Of a DNA stretch of 64,000 nt, positions 1-64,000 are shown one piece after another. The DNA is taken from positions 4,068,501-4,132,500 of the forward strand of contig NZ_CP019511.1 in assembly GCF_002002925.1 (NCBI RefSeq), read 5' to 3'. The stretch comes from Sphingomonas sp. LM7. GTDB taxonomy: Bacteria; Pseudomonadota; Alphaproteobacteria; Sphingomonadales; Sphingomonadaceae. The notes beneath the pieces were generated by a model. That model searched no databases. It was not told where the DNA came from and was given only the letters and a program-made list of their open reading frames with translations. A program made the position numbers and the translations under genes. Each line of letters begins with the position of its first letter. The first letter of the stretch is position 1.

Positions 1-163
1 CCGGCAATACCGTCCACATCGCGACGTACATGCCGTGCTGGCCGGGCAGCGAATGGAGCCGCTTGGCGCCGCCGCGGTCGAACCGGTTGGCGCGCGCGCG
101 CGCGGTCAGCCAGCCGATCAGCCCGAGCCCGGCGATCAGGAAGACGAGCGCGAAGCCGTTCAT
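1..163 (-). CDS. pstC: Phosphate ABC transporter permease PstC, N-terminal fragment (runs off left edge)
   Basis: Only the first 54 codons lie in the window. The translation starts MNGFALVFLIAGLGLIGWL, a membrane segment at residues 4-20, followed by a basic stretch with R-rich and RFDRGGAKR-like sequence. This fits the extended N-terminus of alphaproteobacterial PstC, the inner-membrane permease subunit for phosphate uptake. The ATG overlaps the pstS stop by one base (TGATG), which indicates translational coupling. The call depends strongly on the adjacent pstS, because too little of the permease is visible to show the binding-protein-dependent transport signature. Confidence 0.75.
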   Translation of the reverse strand, partial: MNGFALVFLIAGLGLIGWLTARARANRFDRGGAKRLHSLPGQHGMYVAMWTVLP

Positions 164-1236
164 CAGTGCAGCCCCGCCGGATCGAGCGCGGTGCGCTGCG
201 CCACCACCTGCGCCGAATGCGCGCGCAACGCGTCGGGTGCGGCGATCAGCCCGCGCTGGGTGAGCTTGCCCTTGGGCTCCCACATCGACGCATAGAGCGC
301 GAGGAAATCGCTGAGCCCGGGCACCGCGCGCAGATGGCGCTTCTTGACGTAGAGGAACAGCGCCCGCGCGCCGGGGTAGGACCCGTCGGCGATGCTGGCA
401 TAGCTCGGCGCGATGCCGTCGATCGGCACGCCGTGCAGCCGATCGATATTCTCCTCGAGATACGAATAGCCGAACACGCCGAGCGCATTGGGGTTCGCGG
501 CAAGGCCCTGGACGATCAGATTGTCGTTCTCGCCCTTGTCGATATAGGGCCCGTCGTCGCGGATGCGCTTGCAGCGGCTGTCGTACGGCGCGGTGTCCTT
601 GGCGGCCTTGAGCGCCTTGACCTGCGGATCCGCCGCGGCGCAGCCCGGCTCCATCACCAGCTCGACCAGCGCGTCGCGCGTGCCGCTGGTCGCCGGCGGG
701 CCCATCACCTGGATCGGGAGGGCAGGGAGCGCCGGATTGACGTCGCGCCAGGTCCGCGCCGTGTTGGGCTTGCCGTTCGGATTTGCAGCGAGCGCCAGAT
801 AGACGTCGCGTTTGCTCAGCGTCAGCCGCGGGCCGTTATTCGCCTCGGCCAGTGCGACGCCGTCGACGCCGATCTGGACTTCCATGATCTCGCCGACGCC
901 GTTCTTCTGGCACAGCGCATATTCGGATTTCTTGATGCGCCGGCTGGAATTGGCGATGTCGGGATATTCCCAGCCCACCCCGTCGCAGAAGCGCTTCAGT
1001 CCCGCGCCGCTGCCGATCGATTCGACCACCGGCGCCTTGCGCCCGCCGCCCTGGTTGACGAAGGTCTCGGCGACGGCGGTGGTGAACGGATACACCGTCG
1101 ACGAGCCCACGACGCGGATCTCGCGCGCCGTGTTGCTGTCGCAGCCGGCGAGCGTGAGCGCCGCCGCTGCAATCAGGGCCAACCTGCCGAAAATGTCGCG
1201 AACTCCCGCATTACCCCGAGTCGTGCGCAACGGCAC
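163..1236 (-). CDS. pstS: Phosphate-binding periplasmic lipoprotein PstS
   Basis: High-affinity phosphate-binding protein that delivers phosphate to PstCAB. The 357-residue product has a basic N-terminus, a hydrophobic run at about 17-30 and a lipobox LAGC with the acceptor cysteine near residue 32, so it is probably anchored in a membrane. The phosphate-loop sequence VVGSSTVYPF follows at about 42-51, and later SGAGLKRFC and SGTRDALVEL segments match the PstS fold. It lies 33 bases downstream of phoR and overlaps pstC by one base, so phoR-pstS-pstC probably form one unit. I could not identify a Pho box in the short phoR-pstS gap. Confidence 0.93.
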   Translation of the reverse strand: MPLRTTRGNAGVRDIFGRLALIAAAALTLAGCDSNTAREIRVVGSSTVYPFTTAVAETFVNQGGGRKAPVVESIGSGAGLKRFCDGVGWEYPDIANSSRRIKKSEYALCQKNGVGEIMEVQIGVDGVALAEANNGPRLTLSKRDVYLALAANPNGKPNTARTWRDVNPALPALPIQVMGPPATSGTRDALVELVMEPGCAAADPQVKALKAAKDTAPYDSRCKRIRDDGPYIDKGENDNLIVQGLAANPNALGVFGYSYLEENIDRLHGVPIDGIAPSYASIADGSYPGARALFLYVKKRHLRAVPGLSDFLALYASMWEPKGKLTQRGLIAAPDALRAHSAQVVAQRTALDPAGLH

Positions 1237-1269
1237 GCAAGCCGCCTCTCTTTCAGTCCGGTTACGCCT

Positions 1270-2472
1270 TTATGACACTCGGCGGACCGGGAGCAGCATC
1301 GTCACCGTGGTGCCCTTGCCGACGATGCTGGTAATATCGAGCCGGCCGCGGTGCCGCTCGACGATGTGCTTGACGATCGCCAGGCCCAGCCCGGTGCCGC
1401 CCAGCGACCGGCTGCGCCCCGAATCGACGCGATAGAAGCGCTCGGTCAGCCGCGGCAGATGCTGCGCCGGGATGCCTTCGCCTTCGTCGGAAACGGTCAG
1501 GCGCACCATCGCCTCGCCTTCGGGCTGGAGCGTCACCGTCACCGGCGTGCCCTCGCGGCCATATTTCATCGCATTGCCGATGACATTGTGGAGCAGCTGG
1601 CTGAGCTGGGTCGGATCGCCCGCGACCGGCGCGACATCGGCGATCTGGGTGACGAGGTCGGCGGCGCGCGGGCTGCCCGAAAGCTCGACCGTGACTTGCT
1701 GGGTCAGCTCGGCCAGGTCGACTGCCTTGTCGGGAATGCGGTATTTCTCGGCTTCGATCCGGCTCAGCGAAATCAGGTCCTCGATCAGCCGCTGCATCCG
1801 CTGCGCCTCGCCGAACACGATCTTGAGGAAGCGGCCGCGCGTTTCGGGATCGTCGCCGGCATCCTCGCGCAGCGTCTCGACATAGCCGAGCATCGACGCG
1901 AGCGGGGTGCGCAGCTCGTGGCTGGCATTGGCGACGAAATCGACGCGCATCCGCTCGGCGGCATAGCTGCCGGTGCGATCGACCAGATGGACGACGCGGC
2001 GCCCGTCGCCCAGCCGGTGGACGCGCATCTCCCAGCGCTGGTCGCGCGTGCCGAGCCCGACCAGGTGAATCGGAGCACCGGCATCGCTGTCGTCGGTGCG
2101 CATCAGCCGTTCGGCCGCGGCGGGGTGGCGTATCGCGACGCGGACGTCCTCGCCCAGCACATGTTCGCCGAGCAGTTCGCGCGCGCCGTGGTTGGCGGCC
2201 TCGACGCGGTTGTGGGCGATCACCAGCAGCGGCTCGGCGATCGCCTCGATCACGTCGGCGATCGCGGGTTCGCTTTCGGCCGACCACGCGGCGGATGCAG
2301 GCGGGGCGGGGGGGGCGTCGCCGCCGCTTGCCGCGATCAGCACTGCCGCGGTGGCGCACACCAATACGATCAGGCTCGCCTGCGCATCGCCGTTGAGCAG
2401 CAGGCTTGCGCCTGCGGCGATCGCCGCCACGACGAGCGCCAGCGCCGTCCGTACCCCGAGAAACGAATGCAT
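1270..2472 (-). CDS. phoR: Phosphate-regulon sensor histidine kinase PhoR
   Basis: Sensor kinase that controls PhoB under phosphate limitation. Starting at the ATG reading MHSFLGVR, the protein has 400 residues. Two close hydrophobic segments span about 8-50, a PAS-like linker follows, and the phosphoacceptor box SHELRTPL has its His near 185. The N box (HNVIGNAMKYG), the G1 box (DEGEGIPAQ) and the G2 box (GGTGLGLAI) are all intact. An in-frame ATG at 2523 would add 17 basic residues. I prefer 2472 because the protein then begins just before the first membrane segment, as in other PhoR. PhoR identity rather than another kinase rests on the pstS-pstC neighbours. Confidence 0.88.
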   Translation of the reverse strand: MHSFLGVRTALALVVAAIAAGASLLLNGDAQASLIVLVCATAAVLIAASGGDAPPAPPASAAWSAESEPAIADVIEAIAEPLLVIAHNRVEAANHGARELLGEHVLGEDVRVAIRHPAAAERLMRTDDSDAGAPIHLVGLGTRDQRWEMRVHRLGDGRRVVHLVDRTGSYAAERMRVDFVANASHELRTPLASMLGYVETLREDAGDDPETRGRFLKIVFGEAQRMQRLIEDLISLSRIEAEKYRIPDKAVDLAELTQQVTVELSGSPRAADLVTQIADVAPVAGDPTQLSQLLHNVIGNAMKYGREGTPVTVTLQPEGEAMVRLTVSDEGEGIPAQHLPRLTERFYRVDSGRSRSLGGTGLGLAIVKHIVERHRGRLDITSIVGKGTTVTMLLPVRRVS

Positions 2473-2534
2473 ATGTCCCGTTCTAGGCGCGGATTTACGA
2501 TTGCGAAAGCCGCGTGGGCGCATGACAAGGCATC

Positions 2535-2924
2535 ATGGCCGACCAACCCTCCGGACCCGTCGCCTCGCGCCGTCGTGCATTGATGCTCGGCGCGGCCGGG
2601 GCGTCGGCGATCGTCTCGATCCGCCCCGCGCTCGCGCAGACCAGCGCGTCGGTGATGAATTGCGAGATCCAGGTCCCCGATCAGGCCCGCGCCGGCAGCT
2701 ATGTCGCGGCCGACGGCACATTGGTGCCCGCCGGCACGCCGGGCGCGTTTCCGCCCCCCGGCACGGCGTTCAAGGCCGAGGACGTCAAGCGCGCGCTCTC
2801 GGGCGGCCAACTCCCGGGCACCGATTACGAGCGCAGCCGCGCCTACACCAATTACATCCGCCGCCTGCAGTCGGGCACCAGCGGCTTCACGTGCTTCGCC
2901 TCGCTGCAGATGCCGCGCGGGTAA
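2535..2924 (+). CDS. Small exported protein with Tat-type signal, function unknown
   Basis: A 129-residue protein whose N-terminus carries a twin-arginine-like motif (ASRRRALMLGAAGAS) and a hydrophobic stretch ending in PALAQ, so cleavage after about residue 35 is likely. The mature part of about 94 residues has two cysteines (MNCEI and FTCFAS), a central Gly/Pro-rich stretch and no family that I recognise. It is divergent from phoR, with about 60 bases between the starts. It is the first plus-strand gene before the HPr-rel-A cluster, but a 227-base inverted-repeat element separates them, so co-transcription is uncertain. Whether it belongs functionally to that cluster is inference only. Confidence 0.75.
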   Translation: MADQPSGPVASRRRALMLGAAGASAIVSIRPALAQTSASVMNCEIQVPDQARAGSYVAADGTLVPAGTPGAFPPPGTAFKAEDVKRALSGGQLPGTDYERSRAYTNYIRRLQSGTSGFTCFASLQMPRG

Positions 2925-2936
2925 ACCAGCGCAATT

Positions 2937-3023
2937 CGCCCTGAGCTTGTCGAAGGGCCGTTCCTTGTCCAAACCCCCGGGTAAGAAGCAAAGCGATGCT
3001 TCGACAGGCGCAGCACGAACGGG
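2937..3023. repeat. REP-like imperfect inverted repeat
   Basis: The sequence CCTGAGCTTGTCGAAGGG near 2939 is followed about 45 bases later by GCTTCGACAGGCGCAGCACG near 2998, which is an imperfect inverted copy of the same core (TCGAAG versus CTTCGA). This type of extragenic palindrome is scattered through sphingomonad genomes (established knowledge). A degenerate single copy appears near 11643. Confidence 0.6.
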
Positions 3024-3064
3024 GGCGGGCGTGACTTTCTATCGCGCGTCCGGATCAGAGATTT

Positions 3065-3290
3065 TCACGCGAAGCCGCGAGGGCGCGAAGAACAGGAAGA
3101 AGCGGTTCGCGCAGAGGCGCAGAGGCGCAGAGACCCGTTCGCGTCGCTCCAGCGACGCCTTTCAATACGAGCGTGTCGGATTTCCTGCCGCTGACGCGGC
3201 CACTATGTTTGCCGCGAGCGACGTGCCCTCTGCGCCTCTGCGCCTCTGCGCGAACCTCTTCCTTCTTCGCGCCGTCGCGCCTTCGCGTGA
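3065..3290. repeat. Long inverted-repeat element with about 65-base arms
   Basis: The left arm is at 3065-3132 and the right arm at 3228-3290, separated by about 95 bases. The arms are near-perfect inverted copies. They contain a CGCGAAG-rich part followed by tandem GAGGCGCA units (GCAGAGGCGCAGAGGCGCAG on the left, the complement on the right). The element has no coding sequence that I trust. The structure resembles a non-autonomous miniature element or a structured extragenic repeat. It sits between the Tat-exported protein and the HPr-rel-A genes. Confidence 0.75.
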
Positions 3291-3311
3291 CGACAACGAA
3301 GTCCCGCACCC

Positions 3312-3581
3312 GTGACGCGCTACAAGGCCGCAGCCCCCGAAACGCTCCGCATCGTGCCGCTCGATGCGTTGACCTTGGTCTATCACCGCGCCTCGGGCAT
3401 CACCCATATCGTCGATAGTCCGGTGCCAGAGATTCTGGAGGCTCTGGCGGCCGGGCCGCTGCCGGTATCCGATCTGCTCGCCCGGCTCGGCGAAGCCTTC
3501 GATCTCACCGATGCCGATCCGGCGGCGCTCGTCGCGCGGCTCGACGAACTCACCGCGGTCGGGCTGGTCGAGCGGCTGTGA
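3312..3581 (+). CDS. HPr-rel-A system PqqD-family peptide chaperone-like protein
   Basis: An 89-residue protein starting at a GTG. Its body resembles the PqqD fold: a hydrophobic beta strand followed by the pattern HIVDSPVPEILEAL and a helical C-terminus ending LDELTAVGLVERL. PqqD proteins bind peptide substrates in modified-peptide pathways. The specific HPr-rel-A form is defined by occurring next to an HprK-related kinase, which is the case here. The stop overlaps the kinase start by four bases (GTGA). The assignment is by sequence pattern plus context, and the substrate is unknown. Confidence 0.82.
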   Translation: MTRYKAAAPETLRIVPLDALTLVYHRASGITHIVDSPVPEILEALAAGPLPVSDLLARLGEAFDLTDADPAALVARLDELTAVGLVERL

Positions 3582-4438
3582 GGCACGCCACCACTCTCCG
3601 CATCGGACCCATAGGCTTCCGCGTCGGCAGCGATTGGCGCGCGCCGATCGCCGCGCTGAACGACCTGTATCGCGAGTATCCAAAGCCCGAGGACAGCATC
3701 CCGGACTTCAACGTCCATCTCTTTGCCGCGCGCCCATGGCGCCGCGTGCTGCGGCCCTCGGTGCATATCGGCGGCGACTTCGTCATCCCCGACGCCGCGC
3801 CGCTGCCGCTCGCACAGGGGCTGCTCGCCGCGGAGATGGGGATGAACCTGCAGATGGCGCTCGGCCAGCGGCGCTATCTGCTGCTCCACGCCTCCGCGGT
3901 CGAGCGCGACGGCCAGGCGCTGCTGATGACCGGGCATTCGGGAGCGGGCAAGTCGACCCTCGCCGCGCTGCTGATGGCACGCGGCTGGCGGCTGATGGGC
4001 GACGAATTCGCGCTGCTCGATCCCGCGACCGGGTTGATTCACGGCTTTCCACGCCTGATCAGCCTCAAGAACCAGGCGATCGGAGTGATGGAACGCACGC
4101 TGCCCGATGCGCGCTTCGGCCCGCTGCTCCGCGGCACGCCCAAGGGCGATATCCGCCATCTCGTCCCCGATGCCCGCGCGATCGCGCGGATGTCCGAACC
4201 GGCCGCACCCCGGCTGATCCTGTTCCCGAGCTACGGCTTCGCCGCGGCCGAGCGCGAGGTACTGCCCAGCGAGACCTTCGTCCGGCTGACCCAGGCATCG
4301 ACCAACTATGTCGCGCTCGCCGAACGCGGCTTCGATGCGCTCACCGGGCTGGTCCGGTCGGTCCCCGCGCGCGCGCTTGATTATCCCGACACGGCAACGG
4401 CGCTCGCCCAGGTCGAGCGGCTATGGGACGCGGCGTGA
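3578..4438 (+). CDS. HprK-related kinase A
   Basis: A 286-residue protein with the P-loop GHSGAGKST near residues 124-132, followed by LMGDEFALLD, which occupies the position of the acidic/Walker B region in HPr kinases. The C-terminal part contains HGFPRLISLKNQAI, a feature shared with HprK-type kinases. Classical HprK phosphorylates a serine on HPr. Members of this branch occur without a recognised HPr partner, beside a PqqD-like protein and a nucleotidyltransferase, exactly as here. The start GTG overlaps the upstream stop. What it phosphorylates, if anything, is unknown. Confidence 0.85.
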   Translation: MRHATTLRIGPIGFRVGSDWRAPIAALNDLYREYPKPEDSIPDFNVHLFAARPWRRVLRPSVHIGGDFVIPDAAPLPLAQGLLAAEMGMNLQMALGQRRYLLLHASAVERDGQALLMTGHSGAGKSTLAALLMARGWRLMGDEFALLDPATGLIHGFPRLISLKNQAIGVMERTLPDARFGPLLRGTPKGDIRHLVPDARAIARMSEPAAPRLILFPSYGFAAAEREVLPSETFVRLTQASTNYVALAERGFDALTGLVRSVPARALDYPDTATALAQVERLWDAA

Positions 4439-5436
4439 CCGACGGGCGCATCCTCGCCGACGCACTGCGCGATCCGGGCACCATCGCGCTTCTCGACGCC
4501 GAAGGCTGGACCGCGCTGCTTGCCATCGCCCGCGCCGAGCAGCTGATCGGCACGCTCGCGCACCGCCTCGAAGGGCTGGACGTGCCGCCGGCGGCCGCGC
4601 GCATCCTGGCGGATGCCCGCGCCTCGGCTGCGCAGGGTCGCGCCGCCGCGCTGTGGGAGGCCGAGATGGCGCGCCGCGCGCTTGCACCCACTGGCATGCC
4701 GATAGTGCTGCTAAAGGGCACGGCCTACGTCGCGGCGGGTCTATCGGCAGGCATCGGCCGGTCGATTGGCGATCTCGATATCCTCGTGCCGCGCGACCGG
4801 CTCGACGAGGCCGAAGCCCTGCTGCTCGCGGCGGGATGGGAATGGGTGAAGCCCGATCCCTATGACGACCTCTATTATCGCCGCTGGATGCACGAGCTGC
4901 CGCCGCTGATCCACCGCGAGCGCGATCGGATGATCGACGTCCACCATACCATCCTGCCGCTCACTGCGCGGATTACGCCCGATGCCGATGCGCTGATCGC
5001 CGACAGCATCGTGCTGGAGAACGGGCTGCGCGTCCTCAGCCCGGCCGACAGGATCGTCCACGCCGCCGCGCACCTGTTCGCCGACGGCGATCTAGCCGGC
5101 GCGATGCGCAACCTGTGGGACATCCATTGCCTGATTGGCGAGGGCGGCATTGCCGGATTGGACGAACGCGCCGCACGGCACGGCCTGACCGCGGCAGTGA
5201 AACGCGCGGTGCGCCAGGCACATCGCCTATACGGCACCGCGATACCCGCCGACTGGCGCGGCTGGGACGGCGCCGATCGGCTGGTTGCCCGCCGCATCCT
5301 CGCCCGCGATGCCTGGGGCAGACCGATGCGCAGGCTGACGCGGCTGGCTTTCTACTTGCGCAGCCATGCGATCCGGATGCCGCCAGCGATGCTGGCACGC
5401 CACTTGTGGACCAAGTGGCGGAAGGCGGCGATCTAG
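4423..5436 (+). CDS. Nucleotidyltransferase-family protein of the HPr-rel-A cluster
   Basis: A 337-residue protein of the NTP_transf_5-like type. The sequence KGTAYVAAGL followed by GRSIGDLDILVPRDRLDEA contains the GD-x-D metal-binding pair expected of a nucleotidyltransferase core, near residues 112-117. The C-terminal part is helical and arginine-rich. It overlaps the kinase gene by 16 bases. An alternative GTG start at 4435 would give the more usual four-base overlap. It is the last gene of the cluster, and its acceptor substrate is unknown. Confidence 0.82.
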   Translation: MGRGVTDGRILADALRDPGTIALLDAEGWTALLAIARAEQLIGTLAHRLEGLDVPPAAARILADARASAAQGRAAALWEAEMARRALAPTGMPIVLLKGTAYVAAGLSAGIGRSIGDLDILVPRDRLDEAEALLLAAGWEWVKPDPYDDLYYRRWMHELPPLIHRERDRMIDVHHTILPLTARITPDADALIADSIVLENGLRVLSPADRIVHAAAHLFADGDLAGAMRNLWDIHCLIGEGGIAGLDERAARHGLTAAVKRAVRQAHRLYGTAIPADWRGWDGADRLVARRILARDAWGRPMRRLTRLAFYLRSHAIRMPPAMLARHLWTKWRKAAI

Positions 5437-5787
5437 TTAAATGATTAATCTACCGTCCGCGGCATTTGCTTCAGAATACATTGATTGAATCAACATTTTA
5501 AGCCGGCGGTATATTGCTAGAAACTATGTGATAGCGTTAGATTTGCAATTGAATTGGCAGATACGTGGGCATAGATGCCTGTTTGTCGTGGCGCTATTCG
5601 GGGATGGTGTCGCGAGCCGCGGGTGATGATTGCAACCGAGACGAGTTTCGCCGGCGCGCTACACGAAAAGGACGGCGCAGACCGGAAAAATTAGGGGTTT
5701 GTTAACCTCTCTTAGACAAAAGTTAATCGTCACCGGGGAACGACGGGACAGAGCAAGGGGGCGCGCTAGACGAGGTAATCCAAGGCA
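5437..5787. other. AT-rich intergenic region
   Basis: About 350 bases without a convincing gene and visibly richer in A/T than the surroundings, especially 5440-5560 (runs such as TTAAATGATTAATC). It includes a CtrA-like site at 5691-5706, described separately. No terminator hairpin with a T-run was found after the upstream gene. Confidence 0.6.
5691..5706. promoter_or_regulatory. Candidate CtrA-binding site (one mismatch)
   Basis: The sequence reads TTAG-GGGTTTG-TTAAC. The alphaproteobacterial CtrA consensus is TTAA-N7-TTAAC, so this copy has one mismatch with correct spacing. It lies 82 bases upstream of the GTG at 5788. The same TTAGGGGTTTGT core recurs at 15866, upstream of the receiver-GGDEF-EAL gene, with the second half-site degraded (TACC). 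Confidence 0.45.
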
Positions 5788-6114
5788 GTGAGGCTTGTTG
5801 TGATCGAGGAATCCGCTGAGGCTTTTGACGGCGCCGACGCCAGGACGATCGTAGATGCGCTCTGGCTGAGCTGGCCCATCGTCGTGACGCTCCGCCCCGC
5901 CGATGTCGGGATGCAGCTGTCTCCCAATCGCGAGATCGATTTCATCCGGACGGTTCAGGATCTCAACGACGCCGGGATGATCAGCTACGAGGCGTTCGTC
6001 GTCGGCACGAGCGGCCCCCAGGCGATCGACGCCGCACTCACTGCACGGGGCCGGGCGCTACTCGGCGCAAGGTTCGCCGAAGCGCCGCCGATTATCCGCC
6101 AATTGGCCGGCTGA
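5788..6114 (+). CDS. Hypothetical protein, 108 aa
   Basis: Small soluble protein from a GTG start, MRLVVIEESAEAF at the N-terminus, with no signal peptide or membrane segment. The sequence alternates hydrophobic strands and acidic helices, with FIRTVQDLNDAGMISYEAF and TARGRALL, the latter reminiscent of a short winged-helix-like C-terminus. I do not recognise a family. Codon use is normal for the region, and a candidate CtrA site lies upstream. It is convergent with the GAF-domain gene that follows. Confidence 0.7.
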   Translation: MRLVVIEESAEAFDGADARTIVDALWLSWPIVVTLRPADVGMQLSPNREIDFIRTVQDLNDAGMISYEAFVVGTSGPQAIDAALTARGRALLGARFAEAPPIIRQLAG

Positions 6115-6131
6115 GCCGTGGGTTCGCGACC

Positions 6132-6581
6132 CTAGCCGATCAAATCCGCCACAATGTCCGCGACGGTGCGCAGGATCTTGAGATCATGCCCGTCGAACGC
6201 GCGCTGCCTGCGCTGGAGCGCGACGATGCGGCCCAGCGGCGCGCCATCGGCATCGTGCAGCGGAACGCCGGCATAGGATTGGAAGCCGCTCGCGCTGGCG
6301 TCGATCGGATCGGCGAGCTGCCAGAGCAGCCTCTCGGAAAATTCGGCCTCGCCGCCCGAAATCAGGATACCGGCGGTTTCCAGCCGTTCGGCCGCGCCGA
6401 TCGCGCGCCGGCGCTCGGCATAAGGCCGCAAGTCGATGATCGCCGCGTCGGAGACCAGCGTGAGCTGCACCAGTTCGGCCAGCTTTGCAGCGGCGATGCG
6501 CCCGCCCGGACTCAGATCGTCTGCAGCCCCCTGCGAGGCCGGTTCACGCCCCCTCAACAACATCCCCCCGAAGCGACCCAC
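6132..6581 (-). CDS. Small GAF-domain protein
   Basis: With a GTG start at 6581, preceded by AAAGGGGA at good spacing, the product has 149 residues. Upstream in-frame starts also exist. The region from LAELVQLTLVSDAAIIDL through AGILISGGEAEF to FQSYAGVPLHDADGAPLGRI matches the GAF fold: predicted small-molecule binding with the typical SYAGVPL strand and the closing LKILRTVADIV helix. No output domain is attached, so it is a single-domain sensor module of unknown ligand. It is downstream of mntP on the same strand, with about 90 bases between. Confidence 0.7.
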   Translation of the reverse strand: MGRFGGMLLRGREPASQGAADDLSPGGRIAAAKLAELVQLTLVSDAAIIDLRPYAERRRAIGAAERLETAGILISGGEAEFSERLLWQLADPIDASASGFQSYAGVPLHDADGAPLGRIVALQRRQRAFDGHDLKILRTVADIVADLIG

Positions 6582-6669
6582 GCTCTGTTCCCCTTTGCGT
6601 ATGCTCTGCGTGTTGTGCCGCAAATGCAAGCGCCCGGATAATCCGGTAAACCACCGAGCGGGCGGGGGG

Positions 6670-7248
6670 TCAGCCGCCGAAGAACAGATGCTGGATCAGG
6701 ATCTTGAGCCCGATCAGGATCAGCACGGTGCCGCCGGTGATCTCGGCGATCTTGCCCAGCCGCGCGCCATAGGCCGCGCCGATGCGGATTCCCGCAACGC
6801 ACAGCAAGGCGGTGACCAGCCCGATCACGCCGCAGGCGATCGCGATGGGCGCGCCGATCACCGGCAGCGTGATCCCCGCCGCCGCGGCATCGACGCTGGT
6901 GGCGACGGCCGCACCCAGCAATGCCCAGCCGAGCAGGGCCGGGGCCGGCGTCGCATCCGCACCGATCAGGCCTTCGCGCAGCATCTTGGCGCCGAGCAGC
7001 CCCAGCAGGACGAAGGCGATCCAATGGTCGATATCGCGGATCGCGCCTTCGAACGCCGCGCCCAATGCCCAGCCGAGCAGCGGCATCAGTCCCTGCGCCA
7101 GCCCGAACGCCGCAGCGATCCGCAGCGTGCCGGTGGTAGTCGATCGAGTCGATGCCCCCTGCGCCACCGATACCGCGAACGCGTCCATCGCCAGCCCCAG
7201 CGCGAGCGCGAGCAGCGAGAAGAGCGGAAGCATCGCGCCGTCGGTCAT
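6670..7248 (-). CDS. mntP: Manganese efflux pump MntP
   Basis: A 192-residue integral membrane protein with six hydrophobic segments. The two conserved acidic motifs of the MntP family are present: GLAMDAFAVSVAQG in the first segment and VATSVDAAAAGITL in the related segment of the second half. MntP exports Mn2+. The start codon overlaps the gph stop by four bases, so it is translated from the gph message. There is therefore no room for the manganese riboswitch that precedes mntP in enterobacteria. Confidence 0.9.
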   Translation of the reverse strand: MTDGAMLPLFSLLALALGLAMDAFAVSVAQGASTRSTTTGTLRIAAAFGLAQGLMPLLGWALGAAFEGAIRDIDHWIAFVLLGLLGAKMLREGLIGADATPAPALLGWALLGAAVATSVDAAAAGITLPVIGAPIAIACGVIGLVTALLCVAGIRIGAAYGARLGKIAEITGGTVLILIGLKILIQHLFFGG

Positions 7249-7922
7249 GCCGCACCCAGCGCTTCGAGCGCGGGCACCAATTCGTCGAAATGATCGATCA
7301 CCGCGTCGGCGCCGAGTTCTTCCACGGGCTGCATCAGGAAGCCGAAACTGACGGCGATCGCAGCCACGCCCGCACTCTTCGCCGCTTCGATATCGAAGAT
7401 CGAATCGCCGATGAACGCCGCGCGTCCGCCGCCGCAGCGCCGGATCATCTCGCGGATGCCCGCGGGGGAAGGCTTGCGGCCGTCCGGGCCCATCGTGTCG
7501 CCACCGATCACGCAGGCGAAGCGATGGCCCAGCGCCAGTTCGGCGACCAGCTTCACGGCCAGGCTCTCGGACTTGTTGGTGACGATCGCGAGCGTCACCC
7601 CGCGCGCTTCGAGTGCATCCATCGCCGCGCTGAGGCCCGGAAAGGCGCGCGTACCCCGCGTCAGGTTGTCGCCATAGAAAGCGAGCAGCTCAGGATAGCT
7701 GCGCTCCAGCACCTCAGGATCGCATCCGCCCGACGCCTCCAGCCCCTGCTGGAGCATGTATTTCCCGCCGCGACCGATCATCGGCTTGACTGCGGCAATG
7801 GTGAGCGGCGGGCGCCCCAGCAGCCCCAGCGCGTGGTTGACTGCGTCGGTCAGGTCCGCGCTGGTGTCGAACAGCGTGCCGTCGAGGTCGAATCCGACAA
7901 TGTCGAAAGGGAAGTCGGTCAT
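7245..7922 (-). CDS. gph: Phosphoglycolate phosphatase (HAD family)
   Basis: A 225-residue HAD-IA hydrolase that dephosphorylates 2-phosphoglycolate. Motif I is FDLDGTLFDTS at residues 10-20, motif II is TNKS, and motif IV is IGDSIFDIEAAKSAG, with the cap domain between motifs I and II. The gene is divergent from glmU (74 bases between starts) and translationally coupled to mntP. Other HAD phosphatases of the same size are possible, but the DTSADLTDAVNHAL segment is typical of Gph. Confidence 0.87.
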   Translation of the reverse strand: MTDFPFDIVGFDLDGTLFDTSADLTDAVNHALGLLGRPPLTIAAVKPMIGRGGKYMLQQGLEASGGCDPEVLERSYPELLAFYGDNLTRGTRAFPGLSAAMDALEARGVTLAIVTNKSESLAVKLVAELALGHRFACVIGGDTMGPDGRKPSPAGIREMIRRCGGGRAAFIGDSIFDIEAAKSAGVAAIAVSFGFLMQPVEELGADAVIDHFDELVPALEALGAA

Positions 7923-7996
7923 TGCCGCGGCGACTGCCAGTATCGCTATGGAATTGGCAAGCTTGTCATGGCAGGGGATTGGACCGGAGGGTTTTC

Positions 7997-9358
7997 ATGA
8001 CAGCGCTGATAGCCGCGATCATCCTTGCCGCGGGCAAGGGTACGCGGATGAAATCCGATACGCACAAGGTGCTCCACCCGATCGCCGGGCGGCCGATGCT
8101 GCTGCATCTGATCGACAGCGTCGCCGCGCTTAATCCAGCGCGCACGGTCGTGGTGGTCGGGGCAGGGCGCGAGCAGGTCGAGGCCGCGGTCGCGCCGCAC
8201 GGCGCCGACACCGCGCACCAGGCCGAGCAGCTCGGCACCGGCCACGCCGTGCGCATGGCCGAGGAGTCGCTTGCCGGCTTCGATGGCGACGTGCTGATCC
8301 TCTATGGCGACGTCCCGCTGGTCTCGACCGCGACGATGCGGCGGATGCTCGAACGGCTCCACGGTGCCGATGCCCCCGCCGCGGTGGTGCTCGGCTTCCG
8401 CCCCGACGATCCCGGCGCCTATGGCCGCGTCATCGCCGACGGGCAGGGTCACATCGTCAAGATGGTCGAGTTCAAGGACGCCAGCGCCGAGGAGCGCGCC
8501 GAGACCTTGTGCAACTCCGGCCTGATGGCAGTCGCCGGGACGGACCTGTTCGCGCTGCTCGCCGAGGTCACCAACGCCAATGCCGCAGGCGAATACTACC
8601 TACCCGACATCGTGATGCTCGCCGCCGCGGCAGGCCGCCACTCGGCAGTGATCGAGACCGACGCGTACGAAGTCACCGGGGTCAACAGCCGCAGCGAGCT
8701 CGCCGCGCTCGAAGCCGAATGGCAGCACGCGCGTCGCGCAAAGGCAATGGCCGACGGCGCCACGCTGATCGCACCCGAGACGGTGTGGTTCGCGCACGAT
8801 ACCCGGCTCGGCCGCGACGTGCTGGTCGAGCCCAATGTGTTCTTCGGCCCCGGCGTCGAAGTCGCCGACAAGGTCACCATCCACGCCTTCAGCCATATCG
8901 AAGGCGCGCAGATCGCCAGCGGCGCCGTCGTCGGCCCCTATGCCCGGCTGCGCCCCGGCACGGTGCTCGGCGAGGATGCCAAGGTCGGTAATTTCGTCGA
9001 GATCAAGAAGGCAGTGCTGGGCAAGGGCGCCAAGGCCAACCACCTGACTTATCTCGGCGACGCCGAAGTGGGGGCAGGGGCCAATATCGGCGCGGGCACT
9101 ATCACCTGCAATTACGACGGCTTCTTCAAATACCGTACGAACATCGGCGAAGGCGCGTTCGTCGGATCGAACAGCGCGCTGGTGGCGCCGGTATCGATCG
9201 GCAAGGATGCCACTGTCGCCGCCGGATCGGTGGTAACGCGCGACGTCGAGCCCGGCGCGCTCGGCCTGGCTCGCGCACGCCAGGAAGTGAAGCCGGGCTG
9301 GGGACATGCGTTCCGCATCAAAATGGCGGAGCGCAAACGCGGAGGTTCGTCGAAATGA
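7997..9358 (+). CDS. glmU: Bifunctional UDP-GlcNAc pyrophosphorylase / glucosamine-1-phosphate N-acetyltransferase GlmU
   Basis: Makes UDP-GlcNAc, the precursor of peptidoglycan, LPS and the amino sugars of the polysaccharide locus. The 453-residue product begins at ATG 7997, preceded by GGAGG at 7986-7990. A longer in-frame start at 7922 overlaps gph and lacks such a site. The N-terminal uridyltransferase motif AAGKGTRMKSDTHKVLH is at about 9-25, GTGHAVRMA binds the nucleotide, and the C-terminal half is a hexapeptide left-handed beta helix including the NHLTYLGDA and GAGTITCNYDG segments. Its stop overlaps the next start. Confidence 0.96.
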   Translation: MTALIAAIILAAGKGTRMKSDTHKVLHPIAGRPMLLHLIDSVAALNPARTVVVVGAGREQVEAAVAPHGADTAHQAEQLGTGHAVRMAEESLAGFDGDVLILYGDVPLVSTATMRRMLERLHGADAPAAVVLGFRPDDPGAYGRVIADGQGHIVKMVEFKDASAEERAETLCNSGLMAVAGTDLFALLAEVTNANAAGEYYLPDIVMLAAAAGRHSAVIETDAYEVTGVNSRSELAALEAEWQHARRAKAMADGATLIAPETVWFAHDTRLGRDVLVEPNVFFGPGVEVADKVTIHAFSHIEGAQIASGAVVGPYARLRPGTVLGEDAKVGNFVEIKKAVLGKGAKANHLTYLGDAEVGAGANIGAGTITCNYDGFFKYRTNIGEGAFVGSNSALVAPVSIGKDATVAAGSVVTRDVEPGALGLARARQEVKPGWGHAFRIKMAERKRGGSSK

Positions 9359-9768
9359 AGCAGTTTCTCGAATTGGCGGCGCTGGCGCTGCTCGTCGCAT
9401 CGCCCGCCGCGGCACAGTCCAGGCCGCCGCTCGATCCCGCCCAGGCAATCGCCGCGGCGGTCAAGGGCGACGTCGAAGGCGTGTTCGAATTCCAGGTCGG
9501 CTCGGTGGGTGAGTCCGGTTTCGCCGTCTATCTCAATTCGAACGCCGATTATCGCGACCCGGCCAATCTCACGGTCGAATTGAAGCCAGGCGCCATCGCC
9601 GAGCTCAAGACCCGGCTCGGCGGCGAACCGCGCGAGTTGCTCGCCGGCAAGCGCATCCGCGTGACCGGCGTCGCCAAGCGCGTGCCGATCCCCCGGCGCG
9701 ACGGCACCACCTATTACCAGACCCGGATCGACGCCGATCGCGGCAACCAGATCGAAATCACCGGCTGA
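9355..9768 (+). CDS. Periplasmic protein of unknown function
   Basis: A 137-residue protein with a clear signal peptide (LAALALLVASPAAAQ, cleavage near residue 21). The mature part is beta-rich: VFEFQVGSVGESGFAVYLN, then RELLAGKRIRVTGVAKRV and TTYYQTRIDA. This looks like a small OB-fold-type domain of the kind found in periplasmic proteins, but I do not recognise a named family. The start overlaps the glmU stop by four bases and the stop is 29 bases before glmS, so it is wedged into the amino-sugar operon. Confidence 0.75.
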   Translation: MKQFLELAALALLVASPAAAQSRPPLDPAQAIAAAVKGDVEGVFEFQVGSVGESGFAVYLNSNADYRDPANLTVELKPGAIAELKTRLGGEPRELLAGKRIRVTGVAKRVPIPRRDGTTYYQTRIDADRGNQIEITG

Positions 9769-9797
9769 TCGCCGGCCCCTGAGGAACTCGAAGCAAC

Positions 9798-11621
9798 ATG
9801 TGCGGAATCGTTGGAATCGTCGGTACGCAGAGCGTCGCCGACCGGCTGTTCGAAGGCCTCAAGCGCCTCGAATATCGCGGCTATGACTCGGCCGGCATCG
9901 CCACCCTGCACGACGGCGAGATCGATCGCCGCCGTGCCGAGGGCAAGCTCGTCAATCTCGGCAAGCGCCTCGCCGAGAGCCCGCTTCCCGGCACGATCGG
10001 CATCGCCCACACCCGCTGGGCGACGCATGGCGCGCCGACCGAGGACAATGCCCACCCGCACATCGTCGGCGACGTCTCGATCGTCCACAACGGCATCATC
10101 GAGAACTTCAAGCCGCTCCGCGACGAACTGATCGCCGAAGGCCGCGAGTTCAAGAGCCAGACCGACACCGAAGTCGTCGCGCATCTCGTCAGCCGCGAGC
10201 TCGAACGCGGCAAGGCCCCGCGCCAGGCGGTGGCCGCAGTGCTGCCCCAGCTCCACGGCGCGTTCGCGGTCGCCTTCCTGTTCCGCAACGAGCCCGACCT
10301 GCTGATCTGCGCCCGCCTCGGCGCGCCGCTGACCGTCGGCTATGGCGAGGGCGAGAATTATCTCGGCTCGGACGCCCACGCGCTTGCCGGGCTCACCCAG
10401 CGCATCGCCTATCTCGACGAAGGCGACTGGGCCGTGATCACTCGCGAGAAAATCGAGATCTTCGATCGCGACAACCATCCCGTCACCCGACCGATCGTTG
10501 CATCGGGCGTCTCCGCGGCGCTGATCGACAAGGGCAACCACCGCCACTTCATGCTCAAGGAAATCTACGAGCAGCCGGTGGTCGTCGCGCAGACCCTCGC
10601 CTCGTATATCCGCCCGGTCGAGCAAAAGGTCGCGCTCCCCGACATGAGCTTCGACCTCAGCAGCATCGAGCGCGTCGCGATCGTCGCCTGCGGCACTGCC
10701 TCCTATGTCGGCATGATCGGCAAATACTGGATCGAGCAGTTCGCCCGCCTGCCGGTCGAAGTCGATGTCGCCTCCGAATTCCGCTACCGCGATCCGGTCC
10801 TGCTGCCCAACACGCTCGGCGTCGTCGTCAGCCAGTCGGGCGAGACTGCCGACACGCTCGCGGCGCTTCGCCACATGAAGGCCAACGGCGTCACCACCGC
10901 CGGCATCATCAACGTGCCGACCAGTTCGATGGCGCGCGAAGTCGATCTGCTGCTCTCGACTCATGCCGGTCCCGAGATCGGCGTCGCCTCGACCAAGGCG
11001 TTCACCTGCCAGCTTTCGGTGATGGCCGCGCTCGCCGTCAATCTTGCCCGCGCCAAGGGCAAGCTCGGGGAAGAAGCCGAACGCGAAATCGTCCGCCATT
11101 TGATCGAGGCGCCCGCCGCGATCAACGCCGCGCTCGCGCATGACGAGGAGATCCAGGCGATGGCGCACACGATCGCCGCCGCCCGCGACGTGCTGTATCT
11201 CGGCCGCGGCCCGGATTACCCGCTCGCACTGGAAGGCGCGCTCAAATTGAAGGAGATCAGCTACATCCACGCCGAAGGCTATGCCTCGGGCGAGATGAAG
11301 CACGGCCCGATCGCGCTGATCGACGACACCGTGCCACTGATCGTTCTCGCGCCCTCGGGCCCGCTGTTCGACAAGACCGTGTCGAACATGCAGGAAGCCA
11401 AGGCGCGCGGCGCCCGCGTGGTGCTGATCTCCGACGCCGAAGGACTGGCCCAGGCCGGCGAGGACGCAATCGCGACGATCGAGATGCCCAGCGTCCACCC
11501 GCTCATCGCGCCGCTCGTCTATGCAGTGCCGGTGCAGCTGCTGGCCTATCACGTCGCGGTCGCCAAGGGCACCGACGTCGATCAGCCGCGCAATCTCGCG
11601 AAATCGGTGACGGTGGAGTAG
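9798..11621 (+). CDS. glmS: Glutamine-fructose-6-phosphate aminotransferase (isomerizing) GlmS
   Basis: Makes glucosamine-6-phosphate, the first step towards UDP-GlcNAc. The 607-residue length is normal for the family. The nucleophile Cys2 is in MCGIVGIVG, followed by RLEYRGYDSAG and the HTRWATHG segment of the glutaminase domain. Two SIS domains follow, with GTASYVG and SQSGETADT in the first and the end LAKSVTVE typical of GlmS. It lies after glmU and a small periplasmic gene. There is no glmS ribozyme: only about 29 bases precede the start. Confidence 0.96.
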   Translation: MCGIVGIVGTQSVADRLFEGLKRLEYRGYDSAGIATLHDGEIDRRRAEGKLVNLGKRLAESPLPGTIGIAHTRWATHGAPTEDNAHPHIVGDVSIVHNGIIENFKPLRDELIAEGREFKSQTDTEVVAHLVSRELERGKAPRQAVAAVLPQLHGAFAVAFLFRNEPDLLICARLGAPLTVGYGEGENYLGSDAHALAGLTQRIAYLDEGDWAVITREKIEIFDRDNHPVTRPIVASGVSAALIDKGNHRHFMLKEIYEQPVVVAQTLASYIRPVEQKVALPDMSFDLSSIERVAIVACGTASYVGMIGKYWIEQFARLPVEVDVASEFRYRDPVLLPNTLGVVVSQSGETADTLAALRHMKANGVTTAGIINVPTSSMAREVDLLLSTHAGPEIGVASTKAFTCQLSVMAALAVNLARAKGKLGEEAEREIVRHLIEAPAAINAALAHDEEIQAMAHTIAAARDVLYLGRGPDYPLALEGALKLKEISYIHAEGYASGEMKHGPIALIDDTVPLIVLAPSGPLFDKTVSNMQEAKARGARVVLISDAEGLAQAGEDAIATIEMPSVHPLIAPLVYAVPVQLLAYHVAVAKGTDVDQPRNLAKSVTVE

Positions 11622-11739
11622 CGAACTGCGCGCACCCCGTTTGCCGTGAGTTTGTCGAAGAGCAGTCGTAGAATCATTATAGGTCAGTCCGCTAACGCCT
11701 CAATTGCGGACATATGCGGATTCGTATTAGTCTGCCTCA

Positions 11740-12159
11740 ATGATCAAGCTCATCATGCTCGGCTTGTGCGCCATCGTAACAATCGTACCTTCTCCTTCTG
11801 CGCAGCAGGGCTCAGTTGATGCTAATAAGTTGCGATGGGTTCGTGGTTTATTGGACGCGCATTGGGAGTATCCGAACTTTATACCTGATAGAGGTTCAGG
11901 TCTAAAAGTCATGAGCTTCCAGATACGAGAGGAGAAGTGGCAAAAGATCTACATTGCACCCGTAGTTGAGGCTATGCGGCTCCGCACCAATGAAACGACT
12001 TGCTTCCACATCATCGGACAGGGGTTCCTTGCTCCGCGGACACCGTCGCACATGCAGCCGTGGGAAGGGAGCCAATTCGTCTTTGTCAAAATCAAGAGAT
12101 TGGAGCGGCTCATCTCTAACGTGAAATGCGCTCCTCACCCAAATACGAACGACCGCTAA
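11740..12159 (+). CDS. Orphan secreted protein with atypical base composition
   Basis: A 139-residue protein with a signal peptide (MIKLIMLGLCAIVTIVPSPS, cleavage around SAQQ). The mature part has one DAHWEYPNF segment, KIYIAPVVEAM, a Cys in ETTCFHIIGQG and a second Cys near the C-terminus, consistent with one disulfide. No family is recognised. Codon use is strikingly different from its neighbours: codons ending in A or T such as AAG/AAT/TTA/GTA/AGA are common, and the G+C content is clearly lower. This suggests recent acquisition. It stands alone between glmS and the convergent receiver gene. Confidence 0.65.
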   Translation: MIKLIMLGLCAIVTIVPSPSAQQGSVDANKLRWVRGLLDAHWEYPNFIPDRGSGLKVMSFQIREEKWQKIYIAPVVEAMRLRTNETTCFHIIGQGFLAPRTPSHMQPWEGSQFVFVKIKRLERLISNVKCAPHPNTNDR

Positions 12160-12195
12160 CCACCCACTCCCGGCCGTTCCGTACGCACCCACGGC

Positions 12196-12549
12196 CTACC
12201 CCAGCAGCGCCCGCAATGCCGCGTCGATATCGGCTTCGCGATACGGCTTCTCGATCAGCGCCACGCTTTCGAAGCCCTCGGGCACCGCGCCATAGCCACT
12301 GGCGAAGGCGAACGGTACGCCGCGCCGTTGCAGCATCTCGGCAATTGGGATGCTGCGCTCGCCCGCCAGGTTGATGTCGAGGATCGCCGCGCCGAAATTC
12401 TCGGTCTCGGCAAGCGCCAGTCCGTCGGCAAGCCGGCCGGCAGGGCCGACCGTTTCGCAATCGAGCGCTTCCAATATGTCCTCCAGACACATCGCCACCA
12501 CCGGTTCGTCCTCGACGACGAGCACGCGCAGTCCCGCATAGCCACTCAT
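12196..12549 (-). CDS. Single-domain response regulator (FATGUY-like receiver)
   Basis: A 117-residue stand-alone receiver. The acidic pair is in VLVVEDEP, the phosphoacceptor Asp is in AAILDINLAGE near residue 59, and the conserved Lys is in IEKPY near 101. The segment VPFAFASGYG replaces the usual Thr/Ser switch region and resembles the FATGUY receivers that pair with HWE or HisKA_2 kinases in alphaproteobacteria. The start at 12549 overlaps the stop of the upstream HWE kinase by four bases, so it is almost certainly that kinase's partner. No output domain is present, so the downstream target is unknown. Confidence 0.87.
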   Translation of the reverse strand: MSGYAGLRVLVVEDEPVVAMCLEDILEALDCETVGPAGRLADGLALAETENFGAAILDINLAGERSIPIAEMLQRRGVPFAFASGYGAVPEGFESVALIEKPYREADIDAALRALLG

Positions 12550-14693
12550 TCGGCGCCCTCCGGCAGCGGCGCATCGACCATGCATACCAGCCCTTCGCGC
12601 CGAAACTCGATCTTCACTGTCCCGCTCAGCTCGGCGGCGAGCCCGCGTTCGATCATTCGCGTGCCGAACCCGCGCCGCGCCGGCGTCACTACCTCCGGAC
12701 CGCCGCGCTCCTGCCACTCCAGCGACAGCCGCGCCCGGCGATCGTCCTGCGCGCGCGCCCAGCGGATCGCCACGCGGCCCTCCGCCACCGACAGCGCGCC
12801 GTGCTTGACTGCGTTGGTGGCAAGCTCGTGGATCGCCAGCGCCAGGCTGATCGCGGTCTTGGGCAGGATCGGCAGGTCGGGGCCCACGAGTTCGAACCGT
12901 CCGGCATCGCCGCCGTGCGGCGCGACGGCGTCGCCGATGATTTGCGACATCGACACCGCGCCCCAATGCTCTCGGGTCAGCAGGTTGTGCGCTTCCGAAA
13001 GCGCCGCCAGCCTGCCTTCGAACGCCTTGCGCGCGGCCACCGGGTCGGTCGCGCCCTTGAAGCTCTGCTGTGCGACGCCCTGGACGATCGCCAGCGTGTT
13101 CTTGACGCGGTGGTTGAGCTCGTCGACCAGCAGCCGCAGATGCGTCTCGGCGCGCTTGGCCTCGGTCACGTCGCGGCCGATCGCGTGGAGCCCGGTAGCC
13201 CTGCCTTCGGAATCGGTGGTCAGCCGCGAATTGATTTCCCAGGTCAGCGGCCGCCGGTCGTGCGCGCGCACGGTCACGGTCAGCCGGGTACTCCCGCCCT
13301 CGCGCAATTTCTGGTCGAACGCCTCCATGCTCAGCGCCAGCTGGTCGGAGTCCATGAAGTCCCCGATCGACGCGCCGACCACCTGTTCCTCGGGATAGCC
13401 GAGAGCTGCGAGCACCGCCGGGTTCACCGACGTGATCTTCTGGTCCAGTGTGGTGGTGATCAGGAAATCATTGGCCTGTTCGAAGATCGTCCGGAACCGC
13501 GCCTCGCTCTCGCGCAGCTCGGCTTCGGCGCGCTTGCGGCCGGTGATGTCGAACGAGACGCCGACGAAGCGGCTGGGGCGATCATCGGCATAGTCGATCC
13601 GGCTGCCATGGCTCTGCAGCCAGCGCTCCTCGCGATTGTCCGCGCGGCACAGGCGATATTCGATCGTGTAGGGCGCGCCGGTCTCGAAACAATGGTGCGT
13701 CACCTCGCGCACGCCGTCGCGGTCGTCGGGATGGACCTGCTCGATCCATTCGCGGAAGCTGCCTCGGCCGTCGGTCCGCCGCGGAATGCCGAGCAAGTCG
13801 AAGCGATTGGGCGACCATTCGCCTTCCATCGTCTCCAAGTCGAGCTCCCACGTCGCCATCCCCGCGCTCTCTGTCGCCAGGCGCAGGCTCTCCTCGCTCC
13901 TGCGCAGCCTGGCCTCGGCCTCGCGGCGCTCGGTGACGTCCAGCGTCACGGCCAGCACGCCGAACGGCTCGCCATCCGGCCGCCGGATCACCGACACCGA
14001 ATTGTTGACCCACACCATTCCGCCGTCCTTGCGGATATAGCGCTTTTCATGGGTGTAGGGCGTGCCCTCCGCCACCGCGCGGTCGAACAGTGGCCGATTG
14101 CGGCTGCGGTCGTCGGGATGGGTGATGTCGAGCATCCGCATCGCCATCAGCTCCTCCTTGGGCCAGCCGGCGATCTCGCAGAACCGGTCGTTGACCAGCG
14201 TGAAGCGCCCTTCGAGATCGACTTGCGCGAAGCCTGCGGTCGATTGGGCGATGAAGGCGGAGAGCTGCGCCTCGCTGTCGCGGAGCGAGAGTTCGGCCTT
14301 TTTCGCTTCGGTGACGTCGTGCGCGACCCCGATAAAGCCGATGTGCCGGCCCTGCGCGTCGCGCCGCGGCGACGATGTCGATCGCAGCCAGCGCCATTGC
14401 CCTTGCGCGTTGCGATAGCGGCCTTCCAGATCGAAGGCGGCGAGGGTGGCCTCGCCGGCGATCGATTCCGCGACCAGCCGGCCGACATCGTCGGGATGGA
14501 TGATCGCGCGCCAGTCGAAGGCGAGCGCCTCGTCATAGGGCACGCCAAGAAAATCGACATAGGCCCGGTTGACGAAGCTTCGCGTGCGATCGAGCCGGGT
14601 CACCCACACTGCCACCGGCGTGCTGTCCGCGATCATGCGGAACTCGTCCTCGCCAACCGGCAGCGGTTCGTGCCCGGTCTCGGTCTGGGTCAT
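12546..14693 (-). CDS. Multi-PAS HWE-family sensor histidine kinase
   Basis: A 715-residue cytoplasmic sensor without membrane segments. Four PAS/PAC repeats lie at about 15-130, 140-255, 265-385 and 395-512, each closed by a DVTE- or DITG-type PAC end. The kinase core follows, with phosphoacceptor His528 in DELNHRVKNTLAIVQGVA, the hallmark of HWE/HisKA_2 kinases. The ATPase part contains LALAIHELATNAVKHGAL and ends near GFGTRMIERGLA. It is translationally coupled to the single-domain receiver downstream. HWE kinases often act in light, redox or general stress signalling; the signal here cannot be read from sequence. Confidence 0.9.
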   Translation of the reverse strand: MTQTETGHEPLPVGEDEFRMIADSTPVAVWVTRLDRTRSFVNRAYVDFLGVPYDEALAFDWRAIIHPDDVGRLVAESIAGEATLAAFDLEGRYRNAQGQWRWLRSTSSPRRDAQGRHIGFIGVAHDVTEAKKAELSLRDSEAQLSAFIAQSTAGFAQVDLEGRFTLVNDRFCEIAGWPKEELMAMRMLDITHPDDRSRNRPLFDRAVAEGTPYTHEKRYIRKDGGMVWVNNSVSVIRRPDGEPFGVLAVTLDVTERREAEARLRRSEESLRLATESAGMATWELDLETMEGEWSPNRFDLLGIPRRTDGRGSFREWIEQVHPDDRDGVREVTHHCFETGAPYTIEYRLCRADNREERWLQSHGSRIDYADDRPSRFVGVSFDITGRKRAEAELRESEARFRTIFEQANDFLITTTLDQKITSVNPAVLAALGYPEEQVVGASIGDFMDSDQLALSMEAFDQKLREGGSTRLTVTVRAHDRRPLTWEINSRLTTDSEGRATGLHAIGRDVTEAKRAETHLRLLVDELNHRVKNTLAIVQGVAQQSFKGATDPVAARKAFEGRLAALSEAHNLLTREHWGAVSMSQIIGDAVAPHGGDAGRFELVGPDLPILPKTAISLALAIHELATNAVKHGALSVAEGRVAIRWARAQDDRRARLSLEWQERGGPEVVTPARRGFGTRMIERGLAAELSGTVKIEFRREGLVCMVDAPLPEGAE

Positions 14694-14765
14694 TACCTGG
14701 TACGCATCCCCGACTGCTTCCCACGCATTTCTATATGCAACACGCGGATAATCAACCGAAACGCG

Positions 14766-15638
14766 TCATCCCTGCGGCATCGCCAGCACGGCCTGGGCGC
14801 GCTTGAGGTGCGGCATGTCGAGCATTGCCCCGTCCAGCCCGATCGTGCCCGCGCCCGGGTTCGCCGCGAACGCCGCGACGATCGCCTGCGCGCGCGCGAT
14901 TTCGGCGTCGGAGGGCGAGAAGGCGCGGTTGATCACCGGCACCTGATCGGGGTGGATTGCCATCATCCCGCGAAAGCCCGCACGGCGCGCCTTGGCGGCG
15001 ACCTTGGCAAGGCCGTCCAGGTCACGGAAATCGCCATGGATCGTCTCGATCGGCGTCACGTTCGCGGCGGCCGATCCGGCGAGGCACAGCGCGCGGAACA
15101 GCTGATAGGGGAAGTCATATTCGCCGGTCTCGTCGCGATTGTCGGTCGCGCCGAGCGCGGTGGCGCTGTCCTCCGCGCCCCAGGTGAGCGCGGCGAGCCG
15201 CGGGCAGCCGGCATAGTCGCCGAGCCCGAACAGTGCCGGTGCGGTCTCGGTCGCGACGACGATCACTCGGATCGCGCCGACCTTGTGGCCGGCGGCGGCT
15301 TCCAGCGCGCTCAGATAATGGTCGAGCCGCTCGGCCTCGGCGCGGGTGGCCTTGGGCAGCATGATCCCGTCGGGACAGCCCGGCACCACTGCGGCAAGGT
15401 CGGCAAGCGCATGGTCGGTGTCGAGGGGATTGATCCGCACCCATTGCGGCTGCGCGCGCGGGGCGCTGCGCAGATGCTCGGCGACCAGCGCGCGTGCCGT
15501 CGCCTTGTTGGCCGGGGCGACGGCATCCTCGAGGTCGAGCAGCACGAGATCGGCTTCGCTGGCGCCGGCCTTGGCCAGCTTGCGCTCGGAATCGCCGGGG
15601 GCGAACAGCAGCGAGCGTGCAATGAGCGGGTCGGCCAT
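14766..15638 (-). CDS. HpcH/HpaI-family CoA-ester lyase
   Basis: A 290-residue TIM-barrel protein of the citrate lyase beta / malyl-CoA lyase group. The sequence begins with RSLLFAPGDSERKLAKA and continues with LVLLDLEDAVAP, the metal-binding acidic motif. WVRINPLDT, MLPKATRAEA and the VVATETAPAL segment carry the remaining conserved substrate and Mg2+ ligands. Members cleave or hydrolyse malyl-CoA, citramalyl-CoA or methylmalyl-CoA. The exact substrate cannot be fixed, and there are no neighbouring pathway genes. It stands alone, followed by the HWE kinase on the same strand. Confidence 0.85.
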   Translation of the reverse strand: MADPLIARSLLFAPGDSERKLAKAGASEADLVLLDLEDAVAPANKATARALVAEHLRSAPRAQPQWVRINPLDTDHALADLAAVVPGCPDGIMLPKATRAEAERLDHYLSALEAAAGHKVGAIRVIVVATETAPALFGLGDYAGCPRLAALTWGAEDSATALGATDNRDETGEYDFPYQLFRALCLAGSAAANVTPIETIHGDFRDLDGLAKVAAKARRAGFRGMMAIHPDQVPVINRAFSPSDAEIARAQAIVAAFAANPGAGTIGLDGAMLDMPHLKRAQAVLAMPQG

Positions 15639-15989
15639 GGTTCCTCCGGGTTGAGCCCAGAGACCTAGAGCGCGGCGCGGCGCGGGTAAACCGCGAGCTC
15701 AAGCCGAAACCGTTGGGGAGGAGGCCAACGGCTTCGGCTTGCTCCCGGGCAGTGCCGCTCCGGGGGGAGGACGGCACGCGATACTGGCGGAGCCTTGGGA
15801 GACGGCGGCGTCCGCACATCTTCTCTACGCCGGCTCGATCCGCGCGTCCGCCCGGGAGAAATCCGTTAGGGGTTTGTACCGCGCGTTAAGCATCGCATCG
15901 CGCGGTTATACTTGCACCTTGGCGCGGTTTTACGCACCGTTAACGCTGTCCGCTTACCTTGTTCGAACGATTTGGGGGGATTGGACATC
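15639..15989. other. Intergenic region with a long hairpin and divergent promoters
   Basis: About 350 bases between divergent genes. It contains an inverted repeat at 15701-15740 with 16-base arms (AAGCCGAAACCGTTGG and its complement, one mismatch, eight-base loop) and a TTAGGGGTTTGT sequence at 15866 that matches the first half of the CtrA-like site at 5691. The part from 15880 to 15960 is relatively AT-rich and probably holds the promoter of the plus-strand gene. No coding sequence is convincing. Confidence 0.55.
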
Positions 15990-17861
15990 GTGCGCATATT
16001 GATCGTGGACGACGAGCCGGCGATGCACGATTCCTATCGCCAGTGCTTCGCCGCGACCTGCGGCAGTGCCGAAGCGCTGGGCGCGATGGCCGCCGAGCTG
16101 TTCGGCGACGACGAAGCACCTGCCGAGCCGGTGACCCGCTTCGAATGCGATCACTACATGCAGGGCCTCGACGCCGTCGCCGCGGTGGAGGCGTCGCTGG
16201 CCAGCGGCGATCGCTATGCCGTCGCGTTCATCGACGTCCGCATGCCCCCGGGCATCGACGGCAAGGAGACCGCGCGCCGCATCCGTGCGCTCGATCCCGA
16301 CATCAACCTCGTCATCGTCACCGGCTATTCGGATCATTCGCCGCTCGAAATCAGCCGCGCCGCCGGCCCCGCCGACAAGATCTTCTACATAGCCAAGCCC
16401 TTCCAGGCCGAGGAGATCGTCCAGACCGCCACTGCGCTCGCCCAGCGCTGGACGATCGATATCGACCTCAAGAACGCGATTGCCCTGCTCGAGGAGCAGA
16501 AGCTCGAGCTCGCCGCCAACGAATCCCGCGCCATCCACATGGCCAACCATGATTCTCTGACCGACGCGCCCAATCGCCTCGCCTTCCTCCACGCGCTCGG
16601 CCAGTCGGTGAAGGGCGACACCTGTTTCGCGATGGCGATGATGGACCTCGATCGCTTCAAGCTGGTCAACGACACGCTCGGCCATCTCGCCGGCGACGAG
16701 CTCATCCGCATGGTCTGCGAGATCCTCCAGAACGCAATTCCCCAGGGCGGCTTCGTCGCGCGGCTGGGCGGCGACGAATTCGCCATGCTGATGCCGGTCG
16801 AGGGCGAGGACGCCGCGGTGATGCAGTGCGAACGCCTGCTCAAGGCCGTCAGCACCAGCTTCAAGGTGTTCGGCCATTCGGTGCAGGGCGGCGCCTCGAT
16901 CGGGCTGATCGTCGTCGAGCCCGGCAGCATCGGCGATCCGATCGACGGGATGCGCCGCGCCGATCTCGCGCTCAACGAGGCCAAGCGCCGCGGCCGCGGC
17001 TGCGTGTGCGTGTTCGACGAGAGCATGGACGAATCGATCCGCTTCCGCCGCCAGATCGAAAGCGGACTGTCCGAGGCGATCGCCAAGGGCGAACTCAAGC
17101 TGGTCTTCCAGCCGATCGTCGGTCGCGACCTCGACATCACCGGGTTCGAAGCGCTGATCCGCTGGTGCAGCCCCGAATATGGCATGGTCCCGCCGGGGAT
17201 GTTCATTCCGATCGCCGAGGAATCGAACCTGATCCACGAGCTTGGCGACTGGGTGATCGACGAGGCGATCCGCGCGCTCAAGACCTGGCCCGGCCAATAT
17301 GTCTCGGTCAATTTCAGCCCGCGCCAGTTCCGCCGGCACAATTTCGTGGCGCATGTCGTCGAGCGCGTCGCCAGCGCCGGCGTCGAGCCCGGCCGCTTCC
17401 AGATCGAGATCACCGAAACCGCGATCTTCGACAATGTCGAGCGCGCGGCGGAAATCCTGTTCAAGCTGCGCCAGATGGGCTTCCGCATCGCGCTCGACGA
17501 TTTCGGCACCGGCTATTCCTCGCTCTACAACATCCGCCGCTTCGCATTGGATTGCCTCAAGATCGACCGCAGCTTCGTCGACGGGATGGGCCGCGAGCGC
17601 GAAAGCGCCGCGATCGTCCATTCGGTGATCCATCTCGGCCGCGCGCTCGGCATGGAAGTCGTCGCCGAGGGCGTCGAGACCAGGACCCAGCTCCAGGCGC
17701 TGCGCCTTGCCGGCTGCAGCCACATGCAGGGCTATTATCTGTCGCGCCCCATCGACGTCGAAGATGCACTGGTGCTCGCCGAAAAGGGCAGCCTCGCCCC
17801 GCATGCGGCTATCGATATCGAAGCCGAGCCCGAGATTGCAGGCAACGGGACCCACGGCTGA
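15990..17861 (+). CDS. Receiver-GGDEF-EAL protein (c-di-GMP turnover)
   Basis: A 623-residue response regulator. I chose GTG 15990 because GGGGGGA lies nine bases upstream and the protein then starts MRILIVDDEP. The receiver spans about 1-145 with D7/D8, phosphoacceptor D82 (FIDVRMPPG) and K136; an insertion of about 40 residues follows the first helix. The GGDEF domain is intact (RLGGDEFAML, 260-264), but I see no RxxD inhibitory site in front. The EAL domain has FEALIRW, LDDFGTGYSS, AEGVET and QGYYLSRP, all consistent with phosphodiesterase activity. Both activities are therefore possible. The gene overlaps the CHASE4 kinase by one base (TGATG), and that kinase is the likely phosphodonor. 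Confidence 0.92.
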   Translation: MRILIVDDEPAMHDSYRQCFAATCGSAEALGAMAAELFGDDEAPAEPVTRFECDHYMQGLDAVAAVEASLASGDRYAVAFIDVRMPPGIDGKETARRIRALDPDINLVIVTGYSDHSPLEISRAAGPADKIFYIAKPFQAEEIVQTATALAQRWTIDIDLKNAIALLEEQKLELAANESRAIHMANHDSLTDAPNRLAFLHALGQSVKGDTCFAMAMMDLDRFKLVNDTLGHLAGDELIRMVCEILQNAIPQGGFVARLGGDEFAMLMPVEGEDAAVMQCERLLKAVSTSFKVFGHSVQGGASIGLIVVEPGSIGDPIDGMRRADLALNEAKRRGRGCVCVFDESMDESIRFRRQIESGLSEAIAKGELKLVFQPIVGRDLDITGFEALIRWCSPEYGMVPPGMFIPIAEESNLIHELGDWVIDEAIRALKTWPGQYVSVNFSPRQFRRHNFVAHVVERVASAGVEPGRFQIEITETAIFDNVERAAEILFKLRQMGFRIALDDFGTGYSSLYNIRRFALDCLKIDRSFVDGMGRERESAAIVHSVIHLGRALGMEVVAEGVETRTQLQALRLAGCSHMQGYYLSRPIDVEDALVLAEKGSLAPHAAIDIEAEPEIAGNGTHG

Positions 17862-19699
17862 TGCCCTTCGTGGCGCGCCTGCGCCTGCCGCGGTCGCTCG
17901 GCGCCAAGCTCGTCGTGATATTGACCGGAGTGGGGCTGCTCGGCGCAACGGCGCTGACGCTGCTCCTCGCCACCGTCATCACCCCCAATTTCAACCGGCT
18001 CGAACGCGATTCGATCGCCGCGCATGTCGCGCGCACCCAGGCCGTGGTCGAGGATCTCGCCGCCAAGGTCGAGAATGCCGTGCGCGACTATGGCGACTGG
18101 AACGCCTCCTGGGACTATATGGCCGCGCCAGGTCGCGCCTTCGAGGAAGAGAGCTTCTCGACGCTCGCGATGGTCAATCTCGACGTCAACGGCATGGCCT
18201 ATGTCCGGCCTGACCGATCGGTGGTGATCGCGCGCTGGATCGATACTGCGCGCGAAACCGATGTCCCGCCGATGCGCGCCGCGCTGGTCGACGCGATCCG
18301 CAAGCTCGATCCGGACAAGGCGCTCCATGGCCGCAGCTCGGCCGGCTTCTACCTTCGCCTCGGCGACAGCCTCGCCGCGGTCGGCATCGCCCGGGTCCGC
18401 CGCAGCGACGGCAGCGGGCTCCCACGCGGCTATGTGCTGATGGCGCGCACCGTCACCGCCGCGCAGCTGAGCAGCCTGCTACAGCTTCAGGCGAGCCTCG
18501 CCGCGCCTGCCGATGCGGTCACCGTCACCTCCGCGCCGTCGCGCACGCGTATCGCCGTGCCGGTGCCCGGTCCCGACGGCCACGCTGTGGCCGCTGCAGC
18601 CTATTCCGTCCCACGCGACCTCTCGACGCTGGGCAAGCGCATGCTGATCCTCGCGGTACTGGCGTCGTCGCTGCTGCTCGCGGTCGTGCTGCTCGTGCTG
18701 CGCCGGATGATCAGCCGGCTGGTGCTCCAGCCGCTCCACCGCGTCGAGCGCCACATGGGCGTGGTCCGCACCTCGGGCGATCTCGGGCTGCTCACCGATC
18801 ACCCGCGCGACGACGAGATCGGCAGCCTCGTCACCAGCTTCAATTCGATGCTCCGTCAGCTGAAGGACCTGCGCGAGCAGATCGAGGTCCAGAGCTTCAC
18901 GCTGGGCCGCAGCGAAAGCGCAGTCGCGGTGATGCACAATGTCCGCAACGCGCTGAACCCCGTGACGACGGTGATGAGCCAGGGGCTGGACCGCCCCGCC
19001 GCCGTCGATCGCGCGACGATCGATCGGGCGCTCGCCGAACTCGCCGACTTGGCCTTGCCGCCTGCACGCCGCGACAAGCTGCTGGCCTTCCTCGCCGCCG
19101 CATTCGAGGCAGTCGAGCAGGAGCGCGCCGATCGCCGCGAGCAGCTTGGCGTCGGCCGCGTCGCGCTGCGCCACGTCCTCGAGATCATCGGCGAGCAGCA
19201 GGAAGTGGCGAACGAGCGTCCGGCGCTCGCCACCTGCGACGTTAGCGACATCGTTGCCCAGAATGCCACGATCGCCCGCTATTCGGGCGAGAATTCGATT
19301 GCGTTCAGCTTCCCGTCCCGGCCGCATCTGGTGCTCGCCAACCGCGTGATCCTCAGCCAGGTCATCGGCAATCTCTTCGCCAATGCGGCCGAGGCGATCG
19401 CCGCGACGGGCAGGGGCGGCGGCAGCATCGCCGTCGCGGTCCAGCAGCGCGGAGACCGAACCGAGATCGTCATCCGCGACGACGGCGAAGGCTTCGATCC
19501 CGCCCGCGCGCCGACGCTGTTCCAGCGCGGCTTCTCGACCCGAGCGCACAAATCGGGCGGGCTGGGGCTGCATTGGTGCGCCAATTCGATGCTCGCGATG
19601 GAAGGCGCGCTGGAATTGCAGAGCGACGGGGCGGGGATGGGCGCGCGCGCGGTGCTGACGCTGGGTGCCGCAGCGGCAGCGGAGGACCTGGCGGCCTGA
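17861..19699 (+). CDS. CHASE4-domain sensor histidine kinase with unusual H-box
   Basis: A 612-residue membrane kinase. The first membrane segment is at about 17-40, a periplasmic domain at 41-260 with RDYGDWNASWDYM typical of CHASE4 follows, and the second segment at 262-281 leads to a HAMP region. The dimerisation/phosphoacceptor region is atypical: His359 sits in VMHNVRNALNPV rather than in an HE-x-x-TP box. The ATPase domain has GNLFANAAEAI, RDDGEGFDP and GGLGLHWCANSM. The one-base overlap with the upstream receiver-GGDEF-EAL gene makes the two a likely signalling pair coupling an extracytoplasmic cue to c-di-GMP. Confidence 0.87.
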   Translation: MPFVARLRLPRSLGAKLVVILTGVGLLGATALTLLLATVITPNFNRLERDSIAAHVARTQAVVEDLAAKVENAVRDYGDWNASWDYMAAPGRAFEEESFSTLAMVNLDVNGMAYVRPDRSVVIARWIDTARETDVPPMRAALVDAIRKLDPDKALHGRSSAGFYLRLGDSLAAVGIARVRRSDGSGLPRGYVLMARTVTAAQLSSLLQLQASLAAPADAVTVTSAPSRTRIAVPVPGPDGHAVAAAAYSVPRDLSTLGKRMLILAVLASSLLLAVVLLVLRRMISRLVLQPLHRVERHMGVVRTSGDLGLLTDHPRDDEIGSLVTSFNSMLRQLKDLREQIEVQSFTLGRSESAVAVMHNVRNALNPVTTVMSQGLDRPAAVDRATIDRALAELADLALPPARRDKLLAFLAAAFEAVEQERADRREQLGVGRVALRHVLEIIGEQQEVANERPALATCDVSDIVAQNATIARYSGENSIAFSFPSRPHLVLANRVILSQVIGNLFANAAEAIAATGRGGGSIAVAVQQRGDRTEIVIRDDGEGFDPARAPTLFQRGFSTRAHKSGGLGLHWCANSMLAMEGALELQSDGAGMGARAVLTLGAAAAAEDLAA

Positions 19700-19727
19700 A
19701 AGCCCCTTCCCTGAAGGGGAGGGGCTT
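19700..19727. terminator. Hairpin between convergent genes
   Basis: A 12-base-pair stem (19700-19711 with 19716-19727, core AAGCCCC/GGGGCTT, one G-T pair) with a TGAA loop immediately after the kinase stop. It has no long T-run on the plus strand, so it may be a weak or bidirectional terminator between the kinase and the convergent SET-domain gene. Confidence 0.55.
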
Positions 19728-19787
19728 AGATACACCAACTTCAACGGATTCGGCCTGGCAGATGCTCCTATCTTCACCGGAACACGG

Positions 19788-20927
19788 TCATCCCACCGCC
19801 CGCGCCTCTGCCACATCCTCCCGCTGCAAATATGGCGCCACGAGATTCCGTGCCCGGAACCACGCCTGCCGCTCGCCATCCAGCGTTTCGAAGTCCCCGA
19901 TCACCCGCCGGCACTCGGGCGCCTTGCACTGGCAGAGCATCCGCCAGTTCGATGCGCGCAGCGTCGTCGAATAATCCCAGCAGATTTCCTCGCCCGCCTC
20001 GATCGCGCGCGCCGCGATGAGGAATACCCCGCTATCGGTGAAGCGCAGCCCGGCATTCGGCGCGCAGCTGTGATTGACCAGATCGTCGAGCTGCCCCGAT
20101 GGCCCCATATACTGGTCCGGCGTCACTTGGACGAAGCGGTCGCTGGTCCCGTGCATCCGGCTCGGCACCTGGTCAGCATGCAGCCGCCGCCCGGTGAATT
20201 CGAGCAGGACATCACCTTCGGCGAAGCCCGAAGCTGCGAAAACCGCCTTGCCCAGATGGTTGTCACCCACCTTGAAGAGGTTGTTCGAAGGCCGGTAGCG
20301 TTCGAATACGCGCAAACCGCCGCGGCGAACGCCCAGCGAGCGCAGCGGATTGATCGTCGCCAGCCCGATCAGGAACCACACGCTGGCATGGCACAGCAGC
20401 TCGACGACGATATAGCCGAGCTCGGCCATCCCCAGCTGCGGCCCGCGGACGGCGATGAGCAGCGTCGCCAGGTCGCCGAAGGTCCACAGCCCCCAGGCCG
20501 GCGAGCGTTCGCGCGCGCGGTCCGCCCACACGCTCGCCCAGGTCGGCCAGAAGCTCACCGGCACCGCGACCACCACCAGCATGTGCGCCCAGAACGCCTC
20601 GCGGAACACGAGCCACAGCACCAGCGCGGTCAGCGACACGGCCATGCAGAAGCTTTCGGCGGGCGAGGGCGGTGCCCAGGCCGATCGGCGCCAGATGGCG
20701 AGCGTCACGGCAATGCACGCGACTGCCGAAACCAGGAACACCCAGGCCTGCGGCGCGCCGGGGTTCACTGCGGCATAGGTCAGCGCTTCGAGTGACGTCG
20801 CCGCGGCCCAGATCAGCCAGGAAGCGCGGTTGGGCTGGACGGTGTGGCGGCGCAGCCCGAACAGGTACACGGCATAGCCCGCAAAGCTCAGCCCGATCGC
20901 CAGCACGAACCAGATGTCGAGCCCCAA
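19788..20927 (-). CDS. Membrane protein with C-terminal SET domain
   Basis: A 379-residue protein in two parts. Residues 1-195 contain about seven hydrophobic segments (for example IWFVLAIGLSFAGYAVYLFG and LVVVAVPVSFWPTWASVW). Residues 205-350 form a SET domain: GKAVFAASGFAEGDVLLEF at the start, DDLVNHSCAPNAGLRF (285-291 carry the NHSCxPN core), AGEEICWDYS with the catalytic-type Tyr at 319, and a post-SET-like CQCKAPEC cysteine cluster at 332-339. SET domains methylate lysines in proteins. The membrane-anchored arrangement is unusual, and the target is unknown. No neighbour suggests a substrate. Confidence 0.85.
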   Translation of the reverse strand: MGLDIWFVLAIGLSFAGYAVYLFGLRRHTVQPNRASWLIWAAATSLEALTYAAVNPGAPQAWVFLVSAVACIAVTLAIWRRSAWAPPSPAESFCMAVSLTALVLWLVFREAFWAHMLVVVAVPVSFWPTWASVWADRARERSPAWGLWTFGDLATLLIAVRGPQLGMAELGYIVVELLCHASVWFLIGLATINPLRSLGVRRGGLRVFERYRPSNNLFKVGDNHLGKAVFAASGFAEGDVLLEFTGRRLHADQVPSRMHGTSDRFVQVTPDQYMGPSGQLDDLVNHSCAPNAGLRFTDSGVFLIAARAIEAGEEICWDYSTTLRASNWRMLCQCKAPECRRVIGDFETLDGERQAWFRARNLVAPYLQREDVAEARAVG

Positions 20928-21033
20928 TGCACGCCCCTCCCTGACGGGACGTTTACCATGCGCAACGACTCACGTCCACGCGCGACTCGCGGTGATTCCG
21001 CGAGTCGCGGCTAACACCTCACTTACTCGAACC

Positions 21034-21140
21034 CGTCACCCCGGCCTTGTGCCGGGGTCCACTAGGCCCAAATCTAGAAGCTAGAGGCGATGGGGTCTCG
21101 CAAGCCGCACAGTGGACCCCGGCACAAGGCCGGGGTGACG
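21034..21140. repeat. Perfect 30-base inverted repeat (REP doublet)
   Basis: Arms at 21034-21063 and 21111-21140 are exact inverted copies beginning CGTCACCCCGGCCTTGTGCC, separated by 47 bases. Each arm also contains its own small palindrome CCCCGGC-CTTGT-GCCGGGG, so every arm can fold alone or the two can pair. This is the layout of REP doublets. It is placed between the SET-domain gene start and the cysQ stop. Confidence 0.85.
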
Positions 21141-21160
21141 AAGTTAGGAGGGCACGTCTC

Positions 21161-21238
21161 CTCCGTTCGTTTCGAGCGAAGTCGAGAAACATAGTTCAGG
21201 AACCAGCCATCTCTCGACTATGCTCGAAACGAACGGAG
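21161..21238. repeat. 27-base inverted repeat
   Basis: Arms at 21161-21187 and 21212-21238 (starting CTCCGTTCGTTTCGAGC on the left) are inverted copies with two mismatches and 24 bases between. This TTTCGAGC/GCTCGAAA family is another common sphingomonad extragenic repeat. It lies just beyond the REP doublet, ten bases before the cysQ stop, and could act as a terminator for the cys operon on the minus strand. Confidence 0.75.
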
Positions 21239-21248
21239 TTGGAGAGCT

Positions 21249-21968
21249 CTAGCCCCCACATCCCTTAACTGCATCCAGCACGACATCCGCCCATTCCTTC
21301 CGGCAGATCAGCAGATCCGGAATGCTCGTCTCGCGCTGGTTGTACACGATCGGCGACCCGTCGATCCGCGACGCATGCAGCCCTGCCGCCAGCGCCACCG
21401 CGACCGGCGCGCAATTGTCCCATTGGTGCTGCCCGCCGGTGTGGAGGTAGATCTCAGCCTCGCCGCGCACTACCGCCATTGCCTTGGCGCCCGCCGAGCC
21501 CATGCCGACTGAGACGGCGCCGATCCGCCCCGCGACATCGGTGCACAAGGCGCTCGCGCGCGTCCGGCTCACCAGCATCCGCGGCGGATACTGCGGATCG
21601 CGCAAGGCGGGAGGGGCGTCGCTCGACAAGGTCAGCCCCAGCTTCGGCAGCGCGACCGCGCCGACTTCCGCACGCCCGTCCACAGCCAGCGCGACATGCA
21701 CCGCCCAGTCGTCGCGCCGCTCGGCGAATTCGCGGGTCCCGTCGAGCGGATCGACGATCCACACCCGGCTGCGTGTCAGCCGTGCCAGATCGTCGGCGCT
21801 CTCTTCGGAAAGGATCGCATCGTCGGGCCGCGCGGTTTCCAGCCAGGCGAGGATCATCGCATTGGCCTCGCGGTCGCCGCGATCGCCCCCGGCGCACTCC
21901 GCCTGGATACGCAGCAGCAGCGCCCCCGCCTCGGCGGCGATGTCGCGCGCGAGTTCGGCGTCGGTCAA
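21249..21968 (-). CDS. cysQ: 3'(2'),5'-bisphosphate nucleotidase CysQ
   Basis: Removes the 3' phosphate of PAP, a by-product of sulfate reduction or sulfation. I place the start at the TTG at 21968, which overlaps the cysNC stop (TTGA), because the resulting 239-residue protein begins [19 protein letters not shown] like other CysQ and the next ATG would remove the conserved start. Metal-site motifs are SEESADD near 80, [12 protein letters not shown] and the late [19 protein letters not shown]. It is the third gene of the cysD-cysNC-cysQ operon. Confidence 0.88.
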
Positions 21969-23878
21969 ATCACCGGGCTCCAGGTGCCCATGATCGTCTC
22001 TACGATCCGTTCGGCTGCCTCCTCGGGGGTCTCGCGGGTCGTATCGACGCGGATCTCGGGGCCTTCGGGCGCTTCGTACGGGCTCGAAATCCCGGTGAAG
22101 TTGGCGATCTCGCCCGCGCGCGCCTTTTTGTAGAGCCCCTTGGGGTCGCGCCGCTCGGCCTCCGCGATCGGCGTGTCGATGAAGATCTCGAAGAAATCGC
22201 CCTCGGGCAGCATCGCGCGGACCATCTCCCGCTCGGCGCGGAAGGGCGAGATGAACGCGGTCAGCACGATCAGCCCCGCATCGGTCATCAGCTTGGCGAC
22301 TTCGCCGACGCGGCGGATATTCTCGACTCTGTCGGCATCGCTGAAGCCCAGGTCGCGGTTGAGCCCGTGGCGGATATTGTCGCCGTCCAGCAGGAAGCTG
22401 TGCTTGCCCATCGCGTGCAGCTTCTTCTCGACCAGGTTGGCGATGGTCGACTTGCCAGATCCCGATAGCCCGGTGAACCACAGCAGCCGCGCGCGCTGGC
22501 CCTTCTGCGCGGCGTGCGCCTCGCGCGTGATCTCCATCGCCTGCCAATGAACGTTCTGCGCGCGGCGCAGCGCATGGTGCAGCATGCCCGCGGCGACGGT
22601 GGCGTTCGATGCCTTGTCGATCAGGATGAACCCGCCGAGATCATGGCTCTCGGCATAGGGCTCGAACACGATCCCGCGGTCCGCCGCGATCTCGGCGACG
22701 CCGATGTCGTTGAGCTTGAGCGTCCGTGCCGAGACGTGCGCGAGCGTGTTGATGTCGATCGCATGCTCGGGTTCGCGTACGGTGACGCTGACGGTCTGGG
22801 TGCCCAGCTTGAGCCAGTATGCGCGGCCGGGCAGCAGGTCGGCCTGGTCCATCCACACGATCGTCGCCTTGAACTGGTCGGCGACCTGCGGCGGCGCATC
22901 GGCCGCGGCGATCACGTCGCCGCGCGAGCAGTCGACTTCGTCGGCCAGCGTCAGCGTGATCGACTCGCCCGCGCCGGCCGCGTCGCGGTCGCCCCCCATC
23001 GCGACGATCCGCGCCACGGTCGTCGTCCGCCCCGAGGGCAGGATTCGCACTTCGTCACCGGGTTTGACCGTGCCGCTCGCGATCAATCCGGCGAAGCCGC
23101 GAAAATCGAGGTTCGGCCTGTTGACCCATTGGACGGGAAGCCGGAATGGCTTGGCCCGGTCGGTGTCAACTTCGACGTCTACTTGTTCCATGAGGGGCAG
23201 CAGTGCCGGCCCGTCATACCAGGCCATGTTGTTGGAAACCGCCGCTATGTTGTCGCCCTTGAATCCCGAGATCGGGATCGGCGTAAGCGACTGAATTCCA
23301 ATCGATTTCGCGAAGGCGCGATAGTCGGCGATGATGGATTCATAGATGCCCTGGTCATAACCCACCAGATCCATCTTGTTCACCGCAAGCACGATGTGCT
23401 TGATCCCCAGCAAGTGGACCAGATACGAATGCCGCCGCGTCTGGGTAAGCACCCCTTTGCGCGCATCGATCAGAATTACCGCAAGATCAGCCGTCGATGC
23501 GCCAGTGACCATGTTGCGGGTATATTGCTCATGCCCAGGCGTGTCGGCGACGATGAACTTGCGTTTTTCGGTCGCGAAAAAGCGATAGGCTACATCAATA
23601 GTGATGCCCTGTTCGCGCTCGGCGGCAAGTCCATCGACGAGCAGCGCGAAATCGATCTCCTGCCCCTGCGTTCCGACGCGCTTGCTGTCGGATTCGAGAG
23701 CAGAGAGCTGATCCTCGAATATCTGCTTCGAATCGTAGAGCAATCGTCCGATCAGCGTGGACTTTCCATCGTCCACGCTTCCACAAGTGATGAAGCGTAG
23801 TAGCGATTTGTTTTCGTGGAGCGTCAAATAAGTTGAGATATCGGACGCGATCAGGGCGTCGGGGCGATAGGAGGTCAT
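21965..23878 (-). CDS. cysNC: Bifunctional sulfate adenylyltransferase subunit 1 / adenylylsulfate kinase CysNC
   Basis: A 637-residue fusion. The N-terminal GTPase part (about 1-430) has [29 protein letters not shown] and NKMDLVGYD, and forms the regulatory subunit of ATP sulfurylase with CysD. The C-terminal APS kinase (about 455-637) has P-loop [19 protein letters not shown] and [16 protein letters not shown]. Together with CysD it makes APS and then PAPS for sulfate assimilation or sulfation. The gene overlaps cysD upstream by one base and cysQ downstream by a TTGA. The same fusion is known as NodQ in rhizobia. Confidence 0.95.
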
Positions 23879-24801
23879 CAGAAATAGCCCTCCTGTTTCT
23901 TCTTCTCCATGCTCGCCGCTTGGTCGTGATCTATCGCGCGGCCCTGGCGTTCTGACGTGGTGGTGAGCAGCATTTCCTGGATGACTTCTTCCAGCGTCGC
24001 TGCCTCGCTTTCGACCGCGCCGGTTAAGGGATAGCAGCCAAGTGTCCGGAATCGCACCGATCTTTCGACCGGCACTTCGCCGGGCTTCAGCCGGAAGCGG
24101 TCGTCATCGACCATCAGCAGCATCCCGTCGCGCTCCACCGTCGGGCGCGGCGCCGCGAAATAAAGCGGAACGATTTCAATGTCTTCGGCGCGGATATATT
24201 GCCAGATGTCGAGCTCGGTCCAGTTGGAGATCGGGAACACCCGCATGCTCTCGCCCTTGGCCTTGCGCGCATTGTAGAGATGCCACAATTCAGGCCGCTG
24301 GTTTTTGGGGTCCCAGCGGTGCGAGGCGGTACGGAAACTGAACACGCGCTCCTTCGCCCGGCTCTTCTCCTCGTCGCGCCGCGCCCCCCCGAACGCCGCG
24401 TCGAATCCATATAAATCAAGTGCTTGCTTGAGTCCTTCGGTCTTCCAGAGATCGGTGTGCAAGCTGCCATGATCGAACGGATTGATCCCTTGGCGCTCCG
24501 CGTCGGGGTTCTTGTGGACGAGCAATTCCATCCCCGCGGCCTTGGCGGCCTTGTCGCGCAAGTCGTACATCGCCTGGAACTTCCACGTCGTATCGACATG
24601 GAGCAGCGGAAAGGGCGGCGGCGCGGGATAGAAAGCCTTCTTGGCAAGATGCAGCATCACCGCGCTGTCCTTGCCGATCGAATAGAGCATCACCGGCCGT
24701 TCGGCCTCCGCGACGACTTCGCGCAGGATGTGGATGCTCTCGGCCTCAAGGCGCTGGAGATGCGTGAGAGATGGCAAAGACAAGTCGAATCCCGATGGCA
24801 C
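23878..24801 (-). CDS. cysD: Sulfate adenylyltransferase subunit 2 CysD
   Basis: A 307-residue PP-loop ATP sulfurylase that forms APS together with CysN. The sequence [20 protein letters not shown] is followed by the PP-loop region [20 protein letters not shown], and the end [11 protein letters not shown] is the standard CysD C-terminus. The start used here is a GTG that gives [15 protein letters not shown]; in-frame TTG codons slightly downstream are also possible because the family often starts close to LTHLQ. First gene of the cys operon, divergent from rmlA. Confidence 0.94.
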
Positions 24802-24912
24802 TTTGGCGCGGCTAAAGCTTCGTGAACCTTCTGCCGCTATTTGACAGCTTCGATCTAGGGGGGAGGGAGCCTCGATTGCGAGGCGTTCCTAATTCGGAGC
24901 GGAGAAGAAAAA

Positions 24913-25845
24913 TTGTCAGGCCATTTCCGCCGCAGCGGCGACCGCAGGCCCGAGCCGCACGGCGTGAAGGGCATCATCCTCGCCGGCGGATCGGGCACGC
25001 GGCTCTATCCGGCGACCTTGTCGATCTCAAAGCAGCTGCTCCCGATATTCGACAAGCCGATGATCTATTATCCGCTCTCGGTGCTGATGCTTGCCGGCAT
25101 CCGCGACATCCTCATCATCTCGACGCCGCGCGATTTGCCGATGTTCCAGGCGCTGCTCGGCACCGGCGCCGCGTTCGGGATCAACCTCGAATATGCCGTC
25201 CAGCCCGAGCCGCAGGGGCTGGCCCAGGCCTTCCTGATCGGCGAGGAGTTCCTGGCCGGCGGCCCCGCCGCGCTGATCCTGGGCGACAATATCTTCCATG
25301 GCGATGCACTCGGCGCCAAGGGCCATATGGCTGCGACTGCGGCAGCGGCTGGCGGTGCGACAGTGTTCGCCTATCAGGTCGAGGATCCCGAGCGCTACGG
25401 CGTAGTCGCCTTCGATCCCGATAGCGGCCGCGCCGCCAGCATCGTCGAAAAGCCCGCCAACCCCGCCTCGCGCTGGGCAGTCACCGGCCTCTATTTCTTC
25501 GACCGTGACGTTACGGCGATCGCGCGCACGCTGGAGCCTTCTCCACGCGGCGAACTCGAGATCACCGACGTGATCCGCGCCTATCTCGATCGCGGCGACT
25601 TGACCGTGAACCGTCTTGGCCGCGGCTATGCCTGGCTTGATACCGGCACGCATGACAGCCTGCACGAAGCGGGCGCCTTCGTCCGCACGATCGAGCATCG
25701 TCAGGGCATCAAGATCGCCTGCCCCGAGGAGATCGCCTTCGATCTCGGCTATCTCGATGCCGACGCGATGCTCACCCGCGCCACGCAGATGGGCAAGACC
25801 GGTTATGCCGATTACCTCCGCCGCTGCGTGCAGGACGCCGCATGA
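24913..25845 (+). CDS. rmlA: Glucose-1-phosphate thymidylyltransferase RmlA
   Basis: Makes dTDP-glucose, the first step to dTDP-rhamnose. The core starts [19 protein letters not shown], continues with [18 protein letters not shown] and [11 protein letters not shown], and ends near [10 protein letters not shown]. The length of 310 residues uses the TTG at 24913, which has GGAGAAG six bases upstream. A GTG at 24964 would give the more common length of 293 residues but has no visible ribosome site. The stop overlaps the rmlB start by four bases. Confidence 0.92.
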
Positions 25846-26903
25846 TCCGCCGCGTCCTCGTCACCGGCGGCGCCGGGTTCATCGGCTCGGCGGTGTGCCG
25901 CCGGCTGGTCGCGCAGGGTTGGCATGTCGTCTGCCTCGACAAGCTGACCTATGCCGGCAACCGCGAGTCGCTGCGCGACGTCGAGGCCGCACCCAATTTT
26001 CGCTTCGTCCACGCCGACATCGCCGACACCGAGACCGTGCTGCGCCTGCTCCGCGACGAGCAGCTCCAGGGCATCATGCACTTGGCCGCGGAGAGCCATG
26101 TCGATCGCTCGATCGATTCCCCCGCGGCGTTCGTCGAGACCAATGTGCTCGGCACCGTCCGCCTGCTCGACGCGGCGCTCGCACATTGGCGCACGCTGCC
26201 GGCGCGTGCGCGCGAGTCCTTCCGCTTCCACCACGTCTCGACCGACGAAGTGTTCGGCGACCTGCCCTTCGATAGCGGCGTGTTCACCGAGGCCACGCCC
26301 TACGCGCCGTCCTCGCCCTATTCGGCCTCCAAGGCCGCCTCGGACCATTTCGTCCGCGCCTGGCACGAGACCTATGGCCTGCCGGTCGTGCTGTCGAACT
26401 GTTCGAACAATTACGGGCCCTATCACTTCCCCGAGAAGCTGATCCCGTTGACCATCCTCAACGCGCTCGAGGGCCGCAGGCTGCCGGTCTATGGCCGCGG
26501 CGCCAATGTCCGCGACTGGCTGTTCGTCGAAGACCATGCCGAAGCGCTCGAAGCGATCCTCACCCGCGGCAAGGTCGCCGAGACCTATCTGATCGGCGGC
26601 CGTGCCGAGCGCACCAACCTCAATGTCGTGGAGACGATCTGCGACCTGCTCGACATGCGCGCGCCGCTGTCGGGCGGCGCACCGCGGCGGTCGCTGGTCG
26701 AATTCGTCGCCGATCGCCCCGGCCATGATCGCCGCTATGCGATCGATCCATCGAAGACCGAGACCGCGCTCGGCTGGCGATCGCGCGAGACCTTCGAGAG
26801 CGGACTCGCGCACACCATCGACTGGTATCTCGCCAATCGCTGGTGGTGGGAGCCGATCCGCGCCTCGTCCTATGCCGGCGAACGGCTGGGCAAGGTCGCC
26901 TGA
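25842..26903 (+). CDS. rmlB: dTDP-glucose 4,6-dehydratase RmlB
   Basis: Second enzyme of dTDP-rhamnose synthesis; it converts dTDP-glucose to the 4-keto-6-deoxy sugar. The 353-residue SDR has the NAD motif [14 protein letters not shown] at 9-22, the catalytic THR/ASP/GLU region [11 protein letters not shown] and the [12 protein letters not shown]yr-Lys pair. Overlap with rmlA by four bases shows coupling. No rmlC or rmlD follows here, because the next gene (ugd) is on the opposite strand. Confidence 0.94.
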
Positions 26904-26906
26904 GCG

Positions 26907-28223
26907 TCAGTCGGGGCTGGGCTTGCCCACGCCCACAAGCCTGAGCCCGGCGCGTTCGGCTTCCGCCGGCGGATAGATGTTGCGCAGGTCGACCAGCAGC
27001 GGCTCTTTCAGCATGCTCGCGATGCGTTTCAGATCCAGCGCCCTGAACTCGTCCCATTCGGTGACGATCACCAGCGCGTCGGCGCCCTCCGCCGCAGCAT
27101 AGGGGCTTGGGCAGAACTCGACTCCGGGCAGCATCGGCCGCGCCTGTTCGACGCCTTCGGGATCATAGGCGCGTACGCTGGCGCCGGCGTCCTGCAGCGC
27201 CGCGATCACCGACAGGCTCGGCGCGTCGCGCATGTCGTCGGTGTTGGGCTTGAAGGTCAAGCCGAGCACCGCGATGGTCTTGCCGTACGCGTCGCCGCCC
27301 ATTGCCTTAATGACTTTCCGGCCCATCGCCCGCTTGCGGGCGTCGTTGACCTGCACCGTCGCCTCGACGATGCGGAGCGGCGTCTCGTTGTCCGCCGCGG
27401 TCTTGAGCAGCGCCAGCGTATCCTTGGGGAAGCAAGAGCCGCCATAGCCCGGGCCAGCGTGGAGGAACTTGCCACCGATGCGGTTGTCCATGCCTATCCC
27501 GCGCGACACTTCCTGAACGTCAGCGCCGACGGTCTCGCACAGATCAGCGATCTCGTTGATAAAGGTGATCTTGACCGCCAGGAACGCGTTCGCAGCGTAT
27601 TTGATCAACTCGGAGGTGCGGCGCCCCGTGAACAGCAACGGCGCGCTCTGGTTGAGCGACAGCGGGCGGTAGATGTCGCGCATCACCTGACGTGCGTCTT
27701 CGTCGTCGGTGCCGACAACGACGCGGTCGGGGCGCTTGAAGTCCTCGATCGCCGCACCCTCGCGCAGGAATTCGGGGTTCGAGACCACCTTGGCGCCGCT
27801 GCCAGGTGCTACTTCGGCGATGATCCGCTCGACTTCGTCACCGGTGCCCACCGGCACGGTCGACTTGGTGACGATCACGCTGGGCCGGTTGAGGTTCTCA
27901 CCGATCTCGCGCGCGGCGGCATAGACATAGGAGAGGTCGGCATGCCCGTCGCCGCGCCGGCTGGGCGTGCCGACGGCGATGAACACCGCATCGGCATCCT
28001 TGATGCCTTCAGCCAGGTCGGTGGTGAATGTCAGCCGGCCCGCCTTGACGTTCGATGCGACCAGCTCGGCAAGGCCGGGCTCGTAGATCGGCATTACATT
28101 CTGGTGGAGCAACTCGATCTTGCGTGCATCCTTGTCGACGCAGACGACGTCATGGCCGAAGTCCGAGAAGCAGGCGCCGGAAACCAGGCCCACATAGCCT
28201 GTGCCGATCATCGCGATGCGCAA
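26907..28223 (-). CDS. ugd: UDP-glucose 6-dehydrogenase
   Basis: Oxidises UDP-glucose to UDP-glucuronate for acidic polysaccharides. The 438-residue protein begins MRIAMIGTGYVGLVSGACF with the NAD-binding glycines, contains VGTGDEVERII and the active-site Cys in GPGYGGSCFPKDTLALL, and has the C-terminal GLTFKPNTDDMRDAPSL segment typical of UDP-glucose rather than UDP-GlcNAc dehydrogenases. The gene is convergent with rmlB, with three bases between the stops. Upstream lies an unusual leader with a small ORF and terminator, which may control it. Confidence 0.94.
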   Translation of the reverse strand: MRIAMIGTGYVGLVSGACFSDFGHDVVCVDKDARKIELLHQNVMPIYEPGLAELVASNVKAGRLTFTTDLAEGIKDADAVFIAVGTPSRRGDGHADLSYVYAAAREIGENLNRPSVIVTKSTVPVGTGDEVERIIAEVAPGSGAKVVSNPEFLREGAAIEDFKRPDRVVVGTDDEDARQVMRDIYRPLSLNQSAPLLFTGRRTSELIKYAANAFLAVKITFINEIADLCETVGADVQEVSRGIGMDNRIGGKFLHAGPGYGGSCFPKDTLALLKTAADNETPLRIVEATVQVNDARKRAMGRKVIKAMGGDAYGKTIAVLGLTFKPNTDDMRDAPSLSVIAALQDAGASVRAYDPEGVEQARPMLPGVEFCPSPYAAAEGADALVIVTEWDEFRALDLKRIASMLKEPLLVDLRNIYPPAEAERAGLRLVGVGKPSPD

Positions 28224-28323
28224 CGTAAATCCCCTTGGGAGTGAAGATCACCGGCCCTTACCGGACCGGCGGCGCAGGGCAAGTGTAGGCGCAGCGTCAA
28301 CATCGTTCGCCGGGTTTCGGGCA

Positions 28324-28353
28324 CAAAAAAAGCGGCTGGATCGCCAGCCGCTT
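28324..28353 (-). terminator. Strong rho-independent terminator upstream of ugd
   Basis: On the minus strand a perfect 10-base-pair stem AAGCGGCTGG-CGAT-CCAGCCGCTT is followed directly by TTTTTTT. It ends transcripts coming from the right, about 100 bases before the ugd start. Since no larger gene lies between it and the promoter region at about 28530, it either ends an independent small transcript or acts as an attenuator in front of ugd. Confidence 0.85.
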
Positions 28354-28364
28354 CGCAATAGTCG

Positions 28365-28418
28365 TCCGGGCCGGTCAGCGCGCCTTCACAGATGAAGGAG
28401 CCTCACCGCCGGCCCGGA
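28365..28418 (-). ncRNA. Structured RNA segment between small ORF and terminator
   Basis: Arms 28365-28374 and 28409-28418 (TCCGGGCCGG and its exact complement) form a perfect 10-base-pair outer stem. An inner hairpin CCTTCA-CAGA-TGAAGG lies at 28383-28398. The structure sits in the short stretch between the 21-codon ORF and the terminator, so the transcript probably ends in two or three stacked hairpins. I do not recognise an RNA family. Confidence 0.5.
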
Positions 28419-28431
28419 AGTGACGATCAGG

Positions 28432-28497
28432 TCAGAACGGACGAATTTCTTCGCCGGTGCCCTTTTCGCGGAAAAGAAGGTCAAACGCGAACATCAT
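28432..28497 (-). CDS. 21-codon small ORF in the ugd leader
   Basis: On the minus strand GGGAGATCA precedes ATG ATG, giving a well placed ribosome site, and a 21-residue peptide beginning MMFAFDLLFREK and ending EEIRPF before TGA. The peptide is amphipathic with a hydrophobic first third and a charged remainder. Structured RNA and a strong terminator follow within 80 bases, so this is a compact complete transcription unit. It could be a leader peptide for ugd, a small protein, or the coding part of a dual-function small RNA. I know no homologue. Confidence 0.5.
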   Translation of the reverse strand: MMFAFDLLFREKGTGEEIRPF

Positions 28498-28537
28498 TGA
28501 TCTCCCATCGGCGCGCAATGCTGCGCGGTCCAAGTGG

Positions 28538-28553
28538 TTAAGGGGAGATTAAC
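28538..28553. promoter_or_regulatory. Consensus CtrA-binding site
   Basis: TTAA-GGGGAGA-TTAAC matches the full CtrA consensus TTAA-N7-TTAAC exactly. It is 41 bases upstream of the small ORF on the minus strand and 105 bases upstream of the EAL gene on the plus strand, so it could regulate either or both. CtrA is the alphaproteobacterial cell-cycle and motility regulator; its gene is not in this window. Confidence 0.6.
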
Positions 28554-28657
28554 GATTTCGCAATCAGGATTTCTCCGGAGGCCGCGTGGCTGACAACGGT
28601 ATCGCGGACACGCCGGCTTAACCGTTCCTTCAAAGGTCGAGCCCTAGGACAGGGGCT

Positions 28658-30106
28658 ATGTCGGCAGGGTCTGAGCCTTCGGTGCCCAGGGGGGATGCCG
28701 CATCGCATGCGGTCGCGGTCCCCGTGGAAACCAATGGAATTGCTGCGAAAGCGTGTTCGCAGGCGATGGCCGACGTCTGCGTGCGCGACCCCGACGAGGT
28801 CACGGCCGCCAAAGCGGGACGAATGTCCCAGCCTTGGTCTCCCAGCGAAAAGTCGGTGCGCGCGCGAACCGGCTATTGGCGCATCCTGTCCCAATGTGAG
28901 ATTTTGAACTTCGCCACGCTGCGCCGTCACCTCGGCCGGCCGCGTGCCGACGCGCTGGTTCTCGACGTCGCAGCGCGAATCGCCGAGCTGCTTCCCGACG
29001 TCCGGATCCTCACCGCCGGCCGCGCGCTGATCGAGATCGGCTTCGAGCGCGAAGCGCCCGAGGCTGCCGCCGCGGATATCGAGCGGCTGCGCAAGGCACT
29101 TGCCCGTCCCTTCGACCTCGATGGCGAGCCGTACCAGCTCCAGATGCAGTTCGGCGTCGCCGCAGCGCCCAACGAGGATTGCGACGATGTCCGGCTGACC
29201 GAGGCGGCGGAATCCGCGCTCGATCAGGCGCGCATCGAGAAGAAGCTCGTAATGGTCGATCTCTCGCGCGAGGACCTCGCCTTCGATCGCCTGACGCTGA
29301 TGCGCGAGCTTCCCCGCGCGATCGCCAATGGCGAGATGTTCCTGCAATATCAGCCCAAGGTCCATGTCCGTCGGCAGGAGATCGCCAGCGCCGAGGCGCT
29401 GGTCCGCTGGCAGCATCCGCAGCGTGGCCTCATCCTGCCCGGCGACTTCATCTCGGTCGCCGAGGAAGCAGGCGAGATCGGCGCGCTGACGATGTGGACG
29501 CTGCGTCAGGTGATCGCGGACCAGCGGCAACTCGCCGCCGAGGGCCATGATCTGACCTTGTTCCTCAACATTTCCGGCATGCTGTTGGCCGATGCCGATT
29601 TTGTGCGGGAGGCTTGCGCGATCGTCGCGGTCAGCGGCGCCAAGCTGGGCTTCGAGATCACCGAGACCGCAGTCATACGCGATCCCGACAGCGCCATCCG
29701 GCATCTTCAGACCTTCGCCGATATCGGCGTCAAGCTCGCGATCGATGATTACGGCGCGGGGCTCTCCTCGCTCGCCTATCTCAAGCGGTTGCCCGCAAAC
29801 GAGCTCAAGATCGACAAGATGTTCGTGATGCAGCTGACCAGCAGCAATCGCGATCCGCTGATCGTCCGCTCGACGATCGATCTTGCCCATGCGCTCGAAA
29901 TGGAAGTCACTGCCGAAGGCGTCGAGACGCCATCGGCGCTCGCACTGCTCAGTGTGATGGGCTGCGATATGGTGCAGGGCTTCCTGCTTTCGCGACCGCT
30001 CGGCTTCGATGCGTTCCGCAAATATCTCGCCGACGAAGCGCATCTCGCAAACTCGGCTAATGTGCAGTCGTTTATCCGGCCCGAAAGCTTCTGGAAGCGC
30101 GCGTGA
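28658..30106 (+). CDS. EAL-domain phosphodiesterase with degenerate GGDEF
   Basis: A 482-residue soluble protein. Residues 60-205 look like a GGDEF domain in overall shape (RARTGYWRILSQCEILNF, then LRRHLGRPRADALVL) but lack the GGDEF signature, so it is not expected to make c-di-GMP. The EAL domain from about 215 has SAEALVRWQHP, FEITETA, IDDYGAGLSSLAYLKRLP, AEGVET and QGFLLSRP. All main catalytic positions are therefore present and phosphodiesterase activity is plausible. The first 55 residues are low in structure, and a later start is possible. Its stop overlaps the TPR kinase start (GTGA), and a consensus CtrA site lies upstream. Confidence 0.88.
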   Translation: MSAGSEPSVPRGDAASHAVAVPVETNGIAAKACSQAMADVCVRDPDEVTAAKAGRMSQPWSPSEKSVRARTGYWRILSQCEILNFATLRRHLGRPRADALVLDVAARIAELLPDVRILTAGRALIEIGFEREAPEAAAADIERLRKALARPFDLDGEPYQLQMQFGVAAAPNEDCDDVRLTEAAESALDQARIEKKLVMVDLSREDLAFDRLTLMRELPRAIANGEMFLQYQPKVHVRRQEIASAEALVRWQHPQRGLILPGDFISVAEEAGEIGALTMWTLRQVIADQRQLAAEGHDLTLFLNISGMLLADADFVREACAIVAVSGAKLGFEITETAVIRDPDSAIRHLQTFADIGVKLAIDDYGAGLSSLAYLKRLPANELKIDKMFVMQLTSSNRDPLIVRSTIDLAHALEMEVTAEGVETPSALALLSVMGCDMVQGFLLSRPLGFDAFRKYLADEAHLANSANVQSFIRPESFWKRA

Positions 30107-32556
30107 GGCGCGCGCCGCTGCGCCGGCTGAGTCTGGCCCTCGCATTGGTGGTCAGCAACCCCGCGCTAGCCGGCGAGGCGGACTTTCCCAAACCGCTCCA
30201 GGCGCAGATCGACGCGGCCAAGAGCAGCATGATGGCCGATCAGGCGCAGACGCTGCGCCATGTCGCCCTGATCGATGCGCTCGCCCGCCGCGTCTCGGAC
30301 TCGCGCCAGCGCGCGCTGGCGCTCGCCACTGCCCGCTGGCTCGGCGCAGAGGCGCATCTGCGAAACAGCGCGCCGGAACGCGCCAAGCCACTCCTCGACG
30401 AAGGTCTGCGTCTGGTCGGCGCAATAGCCGAGCCGATCAAGCTGCGCGGCGACTTGCTGATGTCGCAAGGCGCGCTGCACATGCAGGACAATGACGCAGT
30501 GAAGGCGCTGCAGAATTATCAGGAAGCGTTCCGGATTTTCGGGGCGGTGAAGGAGCCTCGCAGCCAGGCCATCGCGCTTCAGAACATCGGCGCGCTCTAC
30601 AGCGTCGCGAACGACGACAATCGCGCCCAGCAATATTATCGGCAAGCCGCCGAGATATATGATGGTGATCCGGCGCTATCTCTCTCGCTGCATAATAGTC
30701 GCGGCAACGTTCTGGCGAGGCTTGGGGGAAGCGCCGAAGCCGAGCGGGAATACGAGGCCGCGCTATCGATCGCCCGGCAACTCGACAAGCCGCTGCTGGA
30801 AGCGCGCATTCTCGTCAACCTTGCGCGCAACCAAGTCGATCTGAAGCGTTTCGATGCGGCGGATCGAACGCTCGCACGCGGGTTCAAGCTGGTCGAGGAT
30901 GCCGACGCCGATCTCCTCAGGCGCCATCTGCTCGCCACCGCAGCGCGGCTGGCGGCCGATCGCGGCGACAAGGCCAAGGCGGTGCGCCTGATCGAAGAGT
31001 GTTTCGCTGACCTGAATCTGTCGGAGACCACCGGCGATTTCCGGGTTTCCCACTTCTATGCGTATGAGATTTTGCGCGATGCCGGCGCGACGCGCCTGGC
31101 GCTCAAGCATCTCGAAGCAATGAAGCGTCTCGACGAAGACACCTTCAAGGTCGCCACGTCCACCGGCGCCGCGCTGATGGCGGCCCGTTTCAACTATGCC
31201 GAGCAGCAGACCCGTATCCAGACGCTCAAGGTCGAGGAGGCGCGCCGCACCGCCGCGTTCCAGCGCACCTTGTTCTTCGGCATCGTCGGCGCGACCCTCG
31301 TCATCATCGCGCTGCTGAGCTTCGGGCTGATCACACTGCGCCGCAGCCGCAACCAGGTCCGCGCGACCAATGTCGTCCTCGCCGACACCAACGTCGCGCT
31401 CGAAAAGGCGCTGAAGGCCAAGACCGAATTCCTCGCCACCACCAGCCACGAGATCCGGACGCCGCTCAACGGCATCCTCGGCATGACCCAGGTGATGCTG
31501 GCCGACCCCAAGCTCGCTGCGGAGATGCGCGATCGCATCGGGATCGTCCATGGCGCCGGCGTGACAATGCGCAGCCTCGTCGACGACATTCTCGACGTCG
31601 CCAAGATGGAGACGGGCAACCTTACCGTCGATGCGTCGCCGATGGATTTCACCGCGACGCTGCGCGAAGTCACGCGGCTGTGGGACGAGCAGGCGCGCAG
31701 CAAGGGGCTGAGCTTCCGCCTCGAACTCAGCCACGCGCCCGGCTGGATCGTCAGCGACGCGGGCCGGCTTCGCCAGATCGTGTTCAACCTGCTGTCCAAC
31801 GCGATCAAGTTCACCGAGCGCGGCGGGGTCACGCTGCGTGCAGTGGCCGAAGGCGAAGGCGATACCCGCCGTTTGCGGCTAATCGTCAGCGACACCGGCA
31901 TCGGCATTCCGCCTGAGAAGTTCGAAGAGGTCTTCGAATCCTTCCGCCAGGTCGATGCGGGCACCACGCGCAAATTCGGCGGCACCGGCCTCGGCCTCAC
32001 CATCTGCCGCAACCTCGCCCGCGCACTGGGCGGCGAGATCATCGTCGAGAGCGTCGAAGGTCAGGGCACTGCGTTCATCGTCGATCTGCCGCTGGTCCTG
32101 GCCGAAGCGCCAACCGAGGCATCGTCCGGCATCGTCAACAGCGGCGCGGCGATGGTGATCCTGGATCGCAACCCGATCGCGCGCTCGATGCTCCGCACGC
32201 TGCTCGAGCCGCGGCTCGCGTCGCTGCGCTTCGCCGCCAGCGCCGAGGAGGCGCATCTATTGCTCGCGGAGACCTGCGCAACGCATCTGCTGGTCGACGA
32301 AGCGACGCTCAAGGCAGGGGAGGGCGACCCGATGGAAACATTAAGGACACTCGCCGCGGCCATTGCATCGGGCACCAGCGCGGTCCTGTGGATGAAGCCT
32401 GATTCTGAAATTCGAGCGCAGCTTCTGGCGACGGGCATCGACAGCATCGTCGAAAAGCCGGTCTCTGGCACCGCGCTGATTGCGGCGATCGTTCCGGGTG
32501 CGGAAGAAAATTTGACTGCGGCGGGCAGCGACCGTCTTGTGTCCCAGGCGGCTTAG
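30103..32556 (+). CDS. TPR-containing hybrid histidine kinase with degenerate receiver
   Basis: An 817-residue protein. A signal-like N-terminus (LSLALALVVSNPALAG) suggests the TPR-like helical repeats at about 50-380 face the periplasm (for example LQNYQEAFRIFGA and AQQYYRQAAEIY). A membrane segment at about 388-410 (LFFGIVGATLVIIALLSFGL) is followed by a coiled coil. The kinase core has His in TTSHEIRTPLNGILG near 449, NLLSNAIKFT, DTGIGIPPE and GGTGLGLTIC. The C-terminal 130 residues resemble a receiver but keep only one acidic residue of the pair (ILDRNP), so phosphotransfer through it is doubtful. It is coupled to the EAL gene and followed by a CheY-like regulator. Confidence 0.88.
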   Translation: MRRAPLRRLSLALALVVSNPALAGEADFPKPLQAQIDAAKSSMMADQAQTLRHVALIDALARRVSDSRQRALALATARWLGAEAHLRNSAPERAKPLLDEGLRLVGAIAEPIKLRGDLLMSQGALHMQDNDAVKALQNYQEAFRIFGAVKEPRSQAIALQNIGALYSVANDDNRAQQYYRQAAEIYDGDPALSLSLHNSRGNVLARLGGSAEAEREYEAALSIARQLDKPLLEARILVNLARNQVDLKRFDAADRTLARGFKLVEDADADLLRRHLLATAARLAADRGDKAKAVRLIEECFADLNLSETTGDFRVSHFYAYEILRDAGATRLALKHLEAMKRLDEDTFKVATSTGAALMAARFNYAEQQTRIQTLKVEEARRTAAFQRTLFFGIVGATLVIIALLSFGLITLRRSRNQVRATNVVLADTNVALEKALKAKTEFLATTSHEIRTPLNGILGMTQVMLADPKLAAEMRDRIGIVHGAGVTMRSLVDDILDVAKMETGNLTVDASPMDFTATLREVTRLWDEQARSKGLSFRLELSHAPGWIVSDAGRLRQIVFNLLSNAIKFTERGGVTLRAVAEGEGDTRRLRLIVSDTGIGIPPEKFEEVFESFRQVDAGTTRKFGGTGLGLTICRNLARALGGEIIVESVEGQGTAFIVDLPLVLAEAPTEASSGIVNSGAAMVILDRNPIARSMLRTLLEPRLASLRFAASAEEAHLLLAETCATHLLVDEATLKAGEGDPMETLRTLAAAIASGTSAVLWMKPDSEIRAQLLATGIDSIVEKPVSGTALIAAIVPGAEENLTAAGSDRLVSQAA

Positions 32557-32624
32557 CGCGATAGCACACTATATATGATAATAATGGTCGCAAACCTCCA
32601 CTCCGTCCTGTGCGGCGGCGCCCC

Positions 32625-33014
32625 ATGAACATCCTCTTCATCGAGGACGATCCGATGAACCGTCGGGTCGTGAAGGACATGCTCGACGTGGCCGGGGCGA
32701 CCATGGCCGAAGCGGCATGGGCGGAGGAGGGGCTCGCCAAGATTGACGCCGAGAGTTTCGACGTCGTGCTCGTCGATCTGCGCATGCCCGGCACCGATGG
32801 TTTCGAGACGATCCGCCGAATTCGCGCGCGCGGTGACGAAAAAGCCGAGCTGCCGATCATTGTCGTCACCGCCGACACCGCGATCGACCTGCGCGAGCGG
32901 TGCATCGGACTCGGCGCCGACGATGTGCTGTTCAAGCCAGTAGCGATGGATGCGCTGTTCGATTCGATCGGCCGGGTGCTTGCGACGCGCGGCGGCGGCG
33001 GAATTCTCGCCTAG
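32625..33014 (+). CDS. CheY-like single-domain response regulator
   Basis: A 129-residue receiver starting MNILFIEDDPMNRRVVKDM. The acidic pair is E7-D9 region, the phosphoacceptor Asp lies in VVLVDLRMPGTDGFE near 52, the Thr in VVTADT and the Lys in LFKPVAMDAL. The opening DDPMNRRV and the MPGTDGFE segment are those of receivers that serve hybrid kinases. It follows the TPR kinase by 68 bases and is the likely phosphoryl acceptor. A start at GTG 32610 would add five arginine-rich residues. Confidence 0.88.
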   Translation: MNILFIEDDPMNRRVVKDMLDVAGATMAEAAWAEEGLAKIDAESFDVVLVDLRMPGTDGFETIRRIRARGDEKAELPIIVVTADTAIDLRERCIGLGADDVLFKPVAMDALFDSIGRVLATRGGGGILA

Positions 33015-33333
33015 GCCAGGCTCGATTGGAAGCGCTGGCTGGCCGAGGCGAGGGCTAGGATGGCGCGCTTGTTGCGACACCAAAGGTCACACTGTCGCGC
33101 ATGTTCCAGCGGCGGCGAGACGATGCGGAAAATCGCAAAGACTGAGCCCAACGCGCGTTTTACGTTCCGGCCGGGATCGACGCTGTCAAAGAGCTAAGGG
33201 CCAATGCCCCGCGTCGATCCCAGCAGGCGAAATCCTACATTTCGAGCGTTTGTAGGCGGCAGCCGGACGACTCCAAGCCACCGGAAAAATGGCCATCGAG
33301 AGCCGCAGCCGATCGAACCAATTGAGTGCGACT
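33015..33333. other. Intergenic region between convergent genes
   Basis: About 320 bases with no convincing gene. A perfect 11-base-pair inverted repeat GGGATCGACGC at 33173-33183 with 33211-33221 encloses 27 bases, and a smaller CCTACA/TGTAGG hairpin lies near 33236-33258. These may end transcription from both sides. No T-run follows either stem. Confidence 0.5.
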
Positions 33334-34620
33334 CTAATCCTCGAGAATGCGCGAATGCTTCGCAGTATCGCGCATCTTGAGATAGGTTATCAGTGAAATC
33401 CCGATCATTCCGGTGACGTACCAGTAGAAGCCGCGTTCCCAGCCGGCATCCTTGAACCACAAGGCGATATATTCGGCGGTGCCGCCGAACAGCGCATTGG
33501 CCAGCGCATAGGGCAGCGCCACCCCCAGCGTGCGGATGTGTGCGGGAAACAGCTCGGCCTTCACCACGGCGTTGATCGAGGTATAGCCGGTGACGATCAC
33601 CAGCGCGCCGAGCATGAGCAGGAACGCCGCAAACGGACTGCGCACGCTCTCCAGCGTGGTGAAGATCGGCCAGGTGAGCAGCACCCCGAGCACCCCAAAT
33701 CCCACCATCAGCGGCTTGCGCCCGATCCGGTCGGACAGCGCGCCCGCCAGCGGCTGGATCAGCATGAAGCCGAACAGTGCCGCTGCATTGATCTGCGACG
33801 CAGTCGCGCGGTCGAAGCCCGAGGTGTTGACCAGGAATTTCTGGAGGTAGATCGAATAGGCGTAGAAGGCGAGCGTGCCCCCTGCGGTCAGCAGCATCAC
33901 CACTGCCGCCTCGCGCGGATGCTGCGTGACCAGCGCCCAGAAGCCGCTGCGTCCGCCCGATGCCTTGGCGTTCTCGAAGCTCTCGGTCTCGGCCAGCCGG
34001 CGCCGCAGCCAGAACACCACCACCGCCAGCGCGCCGCCGATCGCAAACGGGATCCGCCAGCCCCAGGCATCGAGATCGGCTTCGCTCAGCGTCGCCTGCA
34101 GCACCAGCAGCACGAGCAGCGCCACCAGCTGCCCCGAGATCAGCGTGACGTACTGGAAGCTGGAGAAGAAGCCGCGATGCTTCTTCCCTGCCATTTCGGA
34201 CAGATAGGTCGCGCTCGCGCCATATTCGCCGCCGACCGACAGCCCCTGGAGCAACCGCGCGACCACCAGCAGTACCGGCGCCGCCGCGCCGATCGTCTCG
34301 TACCCCGGCGTCACCGCAATGATCAGCGAGCCTGCGCACATCAGCGTCACCGAAAGCGTCAGCCCGGCCTTGCGCCCATGGCGATCGCCATAGACTCCCA
34401 TCAGCCAGCCGCCGATCGGCCGCATCAGGAAGCCGACCGCGAACACTGCGGCGGCGTTCAGCAACTGCGCAGTCTGGTCTCCCTTGGGGAAGAAGTGTGG
34501 TGCGAAATAGAGCGTGAACGCCGAATAGGCGTACCAGTCATACCATTCGACGAGATTGCCCGCCGACCCCCCGAGGATCGAACGAAGCCGGTGCGGGCGG
34601 GCAGGTGCGGGGGATGCCAT
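33334..34620 (-). CDS. MFS transporter, metabolite:H+ symporter (MHS) family
   Basis: A 428-residue membrane protein with twelve predicted segments. Hallmarks of the MHS group are at the start, SAGNLVEWYDWYAYSAFTLYFA, then RPIGGWLMGVYGDRHGRKAGL, the loop between segments 2 and 3, and RLLQGLSVGGEYGASATYL. MHS proteins import dicarboxylates such as alpha-ketoglutarate, citrate, or compatible solutes such as proline and betaine. The closest pattern is KgtP-like, but the substrate cannot be fixed from sequence. It stands alone with no linked catabolic gene. Confidence 0.88.
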   Translation of the reverse strand: MASPAPARPHRLRSILGGSAGNLVEWYDWYAYSAFTLYFAPHFFPKGDQTAQLLNAAAVFAVGFLMRPIGGWLMGVYGDRHGRKAGLTLSVTLMCAGSLIIAVTPGYETIGAAAPVLLVVARLLQGLSVGGEYGASATYLSEMAGKKHRGFFSSFQYVTLISGQLVALLVLLVLQATLSEADLDAWGWRIPFAIGGALAVVVFWLRRRLAETESFENAKASGGRSGFWALVTQHPREAAVVMLLTAGGTLAFYAYSIYLQKFLVNTSGFDRATASQINAAALFGFMLIQPLAGALSDRIGRKPLMVGFGVLGVLLTWPIFTTLESVRSPFAAFLLMLGALVIVTGYTSINAVVKAELFPAHIRTLGVALPYALANALFGGTAEYIALWFKDAGWERGFYWYVTGMIGISLITYLKMRDTAKHSRILED

Positions 34621-34640
34621 CGCGGCGCACTATAGCGGCG

Positions 34641-34692
34641 CCCCGCCTGCCGGAAAGTGGTACAGAGGGAAAACCCACTTCGGCAGGCGGGG
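34641..34692 (-). terminator. Long hairpin downstream of the dioxygenase gene
   Basis: Near-perfect inverted repeat (CCCCGCCTGCCGG... at 34641 pairing with ...CGGCAGGCGGGG to 34692, about 17 base pairs with a 15-base loop). It follows the stop of the dioxygenase gene on the minus strand and precedes the MFS gene start. It lacks a clear T-run, so the terminator role is inferred from position. Confidence 0.5.
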
Positions 34693-34777
34693 ACACCTCG
34701 GCCGGCGCGGGGCTGCCAGCCGCTCCACCCCGTGGAGATCTTGAACCTTGTTCCCGGTGCTCCGCGAAGGCGGCCGC

Positions 34778-35680
34778 CTACCGCGCCAAGCCGATTACCG
34801 CGGTGGCGCTATACCCCGCCGCGGCGCTGCCGCTCATCGCCGGGGTCTGCTGCGCCACCTGCGCGCTCGAATTGTCGCCGAACACATTGTCGCCGCTCAG
34901 CGACACGCCCGCATAATTGCGTACGCTGCTGCTGTAGCCGCTGGCGCTGTTATAGACCTCGGCGCACGCCGCCGCGGGCATCGCCAGCTGCGACACCAGC
35001 GCCGCATAGCGGCCGCTCGTCGCATTGCTCAGGCTCGAAAAAACTTCGAAATGGATGTGCGGCCAGCGCCCGGCATAGCAGCCGGGGAAGATGGTGGTGA
35101 AGCTTACCTGGCCGTTGGCGTCGGTCACCCCCACGCCGCGGAGGTAGCTTTCGTTGGGCAAGTCGTAGAGCGAGTATTTGCCGTCGCGGTCGCAGTGCCA
35201 CAGATACACCGCATAGCCCGCCAGCGGCGCGCAGCTCGCATTGACGTTCACCACGGTCAGCGTGAGCGTCACCTGCACGCCGCCCGCAACCGCAGTCGAG
35301 CTGCCGATGAAGCTGGACCGCAAATCGCTGCGCACGACATTGGCGGCGGTCAGCGCGTTCGACGTGAGCCCGGTCGAGCTGTTGGTGCCGTCGGCGGGGT
35401 AGGGGCCGTTGGTCTCGCTGGGATCGGCGACGCAGCCCGTGGTCGGTATGGGCGTGGCGGTCGCACCCGGCGTCGGCGTCGCAGTGGCGCCCGGCGAAGG
35501 CGTAGGCGTCGGCGAGACAATCGCCCCGGAACTCGATCCGCTGCCGTCGCAGGCAGTCAGCAATGCGCCTGCGCCCGCGCCGGCGAACCAGCGCAGCGCC
35601 CGGCGGCGGCTGGCCAGCGCATTGATGACCTGCAGGTCGTGGGCAAGGCCGAGGTCATGATCGTGAAGGTCGTGCTGCAA
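34778..35680 (-). CDS. Exported intradiol dioxygenase-like protein
   Basis: A 300-residue protein of the protocatechuate/catechol dioxygenase fold. The N-terminus is cytoplasmic-type then RRRALRWFAGAGAGALLTAC, which reads as a Tat-like or lipoprotein signal (lipobox LTAC, Cys near 44). A low-complexity Pro/Thr/Gly linker (repeats of PTPTPSPGATAT type) spans about 56-80. The catalytic domain has YAVYLWHCDRDGKYSLYD and GCYAGRWPHIHFEVF, which provide the two Tyr and two His ligands of the iron site. The start is a TTG with GGGAG eight bases upstream. Substrate unknown; secreted homologues act on aromatic compounds. Confidence 0.82.
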   Translation of the reverse strand: MQHDLHDHDLGLAHDLQVINALASRRRALRWFAGAGAGALLTACDGSGSSSGAIVSPTPTPSPGATATPTPGATATPIPTTGCVADPSETNGPYPADGTNSSTGLTSNALTAANVVRSDLRSSFIGSSTAVAGGVQVTLTLTVVNVNASCAPLAGYAVYLWHCDRDGKYSLYDLPNESYLRGVGVTDANGQVSFTTIFPGCYAGRWPHIHFEVFSSLSNATSGRYAALVSQLAMPAAACAEVYNSASGYSSSVRNYAGVSLSGDNVFGDNSSAQVAQQTPAMSGSAAAGYSATAVIGLAR

Positions 35681-35800
35681 TGATGCGCTCCCGCTTGGTC
35701 GATTGCAGGAATGCAGCGGTCACCGCACGGTGCGATTTCGGCGGATCGCCAAATGTTTCAGTGCATCTCAATTCCTCCCTCGCCCGGGGAGGCATTGGAG

Positions 35801-37066
35801 TTATTCCGCCGGCAGCCTGACCCGCACGCGTCCGCCCCCGGCCTCGCGATTTTCCAGTCGCACTTCGCCGCCATGCGCCTCGGCGATCGATCGCACGATC
35901 GCGAGGCCCAGTCCGGTCCCCCCGGTCGCCCGGTTGCGGGAGGCCTCGCCGCGCACGAACGGCGCGAACAAGGCCTCGGCGCGGCCTGCCGGGAAGCCCG
36001 GCCCTTCGTCCTCGACCAGCACTTCGGCCCAGCCCGCGCTCTGTGACCAGCATAGCCGCGCCTGGTCACCATAGCGCACGGCATTCTCGACCAGATTGGT
36101 GAACAACCGGCGCAGCGCCACCGGATCGCCCTCGACCACTACCCGCGGGCCAAGATCGACTTCGACCGGCGTCCCCGCCGCGGCGAGATCATCGCCCAGG
36201 CTTTCGATCAGGCTGCCCAGATCGAGCCGTTCGTGCGGCGCGCGGCTGCGGTCGTCGCGAGTGAAGCGCAGCACCGCGCCCAGCATCGCGCGCATTTCGT
36301 CGATATCGGCCGCGGCGCGGTTGCGCGCTTCCTCGGGCAGTTGTTCTACCCAGAAGGCGATCCGCGACAGCGGCGTGCCGAGGTCGTGCGCGATCGCCGC
36401 CAGCATCGCGGTGCGCCCTTCGGCCTGCTGGAGGATGCGGTCCTGCATCGCCTCGACCGCCTCGGCGAGCTCGCGCACTTCGCGCGGGCCACCATGCGGG
36501 ATTGCCGGCCGCGCGCCGAGCCGTGCCCGCGTCGCCGCATCGGCCAGCTTCCTGATCGGCCGCGAGATCCGACCGGCGACCAGCCAGGCAAGCACCGACA
36601 ATATCGCCAGCGTGACCAGCATCCCGGCCAGCCGCCGCAAATGCCAGCTGGTGAAGGTGGGCGGCGGGGACGTCGAAACCAGGATCCAGCCGTCGCCGTC
36701 CTGCAGCCCCACCGTGAAGCTCCCGCGAATGTCGCTGTCGGGATCGTGCGGAGGGAATTCGTAGAGGCCCAGCACCCGGGCGCCCGGCGCGGGGATCAGT
36801 CTGGCGATCGCGGCGTCGCGATCCGGGGAGGGCTGTTCCTCGCTTCGCCCGAACCGGTCCTCGCTGGTGCGAGTGACTTCGATGCCGCGGCTGTTGTCGG
36901 GCACTTGACCGGTGCGGAGCGCTTCCGCGACGCGCGCGATCGGTGTTGGCCGGAACCAGGGCGGCGGGCCGCTGAACATCGACGTGAACTGCACCGTGGT
37001 CGCGATCAGCGCCGCGGCGATCACCAGCAGCACGATGGGGACGACGATCGACCGGGCGCGCCTCAC
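35801..37066 (-). CDS. EnvZ/CpxA-type sensor histidine kinase
   Basis: A 421-residue membrane kinase. The first segment is at about 8-28, the second near 185-205, with a periplasmic domain between. HAMP follows (RISRPIRKLADAATRARLG) and the phosphoacceptor box is AIAHDLGTPLSRIAFWVEQL, in which HDLGTPL replaces the more common HELRTPL. N box FTNLVENAVRYG, G1 DEGPGFPAG and G2 GGTGLGLAIVRSI are intact. GTG start with GGGGGA just upstream. It is ten bases downstream of its OmpR-family partner gene. Signal unknown. Confidence 0.9.
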   Translation of the reverse strand: MRRARSIVVPIVLLVIAAALIATTVQFTSMFSGPPPWFRPTPIARVAEALRTGQVPDNSRGIEVTRTSEDRFGRSEEQPSPDRDAAIARLIPAPGARVLGLYEFPPHDPDSDIRGSFTVGLQDGDGWILVSTSPPPTFTSWHLRRLAGMLVTLAILSVLAWLVAGRISRPIRKLADAATRARLGARPAIPHGGPREVRELAEAVEAMQDRILQQAEGRTAMLAAIAHDLGTPLSRIAFWVEQLPEEARNRAAADIDEMRAMLGAVLRFTRDDRSRAPHERLDLGSLIESLGDDLAAAGTPVEVDLGPRVVVEGDPVALRRLFTNLVENAVRYGDQARLCWSQSAGWAEVLVEDEGPGFPAGRAEALFAPFVRGEASRNRATGGTGLGLAIVRSIAEAHGGEVRLENREAGGGRVRVRLPAE

Positions 37067-37076
37067 GTCCCCCGCC

Positions 37077-37814
37077 TCACTTGCTCGTCACTTCGGCCAC
37101 GAACATATAGCCTTCGTTGCGGATCGTGCGGATCAGCTCTTCGCGCCCCGCCCGGGCGAGCTTCTTGCGCAGCCGGCTCATCTGGACGTCGATCGCGCGG
37201 TCGAAATGCTCGGACATCGGCCCGCGCGAAAGATCGAGCAGCATGTCGCGCGTCATCACGCGGCGGGGCCGCTCGACCAGCGCGAGCAGCAGGCGGAACT
37301 CGCCGTCGGACAGATTGATGATGACGTTGTCGGGATCATAGAGCTGCCGCGCCACCGGATCGAGCCGCCAGCCGGCGAAGCGCAGGAACTGGCGCTCGGG
37401 TGCCTTGGCCGCGGCCTTCTCCCCGCCGCCGCTGCGCCGGAGCACCGAACGGATCCGCGCCAGCAATTCGCGCGGATTGGCGGGCTTGGCGACATAATCG
37501 TCAGCACCCATCTCGAGTCCGACGATCCGGTCGACATCCTCGCCGATCACCGAATGGAGGATCACCGCGGGTCCCGATTCGCGGTCCATCGATCGCAGGA
37601 TGGTCAGCCCGTCCTCGCCCGGCATCATCAGATCGAGCACGACCAGCGCATAATCGTGCGCGGCCATCGCCTCGCGCATCTCCGCGCCGCCGGCGGCGGT
37701 ATCGACGACATAGCCGTGCTGCGAGAGGAACCCCGCGGTGAGCTCGCGGATTCCGGGATCGTCGTCGACGATGAGCAGGCGGGTTTCCAGGTCCAAGGCG
37801 TAAGCTAGCTGCAT
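37077..37814 (-). CDS. OmpR-family response regulator
   Basis: A 245-residue regulator. The receiver starts ETRLLIVDDDPGIRELTAGF with the phosphoacceptor in LVVLDLMMPGEDGLTIL near residue 61 and the Lys in DDYVAKPANP. The winged-helix DNA-binding part begins near 145, with LSDGEFRLLLALVERP and RAIDVQMSRLRKKL, and ends IRTIRNEGYMFVAEV. I chose ATG 37814; an earlier start at 37862 would add an unlikely N-terminal extension. It forms a two-gene operon with the kinase downstream on the same strand. Confidence 0.9.
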   Translation of the reverse strand: MQLAYALDLETRLLIVDDDPGIRELTAGFLSQHGYVVDTAAGGAEMREAMAAHDYALVVLDLMMPGEDGLTILRSMDRESGPAVILHSVIGEDVDRIVGLEMGADDYVAKPANPRELLARIRSVLRRSGGGEKAAAKAPERQFLRFAGWRLDPVARQLYDPDNVIINLSDGEFRLLLALVERPRRVMTRDMLLDLSRGPMSEHFDRAIDVQMSRLRKKLARAGREELIRTIRNEGYMFVAEVTSK

Positions 37815-38053
37815 CCCGGCCAAATGGCATGCGAACCTATCGGCTGCGTTGCAGGCCTGCAATGTGGTGTAATGTGGCCGCGCTGTTGCCGGATTGCCAC
37901 AGCGGCTTGGGGTGCCGGTCCCGGATTCTCGTCCGGATGCCGCTTCGGACCTTGAAAAATCGGATTCCCGCTGATAGGTGGCCCCGATAACGCCGTAGCC
38001 TATGCTCCGGCGAACCCTATTCTATTGTATCGAGATCGGAGCTGTACGGCCTT

Positions 38054-38260
38054 ATGCAAATCATCGTTCGCGACAACAATGTCGACCAGGCGCTGCGGGC
38101 GCTCAAGAAGAAGCTGCAGCGTGAGGGCGTGTATCGCGAGATGAAGCTTCGTCGTCACTACGAGAAGCCCAGCGAGAAGCGCGCCCGCGAGCGTGCCGCT
38201 GCCGTCCGCCGCGCGCGCAAGCTTGAGCGCAAGCGCGTCGAGCGCGACAGCGCACGGTAA
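38054..38260 (+). CDS. rpsU: 30S ribosomal protein S21
   Basis: A 68-residue basic ribosomal protein that takes part in translation initiation. The sequence begins [21 protein letters not shown] and has the conserved [20 protein letters not shown] segment. The arginine-rich C-terminus matches alphaproteobacterial S21. The gene is followed 77 bases later by an FKBP-type isomerase, an arrangement frequent in this group. Confidence 0.97.
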
Positions 38261-38337
38261 GGTCTTTGCGAGGCGCGCCTGGGCGCGCTTAGTGTGACCT
38301 TGGTGTGACTTTCCGCGTGCCTGCTGGAGCCTGACAG

Positions 38338-38979
38338 ATGTCCGTGACCGCCGTTCCGCTCCAGCCCGTCAAGCGCGCCTATAAGGTGTGGCTGTGGATC
38401 GGCGTGTTGCTGGCGATTGCGCTGGCCGCCGGCCTCGCCTGGCTTGGCACGCGCGAGCAGGTCGCCGCCAAGGGCACCGACACGCAGTATCTCGCCTGGA
38501 ACCAGGGCCGCGCCGGGGTAAAGACCACGGCGTCGGGTCTGCAATACCAGGTGCTCGAGGCCGGCGAAGGCGCGACCGCGGGCGAGGGCGATTACGTCGT
38601 CGCCAATTACGAGGGGCGCTTCCGCGACGGCCGCGTGTTCGACAAGAGCGAGCGCCCGGTGCCGTTCCCGATCCAGCAGGGCAGCGCGATTCCCGGCTTT
38701 CTCGAAGGCCTGAAGCTGATGCAGAAGGGCGGCAAGTACCGCCTGTGGATCCCGGCAAACCTCGCTTATGGCGCTCCGGGCATGCAGAGCCCCGATCCGG
38801 AGCGCGTGCCCGCCGACGCGATGCTCGTCTTCACCGTCAGCCCCGAGCGCATCCTTCCCGCCGCCGTCGTGCAGCAGATGATGATGCAGCAGATGATGCA
38901 GCAACAGCAGGGCGGTGGTGCCGGTGGTCCACCTCCGGGCGCGGGCGGCCCGCCGCCGCAGGGCATGCCGGGGCAGTAA
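38338..38979 (+). CDS. FKBP-type peptidyl-prolyl cis-trans isomerase
   Basis: A 213-residue membrane-anchored isomerase that speeds proline isomerisation in exported proteins. A segment at about 17-36 (VWLWIGVLLAIALAAGLAWL) anchors it in the membrane. The FKBP domain follows, with YVVANYEGRFRDGRVFDKS, IPGFLEGLKLMQKGGKYRL and IPANLAYGAPG. The C-terminal tail is a low-complexity stretch of Met/Gln (MMMQQMMQQQQ) followed by Gly/Pro repeats. It follows rpsU on the same strand. Confidence 0.92.
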   Translation: MSVTAVPLQPVKRAYKVWLWIGVLLAIALAAGLAWLGTREQVAAKGTDTQYLAWNQGRAGVKTTASGLQYQVLEAGEGATAGEGDYVVANYEGRFRDGRVFDKSERPVPFPIQQGSAIPGFLEGLKLMQKGGKYRLWIPANLAYGAPGMQSPDPERVPADAMLVFTVSPERILPAAVVQQMMMQQMMQQQQGGGAGGPPPGAGGPPPQGMPGQ

Positions 38980-39250
38980 GATGCGCGCTGGTCCCAGGAA
39001 GGTCCGGCCACCCGCTCTTCTGCGCAGTTCGTAACGGCGCGAGTCGCCGCGGTGCCGGCGCCTCTCGATTACACAGAAACCATGGTTCGTGCGTTGGACT
39101 TGATCTAAGACGCGGCCTAGAGACGCGCTCGCCGGAGCGCAGGCATGTGCAGGATGCCATGCCGGTGGGGAGTGGCCATGCTACATATCGTTTTGCCGAG
39201 CGCGGGTGGCGCAGCCAGTGCCGGCCCGGCCGTGCGGAAGCGCTGAGGCC
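38980..39250. other. Intergenic region before the polysaccharide locus
   Basis: About 270 bases. The only notable features are a palindrome AACCATGGTT near 39080 and a possible TTGGAC-type -35 element near 39096. No convincing small gene was found; an in-frame GTG at 39206 could extend the next gene. Confidence 0.4.
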
Positions 39251-40555
39251 ATGGTTTCCATGTCCCTGCCGCGGGAAAGATCTTCTCCAGTAACCCGACG
39301 TTTCGTCACGTCGCTGACCTTCCAGGGCCTCGGCATCCTGATCGCGTCCGCGGTGATCCCGCTTTGCGTCGCGCTGGTCGTTCAGGGCCAGTTGCCCAAC
39401 CGGCTCAGCATCCTGTGGAACAGCGAAATCGCGTCGCTTCTCTCTGCGGTGACTGCGCTGCTCATCTTCCGGAAGGTGACGTCCTATCCGGGCACCAACG
39501 ATTTCGCCTATATCATTCCTGCCTTTTCGGTGACCTACGGCATCGCGGTGGTAGTGCTGCTCGGACTGCGCCTGTCATACAGCGGCGCGATGTTGAGCGC
39601 CGGCTATGTCGCGACCATCATCTTCTCGTTCATCGCCACGCAGCTCACGCAGCGCTTCGGCCGGCACCATTTCTATGTGGTGCCGTTCGGGCAGACCCAG
39701 ATCGTCGAGGACGCGCCCGCCTATGAGTGGATCGTCCTCAGTGAACCGACGCTGCCCGAGGGGGATCGGCACGGCGCGATCGTGGCCGACCTGCGCTGCG
39801 ATCTCGACCCCGAATGGGAGCGGATGCTCGCCGAAGCAGCGATCGCCGGCCGTCCGGTCTATCACACCAAGCAGCTGCGCGAATCGCTGACCGGCAGGGT
39901 AGAGATCGAGCATCTGTCGGAAAACAGCTTCGGATCGCTGTTGCCCAACCTGGCCTATCGCAAGATCAAGCGGGGCAGCGACATCCTGTTCACGTTGCTG
40001 GCACTGCCGCTGGTGGCGCTGCCGATGCTGCTGGTCGCGGTGCTGATCCGGTTCGACTCGCCAGGCCCGGTGCTCTTCCGCCAAGTGCGGATGGGCCATC
40101 GTGCGCGGCCGTTCCACGTCTACAAGTTCCGCACGATGACGCATCGCGAGATCGCGCATGACGGCGACGAGGCGCGTAACGATGCGATCACGATGGCGGA
40201 GGATCACCGCATCACCCGGCTGGGTCGTTTCCTGCGGCGTTCGCGGATGGACGAGCTGCCGCAGCTGTTCAACGTCCTGCGCGGCGAGATGAGCCTGATC
40301 GGCCCGCGGCCGGAGGCGATCCCGCTGTCGCAATGGTATGAAAGCGAGCTGCCGTTTTACAGCTATCGCCACATCGTCCGCCCCGGCATCACCGGCTGGG
40401 CGCAGGTCAATCAGGGGCATGTCGCTGAACTGCACGAAGCACATCTCAAGCTTCACTATGACTTCTACTACATCAAACACTTCTCCGCCTGGCTCGACAC
40501 ACTGATCGCGTTCCGGACAATCGGCGTCATTCTCAATGGGTTCGGCTCGAAGTGA
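39251..40555 (+). CDS. Polyprenyl-phosphate sugar-1-phosphate transferase (priming transferase)
   Basis: A 434-residue membrane enzyme that transfers the first sugar phosphate to the lipid carrier, starting each repeat unit. The N-terminal half has about four membrane segments. The C-terminal domain starts KRGSDILFTLLALPLVALPM, continues with RFDSPGPVLFRQVRMG, YKFRTMTHRE, RRSRMDELPQLFNVLRGEMS and GPRPEAIPLS, and ends with VRPGITGWAQV: the full PF02397 signature. It is the first gene of the polysaccharide locus. The sugar (glucose or an N-acetyl sugar) cannot be told from sequence alone. Confidence 0.9.
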   Translation: MVSMSLPRERSSPVTRRFVTSLTFQGLGILIASAVIPLCVALVVQGQLPNRLSILWNSEIASLLSAVTALLIFRKVTSYPGTNDFAYIIPAFSVTYGIAVVVLLGLRLSYSGAMLSAGYVATIIFSFIATQLTQRFGRHHFYVVPFGQTQIVEDAPAYEWIVLSEPTLPEGDRHGAIVADLRCDLDPEWERMLAEAAIAGRPVYHTKQLRESLTGRVEIEHLSENSFGSLLPNLAYRKIKRGSDILFTLLALPLVALPMLLVAVLIRFDSPGPVLFRQVRMGHRARPFHVYKFRTMTHREIAHDGDEARNDAITMAEDHRITRLGRFLRRSRMDELPQLFNVLRGEMSLIGPRPEAIPLSQWYESELPFYSYRHIVRPGITGWAQVNQGHVAELHEAHLKLHYDFYYIKHFSAWLDTLIAFRTIGVILNGFGSK

Positions 40556-40709
40556 TGGCGGCCTCCATGGCGCGCGGTGCTGCATCTCGTTGCAGCTGAC
40601 GGCCATCGCGAACGCAGCGGTTTCCTTCCTTCGCCGGGGTTAGCCTTGACTTTCGGGCCCCGGTCTCCTTTTGCGCTCGGCTCCAGCCGGGAGGGCGAGT
40701 GAGGCTTGC

Positions 40710-41990
40710 ATGACAATTCGTGACGACGCGCATATCGTAGTGGTGGGGCTGGGATATGTCGGTTTGCCGCTGGCGCTGGCGCTGGCGCGCCGCTTTCGTG
40801 TTACCGGCCTGGATATCAACGGCCAGCGCATCGACGAACTCAAGTCGCATATCGACCGGACCGACGAAGTCACCGAAGACGTGCTCCGCGGGGCGGTAAT
40901 CGCATTTACCAGCGACGCGAACGATTGCCGTGGCGCCGACTATTACATCGTCACCGTGCCGACGCCGGTCGATGACAAGAACCAGCCCGATCTGCGGCCC
41001 ATCGTCGGCGCGAGCCGGATGGTGGGCGGTTTGATCGACGCCGAACGGCCGGCGGTCGTGGTCTACGAATCCACTGTCTATCCCGGCGTCACCGAATCGA
41101 TTTGCGGGCCATTGATCGAGGAAGTGTCCGGGCTGCAGCGCGGACGGCATTTCTTCCTCGGCTATTCGCCCGAGCGCATCAATCCCGGCGACCGCGAACA
41201 CACCGTCGATCGGATCACCAAGGTCGTCGCCGGGGAGAATCCCGCGATCACCGAGCAGCTTGCCCAGATCTATGGCGCGGTCACGAGCGGCGGCATCCAC
41301 ATCGCCACTTCGATCAAGACGGCAGAGGCCGCGAAGGTGATCGAGAACGCCCAGCGCGACATCAACATCGCGTTCATGAACGAGATCACCCAGATCTTCG
41401 CGAAGATGGACATTTCGATCTGGGATGTCCTGGCTGCGGCCGGGACCAAGTGGAACTTCCTGCCGTTCCAGCCGGGCCTGGTCGGTGGCCACTGTATCGG
41501 CGTCGATCCCTATTATCTGAGCCACCGCGCGCAGGAGCTTGGGCACGAGCCCCGCGTGATCCTCGCCGGCCGCTCGACCAACGACGGCATGGGCGAGTGG
41601 ATCGCCGACGAACTCCACGCGCGCCGTGACGGCAAGGCGGGCAGGGCGTTGGTGATGGGCCTGACCTTCAAGGAGAACGTCCCCGATCTGCGCAACAGCC
41701 GCGTCGTCGATGTGATCGCCCGGCTTCGGCACTTCGGCTACGACGTGGCGGTTCACGATCCGCTGGCCGACGCGGGCGATGCGAACCACGAATATGGTCT
41801 GGCGCTCGACGACGCCGCGCTGTCGGCGCGCTACGATCTCGTCGTCGTCGCGGTCGCGCATGATGCCTATCGCGCGCTGGCCGATGCCGACGTCGCGTCG
41901 CTGGTCGATACCGGCGGGCTCCTCGCCGACCTCAAGAACCTCTATGCCGGCCGGGACTTTGGAACGAACGTCAGGCGCTGGACGCTCTGA
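40710..41990 (+). CDS. UDP-N-acetyl-sugar 6-dehydrogenase (TviB/WbpA-like)
   Basis: A 426-residue nucleotide-sugar dehydrogenase. The NAD motif VVGLGYVGLPLALALARRF is at 10-28, the active-site Cys in VGGHCIGVDPYYLS, and the C-terminal domain includes GLTFKENVPDLRNSRVVDV. The combination SHRAQELGHEP and FKENVPDLRNS is typical of the TviB/WbpA branch that oxidises UDP-GlcNAc or UDP-GalNAc to the uronate, not of Ugd. Start ATG 40710 has GAGG six bases upstream. The product would feed the 3-amino uronate genes downstream. Confidence 0.9.
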   Translation: MTIRDDAHIVVVGLGYVGLPLALALARRFRVTGLDINGQRIDELKSHIDRTDEVTEDVLRGAVIAFTSDANDCRGADYYIVTVPTPVDDKNQPDLRPIVGASRMVGGLIDAERPAVVVYESTVYPGVTESICGPLIEEVSGLQRGRHFFLGYSPERINPGDREHTVDRITKVVAGENPAITEQLAQIYGAVTSGGIHIATSIKTAEAAKVIENAQRDINIAFMNEITQIFAKMDISIWDVLAAAGTKWNFLPFQPGLVGGHCIGVDPYYLSHRAQELGHEPRVILAGRSTNDGMGEWIADELHARRDGKAGRALVMGLTFKENVPDLRNSRVVDVIARLRHFGYDVAVHDPLADAGDANHEYGLALDDAALSARYDLVVVAVAHDAYRALADADVASLVDTGGLLADLKNLYAGRDFGTNVRRWTL

Positions 41991-42007
41991 CACGGGAGCG
42001 TGTGACG

Positions 42008-43552
42008 ATGGTTGACGGCAGGCGGCGAGTATCAGCGGGACGATCGTCGCCGGTTCGCCGACAGGTGCTTGCGGGCGGACTTGCCGTCGGCGCCGCTGCG
42101 GCGCTGGTCGGCGTCCGGGAACTCCTGGCCAGCTCGCCTGAAACCGGATCCCAGCTGACACCCGAGCAGTTCGGCGCGAAAGGCGATGGCCAGACCAACG
42201 ACACGGCGGCGTTCGGCGCGCTGTCCGCAGCGATCAATGCGGCCGGGGGCGGCAGCATCGCGTTGCGCAAGGGCGCAGTCTATGTCGTCGGCGGCCAGAG
42301 CCAGCCCGATGACCCCAAGCCGAGCGGCTATACCTTCTTGCCCGTCGACGTCCTCAAACTCCGCGGCTGTCGCGGCGCAGTCGTGCTGCAAGGGAACGGC
42401 GCCACGCTGCGTGCGATGCCCGGCTATCGCTTCGGGACCTTCGGGCGCGATGGTCGGCCGACGCGCAACAAATTGCCGTTCTACGGACCGGAGGCGGCGG
42501 CCGCCTATCGCGCGATGATCGATGTGGAGGGATGTTCGGGGACGGTTCTGATCGAGAATCTGACGCTGGATGGCAATATCGGCCGCGCCCGGCTGGGCGG
42601 CGGCTGGGGCGACGCCGGAACCCAGCTCCCCGGGTGCGGGCTCGTCTTTCGCAACAACAGCGGCCGCTGGCGGGTCGTCAACGTCCGCGCCTTCCAGCAT
42701 CCCCTCGACGGCATCATGGTCGACGATCCCGGCACGCCGCAGACTCCGGCGTCGGGATCGGGCACCACCGGGTGCGACTTCTATGAAAACGGCAGGCAGG
42801 CGATGAGCATCGTCGGCGGCATCGGGCATTATTTCGAAGACACCAAGTTCCGCCGGACGCGCCGCAATACCGCCGTCGTCAGCCCGCCGGGCGCGGGCGT
42901 CGATCTGGAGGCCGAAGGCGGCAAGCTGGTTCGTGGCACGCGGTTCCTACGCTGTGAAATGACCGACAATGCCGGCCCAGCGCTGCTCCACGGGGGCGGC
43001 AAAGTCAGCGACATCACGCTCACGGAGTGCCGGCTGGTGGGCACGACCACCTGGTCCTATTACAGCTCGGGCGCGAAGGACGTCCGGTTCGTGCGGACCG
43101 TGCTTGTCGGCGCCGTGACGAATTTGCAGGGCGGACCGCAGGGAGAGCTGTTCGACCATTGCCTGCTCACCAACGATCCCGCCGAAGCGCCGAGAGGCAC
43201 GACACCGTACAGTCCGAGCGGGTTCATCATCCCCGACGGCGTGAAGGGCGTGCGGATCATCGGCGGGGAGATTCGCCAGGCTGCGGCCGCGGGCGGCGCG
43301 AACGCCAATTATGATCAGATGCTGCTGGACGGAGTCACGATCCGCGCGACGCGGGGCGAGATCGCGCTTTACGGCCGATTCCAGGGGGCATGCCGCTTCG
43401 TCGAGCAGGGCGGGCGCATTCTGGCGTTGCCGGGCGGTGCCGCCGGCACGCGCGACGCCGGTCACGCAACCGCCGCGTGGACCCTCACCCGCAACGGCAA
43501 GACGACACAATATCCCGCAACCTGCACGCGCTGCCCGCCCGCAAAGGGGTAG
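42008..43552 (+). CDS. Tat-exported right-handed beta-helix protein
   Basis: A 514-residue protein. The N-terminus has RR-x-V-L (SPVRRQVLAGGLAVGAAAAL), a probable Tat signal, then a pectate-lyase-superfamily opening PEQFGAKGDGQTNDTAAFGAL. The body consists of repeating short strands of the parallel beta-helix type, with segments such as GTVLIENLTLDGNIG. I chose the ATG at 42008 because GGGAG lies nine bases upstream; a GTG at 42002 also exists. It follows the dehydrogenase closely. Such proteins cleave or modify acidic polysaccharides, so a processing lyase or epimerase for the exported polymer is possible. Catalytic residues could not be assigned. Confidence 0.72.
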   Translation: MVDGRRRVSAGRSSPVRRQVLAGGLAVGAAAALVGVRELLASSPETGSQLTPEQFGAKGDGQTNDTAAFGALSAAINAAGGGSIALRKGAVYVVGGQSQPDDPKPSGYTFLPVDVLKLRGCRGAVVLQGNGATLRAMPGYRFGTFGRDGRPTRNKLPFYGPEAAAAYRAMIDVEGCSGTVLIENLTLDGNIGRARLGGGWGDAGTQLPGCGLVFRNNSGRWRVVNVRAFQHPLDGIMVDDPGTPQTPASGSGTTGCDFYENGRQAMSIVGGIGHYFEDTKFRRTRRNTAVVSPPGAGVDLEAEGGKLVRGTRFLRCEMTDNAGPALLHGGGKVSDITLTECRLVGTTTWSYYSSGAKDVRFVRTVLVGAVTNLQGGPQGELFDHCLLTNDPAEAPRGTTPYSPSGFIIPDGVKGVRIIGGEIRQAAAAGGANANYDQMLLDGVTIRATRGEIALYGRFQGACRFVEQGGRILALPGGAAGTRDAGHATAAWTLTRNGKTTQYPATCTRCPPAKG

Positions 43553-43561
43553 CGCAGCCGA

Positions 43562-45571
43562 TCAGGCGGCGGCTCCCAATACGGGTGCCTCGTCGAGCCC
43601 GGTTTCCTGCGCGTCGATCCAGGCCTGCAGCATCAGCATCGTCCAGATCGCCTGTTCCGAATTGCGCTGGCCGCTCAAATGCTGCGCCCAGCGGCCCCGC
43701 ACCCGGTGCGCGTCCACCAGACCCTGTTCGGCAAGCCGCCGGGGGTCGAGCAGCGATTCCGCCCAGTCGCGCAACGGTCCCTTGATCCATTCGCCTACCG
43801 GAACTGCGAACCCCGCCTTCGGCCGGTCGAACAGGGCCTGCGGCGCCTGACGGAACAGAAGATTGCGCAGCACGCGCTTCCCCGTGCCGTCGGCAATGTT
43901 CATTGCGATCGGGATGCGGGCGGCGACTTCGGCGACGCGATGATCGAGGAAGGGCGCGCGTGTCTCCAGGCTGACTGCCATCGCCGCCCGATCGACCTTG
44001 CACATCACGTCGTCGGGCAGATAGCTGACCGCATCGAGGTACATTGCCCGCACCGGATCCGGCCACCCCGCGCCGATGCCGGATCGGGCGGGCGCTCCGT
44101 CCGCGTCGAGGATCGGCGATGGTTCGCCATCCCATTGATCGAGGAACGAGGCATAGGCGTCGGCAAAGCCGTTCGAGCGCGCCATCATCCGGGCGGCTTT
44201 GTGCAGCTTGGCGCCAACCTCCGGCCGGCCCCATCCGGGCACCGATTGGGCCAGCCGGTTCCACATCGCCGCGGGCAGCAACTCGACGCCGCCCCCCATC
44301 ACCCTGCGCAAAGGCTGCGGCACACGTTTCGCGATGCCCCAGGCCCGGGGAACGGCGGCATGACGGTTATAGCCCCCGAACAATTCGTCGCCGCCGTCGC
44401 CCGACAGCGCCACCGTCACCGATTGGCGTGCGAAGCCGCTGAGGATGCGGGTCGGGATCTGCGATGCGTCGGCAAAGGGCTCGTCATAGATCCGGGGCAG
44501 TTGCGGGATGATCTCCTGCGCCGCTGCGACCGAGACATAATGCTCGTGATGCTCGGTGCCGAAATGCGCGGCGACGATGGCCGCGTGGTCGGCTTCGTTG
44601 AAGCCCGCCTCCTCGAAACCGATGGAGAAGGTGCGAACCGTGCCGGTGGTGTATTTGCGGTAGAGTGCCACCACGGTCGAGGAATCGATCCCGCCGGACA
44701 GGAACGCGCCGACCGGCACGTCGGCGACTGCCTGGCCGCGGATCGAGTCGGCAAGCGCGGATTCCAGCGCTTCGAGTGCATCCTCCTCGCTGGCGAACGG
44801 ATCGCGAAGGCCGGCATCGACGACGTCATGATAGGACCAGAAGGGCGTGAGCAGCATCCCGTCCTCGCGCGTTCCGGCGATCGGCGGCGTGGCCGATGCT
44901 CGCGACAGGCTTGCGGCACCGAGCGACAGCACATGACCCGGCAAGAGCTTGAAGATGCCTTCGTAGATGCTGAGCGGCGCGGGTACGAACGCGCGCGAGG
45001 CGAGTTGGCCGAGCGCGTGGCGGCTGACTGCATTGTCGAAGCCTGGAATGGCGCGCAGTGCCTTGAGCTCCGACGCAAAGGCGAAGCCGCCGCCGACCCA
45101 GCCGTAATAGAGCGGCTTCTCGCCGAACCGATCGCGCGCCAGATGCAGCATCCGCTCCTTGCGGTCCCATAGTGCAAGACTGAACATCCCCACCGAGCGC
45201 CGCAGCGTTTCCTCAAGGCCCCAGCGGGCGATGCCTTCGAGCAGCACCTCGGTGTCGCTTTCTCCGCGCCACTGGACCGATCCGCCACCCGCATTCGCGC
45301 TCGCGTCGATCGCAGCGCGAAGTTCGCGATGATTGTATATCTCGCCATTGTAGACGATCACAAAGCGTCCACCGGCGCCTTCCATCGGCTGGTGTCCCGC
45401 CGGCGACAGGTCCACGATCGACAGGCGCCGGTGCGAGAGGCCGATTCCGGCATCGTCGTCCTGCCAGATTCCTTGATCGTCCGGGCCGCGATGCGCGATG
45501 GCGTTGCCCATGCTGCTCAGGATCCCGGGCGCTATGGCGCTCCGCTGAAGCAGGCCTGCAATTCCGCACAT
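43562..45571 (-). CDS. Asparagine synthase-type amidotransferase
   Basis: A 669-residue protein with the N-terminal nucleophile Cys2 in MCGIAGLLQ, the HRGPDDQGIW glutaminase segment, and the PP-loop SGGIDSSTVVALY in the synthetase part. The C-terminal part ends AWIDAQETGLDE. Homologues inside polysaccharide clusters (WbpS type) amidate uronic acid carboxyls, while genuine AsnB makes asparagine. The start at 45571 is supported by GGGAG eight bases upstream and by the required Cys2. It is alone on the minus strand among plus-strand polysaccharide genes, so sugar modification is plausible but unproven. Confidence 0.85.
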   Translation of the reverse strand: MCGIAGLLQRSAIAPGILSSMGNAIAHRGPDDQGIWQDDDAGIGLSHRRLSIVDLSPAGHQPMEGAGGRFVIVYNGEIYNHRELRAAIDASANAGGGSVQWRGESDTEVLLEGIARWGLEETLRRSVGMFSLALWDRKERMLHLARDRFGEKPLYYGWVGGGFAFASELKALRAIPGFDNAVSRHALGQLASRAFVPAPLSIYEGIFKLLPGHVLSLGAASLSRASATPPIAGTREDGMLLTPFWSYHDVVDAGLRDPFASEEDALEALESALADSIRGQAVADVPVGAFLSGGIDSSTVVALYRKYTTGTVRTFSIGFEEAGFNEADHAAIVAAHFGTEHHEHYVSVAAAQEIIPQLPRIYDEPFADASQIPTRILSGFARQSVTVALSGDGGDELFGGYNRHAAVPRAWGIAKRVPQPLRRVMGGGVELLPAAMWNRLAQSVPGWGRPEVGAKLHKAARMMARSNGFADAYASFLDQWDGEPSPILDADGAPARSGIGAGWPDPVRAMYLDAVSYLPDDVMCKVDRAAMAVSLETRAPFLDHRVAEVAARIPIAMNIADGTGKRVLRNLLFRQAPQALFDRPKAGFAVPVGEWIKGPLRDWAESLLDPRRLAEQGLVDAHRVRGRWAQHLSGQRNSEQAIWTMLMLQAWIDAQETGLDEAPVLGAAA

Positions 45572-45780
45572 CGCATTCACTCCCAGACGCACCCACGGCG
45601 CAGGCCGTCGTTCACCATCGCGATAACGCTGCGGGACTGCGGACGCCAGTGGCGTGGATGGCCATGAATGTTCGGGCGCCGAGGCTTTTCTTTCGTTGCG
45701 GGTGCGTGCTACGGCGCGCCGCGCGGACAAGTCGCGCCCGTCCGTGGCGCGACCCTCACAACGAAAATGAGAGCCCCGAC

Positions 45781-46953
45781 ATGATTTCGTTCATCGACTT
45801 GCAGGCGCAATATTCGCGAATTCAGGATGAGGTGGAGCAGTCAGTGCTGCGCATCATGCGCAGCGGCACCTTCATCCTCGGCCCCGAAGTGGCGAAGCTC
45901 GAAGAGCGGCTGGCAAGCTATGTCGGCGTGAAGCACTGCGTGTCGTGTGCGTCGGGCACCGATGCGCTGGTCATGGCGCTGATGGCGAAGGGCGTCGGCC
46001 CGGGCGACGCGGTGTTCACCGTGCCCTTCACCTTCATGGCGAGCGCCGAAGCGATCGCGACCGTCGGCGCGACGCCGGTGTTCGTCGATATCGAAGCCGA
46101 CACCTTCAACATCGATACCGGTGCGCTTGACCGTGCAGTCAAGGCGCTTGCCGCCGGCGACCGTTCGATCCACCCGCTGCCGCGTCTCTCGGACGAACAG
46201 ATCGCGAGCCTCAAGCCGCGCGGGATCATCGCCGTCGACCTGTTCGGCCTGCCTGCCGATTATTCGGCGATCAACGCGATCGCCGATGCGAACGATCTGT
46301 TCGTGATCGAGGATGCGGCGCAGAGCTTCGGCGCCAGCGCCAACAACAGCCGCGCAGGTGGGCTCGCCGAGATAGGCTGCACGTCGTTCTTCCCCGCCAA
46401 GCCGCTGGGTTGCTATGGCGACGGCGGCGCGATCTTCACCAATGATCCGGCGTTCGCCGATCTGCTGAAGTCGATCCGAGTCCATGGCCAGGGTTCGGAC
46501 AAGTACGATAATGTCCGCCTGGGCATCACCGGCCGGCTGGATGCGATCCAGGCCGGCGTTCTGCAGGTCAAGCTCGACATATTCGACGACGAGATGGAGC
46601 AGCGTCAGCGCGTCGCCGCAAGCTATCGTCGCGCGATTGCGGCGAGCGGGCTAGATCTCGTCGCTCCCGCGGTGCCGGAGCATCTCGTCAGCGCCTGGGC
46701 GCAATACACCGTCATTGCCGCCGACGATGCCGCGCGCAGCGAATTCCAGAGCCGTTTGTCGGCCAAGGGCATCCCGACGGCGATCTATTACCCCAAGGCG
46801 CTGCACGTGCAGCAGGCGTTCGCCTATCTTGGCTATGCGGAAGGCGACTTCCCGGTTTCGGAGATGCTGGGCAACCGCGTCTTCAGCCTGCCGATGCACC
46901 CGTATCTCCCCGACACGCAGATCGACGAGATCGTCGAAGCATTGAAGGGCTGA
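45781..46953 (+). CDS. DegT/DnrJ/EryC1-type sugar aminotransferase (WbpE-like)
   Basis: A 390-residue PLP enzyme. The sequence opens MISFIDLQAQYSRIQDEVE, contains CASGTDALVMALMA and the PLP-Lys in TSFFPAKPLGCYGDGGA, and ends near LPMHPYLPDTQIDEIVEAL. This is close to WbpE/WlbC, which aminates a 3-keto UDP-sugar. The gene starts the trio with an N-acetyltransferase (four bases apart) and an oxidoreductase, i.e. the enzymes needed to make a 3-acetamido sugar. Confidence 0.9.
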   Translation: MISFIDLQAQYSRIQDEVEQSVLRIMRSGTFILGPEVAKLEERLASYVGVKHCVSCASGTDALVMALMAKGVGPGDAVFTVPFTFMASAEAIATVGATPVFVDIEADTFNIDTGALDRAVKALAAGDRSIHPLPRLSDEQIASLKPRGIIAVDLFGLPADYSAINAIADANDLFVIEDAAQSFGASANNSRAGGLAEIGCTSFFPAKPLGCYGDGGAIFTNDPAFADLLKSIRVHGQGSDKYDNVRLGITGRLDAIQAGVLQVKLDIFDDEMEQRQRVAASYRRAIAASGLDLVAPAVPEHLVSAWAQYTVIAADDAARSEFQSRLSAKGIPTAIYYPKALHVQQAFAYLGYAEGDFPVSEMLGNRVFSLPMHPYLPDTQIDEIVEALKG

Positions 46954-46957
46954 TCGC

Positions 46958-47461
46958 GTGGCCGACAACGTGTTCATCCACCCAACTGCGAACGTCGACG
47001 CCCGCGCCGAGATCGGCGAGGGCACCAAGGTCTGGATCAACGTCCAGATTCGCGAAGGGGCGAAGATCGGCCGCAACTGCATCCTGTCGAAGGATGTCTA
47101 TATCGATCATGCCGTCAGCATCGGCGACGGCTGCAAGGTGCAGAATTCGGTGTCGGTCTATGATGGCGTGACGATCGAGGACGATGTGTTCGTCGGCCCC
47201 AACGCCAGCTTCACCAACGACAAGGTGCCGCGCGCCAACAATCCGGAATGGAAGATCACGCCGACCCTGGTTCGGCGCGGCGCCAGCATCGGCGCCAACG
47301 CCACGATCGTCTGCGGCACGGTGATCGGTGAATATGCGATGATCGCGGCCGGATCGGTGGTGACCAAGGATGTCGAACCCCATGCACTGATGATGGGCAA
47401 CCCCGCGCGGTGCGTCGGCTATGTCGACGAAGCCGGCAACCGTCTCGAGGAACGTCCATGA
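46958..47461 (+). CDS. Hexapeptide N-acetyltransferase (WbpD-like)
   Basis: A 167-residue left-handed beta-helix protein starting at GTG 46958. Repeated hexapeptide motifs run from IGEGTKVWINVQIREGAKIG to GCKVQNSVSVYDGVTI and FVGPNASFTND. This is the pattern of the WbpD/WlbB group that acetylates the 3-amino group of UDP-2-acetamido-3-amino sugars. The stop overlaps the start of the oxidoreductase gene (ATGA). A similar but distinct enzyme is encoded at 58691-59269. Confidence 0.85.
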   Translation: MADNVFIHPTANVDARAEIGEGTKVWINVQIREGAKIGRNCILSKDVYIDHAVSIGDGCKVQNSVSVYDGVTIEDDVFVGPNASFTNDKVPRANNPEWKITPTLVRRGASIGANATIVCGTVIGEYAMIAAGSVVTKDVEPHALMMGNPARCVGYVDEAGNRLEERP

Positions 47462-48417
47462 CTCCCGTCCGCATCGGCATCATTGGTCTGGGCCGGATGG
47501 GCCAGAACCATCTGCGCGTCCTCTCGCTTCTGGCGGGGGCGGACCTGCGCTTCGTCTACGACATCGACGTGGAGAATGCGCGGCGGCTCGGCGAAGCGGC
47601 CAATGTGCCCGCGGTCGAGGATCTCGACCGCGCCCTCGCTGACGTCGAAGCCGTCGTCATCGCCAGCCCGACGACGACGCATGAAGCCTATATCCGCCGT
47701 GCCGCCGAACATGTTTCCAACATCTTCGTCGAGAAGCCCGTCACCGACGCGCTGTCGTCGTCCCTCGCGATCCGCGAGTTCGTCGAGGACCGCTCGATCA
47801 ACTTCCAGGTCGGGCTGATCGAGCGCTTCAATCCCGCGGTCGATCAGATGAAGCGTCTGCTCGACCGTTCCGAGCAAGTTGTCAGCGTGGATTTCGTGCG
47901 CACCAACAAGCTCAGCGCGCGCATTACCGATGTCGATGTGGTCACCGATCTGATGATCCACGACATTGATCTGGCGCTCTATCTCAACGGGCCTGCCATC
48001 GCGGTGTCAGCGCACGGTGTCGCCGAGGGGCCGATGATCGACTATGCAGCGGCGTTGCTTACCCACGAGAATGGCCGTTTCTCGCGAATCCAGGCCAGCC
48101 GCATCACCGACAAGAAGATGCGCAGCATCCAGGCGACCTGCAAGGACATGTTCATCGACTGCGAGCTGCTCCGCAAGGAGATCACGCTGAGCCGCCAGTC
48201 GGAAGTCGAGCAGCGTCCCGGCGAGCCGTACCGGATCATGGCGGTCGAGGAAAAGATCGAGGTCCAGCCGCGCGAGGCGCTCCAGCTCGAACTCCAGGCG
48301 TTTCTCGGCTCCTGCCGCGGAAATCCCGTGGCCGCTGCCGCCGGCGCACGCGAGGGTGTCGACGCCATGGTGGTCTGCGATCAGGTGCTGAAGGCCATAT
48401 TGGGCACTATTGCGTGA
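47458..48417 (+). CDS. Gfo/Idh/MocA-family sugar 3-dehydrogenase
   Basis: A 319-residue NAD-dependent oxidoreductase. The Rossmann motif GIIGLGRMGQNHLRVL is at 7-22, and the EKPVTDAL catalytic Lys lies near 95. DLMIHDIDLALYLN has the His/Asp positions typical of the family. Members of this subgroup beside WbpE- and WbpD-like genes form the 3-keto intermediate of diamino sugars. It differs clearly from the WlbA-type enzyme at 59266-60249, so it may act on UDP-GlcNAc rather than on the uronate. Confidence 0.82.
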   Translation: MTPVRIGIIGLGRMGQNHLRVLSLLAGADLRFVYDIDVENARRLGEAANVPAVEDLDRALADVEAVVIASPTTTHEAYIRRAAEHVSNIFVEKPVTDALSSSLAIREFVEDRSINFQVGLIERFNPAVDQMKRLLDRSEQVVSVDFVRTNKLSARITDVDVVTDLMIHDIDLALYLNGPAIAVSAHGVAEGPMIDYAAALLTHENGRFSRIQASRITDKKMRSIQATCKDMFIDCELLRKEITLSRQSEVEQRPGEPYRIMAVEEKIEVQPREALQLELQAFLGSCRGNPVAAAAGAREGVDAMVVCDQVLKAILGTIA

Positions 48418-48467
48418 CCACCCCAGCGCGCGCAGCGGTCACTTTTGTCTGAGCGGAGCGCGGGGCG

Positions 48468-49604
48468 ATGAAGATCACGCATATCATCCCCGCGCTCACC
48501 AAGGGCGGCGCCGAGCGTGTGCTGATCGATCTGGCGAACGAGGCAGCAGCGGCCGGCCATGACGTGACGGTGGTGCTCGGTGCGCCGGTAGCGCCCGAGC
48601 TGGGGCAGGCGATGCTGCGGCCCGACGTGCGGATTCGCTTCATCAGCCAGTCGTTCTCGAAGCTGGCACGGTATGGACGCCTGCCTGTCTGGCTGGCGGG
48701 GAACTGGCGCTGGCTTCGCGAGCAGGACGTGGTGCATTGCCATCTGACGCTCGCGGCAATCCTCGGCACCGGCATCGGGTGGCTGCGGCGGCTTAGCGGT
48801 TCGTCGCGGCCGGTCGTCGTCGAGACGTTCCACGGGGTGGGCATGCCGATAAAGTGGCGGCAACTCGCGCTGACGACCGCGCTTGCCCGCGGGCGCGACG
48901 GTTTTGCGCTGATGGCGCAGGATTCGCATTGGTCCCGTTTCGCCGAACGGAATCCAGCATTGCCGATTGCGATCATTCCCAACGGCGTCGCGATCAGCGG
49001 TTCGGTGCCGGATACGGCCGCGGTGGCGGCATATCGTCAACAGATCGGTGTGCCCGAGTCGGCGCGATGGATCGTCGGGACGATCGGCCGCATCCTGCCC
49101 GAGCGCAATCCGCTGGCGACCGTCGCCGCGTTCGCGGAGGCCGCGCGATTGCTCGGCGACGATGTCCACTTCCTGATGGGCGGCAGCGGCTCGATGCTGG
49201 AAGAGGTGCGCGCGGCGGGCGACGCGGCCGGCCTTGGCGCCCGGCTGCATTTACCGGGGCTGGTGGTCGAGCCGCGGTTCGCGCTCGCGTTGATGGACGT
49301 CTATGTGAGCATGAATGTCGGCCCGATCACAGGCATTGCCGGGCTCGAGGCGGCTGCCGCGGGGGTTCCGGTGATCGCGGTTCAGGCGCTTGCCGACTAT
49401 CGGCGCGCGCCCGGAGATTGGATCTGGTCCGACCCCGATCCGACGCAGGTTGGCGCGGAAGCGGCGCGCCTGCTCCGCGACGGTGCGGACCGGGCGGCAA
49501 CCGGCCAGCGACAGAAGGCGCACGTCCTTGCGCATCATAGCGCTGCCCATATGATGCACGCTTACGAAGACTTGTACGCGCGGGCACGGGCCGTGATCGA
49601 CTAG
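48468..49604 (+). CDS. Glycosyltransferase family 4
   Basis: A 378-residue GT-B glycosyltransferase. The N-terminal donor-binding start is MKITHIIPALTKGGAERVLIDL and the C-terminal domain includes IGRILPERNPLATVAAF and GGSGSMLEEV. It lacks the usual clear E-x7-E pair, but the overall pattern including GITGIAGLEAAAAGVPVIA is family 4. The gene follows the oxidoreductase with 50 bases between and may be in the same transcript. Acceptor and donor sugar cannot be stated. Confidence 0.8.
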   Translation: MKITHIIPALTKGGAERVLIDLANEAAAAGHDVTVVLGAPVAPELGQAMLRPDVRIRFISQSFSKLARYGRLPVWLAGNWRWLREQDVVHCHLTLAAILGTGIGWLRRLSGSSRPVVVETFHGVGMPIKWRQLALTTALARGRDGFALMAQDSHWSRFAERNPALPIAIIPNGVAISGSVPDTAAVAAYRQQIGVPESARWIVGTIGRILPERNPLATVAAFAEAARLLGDDVHFLMGGSGSMLEEVRAAGDAAGLGARLHLPGLVVEPRFALALMDVYVSMNVGPITGIAGLEAAAAGVPVIAVQALADYRRAPGDWIWSDPDPTQVGAEAARLLRDGADRAATGQRQKAHVLAHHSAAHMMHAYEDLYARARAVID

Positions 49605-49738
49605 GCCGTTCGACCATCGAAGCAGGGCGAAGACCCGGTATATTCCCATCCGGAGGCATGGGCTGCCCGCTATTTTCCGGCAGCGGTCCTGGTGCATTTC
49701 GAGGGAAGTCTCGCGGCTTACAAAAGGGGGAGCAGCGC

Positions 49739-51532
49739 ATGCCATTCGACGGTTCAGGGACCTATGCGCCGCCCGGCCCACCCGTGTTTCCGGCCGATCC
49801 GCTGCTGCCGATACCCGCGCTCGACTACAACGCCACCATCCTGGATGTGGCGGGCGCTTTGAGCGATTGCCTGACGCGCGATGGTCAGGCCGGCATGCTC
49901 GCCGATCTCGATCTGGGCGGCTTCCGCGCCACCGGCCTCGGCGCGCCGACCGCCGCGGCCGATGCGGCCACCAGACACTATGTCGATGACGCGACTGCGC
50001 CACTGGCCGTCCTCGGCATCATCCCGCCCGGCCTGCCGACCGATCCGGCGGTAGACGCTGCGCCGGCGATCAACGCCGCACTCGCCGACTCCGATTACGG
50101 TGTCGTCCTGCTGCCGCCCGGCACCTACGGTCTGCTGTCCTCGATCGTCCTGCAGAGCGGCAAGACGCTGCGCGGCGCGGGCTGGAACCTGACATCGCTC
50201 GTCGCGCTCGACGGTTTCGACAGCGGCATTGCGACCAATAGCCTCGTCTATGGCGCCTCAGCGACGACCGCCGTCGTCGTCTCAGATCTCGCGGTCGATG
50301 GCGGGAAAGTCAGGGGCGGGGGCACCATCCGGCTCACCGGCCTGCAGTTGCGCGGCACCAGTTTCCTTGTCGAGCGGACAATCTCGCGCAACTGCACCGG
50401 CTACGGGCATTTTGCCCAAGGGGATCCGGGCGGGTTCTTCTACGCTTCCGGCACGTTCCGCGACTGCTGGAGCTACAATTGCCAGATTGCCTTCGAACAG
50501 ACCGCGTCGGACGGCGTCCTGCTGGTGAACTGCCATGCGCGTGACGGCGATGGCGACCTGATCGGCACCTATTTCCATCCGCTCACTCGGTCACGCAACA
50601 TCACATATCTGTCATGTACGGCGTACGGAAACGCCTTTGCCGGAGTCGAGTTGATCGCCGATGCCAGTGGCCCGATGGACAATATCCGGATCATCGGCTG
50701 CACTATCCAGATGCTCGGAAACGTGCCCGCGCTCGTTCAGAGCGGCGTCGCGCGAACTACCAACCTGCAGTTGCTGGCGAGCCGCTTCGTCTCGGCGGGG
50801 GGTGCCGCCAGCACGGACATGACATTGGTCGAGGGGAGCGCAGTCCAGTGCGTGTTCGACGGCGGCTTGGTCGGCTCGAACTGGTCGGGCGCGACGATGA
50901 ACTTCACCAATTGCAAGTCGATCGGACGTGCGCAGGGGGTTGGCGTCGCCGCCTATGGTATCGTCGCCACCGGCAACAGCGACCTGCGCTGGTCCGGCGG
51001 GAGTCTGGAGGCTCATGGCGACGCACAACGCTTCTGGACGAGTGTCTCTGCCGGCAGCGTCCTGATCAAGACGCCGGACACCCGGCAGGTTCCAGACGGG
51101 CCGAATGCAACGTTCTCCGCCGCCAATCTGGTGGTCACCGCCAACCGTACCGGCGCCGATCTCTCGGCCGGCTTGCCCTTCGCCTGGGATGCGGCTGATT
51201 ACGACACCGACGGCTATTTCGACCCGACCAAACCCACAAGGCTGACTGTCCGGAACGGCGTCGGCAAAGTAATGATCAACGCCAACACCTTCGTTCAGGA
51301 CATGGTGACGACTGCGTCGGTGCAGATGAGCATCGTCAAGAACGGCAACAAGGTATTGTCGTCCAACGTATCGAACGGCACCCTGTCGCAAGGGCTGTGC
51401 TATACGGCCGGGCCGATCTCGGCAGTGCCGGGGGATTATTTCGAGGTCTGGCTGGGAGTGTCCGGCGATCCGTCGGTCATCATCCAGGCGGCCCGGTGCA
51501 ATTTCAGCATGCACGCGGTGGCATTCACCTGA
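49739..51532 (+). CDS. Phage tailspike-like beta-helix protein in the polysaccharide locus
   Basis: A 597-residue protein; ATG 49739 has GGGGGAG nine bases upstream. Residues 1-85 match the N-terminal region of phage tail fibres: MPFDGSGTYAPPGPP, then ALSDCLTRDGQAGMLADLD and RATGLGAPTAAADAATRHYV, the repeated grammar of phage collar/fibre proteins. The region 95-480 has right-handed beta-helix repeats (for example DPAVDAAPAINAALADSDYG opening, GTYGLLSSIVLQSGKTLRG). The last 95 residues resemble a C1q/TNF-like jelly roll ending MHAVAFT. There is no signal peptide. No phage structural, integrase or lysis gene is near. A domesticated polysaccharide depolymerase or binding protein is the best reading. 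Confidence 0.78.
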   Translation: MPFDGSGTYAPPGPPVFPADPLLPIPALDYNATILDVAGALSDCLTRDGQAGMLADLDLGGFRATGLGAPTAAADAATRHYVDDATAPLAVLGIIPPGLPTDPAVDAAPAINAALADSDYGVVLLPPGTYGLLSSIVLQSGKTLRGAGWNLTSLVALDGFDSGIATNSLVYGASATTAVVVSDLAVDGGKVRGGGTIRLTGLQLRGTSFLVERTISRNCTGYGHFAQGDPGGFFYASGTFRDCWSYNCQIAFEQTASDGVLLVNCHARDGDGDLIGTYFHPLTRSRNITYLSCTAYGNAFAGVELIADASGPMDNIRIIGCTIQMLGNVPALVQSGVARTTNLQLLASRFVSAGGAASTDMTLVEGSAVQCVFDGGLVGSNWSGATMNFTNCKSIGRAQGVGVAAYGIVATGNSDLRWSGGSLEAHGDAQRFWTSVSAGSVLIKTPDTRQVPDGPNATFSAANLVVTANRTGADLSAGLPFAWDAADYDTDGYFDPTKPTRLTVRNGVGKVMINANTFVQDMVTTASVQMSIVKNGNKVLSSNVSNGTLSQGLCYTAGPISAVPGDYFEVWLGVSGDPSVIIQAARCNFSMHAVAFT

Positions 51533-52838
51533 TCCGGCTGCGTGGGCCCATCAGCTTGGCATATTCGTCGCGCTCGTGCTGGTTGAGCGCCTCGGGATCC
51601 AGGATCTCAAGTGCGCGGGCCCGGGCCGCCTTGCCCATCGCCTCCGCATAGTGCCGGTCACGGATCAGGCGCTCGGCGCCATCGGCGAGCCTGGTGCAAT
51701 CGCGGAAGGGCACCAGCTCACCGGTCTCGCCCGTCTGGATGAGATCGGCCTGCCAATCCAGATCATAAGCGACGATCGGTGCCGCACCCAGTGCGGATTC
51801 GGATAGCGCACGGCCGGTGAGGGGCGAAATGACCGCCGCCGCGTGCGGATTGAGCTGGGACAAGGCATGCTGGTTCTGGTTTCCGGCGAAGACGACGCGA
51901 TCGCCGACGCCTTCCGCAACCGCCAGTTCGGCAAGCTCGTCGCGCATCGGCCCATCGCCGGCCATCACCAGCTTGAGGTCGTGTCCGCGCCGCACCAGCT
52001 CGGCGAGAACCCGAACTGCATCGTCGGGGAATTTCACTGCCTGGAGCCGGCCGACGCACAGCAGATACGCGCCCAGCGTCACGCCCAGCGCGGCGAAGAG
52101 CGCCGCATCGCAGCCGCGCGCCTCTGGCGGCTGGAGATGCGCTTCGGCCAGCAAATTGCCATAGCGGAAGATCGTCACGCGATCGGGCCGCGCGCCGTTA
52201 GCGATCGAGAAGTCGACATTGTCCTGGTTCGGCGCGGCAACCAAGTCCGCGCGCGGGAAAACGAAATGCTCGACCTTCTTCTCGCGCGCCGCCGTGCCGA
52301 ACAGTTTGGGATAGAGCGGCTGGCCGGTGCTTTCACGGACCTTGTCGTTGTTGCCGTTGACGCGGATCAGCATGGGGATGCCGCTCAGCCGCGCGAGAGC
52401 GAGGCCGAACAGTCCGAGATAGAGCGGATCGCCGACCCGGATGACGCGGATCTTCTCGCGCCGGATCAGGCGAAGCAGCGTGAAGAACAGCCCGAGCTGG
52501 CTCAGTACGAAATTTATCGGGAAGAAGCGGGCCAACGCAGCGAGCCGCCCGACTTTGCCCTCGATGAAGGTGTGCCGCGGCGCAAGCTCGTGCCACACCG
52601 GCTTGCCGAACTTCGGCGTCCATTTTTCCGAAGTGAGCAGCGTCGCGAAGGGATGAACGCTCCAGACATGGCGGAAGAACCCGTCCAGATCGCGGCATGT
52701 TACCGAATCCTTGAGACCGCGCTCGCGGATCATCTCCAGCGTATAGGATGCGTCGAGCACGAGCATCGCAGGCCGTGGACCAGCGCTGTCATATCCCGCC
52801 GATACCCCAGCTTGCGGTTGTTCTTGCGAGCCTTCCAT
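51525..52838 (-). CDS. Glycosyltransferase (GT4-like)
   Basis: A 437-residue protein on the minus strand, overlapping the end of the tailspike gene by eight bases. The C-terminal half shows a GT-B pattern: YLLCVGRLQAVKFPDDAVRVLAELV, LVMAGDGPMRDEL and a late SPLTGRALSESALGAAPIVA with a sugar-binding type Glu. The N-terminal half contains VRVNGNNDKV-like sequence typical of related transferases. The start is uncertain: ATG 52838 was preferred, and 52766 or 52895 are also possible. It probably adds one sugar of the repeat unit. Confidence 0.75.
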   Translation of the reverse strand: MEGSQEQPQAGVSAGYDSAGPRPAMLVLDASYTLEMIRERGLKDSVTCRDLDGFFRHVWSVHPFATLLTSEKWTPKFGKPVWHELAPRHTFIEGKVGRLAALARFFPINFVLSQLGLFFTLLRLIRREKIRVIRVGDPLYLGLFGLALARLSGIPMLIRVNGNNDKVRESTGQPLYPKLFGTAAREKKVEHFVFPRADLVAAPNQDNVDFSIANGARPDRVTIFRYGNLLAEAHLQPPEARGCDAALFAALGVTLGAYLLCVGRLQAVKFPDDAVRVLAELVRRGHDLKLVMAGDGPMRDELAELAVAEGVGDRVVFAGNQNQHALSQLNPHAAAVISPLTGRALSESALGAAPIVAYDLDWQADLIQTGETGELVPFRDCTRLADGAERLIRDRHYAEAMGKAARARALEILDPEALNQHERDEYAKLMGPRSRIR

Positions 52839-52988
52839 GCGCTGCCACCCCGTTTTGCAGTGCCGCCCCTTAGGGTTGCGCCAGAGGCAGGGCAACGATC
52901 CTTATTGCATTGACCGTTCGCCACGCGTGCCGCTACAGCCGCCTCACTTGGGCCCGCCGGGCCCGTATCCAGACAATTTTGGGGGATC

Positions 52989-54005
52989 GTGGTGGTGGAA
53001 AGCGTCGTGTCGCAGCTGGCAGGCCGCAAGGTCATCGTCACGGGCGGGGCCGGGTTCATCGGGTCGCATCTGTGCGAAGCGCTGCTCGACGTCGGTGCCG
53101 AAGTGATCTGCCTCGACGATCTTTCCGCGGGCAAGCGCGGCAATGTTGCGCATCTCGAAGGCAAGTCGAACCGCCCCAACTTCCGCTTCGTAGAGCTCGA
53201 CATTTGCGACGACGGTCCGGCGATGGATGCGGCGTTCGAGGGTGTCGATACGGTCTTCCACAATGCGGCGTCGAAGAAGAATATCTGCCTGATCAACCCG
53301 CACCGCGATCTGGAGGTCAATGCGGGCGGCGCGCTCAACCTGCTCAAGATGTCGATGAAGCATGGTGTCCGTAAGTTCGTCCAGGCATCGACCGGATCGG
53401 TCTATGGCGAGCCGCAGATTTTCCCGACGACCGAGGCGCATCCGTTCGAGCCGGTGTCCTATTACGGCGTCTCCAAGCTCGCCGGTGAGCGTTACGTCGA
53501 CGTCTTCCATAAGCTCTACGGGCTCGACACGACGATCCTGCGCTATTTCCACGTCTATGGCCCGCGCCAGGAATCGAACGAGTTCGGCGGGGTGGTCTCG
53601 ATCTTCCTGCGCCGCATCACGCAGGGTGAGAACCCGATCGTGTTCGGTCATGGCGAGCAGGTTCGGTCGTTCACCTGGGTGAAGGATCTCGTTGAAGCCA
53701 ATCTGCGCGCCGCGACCGATCCGCAGGCGACGGGCCGGGCCTATAACGCCGCTTCGGGTATCCGCGTGACGATCAACGAACTCGCCAAGGGCATGCTCGA
53801 GATCCTCGATCCGGCCGGCAAGCTTGAAGTCGAACATGGCGAGCCGCTGATCGGCGACATCATGGAGTTCGATGTTTCGAACGCTGCGATCCGCGAAGAC
53901 CTGGGCATCGAGTTCGAAGCCGATTTCTGGGGCACGCTCAAGACTGCGCTCGCCGATGTCGATGCCTTCCTCGGCAAGGCGGAGCCGACGGGTGTTGCCG
54001 CCTAA
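52989..54005 (+). CDS. NAD-dependent sugar epimerase/dehydratase (extended SDR)
   Basis: A 338-residue SDR starting with three in-frame GTG codons after GGGGGA. The NAD motif [17 protein letters not shown] is at 17-33, catalytic Ser-Tyr-Lys residues are in QASTGSVYGEP and VSYYGVSKLAGERY, and the C-terminal VRSFTWVKDLVEAN matches UDP-glucose/UDP-GlcNAc 4-epimerases. It could supply a galacto-configured sugar for the repeat unit. The substrate cannot be settled from sequence alone. Confidence 0.85.
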   Translation: MVVESVVSQLAGRKVIVTGGAGFIGSHLCEALLDVGAEVICLDDLSAGKRGNVAHLEGKSNRPNFRFVELDICDDGPAMDAAFEGVDTVFHNAASKKNICLINPHRDLEVNAGGALNLLKMSMKHGVRKFVQASTGSVYGEPQIFPTTEAHPFEPVSYYGVSKLAGERYVDVFHKLYGLDTTILRYFHVYGPRQESNEFGGVVSIFLRRITQGENPIVFGHGEQVRSFTWVKDLVEANLRAATDPQATGRAYNAASGIRVTINELAKGMLEILDPAGKLEVEHGEPLIGDIMEFDVSNAAIREDLGIEFEADFWGTLKTALADVDAFLGKAEPTGVAA

Positions 54006-54050
54006 CCAGCCGCTCGGCGGCCACCGTCAGCAACAGCGCAAGGCGCGCTG

Positions 54051-55304
54051 ATGGACCGGCGCCAGTATCTACGCCACTTCATGGTGCTGTTCTCCGGAAC
54101 GGCCGCGGCGCAGCTCGTCAACCTCGCGAGCTATCCCTTTCTGGCGCGGCTCTACACGCCCGCGGATTTCGGTGTCTTCGCGATGTTCGTCGCGGTCTCG
54201 GCGATTCCGGGCGCGATCGCATGCGGCCGCTTCGACCTGGCGGTGCCGACTGCGCCGAGAGCCGGGCGGTTCGCTATCCTATGGCTATGCATCGCCATCG
54301 CCGCAGCAATGGGCGCGCTGTCAGCAGTCGGCTCCGCGCTCTACTGGGTCGTGACCGGTGCCCAAGTCCAGCCGGTGATCCCGGCACTGCTCGGCTTGTG
54401 CGTGTTCCTCACCGGCTTCTGCGCCGCCGCTGCGCTCTATCTCATGCGGCACGACGGCTATCGGAGCAATTCGGCGTCGATGCTCCTGCGTACCGGCAGC
54501 ACCGTCGCCATCCAGATCGGTCTGGCACTGGTCTGGCGGCATCCCCTGTCGCTCATCATCGGATTCACCTTGGGCTTCGCGGCGCAGGCGCTGCTGCTCG
54601 CATGGGCGATCTGGCGGCATGTGCCCCCCAAGCGGCCGCGCGTGGCGCAGATGCGCGCGATGTTCCGCCGCTATCAGCGCCAGGTCGCGATCGACATTCC
54701 CAGCACCTTCATCGCGGCAGTGTCGCTCAACCTGCTCACCTTCCTGCTGCTCGGGCTGTTCGGCGCGAACGTGGTCGGCCTTTATTCGCTGGGCAACCGC
54801 ATCGCGATTCTGCCGCTCCAGTTGTTCAATGACGCGCTGAGCCAGGTTTTCTTCCAGAAAGCTGCGCGGGCGCAGGAGGAGCGCGGGCATTTCTGGCCCG
54901 AGATGAAGTTCAATCTGCTGACCTCCGGGCTGCTTTCGATCGGCGTGGTGGTCGGCGTCTGGCTGCTCGCCCGCCCATTCATCTCGATCTATCTCGGAAA
55001 GTCGTGGGAGCCAGCGGCGGACATCCTCGTCATCCTTGCGCCGATGCTGGCGGCGCGCAGCCTGTGCCTGTCGATCGCAACTTCGGTCTTCGTGCTGCGC
55101 AAGGCGCATTGGCTGCTGATCCACAATGTCGCCAATTGCGCGGCGCTGGGCGCTGCATTCGTCATCGCGCGGCTCGCCGATCTGGATCTATACCCCTTCC
55201 TGACGCTGACCGCGGGGCTATTGTTCGTTGAATATGTCGGCTTCACGCTGTGGCTCGTCTGGGCGGCGCGCCGCGGCGCGCATCCCAAAGTCGTCGCGCT
55301 ATAG
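54051..55304 (+). CDS. Polysaccharide flippase / Wzx-like membrane protein
   Basis: A 417-residue protein with about twelve membrane segments. The opening FMVLFSGTAAAQLVNLASYPFL followed by RLYTPADFGVFAMFVAV is the standard start of Wzx/PST flippases, and VGLYSLGNRIAILPLQL with FNDALSQVFFQKAA matches the second half. It carries the lipid-linked repeat unit across the inner membrane. It lies at the centre of the locus, after the epimerase (45 bases) and convergent with the amidotransferase gene. Confidence 0.88.
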   Translation: MDRRQYLRHFMVLFSGTAAAQLVNLASYPFLARLYTPADFGVFAMFVAVSAIPGAIACGRFDLAVPTAPRAGRFAILWLCIAIAAAMGALSAVGSALYWVVTGAQVQPVIPALLGLCVFLTGFCAAAALYLMRHDGYRSNSASMLLRTGSTVAIQIGLALVWRHPLSLIIGFTLGFAAQALLLAWAIWRHVPPKRPRVAQMRAMFRRYQRQVAIDIPSTFIAAVSLNLLTFLLLGLFGANVVGLYSLGNRIAILPLQLFNDALSQVFFQKAARAQEERGHFWPEMKFNLLTSGLLSIGVVVGVWLLARPFISIYLGKSWEPAADILVILAPMLAARSLCLSIATSVFVLRKAHWLLIHNVANCAALGAAFVIARLADLDLYPFLTLTAGLLFVEYVGFTLWLVWAARRGAHPKVVAL

Positions 55305-55342
55305 CTCGTTAGGCCGCCGGCGCTCCCGGCTGACCGGCCCGA

Positions 55343-56485
55343 TCATTTCCAGACCAGACGGCCGACCTTGAGGTTCATGCGGCGATACAGCGCCAGCAGC
55401 TTCTGGAAGAACGCCGCCTCTGACGGATAGTCGGTATGGGGTCTTTCCGGGCGCGCGATATAGTCCGCGAACTTCTCCTCGGACCAGCCCATCTTCTTGA
55501 TGAAGTAGAGGCGATCCGCCTCCATATCCTTCTCGCTTGGATAGGCGATGCCGGCAGCGCGCTCGAGCGCCTCGTCGCGCGTCATTTCGCCGGTCATGAT
55601 CAGGCTGGAGAGGTGCGGTTTCCGCTTGTCGACGCCGAACTTATAGGGCTGCAGATAGCCCTGGTAGAAGCGCGTGAACACCGACTCATAGTGTTTATGG
55701 GCATAGGGCTTGTAGCCAAAGTCGCGCTGCAGAACCTCCAGCGCATCGCTCTTGCGGTAATCGAGATAGTCGAGGAACGAGACCCATTTGATCCGATTCA
55801 CGCCGATGTAGCGGACCATGTCCAGCGTGCTTAGCGACGGGAACGACTTCAGCCGGGGCCCGCCGAATCGCTTGGAGATGCCGATGATGTTGCGCTTGTC
55901 CGCCTTGTGCCAATTCCACGTCGAGGGGATGTCGACACCCTCGGTGGCGATGTTGGTGCCGGCGAGGATATATTTCAGGCCGTGCCTAGCCGCCTGCTGA
56001 TAGTTCACCGCGAGCATCGCATTGTCGTAGAGCACTTCGACATCGATCACGTCGGAGGCGAAGAAAGCCTCCATCAGCCCGCGGATCTCGGGCCAGTCGA
56101 TGACATGGGTGTAGAGATCGACGTTGAGGCCGCGCACGAGATTGGCGATGTTGTTCTGCGCCAGCTCCGAATTCCATCCGCTGTCCATGTGGACTGCCAG
56201 CGGTCGCAGCCCGAGACGCACTGCCTGAACCAGCGACCAGCTCGAATCGACGCCGCCCGAAAGCCCGACGATGCAGTCGTATTTCTTGCCCTTGCCCGCT
56301 TCCTTGACCATTGCGACGAGGCCGTTGAGCCGCCGCAGCCGCTCATTCTCGTCGAAGGGAAGGTGCTTTTCCTTCTTGCGCAGGAAATCCGAGCAATAGT
56401 TGCAGATGCCCTGCTCATCGAAAACGATGTCCGGCGCGGTGGTGTCCATGATGCACCGCGAGCAGGTCTGGACGTTGGGTATCAC
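55343..56485 (-). CDS. N-acetyl sugar amidotransferase (WbpG/LfnA-like)
   Basis: A 380-residue PP-loop enzyme. A zinc-type CxxC...CxxC arrangement is at C8-C11 (CSRC) and C28-C31 (CNYC), and the PP-loop SGGVDSSWSLVQ is at 76-87. It continues with AVHMDSGWNSELAQNNI and AGTNIATEGVDIPSTWNWHKAD. WbpG and LfnA use ammonia from HisH, channelled by HisF, to convert an acetamido group into an acetamidino group on the sugar. The start overlaps the HisF-like stop by four bases, fitting a three-gene unit HisH-HisF-WbpG. Confidence 0.92.
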   Translation of the reverse strand: MIPNVQTCSRCIMDTTAPDIVFDEQGICNYCSDFLRKKEKHLPFDENERLRRLNGLVAMVKEAGKGKKYDCIVGLSGGVDSSWSLVQAVRLGLRPLAVHMDSGWNSELAQNNIANLVRGLNVDLYTHVIDWPEIRGLMEAFFASDVIDVEVLYDNAMLAVNYQQAARHGLKYILAGTNIATEGVDIPSTWNWHKADKRNIIGISKRFGGPRLKSFPSLSTLDMVRYIGVNRIKWVSFLDYLDYRKSDALEVLQRDFGYKPYAHKHYESVFTRFYQGYLQPYKFGVDKRKPHLSSLIMTGEMTRDEALERAAGIAYPSEKDMEADRLYFIKKMGWSEEKFADYIARPERPHTDYPSEAAFFQKLLALYRRMNLKVGRLVWK

Positions 56486-57255
56486 TCGGCATCACTCCAA
56501 AGCGCGCGTAGTTGGTCATATTGGGGATAGGTGATGAGCACGGCGCGGTGCGGGCCCTGAAATACGAAATATGCGCCCGCGGCAACCGCACTGGCGCCGG
56601 CGTCGGTGGCAGCCTTGATATCGGCCAGTGACGAAATGCCGCCGACCGCCACCAGCGGCACGTCCGCGATCTGGCTCGCCTCGCGGATCAGCTCCAGGTC
56701 GGGCCCGGCAAGCGTCCCGTCGCGATCCACGGCATTGAGCAGGATCTCGCCAGCACCATTGGCGACGGCGTCGCGCACGGCCTGGCGCCAGTCGCTCTGA
56801 CCCGGCTTTACCCCGGTGGCGCTGAACGCCTGCAGCTTGCCCAGCCAGCCGCGCTTTACGTCGATCGAGACCACCACCGCCTGTTCCCCGGCATGATCGG
56901 CGATTTCGCGCACGATTCCCGGGTTGCGCGCGACGGCGCTCTGCAGCGAGACCTTCTCGACGCCGAGGCTGAACAGCTTCAGCGCCTCCTCGGCGGTGCG
57001 GATGCCGCCGCCATAGCAGAGCGGCATGAAGCATTCGCTCGCAAGCTGTTCGATGAGATCGAAATCGGGCCCGCGGTTCTCCCGCGTAGCGTCGATGTCG
57101 AGTATCATCAGCTCGTCGACTTCCTTCTCGTTGAAGATTTTCACGGCGTTGATCGGGTCGCCGACATATTTCGGCTTGCCGAACTTCATCGTCTTTACGA
57201 GGCCGCCCCGGCTTTCGCTGAGCAGCAAGCAGGGAATGACGCGATGAGTCAGCAT
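56482..57255 (-). CDS. HisF-like ammonia-channel subunit of a sugar amidotransferase
   Basis: A 257-residue TIM barrel of the HisF family. It begins MLTHRVIPCLLLSESRGGLVK, in which the catalytic Asp of true cyclases (CLD-V) is replaced by Leu (PCLLL). The second acidic site is kept (VVVSIDVKRGW). GGGIRTAEEAL and GASAVAAGAYFVFQG preserve the phosphate-binding loops. Loss of the first Asp argues against imidazole glycerol phosphate synthesis and for the paralogue that serves WbpG. It overlaps hisH by seven bases and the amidotransferase by four. Confidence 0.88.
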   Translation of the reverse strand: MLTHRVIPCLLLSESRGGLVKTMKFGKPKYVGDPINAVKIFNEKEVDELMILDIDATRENRGPDFDLIEQLASECFMPLCYGGGIRTAEEALKLFSLGVEKVSLQSAVARNPGIVREIADHAGEQAVVVSIDVKRGWLGKLQAFSATGVKPGQSDWRQAVRDAVANGAGEILLNAVDRDGTLAGPDLELIREASQIADVPLVAVGGISSLADIKAATDAGASAVAAGAYFVFQGPHRAVLITYPQYDQLRALWSDAE

Positions 57256-57866
57256 GGCATCGCCAGGAAACGCCGCATCAGCGCCAGCCCGAAACGATGG
57301 CTCTTCTCGGGGTGGAACTGGACCCCGTAGATGTTGTCGCGGTGGACGGCGGTAGTGAAGGTCGTGCCATAGTCGGCGGTGGCGAGCACGTTTTCGGCAC
57401 TATCGCAGACGGCGCGGTATTTGTGGACGTGATAGAAACGCTGCTCGCCTTCGTCCGAGGAGATTAACGGGTTTGGCCTGGCGGCAGTCACCACCGACCA
57501 GCCCATGTGCGGGATCTTCAGCTCGCGATGCCCGCCGGTGTCGATCTTGATTACATCGGCCTCGATCCAGCCCAGTCCCGGCGTCACGCCCTCTTCACTG
57601 CGGCGGCACAGGAGTTGCATGCCCAGGCAGATGCCGAGAATAGGGATCTTGCGCTCCAGCGCGAGCCGGTTGAGCGGCTCGATCCAGCCCTGGTTGAGCT
57701 TCGCCATCCCCGCGTCGAAGGCGCCGACGCCGGGGATAACCACGCGCTTGCAGTCGTGCAGCGCCGCGGGGTCGCTGACGATGTCCGCGCTGCCGTCGGC
57801 TGCCTGGAACATGCGCTGGACCGACTTGATGTTGCCGATCCCGCAATCGACAATAGTCACGTCCAT
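57249..57866 (-). CDS. HisH-like glutaminase subunit of a sugar amidotransferase
   Basis: A 205-residue glutamine amidotransferase. ATG 57866 is preferred over a TTG at 57881 because GGAG sits nine bases upstream. The nucleophile is in ILGICLGMQLLCRRS, the His and Glu of the triad are in YGVQFHPEKSHRFG, and the start DVTIVDCGIGNIKSVQRMF matches HisH. It supplies ammonia to the HisF-like barrel and, through it, to the WbpG-like enzyme. It is the first gene of the three-gene unit. Confidence 0.9.
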   Translation of the reverse strand: MDVTIVDCGIGNIKSVQRMFQAADGSADIVSDPAALHDCKRVVIPGVGAFDAGMAKLNQGWIEPLNRLALERKIPILGICLGMQLLCRRSEEGVTPGLGWIEADVIKIDTGGHRELKIPHMGWSVVTAARPNPLISSDEGEQRFYHVHKYRAVCDSAENVLATADYGTTFTTAVHRDNIYGVQFHPEKSHRFGLALMRRFLAMPC

Positions 57867-58040
57867 TGGAGAAGGCTCCAAAAGAGGGTCTTCCCGCCCG
57901 CGCGGGCGCTTGGCAAGCGATGCATGGCATGTCGCTTAGCTGGTCGCTGCCGAGCCGCCAACCCCCGGGTTGCGACTGGCCAGACGGGCTCGCGATCCTT
58001 ACGGGTTGCCGGCGCCATCTGGAGCAGGAAAGGTTTGGAA

Positions 58041-58619
58041 GTGATCGACAGCCGGGCGAGCCTGAAAGCCTATATCTGCGCCGATTTCGCCAGCATGGGC
58101 GTGCGGCCCGGCGCGCGCACCTTGTTGCTCGATCCGGTGGCGCGCTTCACGCTGGCGATGCGGGTCTATGAGTATCTGCTCAACACCGGAAAGCCCGCGT
58201 TGGTCCGCATCCCGTTCCTGCTGCTGTTCCGGCGGATGTCGGTGCGGCTGGGGTTCAGCCTCGGCCCGAACATCTTCGGACCGGGGGTGGCGATCGTCCA
58301 TTACGGTCTGCTGGTGATCGATCCGACCACGCGGATCGGCAAGAATTGCCGGATCCACATGGGTGCGCATATCGGCGGTGCGGCGCAGTTCGTGGAGCCG
58401 GGCGAAGAGCACAAATACTCGCCGCGAATCGGCGACAACGTCTATATCGGCCCCGGCGCGAAGCTCTATGGTCCGATCCGGATCGGCGACAATTGCGTGA
58501 TCGGCGCCAACGCCGTCGTCACCAGATCGTTCGAGGAGCCCGGGCTGACACTGGCGGGGGTGCCCGCCAAGGTGATCGCCCAAGGCGGGGCAGGGGAACG
58601 CGTGCTGAAGGGCGCCTAG
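58041..58619 (+). CDS. Serine-acetyltransferase-like hexapeptide protein
   Basis: A 192-residue acyltransferase from GTG 58041, though upstream in-frame codons exist. The N-terminal half has a membrane-like stretch (LVRIPFLLLFRRMS). The second half is a hexapeptide helix with LGPNIFGPGVAIVHYGLLVI, CRIHMGAHIGG and IGDNVYIGPGAKLYGPIRIG, and the catalytic-type His (VHYG). Homologues in sugar clusters O-acetylate sugars. It is divergent from the HisH-like gene (about 175 bases between starts) and convergent with the next minus-strand acetyltransferase. Confidence 0.8.
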   Translation: MIDSRASLKAYICADFASMGVRPGARTLLLDPVARFTLAMRVYEYLLNTGKPALVRIPFLLLFRRMSVRLGFSLGPNIFGPGVAIVHYGLLVIDPTTRIGKNCRIHMGAHIGGAAQFVEPGEEHKYSPRIGDNVYIGPGAKLYGPIRIGDNCVIGANAVVTRSFEEPGLTLAGVPAKVIAQGGAGERVLKGA

Positions 58620-58690
58620 CGCCAAGCTCGTCCGCCCTGGCGACGGGCGGGTCGGTCAAGCGCTGGCAGTAAGTGCTGGAAAGGGGAGGT

Positions 58691-59269
58691 CTAGGCAGCC
58701 AGCGTCAGCATGCCGTCGGTAAGTTGATAGACGTCGCCGGTGTGAGGACAGGTCTCGTTGCCGCTTCCCTGCACGGGCAGCGCCAGCCGCTCGCCATGGC
58801 GACTCATCCAGCCGATCTGATGGCCCGGCACGCCCGCGATGAGCGCGAACGGCTTGACATCGCGATTGACCACCGCGCCCGCCGCGACGAAGGCGAATTC
58901 GCCGATCGTCACGCCGCACACGACGGTGCAATTGGCGCCCAGCGTGGCGCCACGCCCGACCTGGGTCTGCCGGTATTCATCCTTGCGGACGATCAGCGAG
59001 CGCGGGTTGTAGACATTGGTGAAGACCATGCTCGGACCGCAGAACACGCCCTCAGCCAGCCGCACGCCATCATAGACCGAGACGTTGTTCTGCACCTTGC
59101 AGCCGTCGCCGATCACTACGTCGTTCCCGACGAACACATTCTGCCCCAGCGATACGCCCGCACCAATCCGGGCGCCGGCGCAGACATGGACGAAATGCCA
59201 GACCCGCGAGCCGTCGCCGATCTGGGCGCCATCATCGACGATCGCGCTATCGTGCTTGGTGTAGCTCAT
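58691..59269 (-). CDS. Hexapeptide N-acetyltransferase (WlbB/WbpD-like)
   Basis: A 192-residue beta-helix protein. Hexapeptide repeats include [36 protein letters not shown] and [16 protein letters not shown], the latter typical of WlbB/WbpD, which acetylate UDP-2-acetamido-3-amino uronate. The C-terminus carries an extra 35 residues with two Cys-free turns and [10 protein letters not shown]. The start overlaps the WlbA-like stop by four bases, so the two are coupled. It parallels but is not identical to the enzyme at 46958. Confidence 0.86.
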
Positions 59270-60249
59270 CCGGCGGCGCGTCTCGCGATGCCGGCCAGCG
59301 GATGCGTCGAACTGGCGAACTTGAGTTGCGGCGCCGTACGGATCTCATGCACCAGCCGGATTGCCGGCAGCGCGTCGTCCAACCCGAAGCCGCCGCCGTT
59401 CAGGATGTGGCGATAGCTGTCGGTGTGAAGGTCGGTGAACCCTTCCGAGAACTCGATCTCGCCGCCGTCCATGGTGATGCTGCGATAAGTGCGCTGGCCC
59501 TTCGCCTGCACCGCCTCGGGAAGATACTCGGCATTCACCGACAGGAACCAGCGGACATTCGCGTTCTTGAAGCGGATCACGCCGCTGCCGACGTCCCAGG
59601 TCAGCAGATGAACGTTGTTCTCGATCGCAGGACCAAAGACCCAGAGCAGCATGTCGAAGAAGTGGACGCCGATATTCGCGGCGATGCCCCCAGACTTGGT
59701 ATCCTCGCCTTTCCACGACGCGAAATACCAGGCGCCGCGGCTGGTAATGTAGGTCAGGTCAATGTCGAACATCGCATTGGGGTCGGCAGCCACGGCGTCC
59801 GCCACGCGCTGTCGCAGCGCAATGATGCTCGGGTGCAGGCGCAGCTGCAGGATGGTGTGAACCTTGTGACCGCTCTCGCGCTCGATGTCCTGAAGCGCCT
59901 CGGCGTTCCAGGGATTGACGACCAGCGGTTTCTCGCAAATCGCGTCGGCGCCGGCGCGCAGCGCGAAGCGGATGTGCGAATCGTGCAGATAGTTGGGTGA
60001 GCAGATCGAGACGAACTCGACCTTGCGGCCGTCGTCCTTGCGGCGCAGCTTGTCGATGTGGCGGTCGAAGCGCTCGAATTCGACGAAGAACGCGCTTTCA
60101 GGAAAATGGCTATCGATGATGCCGACGGAGTCGTTCGGGTCCATCGCGGCGACGATCCGGTTTCCGGTCGCCTTGATCGCGGCCATGTGGCGCGGCGCGA
60201 TATAACCGGCGGCGCCGATGAGCGCAAAGTTCCGAACGTCAGACGACAT
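59266..60249 (-). CDS. UDP-GlcNAc-uronate 3-dehydrogenase (WlbA/WbpB-like)
   Basis: A 327-residue Gfo/Idh/MocA oxidoreductase. The opening [21 protein letters not shown] and the [39 protein letters not shown] and [17 protein letters not shown] segments are those of WlbA of Bordetella and WbpB of Pseudomonas, which form the 3-keto intermediate from UDP-GlcNAcA. Together with the 6-dehydrogenase at 40710 and the WbpE- and WbpD-like enzymes, it completes a route to UDP-GlcNAc(3NAc)A. It is downstream of the polymerase gene on the same strand. Confidence 0.92.
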
Positions 60250-60366
60250 TATATCCTCGCATTTCAGACACTTGGTGAAATTTTATGGCCCCATGGAGCC
60301 CCCGGCGATGGGGTAGGGCATTGGTCGGTGAAGTGCAACCGCGCAGCGTCATCGATGTCCGCAACG

Positions 60367-61419
60367 TCAGAGCAGGTAATTGCGATAGGGCAGCCAATAT
60401 TCCGCATGTTGCGCGAAAATCAGCCAGATCACCTGCACTGATGCCGAGTATACCAGCACGAAGGCGACCAGCTGACCGTTCCGCATGCTGCGGGCGGGAT
60501 AGGCATAAGGCAGGCGGCCCAGCACGAACAACTGCAACGGGATCAGATAGAGCGCGAAACGATCGACTACCGTCGAGGAGGACATCACGAGAAGCCCGAC
60601 GAAGCAGGCGAGCGAAGCATAGGCGAAGTTGCGCCAGATCCGCTTTTCCTGCTCCGACACCGCAAAGCGGTCCTGCGCTACCAGATACAATATGGCGGGC
60701 AGGATGTTCATCGCGATTCGGATGCCAGCGCCTTGCGAGCTGCGCTCCGCATCGAAGTAGTTGGCGAACATCGAAGCGAGGAAGGTCTCGAGAAACAGGA
60801 AGAACAGCAACCCAGCGAGGACCGCGCCAATCGAGTAGATCACGAAGCGGTGTCGGATCGATGCGCCGACGATCAGCGGCATGATCAGCACGGCGCTCTT
60901 GTGGAACGCCGCCGCCAGGATGAACAGGAACAGGAAACGGACATAGCGGCCCTGCTCGAACCGCATCAGCGCGGCCATGACCAGCCCGATCGCGGTCGCC
61001 TGCCGGGTGTATCCCATGGCGACGACGATGATCAGATAGGGGACGCCAACCGCGATGGTGAGCCAGGGATTGGGCTGTTGCTGCGCGAACACCACAAGCC
61101 CCCAGGTGAAGATCATCGCGCAGATCAGATTGACCAGCCAGATGTCGACATTCAGGTAATGGGCGAGCGTATTGAGCGCCATGTACGCCGGATCCTGAAG
61201 CGCCATCGCCTCTCCGAACGACATCCCGCCCACATAATCGAAGATTACGACGTAATTCTGCCAGTCGGCGCCGACACGCAGGCGCAGGCCGATGGCAAGC
61301 ACGATGAGCACGGCGGCAGCGAGCAAAAGCGGCGAGGGCCTGTTTTGGTCGCGCCCCTTCAGGCTGTACGACACTGCGCCCAGCGCGAACACCGCAAACA
61401 ACAGCCAATAAGGGAACAC
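60367..61419 (-). CDS. EpsG-like polysaccharide polymerase (Wzy)
   Basis: A 350-residue membrane protein with about ten segments. RLRVGADWQNYVVIFDYVGG near 47-66 and the AAAFHKSAVLIMPLI segment are typical of EpsG/Wzy-type polymerases, which join repeat units at the periplasmic face. GTG start at 61419 with GGAG seven bases upstream. Polymerases are poorly conserved, so the role rests on the membrane pattern, the EpsG-type motifs and position in the locus. Confidence 0.8.
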   Translation of the reverse strand: MFPYWLLFAVFALGAVSYSLKGRDQNRPSPLLLAAAVLIVLAIGLRLRVGADWQNYVVIFDYVGGMSFGEAMALQDPAYMALNTLAHYLNVDIWLVNLICAMIFTWGLVVFAQQQPNPWLTIAVGVPYLIIVVAMGYTRQATAIGLVMAALMRFEQGRYVRFLFLFILAAAFHKSAVLIMPLIVGASIRHRFVIYSIGAVLAGLLFFLFLETFLASMFANYFDAERSSQGAGIRIAMNILPAILYLVAQDRFAVSEQEKRIWRNFAYASLACFVGLLVMSSSTVVDRFALYLIPLQLFVLGRLPYAYPARSMRNGQLVAFVLVYSASVQVIWLIFAQHAEYWLPYRNYLL

Positions 61420-61496
61420 AGAGTCTCCGTCGCTGGGTAGCGTTTTCCCGCCAGGCGGAAGAGCTGGCCCCGCTGCCGGGTAGCTTCACCCACCCG

Positions 61497-61512
61497 GCAA
61501 CGCAAGCGTTGC
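61497..61512. other. Short perfect hairpin in the divergent promoter region
   Basis: GCAACGC-AA-GCGTTGC is a perfect seven-base-pair palindrome 58 bases upstream of the glycosyltransferase start. It may be an operator or a transcript hairpin. No matching second copy was seen in the window. Confidence 0.35.
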
Positions 61513-61569
61513 GGGCTTCCCGATGCCGTTGGGGATGTATAATGCCCCCCGACCAATGCGCGAGGGCAA

Positions 61570-62685
61570 ATGGCCGATAAAACCGTCGTAATTTCCATCA
61601 ATGGGTCGTGGAATATCCTGAACTTCCGGCTCGGGCTGGTTCGCGGCCTTCAGGCGGCCGGCTACCGGGTCGTCGCCATCGCCCCCCGGGACGAATATTC
61701 CGATCGGCTTGCCGAGTTCGGGATCGAGTATTTCCCGATCGAAATGGATCCGCGCGGAACCTCGGTGTTGCGCGATCTGCGGTTGTTCGTCGACTATTAT
61801 CGCCTGCTGGGCAAACTACGCCCAGCGGCGTTTCTGGGCTACACGATCAAGCCCAATGTCTTCGGATCGCTCGCCGCCCGGTTGCGGGGCACGCCGACGA
61901 TCAACAACATCGCCGGACTGGGCGAGACATTTCTCGCCAGCGGGCTGATCAACCGCCTCGTTCGCGGTCTATATCGCTTAGCGCTCGACCGGGCGACCGT
62001 GATATTCTTCCAGAACCCGGACGACCGAGCGCTGTTCGTCGAGAAGGAGATCGTCCGCGCCGAACGCACCCGGTTGCTTCCCGGATCAGGCGTCGATCTC
62101 AGCCGGTTCCAACCCTCTGCGCGCACGGTATCGGCGGAGCAGGGCGTCACCTTCCTCTTCGTCGGTCGGTTGCTCCATTCCAAAGGCGTTGCCGACCTCG
62201 TCGAAGCGGCGCGTATCGTGAAGTCCCGTTACCCGAACACGCGCGTGCAACTGCTCGGACTGATCCAGGAGGGCAGGGGTGCGATCACGCTGGAGACGCT
62301 TCGCGAATGGGAGCGCAGCGGCGCGATCGAGTTCCCCGGCGGTGCAGATGATGTCCGGCCATTCCTCACGGCCGCCGATTGCGTCGTTCTCCCCACCTTC
62401 TATCCCGAGGGGACGCCACGCTCGCTGCTCGAGGCGGCAGCGGCCGGCCTGCCGCTGATCGCCTCGAACGTTCCGGGCTGCCGCGAGATCGTGGAGGACG
62501 GCGCCAATGGTTTCCTCGTCCCGCCGCGCGACCCCGCCGCGCTCGCCGAGCGCATGACGGCATTGCTCGAACTGCCTGCCGATGCGCGCGCGGCGATGGG
62601 CCGCCGAAGCCGTGAGAAAGCCGAGCAGGAGTTCGACGAACGGATCGTCGTCACCCGCTACCTAGAGGCGTTGCAGGAAATCTGA
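61570..62685 (+). CDS. Glycosyltransferase family 4
   Basis: A 371-residue GT-B enzyme. The start MADKTVVISINGSWNILNFR is followed by LGYTIKPNVFGSLAARLRG and TPTINNIAGLGETFL, and the donor domain has LFVGRLLHSKGVADLVEAA and TFYPEGTPRSLLEAAAAGLP with the E-x7-E pair. These features match WbpH-type transferases, but the sugar transferred is unknown. It is divergent from the polymerase gene (150 bases between starts) and convergent with the ligase-like gene. Confidence 0.88.
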   Translation: MADKTVVISINGSWNILNFRLGLVRGLQAAGYRVVAIAPRDEYSDRLAEFGIEYFPIEMDPRGTSVLRDLRLFVDYYRLLGKLRPAAFLGYTIKPNVFGSLAARLRGTPTINNIAGLGETFLASGLINRLVRGLYRLALDRATVIFFQNPDDRALFVEKEIVRAERTRLLPGSGVDLSRFQPSARTVSAEQGVTFLFVGRLLHSKGVADLVEAARIVKSRYPNTRVQLLGLIQEGRGAITLETLREWERSGAIEFPGGADDVRPFLTAADCVVLPTFYPEGTPRSLLEAAAAGLPLIASNVPGCREIVEDGANGFLVPPRDPAALAERMTALLELPADARAAMGRRSREKAEQEFDERIVVTRYLEALQEI

Positions 62686-64000
62686 TCAGTCCGCCGAAAG
62701 ATGGCGGACATCGGATTCGGTCTTTGCCTTCGATCGCCGCGAGTGCGCGCGGGGTTCGGCCATGAGCGCGATCGACATCGCGAAAATCGCCGAGATCGCG
62801 ACGGTGCGCAGCGGATAATCGACCAGGCTGTGTGCCATCACCGTCGCGGAGACGATTGTAGCAGCCTTGGTGAACGAATCCGATTCCGCGTCGTGCCAGA
62901 TCGCGAAGACCCGCCGCGTCCACCAGATCAGGAACAGCAGCAGCAGCGCCGCGCCGAAAAGGCCGGTCTCCAGGAGAACTTCCAGCAAGTCGCTGTGCGC
63001 GTGGTTCATGTAGAAGCGGGTGATCTGCGACGGATCTTCGCGGCTGCGATACACGTCGACGAATGTCCCGATTCCTGAGCCCGTCGGAAGATATTCAGGG
63101 GTCGCCGACAGCGTCCGGCCGAACGAGGCGTAGCGTGACGTCGAACTGGTGCGCGCCTCGTCCGTAGTCAGGTTATTGCCGAGCGGCGCCGTCAGCACCA
63201 GCGCGACGCCGCCGACCGCCGCGATCGCGGCTCCGCCCAGCGCCCATTTCGGCAGCTTGCGGCGATGGCTGAGGAACAGGAGGAGGCTCGCGCCGAGTAC
63301 CGGAAGGGCAAGGCCCCATCCGGCGAGCGAGCGGTTCAGGATCAGGCCGAGCGCGATGACGAGGAAGACCGCGGCACCGATCACAGCGATGCCCGAGCTT
63401 CGCGCAGTGTTCTTCCCCCGGCCGCGCTCGGACAGGACGACGGCGGTGAGCAGGGGAATGGCGGCCAGCAGCATCGTGGCAAGGTGGTTGGCGTTCGAAA
63501 AGAAGCCCACCGCCACGCCGCGGTTGGTGATCTGATACAAATACCAGGGGCTGTTTTCGCCGCCCGCGACCTGAATCCCGCCGACTGCGACGGAGACTGC
63601 CGCCACGGCCAATATCGTCCAGGCAAGATAGCTGGCCTTGTATCCGCCCAGCAATGTGATCCCCAGCAGCACCGCCAGCGCCGGCAGCATCCAGAACAGC
63701 GATGCCAGCGTATGCTGGGCATTTAGCGAGATCGGCAGCCACGGCGCAGGCACGCCGAGAAGCTCGAAGCCGCGCAGGATCGGTTCGCGGCCCGGCAGCG
63801 ACGTCCAAAGCGCCGGCGGCAGCGGCACGATCTGGATCAGAAAAAGCCCCACGAAAAGGGCCGCGAGGACCAGGAGCTGCCGGCTTGGCGGCGAGATCGG
63901 GCCGCGCCGGCGCCAGAACAGGGCGATGTAAAGGACGAGAATCGCAGCCAACTGCAGCGTCAGATTGGCCATGTAGCCGGCGGCGCTCGCGCCTCCCAGC
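62686..64000 (-). CDS. O-antigen ligase / polymerase-like membrane protein (runs off right edge)
   Basis: At least 437 residues with ten or more membrane segments. The Wzy_C-type periplasmic loop contains NANHLATMLLA, and later NHAHSDLLEVLLETGLFGA near 315 is the signature of the O-antigen ligase family. An ATG exists at 63972, but the reading frame stays open to the window edge and the upstream residues LGGASAAGY look like the usual N-terminal segment of these proteins, so the true start is probably outside. It joins polymer to a lipid or lengthens it. Convergent with the glycosyltransferase, ending directly at its stop. Confidence 0.82.
   Translation of the reverse strand, partial: LGGASAAGYMANLTLQLAAILVLYIALFWRRRGPISPPSRQLLVLAALFVGLFLIQIVPLPPALWTSLPGREPILRGFELLGVPAPWLPISLNAQHTLASLFWMLPALAVLLGITLLGGYKASYLAWTILAVAAVSVAVGGIQVAGGENSPWYLYQITNRGVAVGFFSNANHLATMLLAAIPLLTAVVLSERGRGKNTARSSGIAVIGAAVFLVIALGLILNRSLAGWGLALPVLGASLLLFLSHRRKLPKWALGGAAIAAVGGVALVLTAPLGNNLTTDEARTSSTSRYASFGRTLSATPEYLPTGSGIGTFVDVYRSREDPSQITRFYMNHAHSDLLEVLLETGLFGAALLLLFLIWWTRRVFAIWHDAESDSFTKAATIVSATVMAHSLVDYPLRTVAISAIFAMSIALMAEPRAHSRRSKAKTESDVRHLSAD

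Follow-up and report, generated by a model that had tools for sequence, protein, structure and literature searches.

The 64,000-nucleotide stretch of the Sphingomonas sp. LM7 chromosome analysed here (the window) encodes, within a polysaccharide biosynthesis locus, a protein in phage-tailspike format. The gene is no stray but a long-term resident of that locus, and its product (hereafter the spike) is probably a polymer-specific polysaccharide-processing enzyme that belongs permanently to a Wzx/Wzy-type locus and whose target is the acidic polymer made there. This reading rests on the modules of the protein, its conserved slot, purifying selection, putative active-site residues, and three different packagings in which its helix is found in such loci. 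The genomes mentioned most often below are the source genome (G000), Sphingomonas kyeonggiensis DS2008 (G066), and Sphingomonas panni (G089).

The locus spans about 39206–64000, and its genes are listed in the table together with the modules of the spike. A HisF-like gene (labelled by eye) lies between WbuX and the HisH-type subunit, and an acetyltransferase and AsnB were also labelled from reading the sequence. The initial annotation had placed the spike between glycosyltransferase genes, with normal regional codon use and no phage neighbours, and on all three counts it was right: Pfam identifies GT4a and GT4b on the two sides, the gene ranks 20th among the 51 called genes of the window in codon use, which is ordinary, and reading by eye turned up no phage genes, either within the window or in 4050000–4069999 and 4131000–4150999, about 18 kb on each side. 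The spike is flanked by polysaccharide genes and is not encoded in a phage or prophage here. Its third-position GC tracks each genome, being 0.80 in G000 and 0.88 in G066. The second beta-helix protein of the locus (its twin-arginine motif read by eye) has homologs in G066, G089, and a genome of another genus (G556), and of the two it may be the one that more resembles WceF. Its relatives are found in 16 of 295 genomes of the genus, by eye mostly next to polysaccharide genes, and those of G213 and G054 lie within phage-like tail modules, also by eye.

Table. Features of the spike gene and of the surrounding polysaccharide locus (positions in the window)
Feature	Position	Strand	Basis
Tailspike-like protein, 597 aa	49739..51532	+	ORF list, Pfam, PHROGs, AlphaFold
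Ribosome-binding region ahead of ATG 49739	49722..49738	+	read from sequence
N-terminal virion-anchor-type module, residues 1–92	49739..50014	+	PHROGs, phage fibre alignments
Right-handed beta-helix, AlgE-like, residues 95–455	50021..51103	+	PF12708, AlphaFold, fold matches
C-terminal domain in common with phage tail proteins, residues 476–597	51164..51529	+	tblastn, PHROG
Priming sugar-phosphate transferase, EPS_sugtrans family, under model cut-off	39206..40555	+	
Nucleotide-sugar dehydrogenase, over cut-off; TviB-like under cut-off	40671..41990	+	
Second beta-helix protein, twin-arginine-type signal	42002..43552	+	
DegT sugar aminotransferase	45649..46953	+	Pfam
Gfo/Idh/MocA oxidoreductase	47410..48417	+	Pfam
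Glycosyltransferase GT4a, upstream neighbour of spike	48468..49604	+	Pfam; 68% G066, 67% G556
Glycosyltransferase GT4b, convergent downstream neighbour	51525..52895	-	Pfam; 71% G066, 79% G556
Flippase, Wzx-type, Polysacc_synt_3	54051..55304	+	Pfam
N-acetyl sugar amidotransferase WbuX	55343..56485	-	NCBIfam
HisH-type glutamine amidotransferase subunit	57249..57881	-	NCBIfam
EpsG-type (Wzy) polymerase	60367..61419	-	Pfam
Wzy_C / O-antigen ligase family	62686..63972	-	Pfam

An in-frame upstream ATG at 49658 was rejected as the start, because a good ribosome-binding sequence precedes the ATG at 49739, and in the G066 ortholog that same methionine is the earliest possible start downstream of a stop; a ribosome-binding sequence is also read ahead of the start in that ortholog. 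A promoter scan of 48300–51700 gave one promoter-like and one terminator-like site, both at chance level and both outside the 134-base gap upstream of the gene. At E 1e-10 the protein matches no NCBIfam family, a whole-protein family search returned eight entries including the spike itself, a plasmid search gave zero matches, and viral contigs contained no close relative of the entire protein. The initial annotation saw no signal peptide, and a crude hydropathy scan agrees, with neither a signal-like stretch nor a Tat signal of the WceF type in the G000 and G066 spikes.

The N-terminus of the spike is of the virion-anchor type carried by phage tailspikes; the initial annotation had likened its first 85 residues to the N-termini of phage tail fibres. 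Its PHROG matches, with E from 4e-5 to 9e-5, are 2647, 11338, and 13989 (head decoration, tail fiber, and virion structural); a protein 67–68% identical to the spike (P0002) matches PHROG 13989 at 2.6e-8 with the same offset. Only two phage records are matched by the N-terminal piece at E 1. The fibre-position protein of phage MW202489 is collinear with the spike from Met1 (43% over 63 residues, E 1e-5), and that of BUCT555 gives a weaker collinear match, also from Met1 (36.5%, E 0.3). Tail tubular and stabilisation proteins are annotated upstream of the fibre-position protein in MW202489; gene order in BUCT555 is similar, with products that are mostly hypothetical. Among viral contigs a relative of the N-terminal alignment is encoded in 299 of 396 pattern-matching stretches, and in 68 of the best 80 of these anchor-bearing loci there is also a homolog of a tubular or stabilisation protein from the two phages, while the helix of the spike is present in none of the 67 anchor proteins read from the same best 80. 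An N-terminal profile matched three tail fibres in the PDB (E 4e-4 to 1.5e-3, covering residues ~52–90 only). It counts against the phage affinity that a protein-database search with residues 1–92 alone found just the spike itself and P0002. AlphaFold models the N-terminal fold without confidence, and it is by sequence that the module matches those of phage fibres.

The central part is a right-handed beta-helix, again in line with the initial annotation: PF12708 matches at E 2.2e-6, and AlphaFold gives a pLDDT near 90 across most of residues 100–400 and of 74–84 up to 450. Its fold is closest, among the matches listed, to the A-module of the mannuronan C5-epimerase AlgE, which is also the best profile match; one of the two fold searches bears on residues 88–474 only, and WceF is not among the 50 matches listed in either. 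Identity between AlgE and the helix is about 18%. Tyr149 of AlgE aligns with Y222 of the spike and is the only one of the catalytic Tyr149, Asp152, His154, and Asp178 with a clear counterpart. The putative catalytic residues D187, K190, Y222, E253, and H280 are conserved; among 21 family members, however, K190 is replaced by arginine in four, and D271 is retained in 17. At the other end, where the initial annotation proposed a jelly-roll-like part, lies a domain common to phage tail proteins; its fold is weakly modelled by AlphaFold (pLDDT about 60), which does not confirm a jelly-roll. In a tblastn search against phages, 13 of the 14 matched records match at residues 476–597, among them tail proteins of Xanthomonas phage Mallos and Variovorax phage V45iii, and phage records cover just the two ends of the protein. 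PHROG 11660 matches the C-terminus of P0002 at E 4.6e-10, and in the PDB the domain matches 9eul, a GP-PDE-domain protein (E 1.8e-4).

Conservation at the same locus position, which the initial annotation had proposed as a check, is found in S. kyeonggiensis, where the whole locus is present in unchanged order and the spike, 67.6% identical over 605 residues, occupies the corresponding slot. Between the two species the spike has a dN/dS of 0.26 by the Nei–Gojobori method (N-terminal module 0.21, helix 0.25, C-terminal module 0.37). For 11 further genes of the locus the lowest value is 0.07 (WbuX) and the highest 0.45 (Wzy_C); the polymerase has 0.31, and two of the glycosyltransferases have 0.29 and 0.30. 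All these values are rough, as dS is near 1. The spike is under purifying selection across all three modules, and it is a gene within a biosynthesis locus and conserved there, as are those of the WceF and WelR type. The suggestion that it was domesticated towards the organism's own polymer gains from synteny and selection, and likewise from the relative that occupies its slot elsewhere and the further locus copies described below.

Among 295 genomes of the genus at least 27 have a match at E 1e-3, of which two are full length (G000 and G066), three are strong helix matches (G120, G089, and G228), and 22 are weak and short; these counts from a single-sequence search are lower bounds, the copies of G162 and G126 having been missed there and found by a profile scan. 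Nine of the weak matches were inspected: six are secreted-looking proteins of pectate-lyase type, two have no sensible frame, and the ninth (G022), in a phage-like context, is a fibre whose N-terminus is related. Among 397 genomes drawn from the family, the helix is found at E 1e-15 in three (G000, G556, and G673) and is thus rare there. Four of the five genus genomes with the helix fall within the 16 of 295 that have a relative of the 42002 protein (p 3e-5, or 4e-4 if G000 and G066 count once), an estimate on whose p values we place no weight since it is post hoc, ignores kinship, and excludes G162 and G126. Of the 13 other genomes that have a protein of the 42002 type, 11 show no family member in the stretch fetched, several stretches ending at contig ends, so a locus of this type does not require the spike.

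We compared 21 members of the helix family, of which P0003 and P0006 are of unknown packaging. Copies in tailspike format are found in the polysaccharide loci of five genomes, in three clades of the tree, and none of the five seems to have a signal sequence, as judged by hydropathy for G000 and G066 and by eye for the rest. Anchored spikes inside the locus occur in G000, G066, and G089. The polymerase (50%), transferases, and 42002-type protein of the window recur in the G089 locus, and the N- and C-terminal modules of the G089 spike resemble those of a G120 prophage spike (32% and 51%). Anchor-less spikes lie in the polysaccharide loci of G162 (62374–64080, between the polymerase and the 42002-type protein) and G126 (24948–26648). 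From residue 6 these two copies align to residue 61 or 57 onward of the prophage spikes L101 and L102 at 36–40%; they have no equivalent of the part preceding that residue, whose first 55 residues in L101 are common to another prophage spike (47%), nor of roughly the last third of L101 and L102. Pfam and PHROGs hold no family for the locus copies of G162, G126, or G089. The third packaging is an RTX format. In G556, 13 locus genes are 62–89% identical to those of the window, and the spike slot holds, on the opposite strand, an 822-residue protein with the same kind of helix and with RTX repeats read by eye (L150, G556:C1:954487-956955). RTX-format proteins encoded elsewhere in G000 and G066 share 70% and 66% identity with it, and it groups with them in the tree (100/100). 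The spike may therefore be redundant in these two genomes. G673 has an RTX-format member adjoining polysaccharide genes.

The same helix is carried by spikes that we assigned to prophages by reading their neighbours: G089:C12, two in G120, one in G228, and L101 and L102. The two of G120 stand in tandem (L043, G120:C12:395767-399992) and differ in their N-termini. In the tree the G089 locus copy groups with the spikes of G089:C12 and G120 (100/99), and the G162 and G126 copies group with L101 and L102 (100/100). The G000/G066 pair stands alone with no resolved sister; the branches of G228 and G673 are long. A single helix family, which seems to go with one kind of polysaccharide locus, thus comes as an anchored spike, an anchor-less spike, and an RTX enzyme, and in one case two of these packagings (anchored spike and RTX) are found in the identical slot of the same locus. 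The series is a natural case for how phages and their hosts exchange polymer-cutting enzymes, and it makes testable how signal-less exopolysaccharide enzymes of sphingomonads exit the cell. In literature mostly from outside the subscription journals, and as far as the available parts of those papers go, there is no report of the spike gene or of a format swap in one slot.

If the spike is an enzyme of the locus, its helix would act as a lyase or in the manner of a C5-epimerase, with the polymer of the locus as its presumed substrate, which it may trim, remodel, or release as WceF and WelR do. The likeliest exit would be release by lysis, either free or attached to a particle, or an unrecognised route common to the signal-less locus copies. 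Several points speak against this reading: most of the other 42002-type loci show no family member, the RTX-format relatives in G000 and G066 may make the spike redundant, K190 and D271 are not kept in all members, three of the AlgE catalytic residues have no clear counterpart, and the N-terminal anchor is constrained, which a purely free enzyme does not obviously need. The initial annotation had considered a particle encoded elsewhere in the genome, and G000 indeed has two candidate clusters. An eCIS-like cluster at about G000:C1:1078154-1108475 (L112–L114) contains genes of sheath, tube, and baseplate type, as well as a fibre-like gene with a collagen repeat. An RcGTA-like cluster at G000:C1:2784584-2800173 (L138, L139) contains a terminase and a portal by model, a capsid-like gene by eye, and a megatron-like protein (Rcc01698_C, E 3.6e-25) lacking the GTA_TIM part, followed by what we take to be a small DUF2793-like gene. 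Most component names in the two clusters are presumptive, those matched by model being Baseplate_J, portal, terminase, and Rcc01698_C. The GTA_TIM model (PF13547) matched in none of 11 genomes, with a positive Caulobacter control; the GTA-like cluster came to light through its terminase and portal instead. As for prophages, PF03237 matches the terminase of MW202489 (E 8.6e-7), and its sole match in G000 is the GTA-like terminase, so that a resident MW202489-like prophage is unlikely; the argument does not extend to a BUCT555-like one, whose terminase the model does not match. The P22 gp10-like model PF11134 matched in none of five genomes and is uninformative, missing also the stabilisation protein of MW202489; the positional counterpart in BUCT555, annotated as hypothetical, gave no match either. 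In S. kyeonggiensis a P2-like prophage was recognised by reading, together with a GTA remnant (L140, G066:C1:335940-345841) in which a terminase and tail-tip genes but no portal, capsid, or tail tube were read, and a lone extra terminase lies among housekeeping genes at G066:C2:124441.

A particle-borne spike, loaded on a GTA-like, eCIS-like, or prophage particle and aiding its passage through the polymer of sister cells, would explain why the anchor is constrained and would make use of the clusters just described. There is a precedent in the RcGTA, whose ectopic, detachable TspA degrades biofilm according to the available parts of a preprint (PMC13420450). We nevertheless consider it unlikely that the spike serves in this way. 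By its company in viral loci, where tubular or stabilisation homologs accompany it in 68 of the best 80, the anchor looks to be of the short-tailed-phage type, which is not the tail type of a GTA or an eCIS. Moreover, S. kyeonggiensis shows no eCIS match in an Afp11-like search and only the GTA remnant, portal-less by PF04860, and two locus copies (G162 and G126) have no anchor at all, which argues that the role in the locus needs no particle. With no intact GTA or eCIS found in S. kyeonggiensis, which keeps the spike, loading is at most a possibility. The constraint in G000 and G066 argues in turn that the anchor does something there, possibly making the protein soluble or stabilising a trimer, effects suggested for WceF. 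A bolder reading, in which the locus carries its own particle spike so that heirs of the polymer genes inherit a matching one that GTA or prophage particles can wear, strikes us as rather improbable. If true, gene transfer would be steered to cells of the same coat, and the spike would change hands with the coat upon a locus swap.

That a receptor-binding-protein gene merely recombined into the locus and lies there, useless to its host, is very unlikely, even though the anchor and C-terminal modules are phage-like and the locus copies of G089, G162, and G126 fall in clades with prophage tailspikes. A parked gene does not sit well with the same slot in two species, with a dN/dS below 0.4 in every module, or with an open frame of neighbour-like codon use that retains the putative active-site residues; and the joining of anchor and helix is itself unseen in the phage material described above. 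We give still less credence to an anti-phage enzyme that is released by lysis and strips the polymer receptor from kin, shielding them from phages. The lack of a signal-like stretch would suit it, and prophage tailspikes of the same genus (G089:C12, G120, and G228) use the same helix family, so this type of polymer is plausibly a phage receptor, but no lysis or defence gene was read next to the spike.

The processing enzyme of the locus that we favour can be compared with several known systems. The fibres of MW202489 and BUCT555 share the N-terminal ~63 residues, collinear from Met1, but the match stops there and their distal parts have no match to the helix. RTX-linked forms exist for the AlgE A-module as they do for the helix family of the spike. 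TspA of the Rhodobacter capsulatus GTA is, like the spike, a tailspike-type beta-helix encoded apart from particle genes, but its N-terminus is described as a beta-sandwich, and that of the spike matches phage fibre modules by sequence; the available parts of the preprint report no homolog outside Rhodobacterales (PMC13420450). WelR of Sphingomonas sp. WG, likened here by its description, comes from the same genus and is a signal-less beta-helix lyase encoded among the welan gum genes, where it degrades the organism's own polymer; a lectin-like domain follows its helix, and the accessible parts of that paper report no phage anchor, unlike the spike (PMC7899989). WceF of Pantoea stewartii, as far as the available text describes it, is a solved enzyme of tailspike fold encoded, as is the spike, in an exopolysaccharide cluster, with a trimeric beta-helix, a P22-like head domain, and a jelly-roll, and it hydrolyses the polymer of its own cluster (PMC7949094). 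By that description it differs in carrying a Tat signal where none is seen in the spike, whose anchor matches other phage fibres and whose helix is closest to AlgE. The placement of such a gene is thus not without precedent, given WceF and WelR (PMC7949094; PMC7899989).
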